From contig QKIO01000195.1 in NCBI GenBank assembly GCA_003251015.1, positions 1 to 38,625 of the forward strand: a stretch of DNA of 38,625 nucleotides, given 5' to 3'. This document shows, in pieces, positions 1-38,625 of this stretch. The notes beneath the pieces were generated by a model. That model made no database searches, was not told the DNA's origin, and worked only from the letters and a program-made list of their open reading frames with translations. The DNA is from Bacteroidales bacterium (GTDB lineage Bacteria > Bacteroidota > Bacteroidia > Bacteroidales > Marinilabiliaceae). Position 1 is the first letter of the stretch; each line of letters starts with the position of its first letter. Position numbers and translations under genes: made by a program.

Positions 1-78
1 GGCAAAGTCGGATTTTTGCCCTTTCGGGCAAAGGATGGTGGCGTAAATCAAGATGTCCACAAGTTCTTCAAGCGATGA
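1..78 (+). CDS. possible C-terminal end of the intron-encoded reverse transcriptase/maturase (partial)
   Basis: Frame 1 is open from the window edge to a TGA at 76-78, giving 25 residues that end in HKFFKR. It stops about 70 bases before domain V, which is where the intron-encoded protein normally ends inside domain IV. The tail is basic, as maturase C-termini often are. Nothing this short can be identified by motif, so the call rests on position inside the intron. Confidence 0.35.
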   Translation, partial: GKVGFLPFRAKDGGVNQDVHKFFKR

Positions 79-220
79 ACCTAAAATGGTTCGAAGTATT
101 AGGTTTGTTTAATATGTCGGTTAAATACAGTCTGTTATAAAGTTGATTTGAAACCTCCGTATACCAGAGTACGTACGGTGGTGTGAAAGGGCAGGGAAGT
201 AATTCCCCTACCTACTCGAT
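1..220 (+). mobile_element. 3' end of a group II intron (domain IV tail, domains V and VI)
   Basis: Positions about 150-184 fold into a domain V-like hairpin: ACC-U-CCGUA pairs with UACGG-U-GGU, with a CG bulge on the 3' strand and a UAC/GUA upper stem under a CAGA loop. The next bases, GGTGGTGTGAAAGG, are the usual domain V/VI junction of bacterial class C-like introns. A domain VI hairpin (GGGAA/TTCCC, about 194-206) follows. The element ends with CCTACTCGAT, the typical 3' terminus, at about 220. A small AACCTAA/TTAGGTT stem (78-84/99-105) fits the end of domain IV. The 5' part and most of the reverse transcriptase lie outside the window, so intactness cannot be judged. The U-U mismatch in the lower domain V stem may be lineage-specific or a sign of decay. 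Confidence 0.82.
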
Positions 221-295
221 TGACATTTATTTCCGACCATCCTAAAGCTAATAGTGAAATATTTTTAGTTGAGCTAGTCTTATGTGGTTAATTCA

Positions 296-325
296 TTGTG
301 TTTAGTAATATTTACCCTACCTTTG
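296..325 (+). promoter_or_regulatory. Bacteroidota-type promoter for the first GH16 gene
   Basis: A TTG (-33 element) at 296-298 is followed after 19 bases by TACCTTTG (318-325), a perfect match to the TAnnTTTG -7 consensus. Transcription would start near 331, leaving a leader of about 60 bases before the ATG at 396. Confidence 0.65.
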
Positions 326-342
326 TGCAAATATTACTAAAC
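300..342. promoter_or_regulatory. perfect 14-bp inverted repeat bracketing the -7 box (candidate operator)
   Basis: GTTTAGTAATATTT (300-313) and AAATATTACTAAAC (329-342) are exact reverse complements separated by 15 bases. The spacer contains the TACCTTTG -7 element. Most of the repeat lies upstream of the predicted start, so it would not form an RNA hairpin. It is better read as a dyad site for a DNA-binding protein. The spacer is far too short for a classical invertible promoter. Confidence 0.6.
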
Positions 343-395
343 AGATAATGATTTTTTAGGTGTTTGGGTATTTTGTTTAATATTAAATGTTAGTT

Positions 396-1526
396 ATGAA
401 GAAAAATTACATTCTATCGCTCGTTTGTTTGGCTATTATTAACCTTACAACCATCACTTCAATTTTTGCACAGCCAACTGCTCCTGCAGGTAAAAAATGG
501 GTTGCAGTACCAGCTATGACTGATGAGTTTGATTCTTGGGATGGTAGCAAGTGGGCTTATGAATTATGGGATTATCAGGTTAATATTGCTGAGCAACCTT
601 TTATACCTACACACATGGTTGCAGAAAATGGTGGTGTAAGTAATGGTAAGCTTTGGATTAAAGCTACTTATAATCAGGGAGCTGAAAGGTGGATTAACAG
701 TTCTCGTATTGTGTCTAAAACCATGATTACTTACCCCATGTATATGGAGTGTAGTATGAAAACCAATATGCTATCATGTTACAATACGTTTTGGTTGAAT
801 AATGGAGATATTAACGGGCGTGATGAGATTGATATGTGTGAGAGTAACCCAAATCCTTCAATGGCTGGCAAGGACTATATGAAAACAGAATTAGCTTCTC
901 AGTATTTTGTGGCTAAAGGCGGTGTTACGCAAAGAAAGCATGCTAATTTTAATAACAACAATTTACCTGCTGATAATCCTAAAAAAGGTGAGCCGTGGGG
1001 GCAGTCGTACCGCACCATTGGTATTTGGTTTAAAGATTCGCGTAATATACAGTTTTATTTAGATGGAGATGAGGCAGGTACTATTGTAATTACAGATGAT
1101 AAGTGGGAGTTTACAAGAAGCATGAAGATACTTTGGGATGTATGGTCACAGGAGTCATCTTGGGTTGGAGGTCTTCCAAAAGTTGCAGATCTTCAGGATG
1201 ATACTAAAAACACAATGTTTGTAGATTGGGTGCATACATATAAGTTAGAAGAAGAATCAACAGCTGTTTTAGGAGTGGGTGCTGATGCTTTAGTTTTTAA
1301 CGTTTTCCCCAATCCAACAACTGATGAGTTAAATGTGAATTTAGGCTCACCTATTGCTTCTGGTGCTTGCGTTGAGGTATATAATAAATTAGGTCAATTA
1401 GTAAAAACTGAACTATTGCAAAGTCAGGAAAACAAAATATTTATTGGCCATTTACCAAATGATATTTATTTTGTAACCGTTCGTAATGGATTCGTTAGAG
1501 GAACACAGAAGGTGGTTAAGCTGTAA
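396..1526 (+). CDS. secreted GH16-family endo-glycanase, T9SS substrate (copy 1)
   Basis: A 376-residue protein if the ATG at 396 (MKKNY) is used. An in-frame ATG at 387 would add MLV in front of an otherwise typical signal peptide that ends near FAQ. The body is a GH16 beta-jelly-roll: it starts with a DEFD-containing strand, and RDEIDMCE carries the ExDxxE catalytic signature (E144 nucleophile, D146, E149 acid/base). The YPMYMECSMK and NTFWLNNGD context recalls algal-galactan GH16 enzymes (agarases, porphyranases), but the subfamily cannot be fixed by eye. The last 75 or so residues (FPNPTTDELN to the C-terminal KVVKL) form a T9SS sorting domain, so the enzyme should be exported and cell-surface anchored or released. 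It has its own promoter and terminator. The gene at 1875 is a paralogue. Confidence 0.82.
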   Translation: MKKNYILSLVCLAIINLTTITSIFAQPTAPAGKKWVAVPAMTDEFDSWDGSKWAYELWDYQVNIAEQPFIPTHMVAENGGVSNGKLWIKATYNQGAERWINSSRIVSKTMITYPMYMECSMKTNMLSCYNTFWLNNGDINGRDEIDMCESNPNPSMAGKDYMKTELASQYFVAKGGVTQRKHANFNNNNLPADNPKKGEPWGQSYRTIGIWFKDSRNIQFYLDGDEAGTIVITDDKWEFTRSMKILWDVWSQESSWVGGLPKVADLQDDTKNTMFVDWVHTYKLEEESTAVLGVGADALVFNVFPNPTTDELNVNLGSPIASGACVEVYNKLGQLVKTELLQSQENKIFIGHLPNDIYFVTVRNGFVRGTQKVVKL

Positions 1527-1550
1527 GGTTGTTAATGAAAATAATATTGG

Positions 1551-1581
1551 GGGTATCTATTCGGTAGATACCCTTTTTTTT
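1551..1581 (+). terminator. intrinsic terminator after GH16 copy 1
   Basis: GGGTATCTA (1551-1559) and TAGATACCC (1565-1573) form a 9-bp perfect stem with a TTCGG loop, followed by eight T residues. Confidence 0.9.
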
Positions 1582-1640
1582 ATCTATAAGTTTTATGAAG
1601 GAAATTGGTATTTGGTAAAATAACGAATCTCAATGCACTT

Positions 1641-1674
1641 AATAAAAAACGAGACTTGATGTGTTTAAAACCTA
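1641..1674. repeat. degenerate copy of the terminator found after GH16 copy 2
   Basis: AATAAAAAACGAG (1641-1653) is identical to 3013-3025. The following GATGTGTT is also shared with 3030-3037, with a few substitutions between the two blocks. At 3013 the sequence forms a strong hairpin. Here the complementary arm has decayed and no stem can form. It looks like a relic of duplicated flanking DNA. Confidence 0.5.
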
Positions 1675-1690
1675 TTTGTTTTATTCATAA

Positions 1691-1766
1691 ATCCAAAATA
1701 AACATTAATTTGCGACTCAAAGCCTATAGAGATAGTTGTTTAATGTTGATAAGTTTTATTTTGGAT
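1691..1766. repeat. 12-bp inverted repeat upstream of GH16 copy 2
   Basis: ATCCAAAATAAA (1691-1702) is the exact reverse complement of TTTATTTTGGAT (1755-1766), with 52 bases between them. The spacer holds a weak promoter-like TTAATTTG (one mismatch to TAnnTTTG) without a well-placed TTG. The repeat may be regulatory or may be chance in AT-rich DNA. Confidence 0.35.
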
Positions 1767-1874
1767 GAAATTTTTGTGATTTAAGATCTCTATTTGTTAA
1801 TAAGTTAAGAGTAATAGAAACTTTTTTGTGGAAACAAAGTATTAAAGTAGGAAACAACTAAAAACAAGATAATT

Positions 1875-2981
1875 ATGAAAAATCAACACGTATCAAAGTT
1901 TATCACTTACATAGCCTTGTGTTGTGTAGGTGTATTGCCGTCTTTTGCGCAACCTACCGCTCCAGTTGGTTTAGAATGGCGAGTTTTACCGGAATTAACT
2001 GATGAATTTGACACTTTTGATGTAACTAAGTGGGAAAAGCCTACTTGGAATTATGTAGCCCCCAATAGAATGATAGAAGACAATTCTGGCGTGACAGATG
2101 GTAAGTTGTGGATCAAAGCTACGTTTCATAACGTAGCTGATAGGTGGTTTATTTCTTCAAGAGTTCAGTCTAAAGCACAAACTAAATTCCCAATGTATAT
2201 TGAGTGTAGTATGAGAACTGCACATATATCTGCTTACAATACCTTTTGGTTAAATAATGGTAATGATGCCGATAGAGATGAGATTGATATTTGTGAGAAT
2301 GTATCCAATCCATCAAAGCCTGAGTTTGCAGATTGGGCTTATACGATGCATTCTCAGTATTTTTTGGTGGAAAATAGTGTCACAGAGAGAAATAAAGGCA
2401 ATTTTGACAATCGTAATCTGCCAGATAGTAATCCTATGAAAGGGGTGAAGTGGAATGAGAAATTTCATACATTAGGTATGTGGTGGAAGGATGCTAATAA
2501 CGTACAGTTTTATTTAAATGGTGATGAAACAGGCAAGGTAACAACAACAAGACCTTTTACCAGAAGTCAGAATGTGATTTGGGATTTGTGGACAAATCCA
2601 GATGATGCCTCTTGGTTTTGTGGTGTAGCTAATAAAGCTGATCTGTCAGATAACACCATTAATACCATGTATGTAGATTGGGTGCATGCTTATCAACTAG
2701 TTGATCCTTCCAACCCTTCGTCTGTTGATGGTGTTGAGGCGGATGAGTATATTTCATATTACCCAAATCCAGCAAGTGATGTGGTTAATGTAAATTTTTC
2801 TGCGCAAAAAGATGTTAATGCTATTTTTATGTTATATAGCATGGCTGGGAGTCTTATTAAACAGCAGGCTTTGGTTGGAAATGAAAATCAAATATCAATT
2901 AGTGACTTACCTAAAGGTATGTATTTAATCAAAGTTGTAAATGGGAAAGATATGTTTTCTCAACTGTTAAATAAAAAATAA
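1875..2981 (+). CDS. secreted GH16-family endo-glycanase, T9SS substrate (copy 2)
   Basis: A 368-residue paralogue of the preceding gene with the same layout: signal peptide (cleavage near SFAQ), GH16 catalytic domain with RDEIDICE (E136, D138, E141), and a C-terminal T9SS domain (YYPNPASDVVN to the end). Blocks such as SSRV.SK, FPMYIECSM and YNTFWLNNG are shared with copy 1, so the pair probably arose by tandem duplication and then diverged. The product should be an extracellular endo-acting beta-glycanase. Algal galactan (agar or porphyran) is the most likely substrate class, but laminarin-type beta-glucan cannot be excluded by inspection. Copy 1 ends in a terminator, so this gene is probably transcribed alone, yet no convincing -33/-7 pair is visible in the 290 bases upstream. 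Confidence 0.82.
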   Translation: MKNQHVSKFITYIALCCVGVLPSFAQPTAPVGLEWRVLPELTDEFDTFDVTKWEKPTWNYVAPNRMIEDNSGVTDGKLWIKATFHNVADRWFISSRVQSKAQTKFPMYIECSMRTAHISAYNTFWLNNGNDADRDEIDICENVSNPSKPEFADWAYTMHSQYFLVENSVTERNKGNFDNRNLPDSNPMKGVKWNEKFHTLGMWWKDANNVQFYLNGDETGKVTTTRPFTRSQNVIWDLWTNPDDASWFCGVANKADLSDNTINTMYVDWVHAYQLVDPSNPSSVDGVEADEYISYYPNPASDVVNVNFSAQKDVNAIFMLYSMAGSLIKQQALVGNENQISISDLPKGMYLIKVVNGKDMFSQLLNKK

Positions 2982-3012
2982 GCAAGGCGGTTATAAACAT
3001 TTATATAAATTG

Positions 3013-3055
3013 AATAAAAAACGAGTTTCGATGTGTTCGAAACTCGTTTTTTATT
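3013..3055. terminator. bidirectional intrinsic terminator between GH16 copy 2 and the DUF3820 gene
   Basis: ACGAGTTTCGA (3021-3031) pairs perfectly with TCGAAACTCGT (3037-3047). The stem is flanked by an A-run on the left and a T-run on the right, so it can terminate both converging genes. The minus-strand stop codon lies inside the T-run. Confidence 0.88.
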
Positions 3056-3260
3056 TTCGTAATGGCTTAAGAAGGTATTCTAAACCATTTAATTTTATCT
3101 CGTAAAGGGTATAAAGCAACATCCCCAGCTGTCCTTCTGGAAAACCCTTTTGCTGAAACCACACCAAATAGTGTTCTGGTAAATCACACAATATTCGTCC
3201 CTTATATTTACCAAAAGGCATTTGCATGGTGGTTAGTTTAATAAGTATCTGTGGATCCAT
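3051..3260 (-). CDS. DUF3820 family small protein
   Basis: A 69-residue protein starting at the ATG complementary to 3258-3260 (MDPQIL). An upstream TTG would add five lysine-rich residues but is less likely. The family pattern is clear: MPFGKYKGRILCDLP, HYLVWFQQKGFPEGQLG and a C-terminal LNGLEYLLKPL. DUF3820 proteins (Pfam PF12843) are small, probably cytoplasmic and of unknown biochemical role; the putative virulence-factor label on the family is not informative here. It is convergent with GH16 copy 2 and shares its terminator. It is a housekeeping-like gene unrelated to the glycan genes around it. Confidence 0.8.
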   Translation of the reverse strand: MDPQILIKLTTMQMPFGKYKGRILCDLPEHYLVWFQQKGFPEGQLGMLLYTLYEIKLNGLEYLLKPLRK

Positions 3261-3272
3261 TTTTGTTTTTTT

Positions 3273-3280
3273 CAAAGTTA
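3273..3280 (-). promoter_or_regulatory. possible -7 element for the DUF3820 gene
   Basis: On the minus strand the sequence reads TAACTTTG, a perfect TAnnTTTG, but no TTG lies 19-21 bases further upstream. A start six or seven bases downstream would give an almost leaderless mRNA for the ATG at 3260. Weak call. Confidence 0.3.
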
Positions 3281-3403
3281 GCGCTATTTATAAACGATAC
3301 ACCTTATGCCGAGAATAAAAATGAGTTTATTCTAGTCATTTGCGATCGTGTCTGTTTGTTTAAAATTAGGTTTAAGGATTATTCATTAGGATAAGTTGTT
3401 TAA

Positions 3404-3994
3404 CACCAATTGTGTAATTATTTTGTCCACCAATGTTTGTTGCAAGATCCATTATTTGCCAATCAATTACACGATCGTTATTTCGATCTGCGTAATACAA
3501 TTTTAAGTACTTCGTATCTCAATCATTACATCGATTCTATTCAGACCTTAGTAGATGAGGCTCAAGTGAGGCATTATACCAAATGGGATATACTAGGCAA
3601 AAACGTTGGTACACCTGAGATGGAAACACCTCCCACAACCTATGCTGGTGAAGTGACTAAATTAAAAACGTGGATTGATGTGCGAATTACTTATTTGGAT
3701 AAGGCGATTGCAAAGATGTACACGCCAGGTATTTCAACCGTTCAGAATGTTAACGGATCCTATTCATTACGTGTATTTCCAAATTCAGCTACTGACTTTG
3801 TGTATGTTGAAGATGTAAGTGCCATTGAATTCATCAAAGTTTATAACACCATGGGACAACTTGTGATGGATTATAAAGCAGATGGTGCCTATTCTATACG
3901 TCTAAATGTGGCAGAGTTGCCAAGTGATATTTATATGATTCAGGTTAAAAATCAGAATAATACTCTAACGACTACCAAGTTGTTGAAGAGATAA
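3404..3994 (+). pseudogene. 5'-truncated CotH-kinase-family protein with T9SS domain
   Basis: The open frame begins right after a stop at 3401-3403, and the first possible start is a TTG at 3410. Residues about 1-110 (LLQDPLFANQLHDRY, LSTSYLNHYIDSIQ, DEAQVRHYTKWDILG, TYAGEVTKLKTWIDVRITYLDKA) match the C-terminal end of CotH-kinase domains as I know them. The preceding 300 or more residues, with the kinase active site and signal peptide, are missing. A complete T9SS sorting domain follows (VFPNSATDFVYV to TTTKLLKR). Without a signal peptide the product could not be exported, so this is best read as a gene remnant. No insertion element is visible at the break point. Confidence 0.7.
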
Positions 3995-4012
3995 TTGGTG
4001 CTTTTAGATGTA

Positions 4013-4056
4013 AACCAAAACGAGGTATTAAACACTGTTTAATACCTCGTGTTGGT
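4013..4056. terminator. bidirectional terminator between the CotH remnant and araC-type gene
   Basis: CGAGGTATTAAAC (4021-4033) pairs perfectly with GTTTAATACCTCG (4037-4049) around a 3-base ACT loop. The outer AAACCAA/TTGGTTT bases extend the stem. It lies between convergent genes. Confidence 0.85.
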
Positions 4057-4095
4057 TTATTTATATTGTTCTTGGAATGAAAATTTAGTTCGCAT

Positions 4096-4974
4096 CTACA
4101 ATACATTTCGAGTGCCTACAAAGTTGATGCGGAACTCTGAAGGGGTACATCCTTGTCTCTTTTTGAAGATGCGGTTAAAGTTTGATATGTTATTAAATCC
4201 ACAGTGGTAACATATCTCCGCTACACTTTTATTAGTATCGATAAGTGAGCGCGTGGCATATCCAAGTCGTATTTCATTTACAAATTCGATAAACGACTTG
4301 CCCGTGCGTTGTTTTATCAGGCGACTAAAGGAAATGACAGTCATGTTTACATGCTTAGCGGCGTCGTCCAATTTAATTTTATGACTATAGTTTTCTTTTA
4401 CATATTTATAGATACTCTCTAGGCGTTCGCTATTGTGAAAATCGTTTTGTCTCTGAAACGAGATGTTGGTAAGTAACTGTTGGTCTCTGGAAATAGCCAA
4501 GTCGTATAAGATAGATTCAAATTCAAGAAAACTATCAAAACCTCTTTTTTGACTAAGTGCCAAAAGTTTACCTTCAACTTGATTAATCGTGTCCTGCGAA
4601 AATAACACACCTCTATTAGCATTGTTAAGTAACTCACTAATTGGTTTTAGGATGTTTCTATCTAGTAGTTCCTTGGGGAATAACTCTCTAGGAAATTGAA
4701 TGGTTATTTCATGAAAGGGGGAGTCTTTGGTGTTTTTATAGTTCTCCCATCCGTGATAAAGGTTTGGGCCTACAATCACTAATTCCTTTTGTTCGATAAC
4801 ACCAATATGATCACCAACAATGCGTTTACCACCTTTGGCATTGGAAATAAAGTTGATCTCATATTCTGGATGAAAGTGAATGGGGAATGTAAATACAGGT
4901 CTTTGACGGTCAAATACTAAAAAAGTATCATTGTTTCTTAGCGGGGTTATTTCCCTGTGAATCAAATCTTTCAT
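4096..4974 (-). CDS. AraC-family transcriptional regulator, probable PUL regulator
   Basis: A 292-residue cytoplasmic DNA-binding protein. The N-terminal part (about 20-90) is a cupin-like AraC sensor domain, with FPIHFHPEYEINFI followed by a GPNLYHGW strand. The C-terminal 100 residues hold two helix-turn-helix motifs: LDDAAKHVNMTVISFSRLIKQRTG, and SVAEICYHCGFNNISNFNRIFKKRQGCTPSEFR, the second being the classical AraC signature. It is divergent from susC across a 386-base regulatory region, so it is the obvious candidate to sense a mannan-derived sugar and switch the operon on. Most Bacteroidota PULs use hybrid two-component systems or SusR-type regulators. An AraC/cupin regulator is less common but known. 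The ligand is unknown. Confidence 0.88.
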   Translation of the reverse strand: MKDLIHREITPLRNNDTFLVFDRQRPVFTFPIHFHPEYEINFISNAKGGKRIVGDHIGVIEQKELVIVGPNLYHGWENYKNTKDSPFHEITIQFPRELFPKELLDRNILKPISELLNNANRGVLFSQDTINQVEGKLLALSQKRGFDSFLEFESILYDLAISRDQQLLTNISFQRQNDFHNSERLESIYKYVKENYSHKIKLDDAAKHVNMTVISFSRLIKQRTGKSFIEFVNEIRLGYATRSLIDTNKSVAEICYHCGFNNISNFNRIFKKRQGCTPSEFRINFVGTRNVL

Positions 4975-5360
4975 AATGATATTGTGTTTGTGTTATGCGC
5001 TGTTTTGATATAATAGTATTAATAGTGTGAGGTAAAAGTAAGTAATTTAATTCGTTTGAGAGCTTGTGGAAGGTGAATTAAGTGCAAAAACTATCCTAAT
5101 TACAGTGTTTATGGGGTGTTTGTTTGAAATTATTTTCTTCAATGTCTGATTCAAGTCTTAGGAATTTAGTAACTTATATGTGAATAAGTCTGTGTGCTAT
5201 AAAAGTAGAGTACTAAAGGTTTAAAATAATACAAATGATAGAATAGTATTGTATGTAGATGTAAAACTACTTGATAGCAGAGTGTCGATCCTCTACTTTT
5301 GAATTGTAATATTTTCGAGAATACTAAATTTTAAAGAGGTTTAATTAAACAAATGATTTT
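4975..5360. promoter_or_regulatory. divergent regulatory region between the AraC-type gene and susC
   Basis: This 386-base AT-rich gap holds the susC promoter (5271-5301). It also holds a 10-bp inverted repeat, AAAAGTAGAG (5201-5210) and CTCTACTTTT (5291-5300), whose right arm overlaps the -7 box. A 15-mer AATGATAGAATAGTA (5234-5248) recurs upstream of the lipoprotein/chemoreceptor pair (33996-34010). For the minus-strand regulator only an imperfect -7 (TACTTTTA) is seen. No gene is apparent. Confidence 0.6.
5271..5301 (+). promoter_or_regulatory. promoter of the mannan PUL operon (susC)
   Basis: A TTG (5271-5273) is followed after 20 bases by TACTTTTG (5294-5301), a perfect TAnnTTTG element. 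The start would be near 5307 and the leader about 54 bases long, ending in an A/T-rich ribosome-binding region. A minimal three-codon frame (ATG at 5353) ends in a TGA that overlaps the susC ATG. Confidence 0.7.
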
Positions 5361-8300
5361 ATGAAACGAAATCTCCAATTTTTCATGATTCTGTGTATGC
5401 TTTCCACCTTCTGGACTGCCTACGGTCAGGAACGTAGCATAAAAGGTACGGTTATGGATTCAGACAATGAAACATTACCAGGCGTATCTGTTGTTGCTAA
5501 GGGTACAACCAAAGGAACGGTGACCGACATTAATGGTAATTTTCAACTAATGTTAGCACCAGAAAATACAAATCTGGTATTTTCATTCATTGGTTTTAAA
5601 ACACAAGAAGTTGTAGTGGGAACCAAAACTGAATTTAACATTTTATTAGCTGCCGATGTTTTGGACATTGATGAGGTGGTTGTAGTGGGTTATGGTTCTT
5701 TACGCAAAAGTGACTTAACAGGTGCTGTTGCCAAAATTAGCGCAAACGACCTAAAAGGACCTTCTACTGCTGATGCGGTACAGGCTATGCAAGGTAAAGT
5801 AGCAGGTGTTAATATTACATCTACATCAGGAGAGCCCGGTGCAGGTATGAAAATTAGTATTCGGGGTACTGGATCGTGGAGTAATAATACCCCACTTTAT
5901 ATTGTAGATGGTTTCCCAATGGGAGATTTAAGTAGTGTAGATCCTGCCAACATTGAGAGTATTGAGATATTGAAAGATGCCTCTGCTACTGCTATTTATG
6001 GTTCTCGTGGAGCCAACGGTGTGATTTTAGTATCAACCAAAAAAGGAAAAGCGGGTAAAACGGTATTTGAAGCATCGGCTTATGGCGGTGTTCAATGGGC
6101 CTCTAACACCATTGATATGGTAGGAGCTAGTGATTTTGCAACTTTACGTAAGGAAGCCTATGCCAATGATGGTGCTTCTATTGCTTCAGATGAGTTACGT
6201 ATTCTTGATTACGCCATTGCTAACAATAGTAAAGGAACAGACTGGCAAGATGAGATGTTTCAGATTGCACCTATCCAAAACTATTCTTTTTCGGCTCGTG
6301 GGGGTAGCGAATCAAGTAGATATAATATGGGTCTGACTTATTTTGATCAGGAAGGTATTGTTAAAAATAGTGGAATGAAGAAATTGTACACGTATGTAAA
6401 TAATCAGTATACTTTTTCTGATCATGTGACTTTTGATGCTAATATCTCTTATTCAACCTATCAGAAGAATAATCATAATAACGATTCATACTTTGGTTCA
6501 TTGCCTGTGGGTATACGTATGGATCCAATGACCGCCGCCTGGGATGATGTTGCAAATTATTATGGGTCTCGATTTATGGGTGGAGTAACGGTAACTAATC
6601 CAGCTCGTGCCATCGACGCGTCTAAAGATCAAATACAAGGCGATCATCGTTTGGTAACAAACTTCACACTTAGTCTAAACGATATATTCACTAAGGGTTT
6701 AAGTTTTAAAACCATGGGAGCTGGACAATTGACCTTTTTCAATACTAAAAACTATTACGAACAATACGAAATTGCCGTGGATCAAAAGAATGATTTAAGT
6801 TCTTTGTATGAGCAACGTGGTACGAATAGAAATCTTACTTGGAATGGTTATTTCAACTATGTAAAGGATTTAGGATATCATAATATAAATGCTACTATTG
6901 GTTCTGAAGTACAGGATTTTACCACAAGTAATATTGCAGGTACTCGTTATAATGTGCCTGGTGTTGAGGAATTAATGTACTTCAATCAATCAAAAGATCC
7001 GGCCTTATTTGAATTAATGGGTGATGCATCTACTGAGCGTCTTTTATCAGGCTTCTTTAGAGGAAACTACGGATATAAAAGCAAATACCTTTTGACAGTG
7101 ACCATGCGTGCCGATGGCTCTTCTAAATTTAACAAAGACAACCGTTGGGGATACTTTCCTTCATTTTCTGCTGGTTGGAATGTGAAAGAAGAGACTTTCA
7201 TGCAAAATATTTCGGCTCTTAGTCGTTTTAAAGTACGTGCTGGATGGGGACAAGTTGGTAATGCTAATGCAGTAGGACCTTGGAATTATCTGTCGTTAAT
7301 GAAATTAGGTTACACTAATTCGTTTGGTGGTGCACCAGTAGAAGGCGCTAAGGCTGCTATTTTAAGTAATAAAGACTTGAAATGGGAAGTGTCGGAGCAG
7401 CTAAATATTGGTGTTGATTTTGGGTTTTTAGATCAACGTTTAGATCTTTCTGTTGATTGGTTCGATCGTCGTACCAATGACATGCAAATAAGTCGCCCAA
7501 TTCCTTATTACATTGGCGCTGGGCGTCCGTTAGTCAATGCGGCATCTATGAAAAACTCAGGTTTTGAAATGACGGTTGGATGGAATGATCAAATTGGGCA
7601 ATTTAATTACAATGTAGGGTTTAACGGCTCATTTATCAAACAAGAAATTACCGACATGGCAGGTGGCGAAGCGATCGCTGGAGGTAGAATGAATGGTTGG
7701 TCTGGTAATGCAGAGAATACCACTCGTACAGAAACGGGGTATGAAATGGCTTACTTCTACGGTTTACAAACACAAGGTATTTTCAAGTCTGATGCTGAGG
7801 TTGCTAGCTATACTAATAACGATGGTGTTGTTATTCAGCCTAATGCTAAAGCTGGTGATGTGAAATTTGTAGATAGAGATGGTAATGGTATTATTAATGG
7901 CGAAGATAATACCTATTTAGGTAGTGCTGCACCTGATTTTACTGGCGGTTTTAACTTTGGCATAGAATATAAAGGCATCGATTTAAAAGCATCTTTTATT
8001 GGGGTGTTTGGATGTGAGATCGTAAATGGAATGAACTACTGGATTAATACCTCAGGCGTGCTATCAAACTACCGCACCGAACGTTTAGATCGTTTTTCTG
8101 CTACGAACCCATCAGGCACAGAGCCTCGTATGACGGTAGCAGACAAAAATCAAAATGGTCGTTTCTCTGATCGTTATGTTGAAGACGGGTCTTATGTCCG
8201 CATGAGAAACATTCAGTTAGGGTATACCTTACCAAAGGACCTTACTAAGTCGTTGAAATTATCAAAAATTCGTATGTATGTGTCGTGTGATAATTTACTC

Positions 8301-8432
8301 ACATTCACAAATTATACAGGTTGGACACCAGAGGTTGGTAATCTTTCAGGTAGTGAATTGTCACCAGGGGTAGATTTTGCTACGTATCCAACTCCAGTTA
8401 TTCTAACAGGTGGTATTAACGTTAATTTCTAA
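5361..8432 (+). CDS. SusC/RagA-type TonB-dependent outer-membrane transporter
   Basis: 1023 residues, normal for the family. After the signal peptide (cleavage near AYGQ) comes a carboxypeptidase-regulatory-like beta-sandwich (about 25-105, IKGTVMDSDNETLPGVSV). A TonB box-like segment follows (VDEVVVVGYG region), then a plug domain (about 115-230, with the SusC signature LKDASATAIYGSRGANGVILVSTKKGK spread over two blocks) and a large beta-barrel ending in an aromatic strand (GGINVNF). It should import mannan oligosaccharides with the SusD lid encoded 17 bases downstream. There is no STN domain, so signalling through an anti-sigma factor is unlikely, which fits control by the divergent AraC-type regulator. 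The glycan specificity is inferred from the neighbours. Confidence 0.95.
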   Translation: MKRNLQFFMILCMLSTFWTAYGQERSIKGTVMDSDNETLPGVSVVAKGTTKGTVTDINGNFQLMLAPENTNLVFSFIGFKTQEVVVGTKTEFNILLAADVLDIDEVVVVGYGSLRKSDLTGAVAKISANDLKGPSTADAVQAMQGKVAGVNITSTSGEPGAGMKISIRGTGSWSNNTPLYIVDGFPMGDLSSVDPANIESIEILKDASATAIYGSRGANGVILVSTKKGKAGKTVFEASAYGGVQWASNTIDMVGASDFATLRKEAYANDGASIASDELRILDYAIANNSKGTDWQDEMFQIAPIQNYSFSARGGSESSRYNMGLTYFDQEGIVKNSGMKKLYTYVNNQYTFSDHVTFDANISYSTYQKNNHNNDSYFGSLPVGIRMDPMTAAWDDVANYYGSRFMGGVTVTNPARAIDASKDQIQGDHRLVTNFTLSLNDIFTKGLSFKTMGAGQLTFFNTKNYYEQYEIAVDQKNDLSSLYEQRGTNRNLTWNGYFNYVKDLGYHNINATIGSEVQDFTTSNIAGTRYNVPGVEELMYFNQSKDPALFELMGDASTERLLSGFFRGNYGYKSKYLLTVTMRADGSSKFNKDNRWGYFPSFSAGWNVKEETFMQNISALSRFKVRAGWGQVGNANAVGPWNYLSLMKLGYTNSFGGAPVEGAKAAILSNKDLKWEVSEQLNIGVDFGFLDQRLDLSVDWFDRRTNDMQISRPIPYYIGAGRPLVNAASMKNSGFEMTVGWNDQIGQFNYNVGFNGSFIKQEITDMAGGEAIAGGRMNGWSGNAENTTRTETGYEMAYFYGLQTQGIFKSDAEVASYTNNDGVVIQPNAKAGDVKFVDRDGNGIINGEDNTYLGSAAPDFTGGFNFGIEYKGIDLKASFIGVFGCEIVNGMNYWINTSGVLSNYRTERLDRFSATNPSGTEPRMTVADKNQNGRFSDRYVEDGSYVRMRNIQLGYTLPKDLTKSLKLSKIRMYVSCDNLLTFTNYTGWTPEVGNLSGSELSPGVDFATYPTPVILTGGINVNF

Positions 8433-8449
8433 TCTAAAAGTATACAGTG

Positions 8450-10111
8450 ATGAAAAAGTTATTATATCTAATTATTCCAATGATGGCCAGTCTGCTATCA
8501 GGTTGTTCCGACTATTTGGAAGTGGCACCCGTGGCTAGAGAAACGGAGGAGAATTTCTTTGAAACGCCCGATAATGCCATATTGGCTATTAATGGCATCT
8601 ATGATGTGATTGGGCAGAATGAAGGCGCAGGTCCAGATGGACAGTGGTTAAGTCATAATTACGAATTCTTTTTTGGAGATTTGTTAGCTGATGACTCAGA
8701 AAAGGGGTCTAAAGAGGCCGATTTAATTTCGATACAAGAAATGATTGAATGGCGTGCGAATACCTCTTCTGGGGTTCTAGAAGCTGTATGGATTAAGTGT
8801 TTTGATGGTATTTACAGAGCAAATGTTGCGCTTAAATGGTTGCCTCAAAGTACACTTAATGCAGAGTTAAAAAGCCGTTTGCAAGGAGAGGCTTACTTCT
8901 TAAAGGGTTATTTTTACTTCTACTTAACACGTTTATTTGGTGGGGTGCCTCTTTTTGATGCGCCTGTAACACCTGAAGAATTTGGTAAAATACCTAGAGC
9001 ATCTCTACACGATACGTATGAATATACCGCTAATCTATTTAAGATGGCTGCAGAGCGCTTACCTTTAAAATCGGAGTATGGATCGGTTGATTTGGGGCGT
9101 GCTACTAAAGGAGCTGCACAAGGTTACTTGGCGCGATTGTATATGTATCAAATAGGAATGGATGTAGAATCAACCATTACCTATAAAACCGTTCAAGCCT
9201 TAACAGCAGAGATTATTGGTTCAGGTCAATACTCGTTATTAAGTAATTATGCTCAACTTTTTGAAACCATTGGAGAGAATAGCAGCGAGTCCATTTTCGA
9301 ACTACAAATGTTAGAAGGTAGTACGGAAACAGCGCCTAACTCAACGGGTACTAACCTAAACCAATTTACGGCTAACCGTGGTGATTGGGGATGGGGGTTT
9401 CAAAATCCGACTCAAGACTTATTTGATGCCTTCGAAAAAGAAGATCCTCGTTTGAGTAGCACCTTATATGGACCTTCCTATAATGGAGGTATTGTACAAG
9501 GGGTGGCATCTAAGTATAAATTGAGCGAACAAATGACTCCTTTTTTAAATCGTAAGACTGCATTGTCGGCCGATGAAATACCTAGTCTGCTCAAGAGTAG
9601 TCAATACAACATGCGTTTGATGCGTTATGCAGAAATTCTTTTTATTGATGCAGAATGTTCAATAGAGTTAGGAAACTACTTAGATGCTGAAAATACCATT
9701 GAAAAAATACGCAGACGGGCTCGCAATAGTTCATTGGCTCGTGGTAGTGTTGAAGGTAGTCTTAATTACCAATCGCCAGGATGGGCTAATAACTTGCCTT
9801 ATATCAGTTTGCCTGCAGACAAAGATGAAGCGATTGATGTGTTGTTAAAACAAAAACGTGTTGAAATGGCTAACGAAGGACTTAGATACTATGATCTAGT
9901 GCGTCGTGGCAAGTATTTAGATATGTTGGATAAAAAACAAGCGACCTTCTTAAATAACGATGGTAAATTAAGATACGAAAATGTATCTCTTCGTGCCAAC
10001 TGTTTAAGCAAATGCATTGATGGCCCTAATGGTGTGAAGGTTCCCCTTATGCCTATTCCCGAGTCGGAAGTAAATCAATGGGGATTAAGTCAAAATAAAG
10101 GATATAACTAA
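8450..10111 (+). CDS. SusD/RagB-type surface glycan-binding lipoprotein
   Basis: 553 residues from the ATG at 8450; a GTG three bases earlier is possible but unnecessary. The lipobox is LLSGC, giving an acylated cysteine followed by SDYLEV. The N-terminal SusD segment has ETEENFFETPDNAILAINGIYD and the LKGYFYFYLTRLFGGVPLFD block. The C-terminal RagB part holds the LMRYAEILFIDAE helix and the EMANEGLRYYDLVRRG signature. It forms the hinged lid over SusC and captures mannan oligosaccharides at the cell surface. It is translated directly after susC and 11 bases before the next lipoprotein gene. Confidence 0.95.
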   Translation: MKKLLYLIIPMMASLLSGCSDYLEVAPVARETEENFFETPDNAILAINGIYDVIGQNEGAGPDGQWLSHNYEFFFGDLLADDSEKGSKEADLISIQEMIEWRANTSSGVLEAVWIKCFDGIYRANVALKWLPQSTLNAELKSRLQGEAYFLKGYFYFYLTRLFGGVPLFDAPVTPEEFGKIPRASLHDTYEYTANLFKMAAERLPLKSEYGSVDLGRATKGAAQGYLARLYMYQIGMDVESTITYKTVQALTAEIIGSGQYSLLSNYAQLFETIGENSSESIFELQMLEGSTETAPNSTGTNLNQFTANRGDWGWGFQNPTQDLFDAFEKEDPRLSSTLYGPSYNGGIVQGVASKYKLSEQMTPFLNRKTALSADEIPSLLKSSQYNMRLMRYAEILFIDAECSIELGNYLDAENTIEKIRRRARNSSLARGSVEGSLNYQSPGWANNLPYISLPADKDEAIDVLLKQKRVEMANEGLRYYDLVRRGKYLDMLDKKQATFLNNDGKLRYENVSLRANCLSKCIDGPNGVKVPLMPIPESEVNQWGLSQNKGYN

Positions 10112-10122
10112 ATCTTACGAAA

Positions 10123-11841
10123 ATGAAACAAGTATTAAAATATAGTTTATTCTCGCTGATAATGGGTTTGTTATTATCTGTGACAAGTTGTTCAGATAAA
10201 GATTGGTCAGAGAATTATGATATTAACTGGCCTGTTCCTCAAATTACGTCATTATCGAAGAGTGGGGCAGTGGCTATTGGTTCTCAATTGGTGATTAAAG
10301 GAGCCAATTTTGCCGATGCAACCGTGTCTATTAATGGTGCCGAATGTACCGTGGTTAGTGTTAGTGCTGATGAATCGGAGTTGACCGTTACCTTACCACG
10401 AATCTTCGAAGAAGGGCCTGTGGAAGTGTTTAATGTGTACAAACGTGGAAATGCAAGTATTGAGATACTTTCGCCTGTTTATCCAGAAGTGACGGTAAGA
10501 AAGGTAAATGATATTCCTGTAGGATTGTCTTTTGCTATTGAAGGTGAAAATGTGGATGTGCTTTCTAATGTATTTATTAATAATGAAAATGTACCCATTA
10601 TAACACGCACTCCGACTAAGATTTTGGTTAATGCGGCTGATGTGAAACTACATGTTGGGCAGTTAGTGACCGTTAGCTTTAAGAGTTTATCGCCTAATGT
10701 GGTTCCTGCAGTACCTAATGTAAATGTTATTTATCCGTTTATCGAGTACCAAGAAGTGATTATTTGGGACTTTGAAGATGGAATGCATTTGTACGCAGGT
10801 GAAGGAACAGCAACCGTAGAATCAGGTGCTAGTAATGTGCCAGGTAATACCGACAAGTACTTTAAATTACGTGCTCCTGGTTACGGTTGGGATAAAGAAA
10901 CAGGGAAAATGGATGGTATAGTGATACCTGATATTACCACCATGGTTAATCCTTACATCACCTTTGCAGTGCGCACTCCAGTAGGTAGTGCCGGTTATTT
11001 CCAACTAGCCGATCAGCAAGGTAACTGGCGTCATTTTGATTATGGGTTCAAAACAGAAGGCGAATGGATGATTATTTCTCAGCCATTGAATGCCAAGTGG
11101 GAAGGTGGAACTTTTGATGCTCGTAAATTCAAACCTCAATTATCATTTAAAGCGGGTAATGCAGGAACGTCACAAGATATTGATATTGCTTATGTGAAAA
11201 TTACCGAAGGTGAATATGATGGCGTATTAAAGCCAGGTGATCCTATTGGTTCTTCAGATATCCCTGCTCGTATTAGCTTAATGGACTTCGAAAACGTGTT
11301 AAACCATCCAGATCAAGTAAATGCAGGTGTTGTAATAGGTTCTGTCGATAATCAAATGCGTCCATCAGCAGATCCTATTAAAGCCTTTAATGGTAGTCAT
11401 TTCTACTCATTTGGTGATAATGGTTCGCTGAGTGCTTGGGGTGGATATTGGAGTAATACTATTTCGATAGACACAAAAGATATTAATCTTAAAATGTTCC
11501 CAGATCCTTATTTATCTTTTGCGCTTAATTCGGGCATTGGTAAAGGAAAACAATATGTGATTGTTCGAGTTTTCCAATATGACGGGCAGCTGGAAATGAT
11601 CAAGAAGTTTTTCCCAGATAGCAATGGCTTATGGTCAACTCAACAGTTTAGTCTATTTAATGAAGATTTAGAAAACTGGAGTAAAGATGAAACAGACATA
11701 GGTAAGCATTACAAGTCGCTGAAACGATTAAATAAAGATGTAGCCATCGATCGCATTGAAGTGATTGTTGCTAAACATGATTTGAATCAAGTGGTGGTTA
11801 GTATGGATGAATTCACCATTACAAATGGCCCTAGATATTAA
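10123..11841 (+). CDS. surface glycan-binding lipoprotein with IPT/TIG domains (SusE/SGBP position)
   Basis: A 572-residue lipoprotein (lipobox near SVTSC, then SDKDWSEN, an acidic tail that suits surface export). Two Ig-like IPT/TIG domains span about 38-200 (PQITSLSKSGAVAIGSQLVIKG and the next VRKVNDIPVGLSFAIEG). The larger C-terminal part (about 215-572) has two similar beta-sandwich segments, each starting with WDFEDG/MDFENV and containing YITFAVRT/YLSFALNS strands, as in SGBP-B-type glycan-binding proteins (PF18329-like). No catalytic motif is seen. Its place after susCD makes it the extra mannan-binding protein of the surface complex. A terminator-like hairpin follows it and may lower expression of the downstream enzymes. 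Confidence 0.85.
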   Translation: MKQVLKYSLFSLIMGLLLSVTSCSDKDWSENYDINWPVPQITSLSKSGAVAIGSQLVIKGANFADATVSINGAECTVVSVSADESELTVTLPRIFEEGPVEVFNVYKRGNASIEILSPVYPEVTVRKVNDIPVGLSFAIEGENVDVLSNVFINNENVPIITRTPTKILVNAADVKLHVGQLVTVSFKSLSPNVVPAVPNVNVIYPFIEYQEVIIWDFEDGMHLYAGEGTATVESGASNVPGNTDKYFKLRAPGYGWDKETGKMDGIVIPDITTMVNPYITFAVRTPVGSAGYFQLADQQGNWRHFDYGFKTEGEWMIISQPLNAKWEGGTFDARKFKPQLSFKAGNAGTSQDIDIAYVKITEGEYDGVLKPGDPIGSSDIPARISLMDFENVLNHPDQVNAGVVIGSVDNQMRPSADPIKAFNGSHFYSFGDNGSLSAWGGYWSNTISIDTKDINLKMFPDPYLSFALNSGIGKGKQYVIVRVFQYDGQLEMIKKFFPDSNGLWSTQQFSLFNEDLENWSKDETDIGKHYKSLKRLNKDVAIDRIEVIVAKHDLNQVVVSMDEFTITNGPRY

Positions 11842-11859
11842 TCTATTTAGGAAAATACA

Positions 11860-11890
11860 AAGAGGGTGTTCCTTGTGAACATCCTCTTTT
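11860..11890 (+). terminator. intra-operon terminator/attenuator after the SGBP gene
   Basis: GAGGGTGTTC (11862-11871) pairs with GAACATCCTC (11877-11886), with one G-U pair and a CTTGT loop, followed by TTTT. Because the enzyme genes continue on the same strand 40 bases later, it probably works as a partial terminator that lets the binding proteins be made in excess. A similar hairpin lies at 29857-29890. Confidence 0.75.
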
Positions 11891-11930
11891 ATAAAGTAAA
11901 TAATTATCAACAAAAGAAAGGTATAAGAAG

Positions 11931-13862
11931 ATGAGAGTGTTAGTTATGTTTATGGTATTATTTGCTTTATTTTCTTGTAAAAAAGAGGATTCTAAGAGCA
12001 ATTTATCGCAGATCTTAAGTTTCTCTGTTAAAGAGATAGATGCTAAATTTGATAAGGATGCGAATAATAATTGGTACGCAAAAGTAGGGCCAAAGACGGA
12101 TGTAACGGCACTTACTGCAGTGTTTGAAGTATCTCCCTTATCTTACACCTTTATTGGTAACACTCTCCAAACTTCGGGGTTTACCATTAATGATTTCTCC
12201 AAACCGGTAACATATACCGTTAGAGCTGAAGATGGTTCTTCTACAAACCACACAGTGACTATTTATAAGCAGGCAGCTATTGCGGCTTTTAGTATTTTAG
12301 AATTAAAAGATGTTGAATTTAACATCACCGAAAACACAATGACGGCAACCGTTATAAATGGTACCGATTTAAAAGCATTAACGGCAGTGTTTGAAACCAC
12401 AAAGGGGTCTAAGCTGTATGTAAACAACGTTGAGCAAGTATCTAGCACAACAAAAAATGATTTCTCTGCACCTCTCACGTTTGAATTAAAAGAGGAGGGT
12501 GCCGAAACAGTTACCTACACAGTAACTATTACCGAAGCTCAAAACACTGCGCCTGTTGCCAATGCTGGCGAAGACAAAACATACTACGTTGGCGCAGGTG
12601 TTACAATAGTAAAGGCCAATCTTAATGCCAGTCTTTCTTCTGATAAGGAAGGCCCTCTTTCTACTTTTGAATGGAAAGATGGTGATGTGACCATTGCTAC
12701 CACTCAGGTTGCCAATGTAGATCTTAATTTAGGTTTACATACTATTACTCTAATTGTAACAGATGCTAAAGGATTAACCAGTTCTGATGAGCTTTTTGTC
12801 ATTGTAAAGAACGTTAGTGATTTTATTCCTGTGGATGCAGAGGCCAGTGAGGTAACTAAAAATCTTCTTAAGAATATTGGTAAGGTAGCTCTTAGCGACC
12901 AATTCATTTTTGGACAAGAGTTCCCACTTTCCTTTAAATTAAATGGTTTACGCTACGATTTAATCACGTCCGATTGTAAAGATGTAACAGGTAGCCATCC
13001 AGGTGTGTATGGAATAGATCCTCATTACATGCTTTATAAAGATGCTAAACAAAAACAAGCGCACATTGATGAAGCCAAAAAAGCGTATCAAGATGGGTCA
13101 GTTGTTACGTTTGATTTTCATCAGTATAGTAAAAACGATCGTAAAATTTACATGAAAGATATTACAACAGCACAAGATAAAAGTTTGATGTATGATGTGG
13201 TGAATAACAAAAATGGTGCGCGTGAGTGGTTTTATGGTGAGATGGATCAGGTTATCGGTATCATCAATAACGATTTAGGCTTTCCTGTGGTGTTTCGTTT
13301 GTTTCATGAAATGGATGGCGATTGGTTTTGGTGGGGGACTAAAGCAACAAACCACTCTAGCCAACTATATATTGAATTTTTCCGCCTTTCGGTAGATTAT
13401 ATCAAGTCAAAATCAAACTTAGTATTGTTTGCATGGTCGCCCAATGCTGCATTAAATACGGCTTATTATCCAGGTGATGCATATGTGGATGTGGTTGGAT
13501 TTGATATTTACGAACCAAGCAGAAACGATCTTAAAACAAAATTGATCAACTTGTCTCAATTTGCTTTAGAGCATAATAAAGTTGCCATCTTGGCTGAGAC
13601 TGGTTATCGTAACGACTTTGTAACTAGTGCCCCAGGGTTTTGGTCTGATGTGATCTTAGGTGCCATAAAAGATGGTGGTAATGAGGTGCGTATTGCTTGG
13701 GTGTTATCTTGGTTTAATGCGCCTTGGGATACTCAGCAGAAGAGTTTATACATACCAGACATCAACAGTACTCAAAAAGCAAAAGATAAATTTATTGAGT
13801 TCGAAAAAGATAATATGACGCTTTTTCATAAAGAAGTGAGCGCATTGGAAATGTATAAGTAA
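11931..13862 (+). CDS. GH26 endo-beta-1,4-mannanase, surface lipoprotein with Ig-like and PKD domains
   Basis: 643 residues. The lipobox LFSC is followed by KKEDS, which fits the K-(D/E)2 lipoprotein export signal known in Bacteroidota, so surface exposure is predicted. Two DUF5018-like beta-sandwich repeats (about 28-110 and 115-200) and a PKD domain (about 207-292, PVANAGEDK) precede the GH26 barrel (about 300-640). Catalytic residues are visible: E460 in FRLFHEMDGDWFWWG (acid/base) and E556 in AILAETGYRN (nucleophile). YPGDAYVDVVGFDIY is also classical GH26. It probably makes the first cuts in mannan at the cell surface. The next gene, 23 bases downstream, is a second GH26 without the export signal. 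RBS AGAAAGG lies before the start. Confidence 0.92.
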   Translation: MRVLVMFMVLFALFSCKKEDSKSNLSQILSFSVKEIDAKFDKDANNNWYAKVGPKTDVTALTAVFEVSPLSYTFIGNTLQTSGFTINDFSKPVTYTVRAEDGSSTNHTVTIYKQAAIAAFSILELKDVEFNITENTMTATVINGTDLKALTAVFETTKGSKLYVNNVEQVSSTTKNDFSAPLTFELKEEGAETVTYTVTITEAQNTAPVANAGEDKTYYVGAGVTIVKANLNASLSSDKEGPLSTFEWKDGDVTIATTQVANVDLNLGLHTITLIVTDAKGLTSSDELFVIVKNVSDFIPVDAEASEVTKNLLKNIGKVALSDQFIFGQEFPLSFKLNGLRYDLITSDCKDVTGSHPGVYGIDPHYMLYKDAKQKQAHIDEAKKAYQDGSVVTFDFHQYSKNDRKIYMKDITTAQDKSLMYDVVNNKNGAREWFYGEMDQVIGIINNDLGFPVVFRLFHEMDGDWFWWGTKATNHSSQLYIEFFRLSVDYIKSKSNLVLFAWSPNAALNTAYYPGDAYVDVVGFDIYEPSRNDLKTKLINLSQFALEHNKVAILAETGYRNDFVTSAPGFWSDVILGAIKDGGNEVRIAWVLSWFNAPWDTQQKSLYIPDINSTQKAKDKFIEFEKDNMTLFHKEVSALEMYK

Positions 13863-13885
13863 GAATCCTCTAATATACGATGTAA

Positions 13886-14992
13886 ATGAATCAAGTTATT
13901 AAAATAGCAATACTCACGGTATGGGTTTTTGTGATGCTCTTTGGATGTTCTCAAAAGCATTCAGATGGATCTCAATCAACAAAGAACGAGCTACTGCAAC
14001 GCTTAGAGTTGGCCAAAGGCAAAGGCTTGCTTTTTGGTCATCAAGACGACTTAGCCTACGGAATAGGTTGGAGTTACGTGGATGGTGAATCGGATGTGAA
14101 ACGTGTAGCTGGTGATTACCCCTCCTTGTTTGGATGGGAACTAGGAGGGGTTGAAAGTGGACATAGGGTCAATCTGGATAGTGTGCCATTTCAAACCATC
14201 AAAGACTTAGCTGTAAAAGTACACCTCGAAGGTGGCATAAATACCTTTAGCTGGCATCCGTTTTCGGCTATTGACGAAGCCAGTTCGTGGAGTGGCGATT
14301 CGGTAGTGGTTAAATATATTATCCCTGGTGGATCGTTTCACGCACAGTTTATTCAGCACCTCAATCGTTTGGCTGATTTCTTAAAACAACTAAAAACAGT
14401 TGATGGAAAAGCCATACCGTTTATTTTTAGGCCGTGGCACGAGATGGATGGCACTTGGTTTTGGTGGGGCTCAAAAACATCTAGCCCCGATGAACTCAAA
14501 GAGTTATTTAGGGTTACCGTGAATTACCTAAGACACGAAAAAGGGTTAACCAATATGGTGGTAGCTTATTCTCCCGATCGTTTTTTCTCCAATGAAGAAG
14601 AGTATTTAACCTGGTATCCGGGTGATGACGTGATTGATATTGTAGGGATGGATAATTATCACGACCTAAAATGTGATTCAGGAGTGAATGAGGTGATTAA
14701 AAAATTGCATGTGGTTATACAAGTGGCTAAAACGCACCAGAAACTAGCTGCTTTTACCGAAACAGGATGTAGTAATGTGTTTGATGCCGTGTGGTTTACT
14801 CAAAAATTAGGTCTTGTACTTAACGATTCATTAATCAATGAAGATGTGAGTTATGTGATGGTGTGGCGTAATGCGTCAACTAACCATTTCTTTTTTCCAT
14901 ACCCTGGCCATGCCGCCGAATCAGACGCAAAGGCATTTTTAGATCGAAGTGACGTGTTGTTGCTTAATGAGTTTGTAGAATTAGGAAAGTAA
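13886..14992 (+). CDS. GH26 beta-mannanase / mannobiohydrolase, probably periplasmic lipoprotein
   Basis: 368 residues: lipobox MLFGC, then SQKHSDGS, which lacks the acidic surface-export signal, so a periplasmic location is inferred. A single GH26 barrel follows. E186 in FRPWHEMDGTWFWWG is the acid/base and E292 in AAFTETGCSN the nucleophile; GHQDDLAYG near the N-terminus and YPGDDVIDIVGMDNYHD are family blocks. In other Bacteroidota, small GH26 enzymes of this type next to the epimerase/GH130 pair release mannobiose from oligosaccharides (B. fragilis ManA-type pathway). Here it lies 30 bases before the GH130 start, which fits that role. Exo versus endo action cannot be read from the sequence. 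Confidence 0.92.
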   Translation: MNQVIKIAILTVWVFVMLFGCSQKHSDGSQSTKNELLQRLELAKGKGLLFGHQDDLAYGIGWSYVDGESDVKRVAGDYPSLFGWELGGVESGHRVNLDSVPFQTIKDLAVKVHLEGGINTFSWHPFSAIDEASSWSGDSVVVKYIIPGGSFHAQFIQHLNRLADFLKQLKTVDGKAIPFIFRPWHEMDGTWFWWGSKTSSPDELKELFRVTVNYLRHEKGLTNMVVAYSPDRFFSNEEEYLTWYPGDDVIDIVGMDNYHDLKCDSGVNEVIKKLHVVIQVAKTHQKLAAFTETGCSNVFDAVWFTQKLGLVLNDSLINEDVSYVMVWRNASTNHFFFPYPGHAAESDAKAFLDRSDVLLLNEFVELGK

Positions 14993-15022
14993 AAATTATT
15001 GAACAGAAAATACATAAAGGAT

Positions 15023-16210
15023 ATGAGTTTATTTGACACACGTTTAGGTAAAATTAAAAAACAACATAACACGTTGTTATCGAAGAAGAATATAGCACTT
15101 TTTAGTGTGAATGGGGTGTATAATAGATACGAAAACCCAATTATCACTCGAGATCATGTGCCCTTACATTGGCGTTTTGATTTGAATAAAGAAACCAATC
15201 CGTTTTTGATGGAACGCATTGGCTTTAATGCTACGTTTAATGCGGGAGCGATCAAACTCAACGGAAAATATGTGTTGGTGGTGCGTGTTGAGGGTAACGA
15301 TCGTAAGTCGTTTTTTGCTGTGGCCGAAAGTGCCAATGGGATTGATAATTTCAAGTTTTGGGATCGTCCAATAACCTTGCCTCAAACAGACAAACCCGAC
15401 ACCAATGTGTATGATATGCGATTAACGCAACATGACGATGGTTATATTTATGGTGTGTTTTGTACCGAGCGTAAGGATTTAACGGCTCCAGATGGAGACA
15501 CCTCTAGAGCTGTAGCCGAAGCTGGTATTGCTCGTACCAAAGATTTAATTACTTGGGAGCGTTTACCAGATCTTATTTCAACTACTGGTCAGCAACGTAA
15601 TGTGGTACTGTTTCCGCATTTGATTGATGGGAAATATGCTTTTTATACACGTCCGCAAGATGGCTTTATCGATACAGGTAAAGGTGGTGGCGTAGGTTTT
15701 GGTTTATCTGAGACCATCGAAAATCCCGAAGTTAAAGAAGAGTTGATTGTTGATCCCAAAACTTATCACACCATTTTTGAGGTGAAAAATGGCTTAGGGC
15801 CAGCTCCCATCAAAACAAAACATGGCTGGTTACAATTGGCTCATGGTGTGCGTAACACCGCTGCTGGCTTGCGCTATACTCTTTATATGTTTATGACAGA
15901 TTTAGCAAAACCTTGGGTGGTAACACATAAACCACATGGTCATTTTATTGCGCCATTGTGCAGCGAACGTGTGGGTGATGTTTCTAACGTAGTGTTTTCT
16001 AACGGTTGGATAAAAGATGAGAATGGTGATGTGAAAATCTATTATGCATCATCTGATACACGTATGCACGTGGCTACATCTACAGTAGATCAGTTGCTTG
16101 ATTACTGCATGAATTCGCCACAAGATAAATTGCATTCGCATTTATCGGTGCAAACCATCAATAATTTGGTGGATGCCAATACCAATCACATGAGTCAATT
16201 GAACGATTAA
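15023..16210 (+). CDS. GH130 beta-1,4-mannosylglucose phosphorylase
   Basis: 395 residues from the ATG at 15023 (MSLFDTRL), which has AAGG just upstream and begins like other GH130_1 enzymes. A TTG at 14999 would add eight unlikely residues. With this start the conserved NVYDMRLTQ motif places its aspartate at residue 131, the position I recall for the general acid of the B. fragilis enzyme. Other blocks are [31 protein letters not shown] and [14 protein letters not shown]. The cytoplasmic enzyme phosphorolyses mannosyl-beta-1,4-glucose to alpha-mannose-1-phosphate and glucose. It works directly after the epimerase encoded next, and the pair forms the signature of the beta-mannan pathway. Confidence 0.94.
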
Positions 16211-16219
16211 GACCCAACA

Positions 16220-16245
16220 ACCCTTTGTGCCACAGCACAAAGGGT
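16220..16245 (+). other. intercistronic hairpin without U-tract
   Basis: ACCCTTTGTGC (16220-16230) pairs perfectly with GCACAAAGGGT (16235-16245) around a CACA loop. It is followed by A-rich sequence, not T, so it does not look like a terminator in this direction. It may protect the upstream mRNA 3' end or mark a processing site between GH130 and the epimerase. Confidence 0.65.
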
Positions 16246-16267
16246 GATGTAAAAAAAATAAAGATTT

Positions 16268-17503
16268 ATGAATAACGTACTTGGCTCTATGACAGACGTA
16301 AAGGTAATTCGAAAATTAAAGGACTTAAAGCTCGAGATGACGACCGAGTTAGAGCGTTTATTAAAATTCTGGTCTACCGAAGCATTGGATGCCGAAAACG
16401 GAGGTTTTATTGGTCGCATCGATCATTTTGGAAACAAAGATGTGCTTGCTCCTAAAGGAGTGGTATTAAACACACGCATTCTTTGGTCTTTTTCATCGGC
16501 CTATCGTGCAACAGGTTTGGCTCAGTATAAAAAAATGGCTGATATGGCCTTTGATTATCTCATTAATTATTTTTGGGATAAAGAAGAGGGCGGTTTTGTA
16601 TGGGCCATCGATTATAATGCATCGCGTGTAAATACCCGAAAGCAAACCTATGCCCAAGGATTTGGAATATATGCCTTGTCAGAGTACAACAGAGCCACTG
16701 GAAATAGAGAGAGCTTGGAGTATGCCCGTCAATTATTTTACATTCTCGAGAATAAATTTAAAGATCTTGTAAATGGAGGTTATATTGAGTCTTTAGCAAA
16801 AGATTGGATGCCCTTAGAGGATATGCGCTTGAGTAAGAAAGATGCCAATGCGCCTAAATCCATGAATACGCATTTACACATTCTTGAGCCCTTTGCTAAT
16901 CTGTATCGTGTATGGCCTGATCGTCAGCTCAAAAAAAGTATTCATAACTTAATCTCCCTTTTCCAAAACAAAATAATTGATCCTAAAACGGGACATTTTA
17001 ACTTGTTTTTTGAGATGGATTGGTCGGTTCTTTCAACGGCTGTTTCGTTTGGTCACGATATTGAAGGCGCTTGGCTAATGCACGAAGCAGCTTTGGTTGT
17101 GGGCGATGCTTCCATTATTAGTCAGGTTCAACAAACAGCCATTAAATTGGTCGATATTACCCTTGCTGAAGGTTTAGATAAAGACGGATCTTTGTTTAAC
17201 GAACGAGATGGAGATCATTATGATACAGATAAACATTGGTGGCCTCAAGCCGAGGCAATGGTTGGTTTGATGGATGCGTATGAGATCAATCAGGATCCTC
17301 AATATTTGGAGTACTTAGAAAAAGTTTGGGTATTTATTAAATCAAATCTTATTGATCAGGCTAAAGGGGAATGGTATTGGAGTGTTGATAAAGAGGGTAA
17401 TCCTCATACTAGCGAAGATAAAGTGGGCTTTTGGAAATGCCCTTATCACAATAGCCGTGCCTTAATTGAGCTTGTTGAGCGAATTGAAAAATTATTAAAT
17501 TAA
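16268..17503 (+). CDS. cellobiose/mannobiose 2-epimerase (AGE superfamily)
   Basis: 411 residues, an (alpha/alpha)6 barrel with no signal peptide, so cytoplasmic. The catalytic set is complete and spaced as in characterised cellobiose 2-epimerases: GHDIEGAW (H263, E266, W269), HWWPQAEAM (W325, E329) and CPYHNSRA (H394). NGGFIGRIDHFG and KQTYAQGFGIYAL are further family blocks. It converts beta-1,4-mannobiose to mannosyl-glucose by inverting C2 of the reducing sugar, and so feeds GH130. It sits between GH130 and the symporter and is only 4 bases from the latter, so the two are probably translationally linked. The MTDVK methionine at residue 8 is an alternative start. Confidence 0.93.
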   Translation: MNNVLGSMTDVKVIRKLKDLKLEMTTELERLLKFWSTEALDAENGGFIGRIDHFGNKDVLAPKGVVLNTRILWSFSSAYRATGLAQYKKMADMAFDYLINYFWDKEEGGFVWAIDYNASRVNTRKQTYAQGFGIYALSEYNRATGNRESLEYARQLFYILENKFKDLVNGGYIESLAKDWMPLEDMRLSKKDANAPKSMNTHLHILEPFANLYRVWPDRQLKKSIHNLISLFQNKIIDPKTGHFNLFFEMDWSVLSTAVSFGHDIEGAWLMHEAALVVGDASIISQVQQTAIKLVDITLAEGLDKDGSLFNERDGDHYDTDKHWWPQAEAMVGLMDAYEINQDPQYLEYLEKVWVFIKSNLIDQAKGEWYWSVDKEGNPHTSEDKVGFWKCPYHNSRALIELVERIEKLLN

Positions 17504-17507
17504 AGTC

Positions 17508-18884
17508 ATGGTACAAGAAATTAATTTTAAAGAGCGGGTAGGATACGGTTTTGGTGATTTTGCATCTTCTATGTTTTGGAAGATTTTTGCCATGTATTTA
17601 ACCTTTTTTTATACCGATGTGGTGGAGTTATCACCTGAATCAGTGGCTTTGATGTTTATTATGGTGCGCCTTTGGGATGGACTAAACGACCCTTTGATGG
17701 GGATCATCGCCGACCGTACCAACACTAGCATGGGTAAGTTTCGGCCTTATTTATTATGGGTGGCTATACCGTTTGGTGTTATTGGGGTGCTTACCTTTTC
17801 GGTGCCTGAAATTGGGCCATCTGGCAAGTTAATATATGCTTACGTTACCTATACCTTAATGATGATGGTGTACACTGCTATTAATGTGCCCTATGGTTCG
17901 TTGATGGCTGTGATGACCGACAGTCCTAAGGAACGCACCACTTTAGCTTCGTTCCGCTTTATTGGGGCTTATTCGGGGGGGATTGTTATGACAGCTTCGG
18001 CACCTTATATTCTTGATTTCTTTAAGAATACAGGAGCTAGTGATGCAACTAGTTACCAGTATATGGTGACTATTTATGCCGTTATAGCAGCCTTTTTCTT
18101 TGTGATGACTTACCTATGGACTAAAGAACGTGTGAAGGCTATTAAAGAGAATAACTCGGTGATGAGTGATTTAAAAGACTTGGCCAAGAATGCGCAATGG
18201 TTTATTATGTTGGGCGCTGGCGTGCTCATGTTGGTATTTCTAACGTTTCGTGAGTCTAGCATCATGTATTATTTTAAATACTTTGTGCAAGATCAAAATC
18301 TACCATTTTTTGGTGATGTGACTTGGGGTAAACTATCGGGTGCTTACATGACTCTTTGGTTGGGAGCTAATATGTTGGGTGTATTATTAGCCATTCCAGT
18401 ATCTAATAAAATTGGTAAAAAATACACTTTTATTGGCGCCATGTTTATGTCAGCCATTCTAAGTGTGATGCTGTATTGGCTTAATCCTCAGGAGGTATTT
18501 CTTATTTTTGGATTAAATATACTCAATGGTATAAGTGCGGGAATTGTGCTGCCTATCGTTTGGTCGATGTATGCAGATATTGCTGATTACTCTGAATGGA
18601 AAACGGGACGTCGTGCCACAGGATTACTTTTCTCATCCTCGTCTATGTCGCAAAAACTAGGTTTAATGGCTGGAGGTGTATTGCCTTTATACATACTTTC
18701 GACCTATGGTTTTGAAGCCAATGCTACTCAGTCTGATAGTTCCTTAGAAGGCATCCGTTTAATGATTAGCATCTATCCGGGTATTACAGCTGCATTGTCG
18801 GGTGGTTTATTGTTTTTGTATAAACTAACCGATAAGTATATGGATAATGTGACCACCGAACTTTCAGATCGAAGAAAAGAATAG
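17508..18884 (+). CDS. GPH-family sugar:cation symporter (MelB-like), probable mannobiose importer
   Basis: 458 residues with about 12 membrane helices, inner membrane. The GPH pattern is clear: KERVGYGFGDFASSMFWKIF at the start, the first-loop signature RLWDGLNDPLMGIIADRTNT with FRPYLLW, and in the second half ADIADYSEWKTGRRATGLLFSSS. Characterised relatives co-transport oligosaccharides with Na+ or H+. In Bacteroidota mannan loci this transporter brings mannobiose from the periplasm to the epimerase. The 4-base gap to the epimerase gene supports this. The substrate is inferred from context. Confidence 0.9.
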   Translation: MVQEINFKERVGYGFGDFASSMFWKIFAMYLTFFYTDVVELSPESVALMFIMVRLWDGLNDPLMGIIADRTNTSMGKFRPYLLWVAIPFGVIGVLTFSVPEIGPSGKLIYAYVTYTLMMMVYTAINVPYGSLMAVMTDSPKERTTLASFRFIGAYSGGIVMTASAPYILDFFKNTGASDATSYQYMVTIYAVIAAFFFVMTYLWTKERVKAIKENNSVMSDLKDLAKNAQWFIMLGAGVLMLVFLTFRESSIMYYFKYFVQDQNLPFFGDVTWGKLSGAYMTLWLGANMLGVLLAIPVSNKIGKKYTFIGAMFMSAILSVMLYWLNPQEVFLIFGLNILNGISAGIVLPIVWSMYADIADYSEWKTGRRATGLLFSSSSMSQKLGLMAGGVLPLYILSTYGFEANATQSDSSLEGIRLMISIYPGITAALSGGLLFLYKLTDKYMDNVTTELSDRRKE

Positions 18885-18895
18885 TTTATAACATA

Positions 18896-18938
18896 ATGGA
18901 CTGAAGAAGAGTAACTACTTTCTTCAGTCCATCTTTAA
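18896..18938 (+). terminator. hairpin after the symporter, possible weak terminator
   Basis: ATGGACTGAAGAA (18896-18908) pairs perfectly with TTCTTCAGTCCAT (18920-18932) around an 11-base loop. The following CTTTAATATC has only a short T-run, so termination may be partial and the downstream genes may still be co-transcribed. Confidence 0.6.
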
Positions 18939-18962
18939 TATCAATTTGTAAATACTAAGCTT

Positions 18963-19214
18963 ATGGTAAGGGTGTGTGATGACCATTTGTATATTACTAA
19001 ACCCGAGGATGTTATGTATATTATGGTTTTTAACAACGACGGGGAGTGTCTATATAGTCGTTTTGGTATTGATGATTCATCGCTTGATATTTCTAGTTTA
19101 AAAGGAGATAAGTTGCTCGTTGTTATAAATACTATGCAGGGTTTAGCGTGGGTGCGTTTGTTTCATACGACCCAGTATGTGCCAACTGCAGCTTTGGCTG
19201 AATGTGCGTTCTGA
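18963..19214 (+). CDS. small orphan protein resembling a free-standing T9SS-type C-terminal domain
   Basis: 83 residues, not recognised as a named family. The central part, VMYIMVFNNDGECLYSRF then LDISSLKGDKLLVVINT and WVRLF, follows the strand order of T9SS sorting domains (VxVYxxxGxxV, then hydrophobic-DIS-L, then Y/LxVxI, then a last strand), as at the end of the CBM35 protein in this window. It has no signal peptide, so it could not be a T9SS cargo on its own. It may be a degenerate fragment of a larger exported protein or a small cytoplasmic protein that kept the fold. It lies between the symporter and the sulfatase, same strand, 34 bases before the latter. The resemblance is by eye only. 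Confidence 0.55.
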   Translation: MVRVCDDHLYITKPEDVMYIMVFNNDGECLYSRFGIDDSSLDISSLKGDKLLVVINTMQGLAWVRLFHTTQYVPTAALAECAF

Positions 19215-19248
19215 TTTTTAATAGTTTTACCCTTTAACGCCTAAATAA

Positions 19249-21018
19249 ATGATCAAACACCTGCTAGTTTGCTTCGGTATTGTTTTAGCTTTTTGGCTGA
19301 TGAACTCATCGTGCAAGTCAAAACCAATCTCTTTACCTCCCAATATCTTACTTATTGTAACAGATGATATGGCTTTTGGCGATTTATCGTTAACTACTAA
19401 TCCATATATACAAACACCGGTGCTTGACAAGCTTGCCCAAGACGGTGCTTTTGCCTCTCATTTTTATGTGAGTCCTGTTTGTGCGCCGACTCGAGCTAGC
19501 CTTTTAACAGGGCGTTATCATCAACGTACTGGCGTTACAGGCGTAACTCGTGGCCGCGAAGATATGAACTTGTCCGAACCTACCATCGCCAACGTATTTA
19601 GCAGTTTTGGGTATGAAACGGGTATTTTTGGTAAATGGCATAATGGAGCACATTATCCTTACCATCCTTTGGGTAGAGGTTTTGATGAATTTGTAGGTTT
19701 CACCTCTGGTCATTGGAGTAATTACTTTAATGCAAGTATCGAAAAAAATGGAGCTCCCTTTCAAACCAAAGGCTATTTAACCGATGTGTTTACCAACGAA
19801 GCTATCGGTTTTATAACAAAATCGCAGCATCAAAAAAAGCCTTTTTTATGTTATGTACCTTATCAAACACCACATACGCCTTTACAAGTGCCAGATAAGT
19901 ACTTTGATAAGTATAAAGCAAAGGGTGTAGACGATTTTAATGCCTGCATTTATGGCATGTGCGAAAATATTGATGATAACGTGGGGCGTTTATTAGATAC
20001 CCTAGATAAATTAGGAATACGTGAGAATACCATCGTTATATTTTTATCGGACAATGGACCGCTAAATGAGCGGTATAACCTGGGTTTAAAAGGTAAAAAA
20101 GGATCTAATGATGAAGGGGGCGTAAGGGTGCCTTTCTTCATTAATTGGCCTGGTATCATTCAGCCTCATACAACACTCCGTAATCCTTTGGCTCATATAG
20201 ATGTGTTACCAACCTTGTTAGACTTGCTTAACAAAGATTATGCGTTTATCAGTGCTTTAGACGGAATAAGTTTTGCTTCGCAATTAACGCATCAAGAAAA
20301 ACCTAAAAGTCGCTTTTTATTTGGCGAGTGGAATGGGGTAGAGCGTGTGGTGGCCGATTCGTTTCTGTTGGTGGGAGAGACGCTTTATAATATATATGAT
20401 GATCCTAAACAGTGGTCTGACTTAAGAAATAAGCATGCTTTGGTTTACGACTCTTTGTACCACGCTTATACGCTTTGGCACAAAGGTATTCTAATAACTG
20501 ACCAGCCACAGAAGGCTATACCAGTGGGTTATAATGCCTATCCACGTTGTGTTTTGCCAGCTCATGAAGCGACTTTGTTTCCAGCCTACGAAGCCCGTAA
20601 AGATAGAAAGCACACAGGCATTGCTTACCATAGTTTGTATGGATGGGCTCATGACTGGGTTGATTATTGGACAAGCACCTCTGCTTATGTGCAATGGCAA
20701 ATAGATGTGGTGGAAACTGGCCATTACGAGGTTAAACTGTATTATGCCTTGGCAGAAGATGCTGTAGGTACAGCTCTCCGTTTGGATGTGGGGGCAATAT
20801 CTACCATTTTTCAGGTAAACAAAGCATTTGTCCATACTTCAATGGTTAATCACGACCGCGTACACCGCGATCAAGAGGCTCCTGAAACCGATTGGGCGAT
20901 GATGAATATTGGTACTATGGAGTTAGAAAAGGGGATAACGGATGTGGTTTTGAAAACCATGATTTTAAAAGGTTCAAAATCCATCGAGTTAAAAGAAATT
21001 GTTTTGATAAAGAAATAA
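19249..21018 (+). CDS. S1-family sulfatase lipoprotein with C-terminal beta-sandwich extension
   Basis: 589 residues. The N-terminus MIKHLLVCFGIVLAFWLMNSSCKSK has a lipoprotein-like signal. The formylglycine signature is CAPTRASLLTGR with C78 as the residue to be matured. The metal-binding LLIVTDDMAFGD, GIFGKWHNG and FLSDNGPLN segments are present, as expected for an active S1 sulfatase. After about residue 430 an extra domain of about 150 residues (VQWQIDVVETGHYEVKLYYA, IELKEIVLIKK) looks like a CBM-type beta-sandwich. It should remove sulfate from a glycan in the periplasm or at the surface. It lies 15 bases upstream of the GH5 mannanase gene, so its substrate is probably met together with mannan. 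The subfamily is not known, and the maturase gene (anSME or FGE) is not in the window. Confidence 0.9.
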   Translation: MIKHLLVCFGIVLAFWLMNSSCKSKPISLPPNILLIVTDDMAFGDLSLTTNPYIQTPVLDKLAQDGAFASHFYVSPVCAPTRASLLTGRYHQRTGVTGVTRGREDMNLSEPTIANVFSSFGYETGIFGKWHNGAHYPYHPLGRGFDEFVGFTSGHWSNYFNASIEKNGAPFQTKGYLTDVFTNEAIGFITKSQHQKKPFLCYVPYQTPHTPLQVPDKYFDKYKAKGVDDFNACIYGMCENIDDNVGRLLDTLDKLGIRENTIVIFLSDNGPLNERYNLGLKGKKGSNDEGGVRVPFFINWPGIIQPHTTLRNPLAHIDVLPTLLDLLNKDYAFISALDGISFASQLTHQEKPKSRFLFGEWNGVERVVADSFLLVGETLYNIYDDPKQWSDLRNKHALVYDSLYHAYTLWHKGILITDQPQKAIPVGYNAYPRCVLPAHEATLFPAYEARKDRKHTGIAYHSLYGWAHDWVDYWTSTSAYVQWQIDVVETGHYEVKLYYALAEDAVGTALRLDVGAISTIFQVNKAFVHTSMVNHDRVHRDQEAPETDWAMMNIGTMELEKGITDVVLKTMILKGSKSIELKEIVLIKK

Positions 21019-21033
21019 GCAAACTAGATAATT

Positions 21034-22317
21034 ATGAAAAAATTATTGATTTTATTTTTCATGGCACTAACTGTAATAGCTTGCCAACAAGTATTTAAGA
21101 GCGAAAATGCTTTTGTTAAGGTAAAAGAGACTGCGTTTATGCTTGATGGTAAACCCTACACATTTGCGGGGGCTAATTATTGGCAAGGTATGAATTTGGG
21201 AGCTCCACAATCGGGCGATCAGTCTCGTTTGTTGCGTGAGTTAGATGAGTTACAATCCATGGGCGTTACTAATTTACGGGTGTTAGCTGCCAGTGAAGCC
21301 GATTCGGCCATGCGGTTTGCCGTTCTTCCTGCATTACAAACGGCACCAGGCGTTTACAACGAAGATATTTTTGTGGGTTTAGATTTTCTTTTGGCCGAGA
21401 TGCAAAAACGTAACATGAAAGCTGTAATGGTATTAGGTAACTTTTGGACGTGGAGTGGCGGTTTTCCTCAGTATTTGAAGTGGGCTGGAGCTGGCGAAAT
21501 TCCTTATCCTCAGGAAGAAGGTACTTCGTGGAGTGACTTTACAAATTATTCAAAAATGTTTTATACCAATGACAGTGCCCAACAAATGATGGAAAACCAC
21601 ATCAAAACAGTCATTTCTCGCAAAAATACGATCACCGGGACGTTATATAAGAATGATGTTACGATTATGTCGTGGCAATTGGCCAATGAGCCTAGAGCTT
21701 ATGATAACCTCATTCCTTTTAAGATGTGGATTGATAAAACAGCTGAGTTTATAAAGTCTTTAGATACTAATCATTTGGTATGTATTGGAACAGAGGGTAA
21801 TGCAAGTGGTATGGATGCGGGTCTTAATGTATTTTCGGATAATGATAACCAAGCCATTGATTACATTACCATGCATATTTGGATGCAAAACTGGGGTTGG
21901 TTTAAGCCCGGTGATGGCGATTCTATTTATGCTAAAGCCATTGAAAAGGTAGATAATTATTGGAACGATCATACTCTTGCGGCCACTCAACTCAATAAAC
22001 CTATTGTGCTGGAGGAGTTTGGTATAGCGCGTGATGGCTCTTCTTTTTCACCAGACACAAGTACAGTATCCCGAGATCTGTTTTTTAGTTATTTAAGCAA
22101 TAAGGTGGTTCACTCCATTCGTAACAATGGTGCAGTAAAAGGTTTTAATTTTTGGAGTTACTCGGGCGAGGGTCGCCCTATCAGACCAGGCGAGTTCTGG
22201 CGCCTTGGCGATGCGCTTCTTGGCGACCCTTCTCACGAGTTACAAGGCTGGTATGGTGTGTATAACACCGACTCTTCTACCATCAATATAATACAAAAGG
22301 TTAGTTCTCAACTCTAA
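21034..22317 (+). CDS. GH5 (subfamily 7-like) beta-mannanase lipoprotein
   Basis: 427 residues, lipobox VIAC followed by QQVFKSEN. The clan-A barrel starts with DGKPYTFAGANYWQGMNLG. E219 in WQLANEPR is the acid/base and E328 in IVLEEFGIARDG the nucleophile; LRVLAASEAD and NFWTWSGGFPQYLKW are typical of GH5_7 mannanases. It should hydrolyse beta-1,4-mannan or mannooligosaccharides. Without a clear acidic export signal it may face the periplasm. It is the last gene of the core operon, closed by a long hairpin terminator, and starts 15 bases after the sulfatase. Confidence 0.9.
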   Translation: MKKLLILFFMALTVIACQQVFKSENAFVKVKETAFMLDGKPYTFAGANYWQGMNLGAPQSGDQSRLLRELDELQSMGVTNLRVLAASEADSAMRFAVLPALQTAPGVYNEDIFVGLDFLLAEMQKRNMKAVMVLGNFWTWSGGFPQYLKWAGAGEIPYPQEEGTSWSDFTNYSKMFYTNDSAQQMMENHIKTVISRKNTITGTLYKNDVTIMSWQLANEPRAYDNLIPFKMWIDKTAEFIKSLDTNHLVCIGTEGNASGMDAGLNVFSDNDNQAIDYITMHIWMQNWGWFKPGDGDSIYAKAIEKVDNYWNDHTLAATQLNKPIVLEEFGIARDGSSFSPDTSTVSRDLFFSYLSNKVVHSIRNNGAVKGFNFWSYSGEGRPIRPGEFWRLGDALLGDPSHELQGWYGVYNTDSSTINIIQKVSSQL

Positions 22318-22647
22318 CTAGCCCTCGGTTCGTACTGTTTGCGGGCATTTACTATTATGATATTTACAAAACCCAATTACGACCTATTTATAGTATAGTT
22401 GGTAATTGGGTTTTTAGTTTTAAGCTCTTAAGCTGGTTTTGTAAGTGTGTGTTTATTAGTTTTTTATTGAATAATTGGCCTTGTAATGCAATTACTAATT
22501 GAATAGATAAAATTGTATTAGCACCTGATTAAATAACATTACAAATCAGCAATAAAAGCCAGTATGTTTACAATCGTTAACAAGTGAATAATTTAGTTTA
22601 AGAAGTACCGAGTTAACAGGAGTTATAAATCACAAAAAAACACAATC
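22318..22647. other. intergenic region between the core operon and the CBM35 gene
   Basis: A 330-base AT-rich gap. It contains the operon terminator (22368-22416), then short inverted repeats: TTGTAATG (22481-22488) with CATTACAA (22537-22544), and CTGATT (22525-22530) with AATCAG (22544-22549). A TATGTTTA about 85 bases before the CBM35 gene is one base off the -7 consensus and lacks a clear -33. No ORF of interest. Confidence 0.5.
22368..22416 (+). terminator. terminator of the PUL core operon
   Basis: AAAACCCAATTAC (22368-22380) pairs perfectly with GTAATTGGGTTTT (22402-22414) around a 21-base loop that can pair weakly within itself. The stem ends in a T-run. Confidence 0.8.
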
Positions 22648-23712
22648 ATGAAAAAGAATTTTACTCTATTATCAGTGGCTTTGGCCATGGCAGCTTTGTC
22701 TGCAAACGCAACTATTTATGAAGCTGAATTAGCGACTAAAACTGCTGCAGCTATTATTAAAACAGATGTGGCTAGTGCTTCAGGTGGAAGTTATGTGGAT
22801 ACGCAGAATGGTGGATCTCTTACTTTTAGCATTTCTATTCCAACAGCTGGTTGGTATAATGTTACTGCAGCAACTAAAAGTCCAGACTCGAGATCTGAGT
22901 ATTTTAAAATAGATGCTGATCCTGCCTTTAAAGTAGCCATACCAGCTAATGCAACAGCAAATTTTGCCGAAATAGCAGTGGGTGGTAAGTCTCAGTATTT
23001 TACAGCTGGTGCACACACCATTGTTACTTCTAAAGATTGGGGGTATCTTCCAATTGATTACATTAAGGTAGAAGCCACTAATAATCAAGTGTACCAAGCT
23101 GAAAAAGTAACTTTAACAGGTGACAATGTGGTGTATACAGCTGCTGGGTCAGTGTCAGAAGGTCGTTACCTAGATTCAAAAGGTTCGAATGTAACCTTTA
23201 ACCTTATGGTGCCAGTGACTGGAAACTATAAAGTAAGTATTGTAGGTAAAGGTGCTGATGTAGAGGCGCCTGGAAATGTTCGTGTGAATGATTTCCAAAT
23301 AGATGCTAACCCTGCTGTTTCTCTTGAAATGACTGGTCCTACTTATGTGGAGCGTGTAATTTCTGAAAGCATTTTGTTAACGGCTGGTGCACATACTGTT
23401 TTGATGACTAAAAGTTGGGGTTATGTAGGTTTAGATTATTTAAAGGTTGACTATCTCTCAACTCCAACAAATGTAACTTCTACGGTTGTAAATGCGATAT
23501 CTGTTACTTCTAACAGTCAGCAAATTACGATCAACTCATCATCTGATAAGGCGTATGCTGTATCTGTTTATGATGTAACTGGTGTTTTGAAATTCGAAAA
23601 CTCTAAAGTACAAGGTTCTGTATCTATCAACGACATAACTAAAACCGGTCTTTATATTGTTGTAGTTGGCACTTCTACAGGTACTGAAACTTATAAAGTA
23701 ATGTTAAAATAA
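22648..23712 (+). CDS. secreted tandem CBM35/CBM6-like glycan-binding protein, T9SS substrate, no catalytic domain
   Basis: 354 residues. The signal peptide ends near SANA. Two homologous beta-sandwich modules follow (about 22-147 and 148-270). Each begins with a YEAE/YQAEK strand, has a GGSYVDT/GRYLDSK calcium-site-like turn, a W/NY strand (GWYNVTAAT, GNYKVSIVG), and ends in TAGAHT...K.WGY...DY(I/L)KV. This is the CBM35/CBM6 pattern; several CBM35 members bind beta-mannan. The final 80 residues are a T9SS sorting domain (SVYDVTGVLKF to KVMLK). With no enzyme domain, it probably binds mannan outside the cell or anchors the cell to it. It has its own terminator. Confidence 0.8.
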   Translation: MKKNFTLLSVALAMAALSANATIYEAELATKTAAAIIKTDVASASGGSYVDTQNGGSLTFSISIPTAGWYNVTAATKSPDSRSEYFKIDADPAFKVAIPANATANFAEIAVGGKSQYFTAGAHTIVTSKDWGYLPIDYIKVEATNNQVYQAEKVTLTGDNVVYTAAGSVSEGRYLDSKGSNVTFNLMVPVTGNYKVSIVGKGADVEAPGNVRVNDFQIDANPAVSLEMTGPTYVERVISESILLTAGAHTVLMTKSWGYVGLDYLKVDYLSTPTNVTSTVVNAISVTSNSQQITINSSSDKAYAVSVYDVTGVLKFENSKVQGSVSINDITKTGLYIVVVGTSTGTETYKVMLK

Positions 23713-24036
23713 ACGCTAAAATTTACCTTTTTAGTTTTTATATAGAAGCGCCACTCATACCAATAGTAAACACACACTTTTTTTGGCGCTTCTATATTTT
23801 TAAAAAATTGTAATTCTTAGGTTTTAAGGTTTGACGATTACCTTTTTTAAAAGTGCTTGTCTTATATTTTTTTATAATTCCTTTATTGATCAGTTCCCCT
23901 TCTATGAAAATAAAGGTTATGACGTTACTAAAGAGTCTTTAAGCTTTGGTAGAATAGAATTTTAATGCTTCTCTGTGATTTATTATTTACGTCAATTGGA
24001 GAAGTCCTTTTGTTTAACTAATGATAAAAAAGCTAC
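23713..24036. other. intergenic region between the CBM35 gene and the GH5 multidomain gene
   Basis: 324 bases. The first part holds a strong terminator (23740-23800). The remainder is AT-rich, with TAAGCTTTG (one base too long for a -7 box) and TCCTTTTG (one mismatch), neither with a well-placed TTG. No gene is seen. Confidence 0.5.
23740..23801 (+). terminator. terminator after the CBM35 gene
   Basis: ATATAGAAGCGCCA (23740-23753) pairs perfectly over 14 bases with TGGCGCTTCTATAT (23784-23797), with a 30-base loop, and is followed by T residues. Confidence 0.85.
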
Positions 24037-26721
24037 ATGAAATCAATTCTTTTTGTATTAATCCTAGGTCTAACTCTTTTTGTTACAGAGGCTAGATCAC
24101 AAGTTGTTAAGCCTGTTCCCGCAGGTATTGTTTATGCCGATGGTACTGCCTTTAAAGTAAGTGATGTCAATGGTGTAGCCACCCCTTTTTATTTTACAGG
24201 TACCAATAACTATTACCTAATGTATAAACCAACGACTATGGTGAATGATGTATTAGATGGCATGGTATCTATGGGGATGAAGGTGGTTCGTATGTGGTTT
24301 TTTATGGATGGGCCAGGAAGAGATGGTGTACCTTATTTACAAACGGCTGCTGGTGTTTATAATGAAGTGGCTTATGTTGAAATTGATAAAGTAGTGGCCG
24401 CAGCAGCCGAACGTGGTTTACGAATTATCCCAGCTTTTGTAAACTATTGGACAGACTTTGGTGGAATGGCGCAATATGCTACTTGGGCAGGTGCTCAAGC
24501 TACCGACTTTTTTACCAATGCCTCCATGAAACAGACCTATAAAAACTATGTTTCATCTTGGATAAATAGAACTAACACCGTAACTGGTGTCAAATATAAA
24601 GAAGACCCTACCATCTTCGCGTGGCAATTAACCAACGAAGCGCGATGCCTAAATAATAAATCGGCCGATGTGGTAGCTTGGGCTAATGAAATGAGTACGC
24701 ACATTCGTAGTCTTGATCCTCATCACATGATATGTATGGGTGATGAAGGTATTCTCAACTATACCAATGCCTATTGTGATTCAAAAGGTTTGTACAAAAA
24801 CTTTGCTTATTCAGGAGGTCAAGGTGACTGGGTGGGGTTATTAAACCTTAAAAATATTGATTTTGGAACCTTACATAGCTATTGGGTAGACCAATGGGCT
24901 ATTTATGATAAAACAACCAAACTGGTTGAAAATACAGCCGTTGGCGTTGAGTGGATTGATATTCATGTGGAAGAAGCAACTAAAATTGGTAAGCCTTGTA
25001 TTTTAGAAGAATACAACAAAGCTGATGTGGGACTCTGGTCCGATCTTAATGATACAAACCGATCTTATGTAATGGACGAATATCAAAAAGCCATTAGAGG
25101 CGAAGGCTATTCACCTTACTTAAAAGCGCAGCGCACGCAGGCTATGGCTGGCGATTTATCATGGATGCTTACGGGCCTTAATTACGTCGATTCTGTGCCA
25201 GCAGGATATACATTAGATGTAAACTCAACTACAGATGTCGGTAAGTATTGGTTATATCGTGTGTTATGGGGTAGTGATGGGCATTCGTATTCAATGTATG
25301 ACCCTAAAGCATCTGCAATTATCAAAGCTCATGCAAAAAAGATGTCAGATAAAAATGTTGTGGCTTTACCTACTTCCTTTACACAATTATCTCCAAGTAG
25401 TACCGCCACTAACGTAAGCATTAATGCTTTCTTAAACTGGCAAGTATCTTCAAATGCCACTTCGTATACTGTAGTTGTAGCTGATAATGCAGCTTTTAAT
25501 AATCCTATTATAACTAAAACAAGTGTTGTTCCTACCACTCTAAAAGTAACGGGATTATCATATTCAACTACTTATTTCTGGAAAGTAACGGCTATTAATA
25601 TTCTGGGGGCTAAGGTGGCATCTAATGCAGGTACTACGTTTACCACTCAAGCACCCCCTCCAGCTGTTGGTAGTTTTTCTTTAGTTTCTCCAGTTGGTAA
25701 AAATATAGCTAATAAAGCAACTAACTTTTCATGGACCGCAGGTGCCAATGCCGATTATTATCAGTTGGTAGTTTCAACTAAAGCTGATTTATCGACACCA
25801 ATTATTAATGTAACAGACATCAACAGCTTGTCATACACATCAACCGTTACCTTGTTGGAAGGAACAACCTATTATTACCAGGTAACAGGTGTTAACTCAT
25901 TGCATACTAAGGTTTCAGCAGTAGGCTCATTTGTGTCACAACTACCATCTGCAGCCATCGATATGTTTGAGTCTTACTCTTCATGTGCTACTGTAACGGC
26001 TGCATGGGTGCGTAATACTGGAGGTGCTGCACTTGAAGTATGTACCGAATCAGTTATTGGGGTAACTCAAGGTTCGAAGAGTATGAGAATGAGTTATAAC
26101 TTTTCTCAAGGTGGCTATTGTGGTGTGATGAAAGCATTAGGTGGACAGAGTTTCTTAGGGTATGAAGGAATTAATGTGGACATAACGGGTGATAATAGTG
26201 GCAATGACTTTACCATGCAAATCAGAGAAACAAGTGGTGAGTATTGGGAATTAACCCTGCCTATCAACTTCTCATCTACTACTACCGTTAAATATAATTT
26301 TAGTTCATTTAAAGTGAAGGATCATGGTGCGGTTAATCGTATTTTAGATTTAGCTAGCATTGCCGAAATATCAATCTACTTTGGTAAAAATGGAGGAACT
26401 AATACTGTATATGTGGATAATTTAAGATTAGCCCCGTATCCTTCTACTCCAACCACAGTTAATTCAATTGTTAATACAAACTCTAAATTAACGCTTTATC
26501 CTAATCCCGCTGGTAAAGAGGTAACTGTAATGTTATCAGATGATATGGATAAAAAAGGTTTGGTGCGCATCTATAGTATCAGTGGCTTTTTAGTCTATTC
26601 GCAAGTGTATGATTTGGGAATAACCAATGCGCTCACTATAGAACTAAGTAGCTTAGATTTTAGGAGTGGCATTTATTTATTAGACGTTAATGGGCAAGTA
26701 GCTCGTTTGGTAGTGAAATAA
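24037..26721 (+). CDS. multidomain GH5 beta-mannanase, GH5-FN3-FN3-CBM-CTD, T9SS substrate
   Basis: 894 residues. The signal peptide ends near ARSQ. The catalytic barrel (about 25-430) has E201 in WQLTNEARC (acid/base; the usual proline after NE is alanine) and E325 in CILEEYNKAD (nucleophile). FYFTGTNNYYLMY, VRMWFFMDGPGR and FVNYWTDFGGMAQY are GH5_7-like. Two fibronectin-III-like domains (about 443-535 and 540-632) are followed by a CBM11-like beta-sandwich (about 638-798, MFESY, AAWVRNTGGAAL, MQIRETSGEYWE, VYVDNLRL). A T9SS sorting domain closes it (about 815-894, LYPNPAGKEV). It is an extracellular endo-mannanase with a binding module. The same CBM-like module occurs in the next gene. Confidence 0.87.
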   Translation: MKSILFVLILGLTLFVTEARSQVVKPVPAGIVYADGTAFKVSDVNGVATPFYFTGTNNYYLMYKPTTMVNDVLDGMVSMGMKVVRMWFFMDGPGRDGVPYLQTAAGVYNEVAYVEIDKVVAAAAERGLRIIPAFVNYWTDFGGMAQYATWAGAQATDFFTNASMKQTYKNYVSSWINRTNTVTGVKYKEDPTIFAWQLTNEARCLNNKSADVVAWANEMSTHIRSLDPHHMICMGDEGILNYTNAYCDSKGLYKNFAYSGGQGDWVGLLNLKNIDFGTLHSYWVDQWAIYDKTTKLVENTAVGVEWIDIHVEEATKIGKPCILEEYNKADVGLWSDLNDTNRSYVMDEYQKAIRGEGYSPYLKAQRTQAMAGDLSWMLTGLNYVDSVPAGYTLDVNSTTDVGKYWLYRVLWGSDGHSYSMYDPKASAIIKAHAKKMSDKNVVALPTSFTQLSPSSTATNVSINAFLNWQVSSNATSYTVVVADNAAFNNPIITKTSVVPTTLKVTGLSYSTTYFWKVTAINILGAKVASNAGTTFTTQAPPPAVGSFSLVSPVGKNIANKATNFSWTAGANADYYQLVVSTKADLSTPIINVTDINSLSYTSTVTLLEGTTYYYQVTGVNSLHTKVSAVGSFVSQLPSAAIDMFESYSSCATVTAAWVRNTGGAALEVCTESVIGVTQGSKSMRMSYNFSQGGYCGVMKALGGQSFLGYEGINVDITGDNSGNDFTMQIRETSGEYWELTLPINFSSTTTVKYNFSSFKVKDHGAVNRILDLASIAEISIYFGKNGGTNTVYVDNLRLAPYPSTPTTVNSIVNTNSKLTLYPNPAGKEVTVMLSDDMDKKGLVRIYSISGFLVYSQVYDLGITNALTIELSSLDFRSGIYLLDVNGQVARLVVK

Positions 26722-26742
26722 GTTTCTTTTTTCATAAGTAGG

Positions 26743-26814
26743 AAAAATTCAAGAGTCGACCTATTAATTAGATAAATAGTGTGTTCGATTTTGCGTCGGC
26801 TTTTGGATTTTTTT
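26743..26814 (+). terminator. long wobble-containing hairpin terminator
   Basis: Positions 26743-26760 pair with 26795-26812 over 18 bases including three G-U pairs. The loop holds a small CTATT/AATAG stem. The 3' arm runs into a T-tract. It lies between the GH5 gene and the GH113-like gene. Confidence 0.65.
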
Positions 26815-26893
26815 GATTCGATTTATCCGCTAAGGTTTTTCAAAATATAAGTTGTCATTCATTGTAAGTGCAACTTGATATAATAAATTAAGT

Positions 26894-29833
26894 ATGAAAA
26901 AAATAGTTTTAATAATGTGTTTGATTGCTGCCAGTTTCATGAAAATGACAGCCGTAGAACCATCTCCAACATCAAAAATTGGAATTTTATGGACCAGTTG
27001 GAGTGTGGATCATTTTCTATTACCAAATGTTTATATTGACAAGTTACAATCTTGGGGTATTGATTACATCTCTCTTAACCCTACTTATTTTATTAACACC
27101 TATGAAGATGGGATTACTGATACTTGGTTAGGATTACCTGTAACCCCAAGTGCAACGTTGCAGAAGGAGATTGTTAAAGAGTTGATTAAACGTAAATTCT
27201 ACATAAACTATCGCCCTCATGTGGACCCCATTAAGTTCGCCATGCCAATGGGTGATATTCGTACCAATTGGAATACCGTGCCTGGAGGTCAGGATTGGAG
27301 AGGCTTGTTTGACGGTCTTAATCCTACCAGCGATGTCATTGGTTACAGAACTCGTCTTATTCTACCTGGATTAAAAATGTTGGCTGAGGCCATTCGTGAA
27401 GCAGGGGCTCCTGTGACGCCAATTCGTTTCGATTTAGGTGCTGAGTTGATGAATTCTACCTTAAACTATACCCAGGAGTGGATTGATTTAAGAAATGAAG
27501 TACAGGGTCTTTTGAATACGACTTACAGTGATGTCAAACAATACATTGTCATAGGTCATAATTTTTGTCATCACTTCGAATATTTGTTAAGAGTTGAAGG
27601 TCATCCAGAGTATTTAACTCGTATTGTACCTGATCAACAAATTGATGAGTCTCTTTTGTTTGTTGACCGTAAAGGAGTGACGCAAGAAACGCGTATGAAA
27701 CTTGGTCGCTACATTGCGGGTTTAGACGAGATGAGTATCTCTCAATACATGCCTCTTGATATCTTTACAAAAGGCACTAAAACAACATCCGACGAAGTGT
27801 ATGATGCTCTACATTATCATGAAGATGTGTTTATTAAAGAAATATTAATAAAAGAATTAGGCATCGCTGAAAACGAATTACCTGTTTTACATATTGGTGA
27901 ATATGGCATGGGATGGAGAGGTTTAGCTGCGCCTAATGTGTGGGATAGGGCTAGTTGGATTAAGGCTGGTAGCAGCCACATGATATTGAACGATGCTCAA
28001 CAGAAAGAAGATGCAGCCATTGCAATTGAGGGTATTATTAAATATGTACAAGAGCAATCTCACACCAATTATCGCTCGTTTCTTCTGTGGTTTGGAGGTG
28101 CTCCTTATGATTTATTAAATATCAATGCGCACTCGGCTTGGTTCAATCCTGTAGCGGCTGATTTGTTAGAGCAATACTGGGCTACTCATGCTGGTGTACC
28201 GCCTATTACTAGTCCAGTTGTTAATATTGAGCTAATGGCAAATGCTGGTCTTGACATTGAAGTGGATGATGCAGATTTAAACAACTATGAAGATGTGACT
28301 TTAGATGCATCACTTAGTGTGGTGTCTGGTGCTCAAATTACAACCTATAAGTGGTTGAAAAATGGCTTTGAAATAGCTCAAGGCGAACGTCCAACAGTAC
28401 GTTTTAAATTAGGTACTCATGCCGTTGTGTTAGTGATTGAAGATTCTCGTGGCATTCAGAAAAAAGATCTTATCAACATTACCATTACTAGTAAAGCAAA
28501 TAAACCTCCAGTAGCTAATGCTGGTAAGGATTTAACTGCTATTGATTTTGATAACAATGGATTAGAGAGTTTTAACTTAGACGGCTCTTTAAGTTCTGAT
28601 GAGGATGGTACTATTGTTTCTTACACATGGAGTTTAAATGCGGCCGTTATTGCTACCACTTCCAAACCTACTTTAAAATTACCTATTGGGTCAAATAAAG
28701 TGGTGTTAACGGTTGTTGATAATTTAGGCGCTGAAGCAACTGATGAGTTGATCATTACTGTAAATGCCTTTGGCATTACTAGTTCTGTAATTGATAATTT
28801 TGAAACTTACGCTACAAATCTGGCCATGCAAACCGTATGGGTGAGAAATACTGGTGGTGGCAACATAACTACATCCATAAACACGGCTAAGGCAACTCAG
28901 GCTGCTTCTTGTATGAAAGTGGATTACACTTTCTCTGACTATGCTGGTGTTCAAAGCCAACAACAAACACTTAGCTGGACTAACTTTGATGGGATTGCGT
29001 TTGACTTAACAGCTGATAACTCGGGTAGAGACTTGCTTATTCAAATCAGAGAAGCTGGCGGGGAGTTTTGGGAAGCTAAAACAACCTTAACGGATACCAC
29101 AACCAAAGAGGTGTTTTTACCTTTTTCTTCTTTCAAAAAAGCGTCTTGGCAATCAGAAGGTAATGGAGTTCTTGATTTAATTTCTATTACCGAAGTGAGT
29201 ATTTATTTAGGAGGAACAGCAGGTTCTGGTACATTCTATATCGATAATTTAAGAGCTGTAATTAAACAAGATAACCAATCACCTATTGCTCAGGCTGGTA
29301 ATGATCAAACGGTTGGTTTGTTGCCTGGTCAATCGACTGCAAGTGTGCTTTTAGATGCAACTGGTAGTGTTGATCATGATGGTCAAATAAAAACATACAC
29401 ATGGAGTTTATTAGGTGGTGGTGATATTGCTACTGGCTCTAAGCCAATGGTATCGTTAGGTCTTGGTAAGCATATTGTTTACTTAACCGTTACGGATAAT
29501 AAAGATGCTGTACATACTGATTATGTAACCATTACAGTAACAGGAAATACACCCACTTCTGTATCTCCTGTGATTGTTTCAGAGGGTTCGTTTTATCCAA
29601 ATCCAGTACAAAAGGTGCTTTATATCAACCTTGGAGCAGAGCAGCTTGATCATGTTAACCTTAGTTTATATGGTATTGATGGTAATTTAGTGTATGACGT
29701 TTCTTATGCTAATAATGCATCTCAATTACTTAACATTCCTATAGAATCGCTACATATTAAAAATGGTTCGTATGTATGTGTAGTAACTACTGCATCAAAG
29801 ACGTTTCGAAAAGTAATTATTGTGAATAAATAG
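26894..29833 (+). CDS. large secreted clan GH-A hydrolase resembling GH113, with PKD and CBM-like domains, T9SS substrate
   Basis: 979 residues with a signal peptide. The N-terminal barrel (about 28-435) recalls GH113 mannanases: GILWTSWSVDHF start, INYRPHVDP (compare KPHVD in GH113), DWRGLF, RFDLGAELMNS with E184 as probable acid/base, MSISQYMPLD, and LHIGEYGMGWRG with E336 as probable nucleophile. The two glutamates are about 150 residues apart, clearly more than in the GH113 enzymes I know, so it may be a divergent or new family. Then come PKD (about 444-530), PKD (about 536-625), a CBM11-like module (about 631-790) shared with the preceding GH5 protein, PKD (about 795-885), and a T9SS domain (about 900-979). 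Mannan is inferred as substrate from the context. Family assignment is by eye. Confidence 0.65.
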   Translation: MKKIVLIMCLIAASFMKMTAVEPSPTSKIGILWTSWSVDHFLLPNVYIDKLQSWGIDYISLNPTYFINTYEDGITDTWLGLPVTPSATLQKEIVKELIKRKFYINYRPHVDPIKFAMPMGDIRTNWNTVPGGQDWRGLFDGLNPTSDVIGYRTRLILPGLKMLAEAIREAGAPVTPIRFDLGAELMNSTLNYTQEWIDLRNEVQGLLNTTYSDVKQYIVIGHNFCHHFEYLLRVEGHPEYLTRIVPDQQIDESLLFVDRKGVTQETRMKLGRYIAGLDEMSISQYMPLDIFTKGTKTTSDEVYDALHYHEDVFIKEILIKELGIAENELPVLHIGEYGMGWRGLAAPNVWDRASWIKAGSSHMILNDAQQKEDAAIAIEGIIKYVQEQSHTNYRSFLLWFGGAPYDLLNINAHSAWFNPVAADLLEQYWATHAGVPPITSPVVNIELMANAGLDIEVDDADLNNYEDVTLDASLSVVSGAQITTYKWLKNGFEIAQGERPTVRFKLGTHAVVLVIEDSRGIQKKDLINITITSKANKPPVANAGKDLTAIDFDNNGLESFNLDGSLSSDEDGTIVSYTWSLNAAVIATTSKPTLKLPIGSNKVVLTVVDNLGAEATDELIITVNAFGITSSVIDNFETYATNLAMQTVWVRNTGGGNITTSINTAKATQAASCMKVDYTFSDYAGVQSQQQTLSWTNFDGIAFDLTADNSGRDLLIQIREAGGEFWEAKTTLTDTTTKEVFLPFSSFKKASWQSEGNGVLDLISITEVSIYLGGTAGSGTFYIDNLRAVIKQDNQSPIAQAGNDQTVGLLPGQSTASVLLDATGSVDHDGQIKTYTWSLLGGGDIATGSKPMVSLGLGKHIVYLTVTDNKDAVHTDYVTITVTGNTPTSVSPVIVSEGSFYPNPVQKVLYINLGAEQLDHVNLSLYGIDGNLVYDVSYANNASQLLNIPIESLHIKNGSYVCVVTTASKTFRKVIIVNK

Positions 29834-29856
29834 ATATTGTTTAGTTGTTTAATTGT

Positions 29857-29890
29857 GAGGGGGGTGTTGCGTTAGTAACATCCTCTTTTT
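29857..29890 (+). terminator. terminator after the GH113-like gene
   Basis: TGTTGC and GTAACA form the upper stem and GAGG/CCTC the lower stem, with extra G residues bulged on the 5' side. TTTTT follows. The GAGG...GTGTT/AACATCCTC design is close to the hairpin at 11860-11890. Confidence 0.65.
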
Positions 29891-29948
29891 AACAAAAACT
29901 ACTTCCATCTCAACCAATAGATTTTGGTACTCTTAATACCATTAAGTA

Positions 29949-31061
29949 ATGATTGATATTTTTAAGGATGCTCGTTTGGTGCTTACATTGGATGCGGGCG
30001 GTACTAATTTTGTGTTTAATGCCATACAAAGAGGTGTCTTACTTCTCGAACCCCTCCGCATGCCATCAAATGGCGATAATTTGGTGCGTTGCTTACAGGT
30101 GATAGTGGCAGGGTTTCAAAAAGTGTTACAGCAGGTTGATGTTGAGCCGGATGCTATTAGTTTTGCATTTCCAGGCCCAGCAGATTATCCCAATGGTATT
30201 ATTGGCGACTTAACCAATTTACCAGGCTTTAGAAATGGTGTGGCATTAAAAGCCATGTTAGAAGATGTATTTAATATACCTGTATATATTCAAAATGATG
30301 GTAATCTGTTTGCTTATGGTCATGCCCTAGGAGGCTCTCTACCGCTTATAAACAAACAACTTAAAGAGTCTGGTTCTAATAAAGTCTATCGTAACCTAAT
30401 AGGTTTAACCTTGGGAACTGGTTTTGGTGCTGGATTGGTGTCTAATAATCAACTGATAATAGGTGATAATAGCATTGCTGGTGAAGTGTGGAACATGAGT
30501 AACAGCATCTCGCCTCACCGAAATGCAGAAGCAGGCGTAAGCGCTCGTGCTATCGTTAATAGTTATAACAGATGTGTTGAGCATGCAGATAGAGGATTGA
30601 CCCCTAAAGATATTTATGCTATAGCTCTACAGCAGCAAGTTGGTAATCAGCAAGCTGCATTGGAGGCGTTTCGTGTATTTGGCATTCATTTGGGTGATGC
30701 CATTTCAAATCTTATCAATCTGTTTGATGGAGTGGTAGTGATTGGTGGTGGCCTGGCAGAAGCCCGTCAATTATACATGCCAGCAGTTAAAGAAGTTGTT
30801 AGGGGTGGGTTTCTAAATAATCAAGCTCGAATGGTTCAACAACCCTATTTTATTGATGATAAAAAGGAAGCTGATGCCTTTTATTCATCCTCAAGTAAGC
30901 TCATTAAAGTGCCTTTTAGCAAAAAAATGGTGGCGTATGATTTAACTCGAAAAATAGCAATCACAACCAGTCATATAGATGCTAGTAAGGCTATATCGTT
31001 AGGGGCTTACGCTTATGCATTATCGTTATTAAATAAAAAAGAACATGTTATATCCATATAA
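29949..31061 (+). CDS. ROK-family sugar kinase (glucokinase/mannokinase type)
   Basis: 370 residues, cytoplasmic. The phosphate-binding LTLDAGGTNF, IQNDGNLFAYG with the likely catalytic aspartate, the GLTLGTGFGAG block and VVVIGGGLAEA are ROK features. The usual zinc-binding CxCGxxGC motif is absent: after AGEVWNM the sequence reads NSISPHRNAEAG. This marks a divergent, zinc-free type. A 3' overlap of 17 bases with the mannose-6-phosphate isomerase gene shows they are co-expressed. Glucose released by GH130, or free mannose from mannanase action, is the likely substrate; sequence does not tell which. Start ATG at 29949, no clear RBS. Confidence 0.85.
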   Translation: MIDIFKDARLVLTLDAGGTNFVFNAIQRGVLLLEPLRMPSNGDNLVRCLQVIVAGFQKVLQQVDVEPDAISFAFPGPADYPNGIIGDLTNLPGFRNGVALKAMLEDVFNIPVYIQNDGNLFAYGHALGGSLPLINKQLKESGSNKVYRNLIGLTLGTGFGAGLVSNNQLIIGDNSIAGEVWNMSNSISPHRNAEAGVSARAIVNSYNRCVEHADRGLTPKDIYAIALQQQVGNQQAALEAFRVFGIHLGDAISNLINLFDGVVVIGGGLAEARQLYMPAVKEVVRGGFLNNQARMVQQPYFIDDKKEADAFYSSSSKLIKVPFSKKMVAYDLTRKIAITTSHIDASKAISLGAYAYALSLLNKKEHVISI

Positions 31062-32016
31062 ATTTAACCCCATCTTAAAAGAGATGATATGGGGAGGCTC
31101 TAAAATACCTCATAAATTAAACCTTTTGGTGGGGCCTAATGTAAAAATTGGGGAGTGTTTTGCCTTATCAGGTCTGGCCAATGACTTGTCAATAGTTAGT
31201 AATGGCGAGTTAGCAGGCGTTAGCATTGTTCATCTAATCGAGACTTATAAAGCCGATTTGTTGGGGCAAAAGGTTTATGAGCAATTTGGCACAAATTTCC
31301 CGTTGTTGTTAAAGTTTATTGATGCCAACGATGATTTATCAATTCAAGTTCATCCTAACGATGAGTTGGCTAAGAAAAAACACAAAACTTTTGGCAAAAC
31401 TGAAATGTGGTATGTAATGGAGGCAGAACCTGATGCTACTCTTATATCAGGGTTTTCTAAGCCAACTTCAGCAGAAGAGTTTCAAAGCAAATATGCCAGT
31501 GAACAATTGATGAAACTCATGCAAAAGCACCACACCTCTCCTGGCGATGCTTTTTTTATTCCTGCAGGTAAGGTGCATTCCATAGGTAGTGGTAATTTAA
31601 TTGCCGAAATACAACAAACCTCCGATATCACTTACCGTCTGTTCGATTTTAATAGAACCGATAAGTTTGGTATGCCTCGTGAGTTACATCACGAATTGGC
31701 TATGGAGGCTATGAATTATTCGGATAATAAATCTGGCAAGGTGAGTTATTCGGTGGCTCCCAATTCAACTGAAAACTTGGTGCAATGCTCTTATTTTACC
31801 ACCAATGTGTTACATGTACATGGCCAGCTAACAACCGACTATAGTCAGTTAGATTCTTTTGTTGTTTTGATGAATGTGGGTGGGAAATGTACCGTTGAAG
31901 TGGACGATTTAACCATCTCTCTCAATGAAATGGAAGCTGTTTTAGTGCCAACTGTCATTAATAACTTAAACTTAAAGAGTACTAGAGGCGCTAAATTGTT
32001 GGAAGTTTACGTCTAG
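31045..32016 (+). CDS. manA: mannose-6-phosphate isomerase, class I
   Basis: 323 residues, a cupin metalloenzyme that converts mannose-6-phosphate to fructose-6-phosphate. The family blocks are clear: FNPILKEMIWGGSKI at the start, FPLLLKFIDANDDLSIQVHPND with metal ligands, KTEMWYVMEAEPDA, FFIPAGKVHSIGSGNLIAEIQQTSDITYR and the RLFDF segment. The length matches the short Bacteroidota type. The ATG lies 17 bases inside the ROK kinase gene, so the two form a tight unit that channels mannose into glycolysis. Mannose-1-phosphate from GH130 also needs a phosphomannomutase, which is not in the window. Confidence 0.93.
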   Translation: MLYPYKFNPILKEMIWGGSKIPHKLNLLVGPNVKIGECFALSGLANDLSIVSNGELAGVSIVHLIETYKADLLGQKVYEQFGTNFPLLLKFIDANDDLSIQVHPNDELAKKKHKTFGKTEMWYVMEAEPDATLISGFSKPTSAEEFQSKYASEQLMKLMQKHHTSPGDAFFIPAGKVHSIGSGNLIAEIQQTSDITYRLFDFNRTDKFGMPRELHHELAMEAMNYSDNKSGKVSYSVAPNSTENLVQCSYFTTNVLHVHGQLTTDYSQLDSFVVLMNVGGKCTVEVDDLTISLNEMEAVLVPTVINNLNLKSTRGAKLLEVYV

Positions 32017-32026
32017 TGTTTTGTGA

Positions 32027-32080
32027 TTGACTGGCACTGGGTGTTGTGTATCCTTTTCATTTGGTGCTGGTCAATTTTTT
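32027..32080 (+). terminator. terminator of the ROK kinase-manA unit
   Basis: TTGACTGGCACT (32027-32038) pairs with GGTGCTGGTCAA (32063-32074) over 12 bases with three G-U pairs. Six T residues follow directly. Confidence 0.8.
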
Positions 32081-32127
32081 GCGGTGATAGATGGTGTTTA
32101 ATATTACTGCGTAGGAGTACCCTTTAT

Positions 32128-32280
32128 TTAGTCTTGATGGCGCAATTTGTAAACGGCATCGTAATTCTGTACAGGAGGTAATTTTACTCCGTAGGTGTTG
32201 ACCTCTTTTAGTGTCCCATAATAGCCATCTTGTTGGTGTAGATTAGTCCCGTGTTGGTATAGTATTGCATATTGACACAT
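32128..32280 (-). CDS. possible small protein of 50 residues, unknown
   Basis: A minus-strand frame runs from an ATG (complement of 32278-32280) to a TAA (32128-32130). The frame stays open 12 codons further upstream, back to a stop, so it could be the tail of a lost gene. The product begins MCQYAILYQHG and ends DAVYKLRHQD; it is polar, with many Y, Q and H, and has no signal peptide or membrane segment. I do not recognise it. It lies in an otherwise empty gap and overlaps no other gene, which is the main reason to list it. Chance is a fair alternative. Confidence 0.3.
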   Translation of the reverse strand: MCQYAILYQHGTNLHQQDGYYGTLKEVNTYGVKLPPVQNYDAVYKLRHQD

Positions 32281-32442
32281 TCGTATTATTATGTAGGTTT
32301 TTATAGCACCTCTTTTTCATACTAAGGCTTTATTTTTGGCTGCCTGTTTTAAATGTTTTATTCTTTTTGTTAAAATTATAAAGAGGAAAATGCGCATAGT
32401 ACTAGTTATTAACCTATTAAACTTGATTTTAATCCAAACAGT

Positions 32443-33840
32443 ATGAAAATTACCTTTTTATCTTTATTCCTTTTAGTTAGTTGCTACAAACTTGTTTCAG
32501 CTCAAAAATTTGCACCTAATCCAGACAAAACCATTTTGTTGGTTGGGCAAACGTATAAAGCCGAGTACGAAAATTATAAAACAGAAACGGGTCTTACTCC
32601 AATAGGGTCGTCTCATTATGGTACTCTTTTTACAGGTACCATAGAACAAGGGGATGACAGTCCAGATGTATTATTTTTAGATTGGGTGCGCGGTAGCCAG
32701 TCTAACCCCTATGCTTTAGTGGCCATAAGTATTAAAGATAACCCATCAGCAGGTGGGTATGGTCAGATGGTAAATCCTACTGGAGCGAACTTTGATGCCA
32801 ATGCCATTTGGCAAAGTTTAATAGATATCTCTGCTGGTAATTGGGATACACAAATAGATGCCTATGCTAAAACAATGAAGGATAGACCTGATACTAAGTT
32901 TTATTTAAGAATTGGTTATGAGGTTAGTTTGTTCCTTTTTGCCTATCGCGATGAAGTGCGTTATAATGGTGATTGGTTGACAGAAAAAGCCATTGCAGGG
33001 ATCAATGTGTTTGATAAACCATCTGATTTTGCAGAATTGGATCCTCAGGCTTATATTAATGCCTACAACCACATAGCTAATAGAATTAGAAATGTAAATG
33101 GTGTGACAAATGTTGATTTTGTATATCATCCAGTGCGCGGAACTAACGACACGAAGTATTTGTACCCTGGTGCCACATTTGTAGATTGGGTGGCATTTTC
33201 TGTTTTTAACAACGATGTGTGCGTAGACGTCAATGGTATAAAGAATTGTGAAGGTAAGATGGTAGACGAAAACTTGCAAAATAGTATCGATTTTGCCAAA
33301 AGTAAAGGTCATCGAATTATGATTGCAGAATCATCTATTCAAACAGTTGATCCTAACTCAACGGTTACCGACGCTCAGTTTATTGATTATCTAAGTCGCT
33401 TAGATGCCTTAGTTAAAGCTGAAAATGTAGGCGTTTTAGCATATATCAATTCCAATTGGAATGCTCATGGTTGGGGGGCTGAATGGTGCGATTCTCGCAT
33501 ACATAAAAATGCAACAATATTAAATTATTACAAGAATACCTTTGGTGTAGGTACAAGATATGATGGTTCGGTACCTACCGCAATCAATGAAATGGTTGCA
33601 ACAGATGGTGTAACTATTGTAAGTACAACAGGAAAAAATACATATCGAATTATTTCAAATGGTTCTCAATATATTGATCGTGTGCAAGTTGTGAATATGA
33701 GTGGTGTTAGTGTGATGGAACAAAAAGCTTTGGGTCAAAATGAGATTTTATTTGACTTATCGCATTCTCCATCTGGCATTTACATTGTTCGTGTAGTCAT
33801 TGAAGGAAAAGTTGTTTCAAAGAAAATATTGGTGAACTAA
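32443..33840 (+). CDS. secreted GH26-like clan GH-A hydrolase, T9SS substrate
   Basis: 465 residues. The signal peptide ends near VSAQ. A barrel of about 350 residues begins with KTILLVGQTY and has FYLRIGYEVSLF (E160, probable acid/base), YPGATFVDWVAFSVF (compare YPGDxYVDVVGFDIY in GH26) and IMIAESSIQ (E296, probable nucleophile). The normal GH26 HEM/HEMDG acid/base block is replaced by YEV, so the substrate may not be mannan. From memory, GH26 beta-1,3-xylanases carry an LRIGYE-type motif and a GQD-like start, but I cannot verify this here. The C-terminal 80 residues are a T9SS sorting domain ending in KKILVN. It stands alone, with a hairpin terminator after it. Confidence 0.7.
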   Translation: MKITFLSLFLLVSCYKLVSAQKFAPNPDKTILLVGQTYKAEYENYKTETGLTPIGSSHYGTLFTGTIEQGDDSPDVLFLDWVRGSQSNPYALVAISIKDNPSAGGYGQMVNPTGANFDANAIWQSLIDISAGNWDTQIDAYAKTMKDRPDTKFYLRIGYEVSLFLFAYRDEVRYNGDWLTEKAIAGINVFDKPSDFAELDPQAYINAYNHIANRIRNVNGVTNVDFVYHPVRGTNDTKYLYPGATFVDWVAFSVFNNDVCVDVNGIKNCEGKMVDENLQNSIDFAKSKGHRIMIAESSIQTVDPNSTVTDAQFIDYLSRLDALVKAENVGVLAYINSNWNAHGWGAEWCDSRIHKNATILNYYKNTFGVGTRYDGSVPTAINEMVATDGVTIVSTTGKNTYRIISNGSQYIDRVQVVNMSGVSVMEQKALGQNEILFDLSHSPSGIYIVRVVIEGKVVSKKILVN

Positions 33841-33869
33841 CAGTGTTTTGCTTTGGGTTAAAGTATTGG

Positions 33870-33910
33870 GGCGTAATGAGTAACTATTGCTTACTCATTA
33901 CGCCTCATTT
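33870..33910 (+). terminator. hairpin terminator after the GH26-like gene
   Basis: GGCGTAATGAGTAA (33870-33883) pairs perfectly over 14 bases with TTACTCATTACGCC (33891-33904) around a 7-base loop. The T-content afterwards is modest (TCATTTGTT). Confidence 0.7.
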
Positions 33911-33980
33911 GTTAATATCTGGAGGTATTGCTTGGCGGAGATTGCTATAAATTTTTTTGGCGAGGAAAGGTGTAATAAGT

Positions 33981-34021
33981 TACAATCTACTTTTTAATGA
34001 TAGAATAGTACAATCTATTGT
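33981..34021. repeat. short repeats upstream of the lipoprotein-chemoreceptor pair
   Basis: TACAATCTA occurs twice (33981-33989 and 34009-34017), 28 bases apart. The second copy is part of a small dyad, ACAAT-CT-ATTGT (34010-34021). Between them lies AATGATAGAATAGTA (33996-34010), identical to 5234-5248 upstream of susC. Possible protein-binding sites; weak evidence. Confidence 0.35.
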
Positions 34022-34117
34022 GTGGTTTGTGTCTGATTTTAAATGCCTAGTCAATAACATCTTGCAGCGTGTAACGTATCATTACCATTATTTAAGTAGA
34101 TAATTTAAACTTGGGGT

Positions 34118-34690
34118 ATGATAAATAAAATGTGGTGGTTGGTAGTGGTTGTGTCCTTCTTAATTTCTTGTACTTCTAAACAAGAAGACGCGATTTCAAC
34201 AGGTGTACTTAAGAAGTTTTTTGACGTGTATGATGTGAAAAATTCTAATGAATTTCATCTCACAAAAACGATTGATAAGTTAAATGGTTTTTATAGCTCT
34301 AATAATGCTGAGGGCATTACTAAAACGATTGCTGAGATTGGTGTTATTCACACCAAATTCTTAGAATCGATGAGAAAGTCTTTTCCATCGGGTCAAATTA
34401 GTATTCCATTTGTTCAAGATAAAAACAAAGCATTTATTCTTAAAAGAATCGAAATTAAAGACTTCTATTTTCCATGGAATACAGCGCCCATTTTAGCATT
34501 TGAGATCACCATCAAGTACGACTTATTGCAACTTGATATACGATATAAATCAGTTCGTCTGGAGTGGTACGATACCGAAGGAGATATCCTGTGGGGACAA
34601 AGTGTATCTCTTAATAAATCAGGTGAAACTACCTTTATTCTAAGACCCGAACGTGATTTTAGAAAACTAGATAAAGTAATTATTTTTTAG
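34118..34690 (+). CDS. lipoprotein of unknown function, upstream of a chemoreceptor
   Basis: 190 residues. [14 protein letters not shown] gives a clear lipobox, followed by TSKQED. No family is recognised. The first half is helical ([43 protein letters not shown]). The second half is predicted beta-strands with aromatic residues ([36 protein letters not shown]). A GGGG ribosome-binding run sits 5 bases before the ATG. The chemoreceptor starts 17 bases after its stop, so the two are one operon. A periplasmic or outer-membrane sensing partner for the receptor is a reasonable guess but nothing in the sequence proves it. Confidence 0.7.
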
Positions 34691-34707
34691 GCTTGGGAGA
34701 GGGTGTT

Positions 34708-36417
34708 ATGGAGAAGTTGAAAAGTAAAAAGATGGGTATTGGCACTAAAGTAGGTATGGTGCTCGCAGTTTATTTGGGGGTGTCGATTACCCTAGCCGTT
34801 ACTGGCTGGCAAGTGGCTCAACGCTTTCTAATAAGTACCGACCAAATGGTGTCGTTAAATTATTACGAGAGTTTCTTGAATAGGGCGTTTGTAGATCAAT
34901 TACGTTTTTTTGTGTATAATTTAAATGAAAATCGCTTGAGTGTGAAGGATGATGTATTTGATTATCAGGTTTTGTTAGCCTATCATCAGAATAAAGAATT
35001 TAAACATATTTTCTCAGGGGATAATGGATTTGATGCGGCCAAGTCGACTAGTTTGACCAAAGCCTATGAACAAACTGCTAATACGTCGTTAGACGAAGTG
35101 ACTGAAGCCACCATTATCCGACAACAAAATATTGAAATAGCCGATCGTGTGATGCAGATTGGTTCGGCCAGAGAGAAGCAATTGCTTCAACAAGCCATCA
35201 TGGATGAATATCATTTTCATCAATCAGAACGGGACGATAAAAAACAAGACTTGTTTGAAACGCTCAATCTACTCTTAAATGGTCATTTGTCGGATGAAAT
35301 GCGACAGTTGATACTTAGTTATAAACACAATGTTGAAGATTTAATAGAGTTGCAAGAGTTTATCGTTCAGCAGTTTAATGCCTCGTTAACTAGGTGGGAG
35401 CAAGCTAGAGAATATACCTATCAGTTCAATGGTGTTATCTTTCAGCGATTAAAGGTGTTACGTAGTCAAGTGCATATGATGTATATCATTATCATTATTT
35501 TTGTACTGCTCTTGGGGGCCTTATTTACCTACCGCTTATCTAAAAATATATCCAGAGGAGCGCATGAGAATCTTGAAGCTTTGAAGGCTGTCGCTGATGG
35601 TGAGCTTGGGGTGAAGATGGAAGCTAAAGTCATGCTTCGAAAGGATGAGTTTGGTAATTTAGCACGTACGTTAAGTGAAACAGTGGAACGTCTCAAGACA
35701 ACCTTGGTTAAAATTGGAATGTCTTCGGGTAATGTGTCTGGCTTGGCAGGGCGTTTGGCAAACACTTCCGACGAAATGTCTAATGGTGCCAATATACAAG
35801 CAGCTTCTTTAGAGGAAGTATCTTCATGGATGCAGGAAATGGTCGCTAATATTGAGCGTAATACGGCGTTTGCTCAGAGTGCAAAAGTCATTGCCGACTC
35901 ACTCGAAAAACACCTCGATAAGGTTAAATCTTCATCAGACAATAGTCTTAAGGCCATTAACGAAATTACCAGTAAGGTAACTGTAATTAACGACATTGCT
36001 TTTCAAACTAATATCTTGTCGCTAAATGCGGCTGTAGAGGCTGCTAGAGCGGGCGCTGCAGGTCGTGGTTTTGGTGTGGTGGCTGCTGAAGTTCGGAAAT
36101 TAGCCGAACGCAGTCGTGCCGCTTCCAACGAGATACAACAAATTTCAGAAAATAGTATCAATACCTCTAACGAGGCTTCTGCTGTAATTAATGAGATTAT
36201 ACCTTCTATTAACGAGGCTGTTAAGTTAATTCAGGAAATTGCAGCAGGTAGCATGGAGCAACGTGCTGGCGCCGAGCAGATTAATTCGGCTATTCAGGAG
36301 TTAAACTCGGTTACTCAGATGAACGCTTCTAGCTCAAGTGAGTTATCCACCCAATCGGTGAACCTAAGTGGTATGGCTGATGAATTGGTTAAAGATATTG
36401 CGTATTTTAAAGTCTGA
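34708..36417 (+). CDS. methyl-accepting chemotaxis protein
   Basis: 569 residues from the ATG at 34708, which has GAGAGG upstream; a TTG 15 bases earlier is in frame but less likely. TM1 spans about 14-36 and TM2 about 257-277 ([20 protein letters not shown]). The periplasmic part of about 220 residues is helical, like a four-helix-bundle sensor. A HAMP domain (about 278-332) leads to the cytoplasmic signalling coiled coil. The hairpin tip (about 424-470) has the conserved [20 protein letters not shown] and [18 protein letters not shown]. It should control a CheA kinase, but no che genes are in the window. Chemoreceptors are uncommon in Bacteroidota, and this one follows a mannan locus directly. 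Confidence 0.92.
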
Positions 36418-36513
36418 AATTTATTAATCCCACACATAAACACTCATGATGTTTAATCGGGTATAGGCAGTTTGTATACAATTGCTTTTGCCCACTTTAT
36501 TTATATCTATATT

Positions 36514-37809
36514 ATGAATTTTATCTCTAAATTAATTCTATCACTTGTGCTAATGTCTAGCCTCATGTCTTGTTTTCCAAATTATAAAAAAGGAGAAGCT
36601 ACAGTTGACTCTCACGAAAAGGATATTACTCATTTATTGGCTTTCTTCAACGATAATGCCTTTCAGCCAGAGTTTGCAACTTATTATTCGGAAATTGATG
36701 ATAAAGGACAGCCAATATCACAAAAGGTATATACCGTTGCGTTAAGCAGATTGATATACGGCCTTTCTTATTCATCTAGTATTGACACAAGCTATTTAGT
36801 AAAAGCTGAATTAGCCCTAAGTTTCCTCTTAAAAAATTTAGTGGCTTATGATAGCATAGGTGTCTATTTCAAATCTTATATAGACATGCAATCGGGAGAT
36901 GTGGATAATTCTACACAACTAGACATTTGGCAACAAGCCTATGGATTATGTGGCTTAACCGAATTTTACAGAAATCATCCAAGTGCTGAGTTACTTTCTT
37001 TTATTCATCAGGCTCACGATGCGTTTATCTCTCGGTTTCATGACCCTATGCATGGTGGTTTTTATGGGAATTCCAATAAAAATACTGGCCAAATATCAGG
37101 CAGTAAGTCGTTACAAGCCTTACTATATCCAATAACTGCGTATATGGAGAATTTATGGTTGGCTGATAGTTTACACAAGGCTAAATATGAACTTTATTTG
37201 AAGGAAAATATAAACCTTGCTTATAAAAATGGCTGGGATGATAAGCGCGGATGGGTAACTATTAAATTTGATGACTCATGGACGAGTTGTAAGCATAAAT
37301 CGGTTGAAAACATCTGTTTTACTGTGAATCCAGGACATAATTTTCAGTTTGCTTCGGTTTTATTGCGCACTAATAATTGGATGTTTTTGACTTCACAAGA
37401 ACAATTCAATTATCATAAACTTGGGCTTGATGTTTTAAAACGAACACTTACTAAACCAATATATCCTGCAAACGATTTGTCGTTGGGCTTTTATAGCGAA
37501 GTTAATCCTTTAACCAATGAGGTGTTGGATTTTAGAAAAACGTGGTGGCAGCATTGTGAAGCACTTATCGCACTTTCTTTGGCTGATGGGAAATTTGAAA
37601 AGGAATTGGTCATACTTGAAAATTACTATTTCTCATCATTCCCAGACACTCAAAACGGAGGGGAGTACTTCTATTTAGATAAAGCTAATATCCCTCAGAC
37701 TACTGAATTAAAGGGTAGCATTGGTAAGTCTGCATACCATACGGTTGAAATGATTCGTTATCTAACGGGTAGAAATCAGTTTTTTGGGTCAATTAAGAAC
37801 GAGAAATAA
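36514..37809 (+). CDS. AGE-superfamily (epimerase-like) lipoprotein
   Basis: 431 residues from the ATG at 36514 (MNFISKLILSL), which gives a clean lipoprotein signal (lipobox LMSC). The upstream in-frame ATG at 36472 would add MYTIAFAHFIYIY and spoil it. The mature part is an (alpha/alpha)6 barrel like N-acylglucosamine 2-epimerases: YTVALSRLIYGLSY, HDPMHGGFYGNSN, NPGHNFQFASVLL (at the place of GHDIEWAW), TWWQHCEALIAL (at the place of WWPQAEAM), and SAYHTVEMIRYL (at the place of PYHNSRA). Histidines of the epimerase site seem kept, but the glutamate after GH is replaced. Characterised AGE enzymes are cytoplasmic, so a lipid-anchored member acting outside the cytoplasm is unusual. It may be an epimerase, a lyase-like enzyme or a binding protein. 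Confidence 0.7.
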   Translation: MNFISKLILSLVLMSSLMSCFPNYKKGEATVDSHEKDITHLLAFFNDNAFQPEFATYYSEIDDKGQPISQKVYTVALSRLIYGLSYSSSIDTSYLVKAELALSFLLKNLVAYDSIGVYFKSYIDMQSGDVDNSTQLDIWQQAYGLCGLTEFYRNHPSAELLSFIHQAHDAFISRFHDPMHGGFYGNSNKNTGQISGSKSLQALLYPITAYMENLWLADSLHKAKYELYLKENINLAYKNGWDDKRGWVTIKFDDSWTSCKHKSVENICFTVNPGHNFQFASVLLRTNNWMFLTSQEQFNYHKLGLDVLKRTLTKPIYPANDLSLGFYSEVNPLTNEVLDFRKTWWQHCEALIALSLADGKFEKELVILENYYFSSFPDTQNGGEYFYLDKANIPQTTELKGSIGKSAYHTVEMIRYLTGRNQFFGSIKNEK

Positions 37810-37925
37810 ATTTTCTATTTTAGGAGTATTAACTTGCGTTGTTTGAGGGCATCACAGCATAGTCCGAAACGAAATATAAACACTTCACCTATTATTTGTT
37901 TTAGCTTTGAAGTATAGTAAAAAAT

Positions 37926-37956
37926 AGCCCAGCGACAAGTGCTGGGCTTCATTTTA
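37926..37956. terminator. terminator between the AGE lipoprotein and the cusB-like gene
   Basis: AGCCCAGC (37926-37933) pairs with GCTGGGCT (37941-37948) around GACAAGT. TCATTTTAT follows on the plus strand and a TATTTTTT run follows on the minus strand, so it may serve both converging genes. Confidence 0.75.
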
Positions 37957-38030
37957 TGTCAATCACGATAAAGGCTTTGTGCATGCTTCACCGTACAGTT
38001 TTTTAGAGAGAATACTTTACAGCTAATTTG

Positions 38031-38624
38031 TTATTTACCATCCCTATACAAACAACATTCTGGAAGCGTTTTGTAAACACTTGTTGAGGCTTTGCTTGTG
38101 CCAGCATCATGTCCCACTTTGGCGATGGCTTCTTGCACCTTTTTTGGCGAGGCTTTTTTTGCATCGTATTGATATACCATCTGTTTGGTTTTCGAATCCC
38201 ACGACACATTTGTCACACCATCAACACTTAATGCAGCCGTTTCAATGCGTTTTTTACACATTCCGCAGTTGCCTGATACGTGAAGGCTTGACTGGGTTAA
38301 GTCAGTGGGATGGGTGACGGGCTGCGGTTCGTGTGTTGGTAGGATATGCTCTGCTTGATTCATCATGCTAGGTTTGCCTTCTAACTGTGCCGCTGCATCT
38401 ACGCTAAAGGCTCCTTCACTTACCACTTCTTCCCCTTCGTTTAAACCCGATTCCACTACATAACTAGAACCTAACTGAGGACCTAGTATTATTTCACGCA
38501 TGTTAAAGATGGCCTCCTCGCCGTGTTGTTTTACATATACCAGCGACCGTTTGCCTGTCCATAATACGGCTGTGTTTGGTATCACCACTTTGTTTTGATA
38601 CTGGTTTAATAACGCTTTTACCAT
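38031..38624 (-). CDS. CusB-like RND efflux periplasmic adaptor with C-terminal HMA domain (partial, 5' end outside window)
   Basis: The 197 visible residues are the C-terminal end; the gene runs off the right edge, and the first methionine here is internal. NKVVIPNTAVLWTGKRSLVYVK and REIILGPQLGSSYVVESGLNEGEEVVSEGAFSVDAAAQL are the beta-barrel and membrane-proximal parts of a membrane-fusion protein of the CusB type. After a linker (HILPTHEPQPVTHP) comes a heavy-metal-associated domain with GNCGMCKKRIE, whose CxxC pair binds Cu(I)/Ag(I), and a final ECC. It would link an inner-membrane RND pump to the outer-membrane channel for copper/silver export. The HMA fusion is known in Bacteroidota. 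It is unrelated to the mannan genes. Confidence 0.88.
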   Translation of the reverse strand: MVKALLNQYQNKVVIPNTAVLWTGKRSLVYVKQHGEEAIFNMREIILGPQLGSSYVVESGLNEGEEVVSEGAFSVDAAAQLEGKPSMMNQAEHILPTHEPQPVTHPTDLTQSSLHVSGNCGMCKKRIETAALSVDGVTNVSWDSKTKQMVYQYDAKKASPKKVQEAIAKVGHDAGTSKASTSVYKTLPECCLYRDGK

Positions 38625-38625
38625 A

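Follow-up and report, generated by a model that had tools for sequence, protein, structure and literature searches.

The window, a 38,625-nucleotide stretch of Bacteroidales DNA, encodes a multidomain protein whose N-terminal domain is likely to be a retaining clan GH-A hydrolase of β-1,4-mannan or a close variant thereof, constituting a sequence family of its own with GH113 as its nearest structural neighbor. "Own family" is judged here against Pfam, NCBIfam and PDB sequences and against profiles of GH113, GH5 and GH26. Among the families tested, the barrel is nearest to GH113, yet by the sequence tests it falls outside that family. Since none of the searched libraries holds a match, the nearest shape is that of GH113 and relatives of the barrel are fused to mannanases, this is probably an undescribed mannan-degrading family.

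In the protein, the N-terminal barrel domain is followed by two PKD domains, a CBM11 module, a third PKD domain and a T9SS tail (Table 1). Pfam passes two PKD stretches in the 979 residues. Residues 443–534 share 32 identical residues with one of these over 92 positions and 34 with the other over 91, and because they align with both, we count three PKD domains. The first-pass annotation had read three PKD domains, a CBM11-like module and a T9SS domain from the sequence, and the Pfam matches and PKD alignments bear this out. The landmarks that it had named in the barrel, RPHVDP, DWRGL, LGAELMN with E184 and IGEYGMGWRG with E336, were all located as described.

Table 1. Features of the barrel-containing gene and of its neighbors in the window
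Feature	Position	Strand	Basis
Whole gene, secreted multidomain protein, 979 aa, ATG start	26894..29833	+	ORF translation
N-terminal leader, probable signal peptide	26894..26953	+	By-eye call on sequence
Predicted catalytic (β/α)8 barrel domain, residues 21–440	26954..28213	+	AlphaFold2 model; searches of Pfam, NCBIfam and PDB sequences without a credible match
E184, predicted general acid/base, after β-4, GAEL motif	27443..27445	+	Invariance, alignment with GH113 GTEL, model
E336, predicted nucleophile, end of β-7, IGEYG motif	27899..27901	+	Invariance, model, low-confidence extended alignment
Enlarged β-5 to β-6 segment, residues ~225–278, overlaps invariant HNFCHHxE	27566..27727	+	Alignment gaps
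PKD domain 1, residues 443–534	28220..28495	+	Alignment with the other two PKD domains
PKD domain 2, residues 535–626	28496..28771	+	Pfam and PKD alignment
CBM11 module, residues 631–787	28784..29254	+	PF03425, E 2.8e-12
PKD domain 3, residues 794–882	29273..29539	+	Pfam and PKD alignment
T9SS C-terminal sorting domain, residues 901–976	29594..29821	+	PF18962, E 1e-8; TIGR04183
GH5 mannanase (best solved relatives 8gf3, 3pz9) with fn3-like, CBM11 and T9SS parts	24037..26721	+	Domain and PDB searches
GH26 mannanase with PKD	11931..13862	+	Domain search
GH26	13886..14992	+	Domain search
GH130, mannooligosaccharide phosphorylase-like	14999..16210	+	Domain search
GH5, exo-mannosidase-like (1uuq, E 2.6e-96; 4lyp, exo-β-1,4-mannosidase)	21034..22317	+	PDB matches

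Residues 1–440 match nothing in Pfam or NCBIfam (June 2026), and the isolated barrel gave no Pfam match at E ≤ 10. The Pfam library searched contains the GH113 model PF22612, which matches none of nine members of the barrel family at this threshold; PF00150 (GH5) and PF02156 (GH26) gave no match to the barrel in the Pfam searches. Two weak Pfam matches, Sec8_C (E 0.042) and CBM64 (E 0.12), each to one member, were set aside as noise. When the single barrel sequence was compared with PDB sequences, we observed no credible match (Twinfilin, a MAGE domain and other matches, all with E ≥ 0.04, were noise), and a profile of nine sequences reached at best E 0.13 with an unrelated protein. A strong match to a described family with a different substrate, which would have told against the new family that the first-pass annotation had suggested, was found neither in Pfam and NCBIfam nor among PDB sequences. 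It is quite improbable that the barrel family already carries a CAZy number and is simply absent from Pfam, NCBIfam and PDB. Recent CAZy families may indeed be without Pfam and PDB entries, but none of these three resources gives a credible match, the papers listed in our searches of the open PMC library showed no description of such a family, and the homologous protein of Flammeovirga kamogawensis is annotated merely as "PKD domain-containing protein".

An AlphaFold2 model of the window barrel, built from eight sequences, shows an eight-stranded (β/α)8 barrel (pLDDT 78.3, pTM 0.85). E184 (model residue 164) directly follows strand 157–163 (β-4), and E336 (model residue 316) lies inside strand 311–317, among the last residues of β-7. 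Model confidence is low at the end of β-7 (mean pLDDT 64 at model residues 311–320) and falls below 50 at model residues 98–117, beside DWRG, and 319–329, after E336. The best 15 Foldseek matches were all GH113 mannanases, and so were the best 11 VIA matches (Z 21.9–22.8 over 279–285 residues, 13–15% identity), followed by a laminarinase (Z 18.6) and by β-glucuronidases and GH5 enzymes (Z about 18). Identity of about 13–15% to GH113 is too low for a trustworthy tree. A second and weaker model, made for a Spirochaete relative that is 44% identical (pLDDT 69.8, pTM 0.78), also has GH113 at VIA ranks 1–11 (Z 18.9–20.0, next 17.7), a lead of 1.2–2.3 Z. GH113 is the closest fold by VIA in both models and by Foldseek for the window barrel. 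Clan GH-A barrels resemble one another, and we take the fold matches other than GH5, GH26 and GH113 to be clan GH-A-type barrels as well. Both models display the (β/α)8 barrel of this clan, and that of the window protein has its Glu at the ends of β-4 and β-7, as expected for the clan; the GH113 β-mannanases (AaManA, 3civ/4cd6-8; 5ylh/5yli; BaMan113A, 7dv7) likewise are clan GH-A barrels with Glu after β-4 and at β-7. PMC9032380 lists GH5, GH26 and GH113 as clan GH-A families.

The two glutamates are separated by 152 residues in the window protein and by 151–155 in the nine members first aligned, as compared to 92–107 (median 93.5) in 20 GH113 sequences. The spacing of about 150 noted at first pass thus agrees with the measured value, which lies outside the range of about 80–107 residues that serves as a criterion for GH113. 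The domain is also longer than GH113, as had been claimed (411–423 residues versus 309–327 in solved GH113 chains). According to alignment gaps, the stretch from β-5 to β-6 contributes more to the long spacing than any other. This enlarged segment starts with the invariant motif HNFCHHxE, which we considered as a candidate metal site. Across 13 aligned rows (11 distinct sequences), from Flammeovirga to the Spirochaete, 115 positions do not vary, E184 and E336 among them.

Profile alignment pairs GAEL with GTEL, including the Glu of GTEL with E184, and YMPL with YFPL of GH113; the GH113 KPH motif resembles RPH of the barrel family. E336 pairs with the GH113 nucleophile solely in an extended, low-confidence alignment and in the model. 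In GH5, the acid/base is preceded by a conserved Asn, while in GH26 it follows a His. The residues that run up to the acid/base in the 20 GH113 sequences are GTE in 16, and GAE, GVE, GLE and GNE in one each, so that an Asn before the acid/base is usually absent from GH113, as it is from the barrel family. For PcMan113, PMC10992819 gives E152/E232 as the catalytic pair. The conserved substrate residues of GH113 are, in PcMan113 numbering, N98, W104, R105, D183, Y204, W282, D283 and Y300. Y285 (SQYMP) aligns with the tyrosine of GH113 YFP, which we took as Y204 of PcMan113. W135-R136 of DWRG are plausible, though unaligned, counterparts of W104-R105, and the other substrate residues are without confident alignment.

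Profile comparisons were made with control sets from the phylum of the window: for GH113, 20 of the 45 matches found in 41 of 198 genomes; for GH26, 17 of the 20 loci listed (L052 from the window itself and the weak L054 and L055 were dropped); and for GH5, the 20 loci listed. The barrel-family profile scored 50.3 against GH113 (E 4.4e-6 for one comparison; maximum of 20 column shuffles 25.5), 27.1 against GH5 (E 0.011; slightly above the maximum of 21.1 for 20 shuffles) and 15.5 against GH26 (E 0.4; below the maximum of 23.8 for 20 shuffles). The families among themselves scored 52.6 (GH113-GH5), 38.0 (GH113-GH26) and 34.7 (GH26-GH5). Because 50.3 is so close to 52.6, the distance between the barrel family and GH113 appears to be about the same as that between GH113 and GH5, subject to the narrowness of the barrel-family alignment (Neff 1.9). 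These values fit both halves of the first-pass label: "GH113-like" agrees with the fold and with a score well above the shuffles, and "perhaps a new family" with the missing PF22612 matches and a profile distance of between-family size. Sequence support for kinship with GH113 consists of this one pooled profile. Against GH113 subgroups the barrel family scored 20–30, close to what shuffling gave in the pooled comparison; equally narrow subgroups scored 244–590 among themselves, 22–46 against GH5 and 21–36 against GH26. A GH113 profile HMM from the 20 sequences gave E 0.34 for the best member and E 55 for the window protein (Z = 1e6); the best member values were E 1.3e3 with a GH26 HMM and 9.2e3 with a GH5 HMM. 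GH5 mannanases share the clan and the mannan context with the barrel family and are fused to it in six relatives, yet the barrel has no GH5 family match; GH26 mannanases share the clan and occur in the window and at loci L002 and L007, but their profile stays below the shuffles.

These data bear on the alternative that the barrel is a very divergent GH113 clade, to be classified with that family when intermediates come to light. The first rank of GH113 in both fold searches, its by far best score of the three profiles tested and the GH113 counterparts of the RPH, GAEL, YMPL and E-Y-G motifs all speak for such an assignment, and the narrow barrel-family profile lowers all its scores. Nevertheless, we hold it to be unlikely, given nine members without a PF22612 match, the poor HMM values, subgroup scores of 20–30 as against 244–590 among equally narrow GH113 subgroups and the different glutamate spacing. 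A separate family that probably works like GH113 is the reading we prefer.

The company in which the barrel occurs points to mannan. A tblastn search of plasmids returned one record, from F. kamogawensis, in which 98% of the barrel domain aligns at 62.9% identity (a Neorhizobium match had E = 2). Scanning of genome_contigs added at least seven loci, four from Flammeovirga, two from Paludibacteraceae (roe-deer rumen and horse faeces) and one from a Spirochaetales MAG with 43–44% identity in the domain; since only two short peptide patterns were used, seven is a lower bound. In six of the nine members examined, the barrel shares its chain with a GH5 mannanase; these chains have 1282–2855 residues and are longer than the window protein with its 979. 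The other three members sit among mannan genes. In F. kamogawensis, a GH5 mannanase and a CBM11 precede the barrel in one chain of 1977 residues, with GH26 and GH130 nearby. The GH5 gene adjacent to the barrel gene in the window encodes a protein that shares 43% identity, across 818 columns, with the N-terminal portion of this chain, and the two window genes match consecutive stretches of the chain. The fused GH5 of F. kamogawensis and F. aprica resembles 8gf3/3pz9; four Flammeovirga including F. aprica contain a fused barrel like 5y6t/3vup/2c0h. The 2855-residue chain of F. aprica comprises the 8gf3/3pz9-like GH5, the barrel described here and a third barrel related to the 5y6t, 3vup and 2c0h mannanases. 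In the Spirochaete, a GH5 mannanase (3jug/2whl-like; 3jug E 5.2e-108) is joined to CBM11-like, CBM3 and PKD domains and the barrel. From the PDB matches, we presume that the three fused GH5 types are subfamilies GH5_7, GH5_10 and GH5_8. Of the unfused relatives, L006 adjoins a GH36 gene and lies on a contig that ends in a GH5 fragment, and L007 adjoins GH26 and GH130. CBM11-like modules are present in six of the nine members; these and the CBM3 would suit glucan or glucomannan too. The multidomain, often mannanase-fused architecture differs from that of GH113 proteins, the vast majority of which consist of a GH113 domain alone according to Couturier et al. (PMC9032380).

The first-pass description of the window as a mannan locus is confirmed by the GH26, GH130, GH5 mannanase and GH5 mannosidase-like genes of Table 1 together with a ROK kinase and a mannose-6-phosphate isomerase (ManA). 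The window also encodes SusC-type and SusD-type proteins, a TIG-domain protein in the position that a surface glycan-binding protein usually takes, two AGE-type epimerases and an MFS sugar transporter, and it has a third GH26 match, which is partial. Other window genes code for a sulfatase and for two agarase-like proteins.

Catalysis, substrate, retention and endo or exo mode of the barrel are what we infer from here on. Exported by way of its T9SS tail, the enzyme would work extracellularly and cut β-1,4-mannan or a gluco-, galacto- or algal mannan, with the CBM11 keeping it on the wall polysaccharide and the three PKD domains serving as spacers. In a double displacement, E336, located where strand 7 ends, would attack the anomeric carbon, and E184 after strand 4 would protonate the leaving oxygen and then activate water. 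An unlikely alternative is that this clan GH-A hydrolase acts on another linkage in the same wall, such as β-glucan, xylan or a decorated algal mannan. The CBM11-like modules, the Spirochaete CBM3, the sulfatase and agarase-like genes and the glucanases among the fold matches would agree with such substrates, but the best fold matches are mannanases, and in all nine loci the barrel is fused to or near enzymes of kinds used on mannan (mannanase, mannosidase-like, GH130 or α-galactosidase-like). A GH113-like fold is in itself no guarantee of mannanase activity, because Table 1 of PMC9032380 shows no activity on mannans for any of its seven soluble GH113 enzymes from the Bacteroidetes clade. That the barrel is non-catalytic and used in binding strikes us as very improbable: the six fused members do hold another catalytic domain in the same chain, but invariance extends to both catalytic Glu and to 113 further positions, which in our judgement is unusual for a pseudoenzyme.

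Returning to a mannan-degrading barrel, we guess that it probably adds what endo-mannanases lack, since in relatives a complete endo-mannanase accompanies it within a single chain. The added activity might be exo or processive action or attack on mannan that is harder to degrade, and one end of the cleft may owe its shape to the enlarged loop that follows strand 5; both are guesses. A bolder and quite tentative proposal is that the barrel is the founding member of a new clan GH-A CAZy family, sister to GH113, repeatedly joined to three types of GH5 endo-mannanase (up to three catalytic barrels in the F. aprica chain) and supplying exo, processive or crystalline-mannan activity. The β-mannanase families given in PMC9032380 are GH5, GH26, GH113 and GH134; the title of PMC7362650 claims a β-mannanase in GH1, too. 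An additional family marked by an invariant signature would, if true, be of single-domain size, expressible and directly testable, would improve the annotation of proteins now called merely "PKD domain-containing" and would raise the question as to what advantage a second, unrelated mannan barrel brings to a mannanase chain.

The barrel family is rare in whole-genome samples. Single-protein searches of the phylum (395 genomes) and the order (393 genomes) to which the window belongs found it in one genome each, the window genome both times. For the Spirochaete, it was present in one of 296 genomes from the phylum and one of 185 from the order (its own genome both times). Among 107 candidate stretches in viral_contigs, no relative was confirmed. 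In the family of the L006 genome, two of 150 genomes matched, L006 itself and a fragment (106 positions, E 3.1e-5) with five internal stop codons, which we attribute to chance or decay. The order of Flammeovirga gave matches in six of 186 genomes, including ones already known.

Two T9SS proteins encoded upstream of the mannan locus resemble beta-agarase C (6hy3) and also match porphyranases; Pfam places an enzyme domain in neither. From sequence, both are predicted to be red-algal galactan enzymes. Since these agarase-like genes occur together with a sulfatase gene, there is a hint that the food source is red-algal cell wall.

Features of the window and of the Flammeovirga aprica locus (L004)
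Feature	Position	Strand	Match
T9SS protein, agarase-like	387-1526	+	6hy3, E 5.4e-72
T9SS protein, agarase-like	1875-2981	+	6hy3, E 4.8e-94
AGE-type epimerase, first	16268-17503	+	
Sulfatase	19249		
HNFCHHxE motif, barrel protein residues 222-229	27557-27580	+	
T9SS protein, partial GH26 match	32443-33840	+	E 1.6e-6
Methyl-accepting chemotaxis protein, close to mannan locus	34693-36417	+	
AGE-type epimerase, second	36472-37809	+	
Three-barrel chain, 2855 aa	L004 351-8915		

An AGE-type epimerase is expected beside GH130 in the mannobiose epimerase-phosphorylase route, and the first epimerase gene, which adjoins GH130, fits this route as expected. A further T9SS protein, with GH26 similarity confined to 60 residues, is perhaps a divergent GH26-like enzyme.

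In the Flammeovirga aprica chain, the window-type barrel domain is one of three catalytic barrels, the others being a GH5 mannanase and a second GH5 mannanase type; its other modules are CBM11, F5/8, CBM35 and PKD stretches (n = 7). Within the barrel of the window protein, the HNFCHHxE motif lies after beta-5 and contains seven invariant positions. Many of its residues are possible metal ligands.
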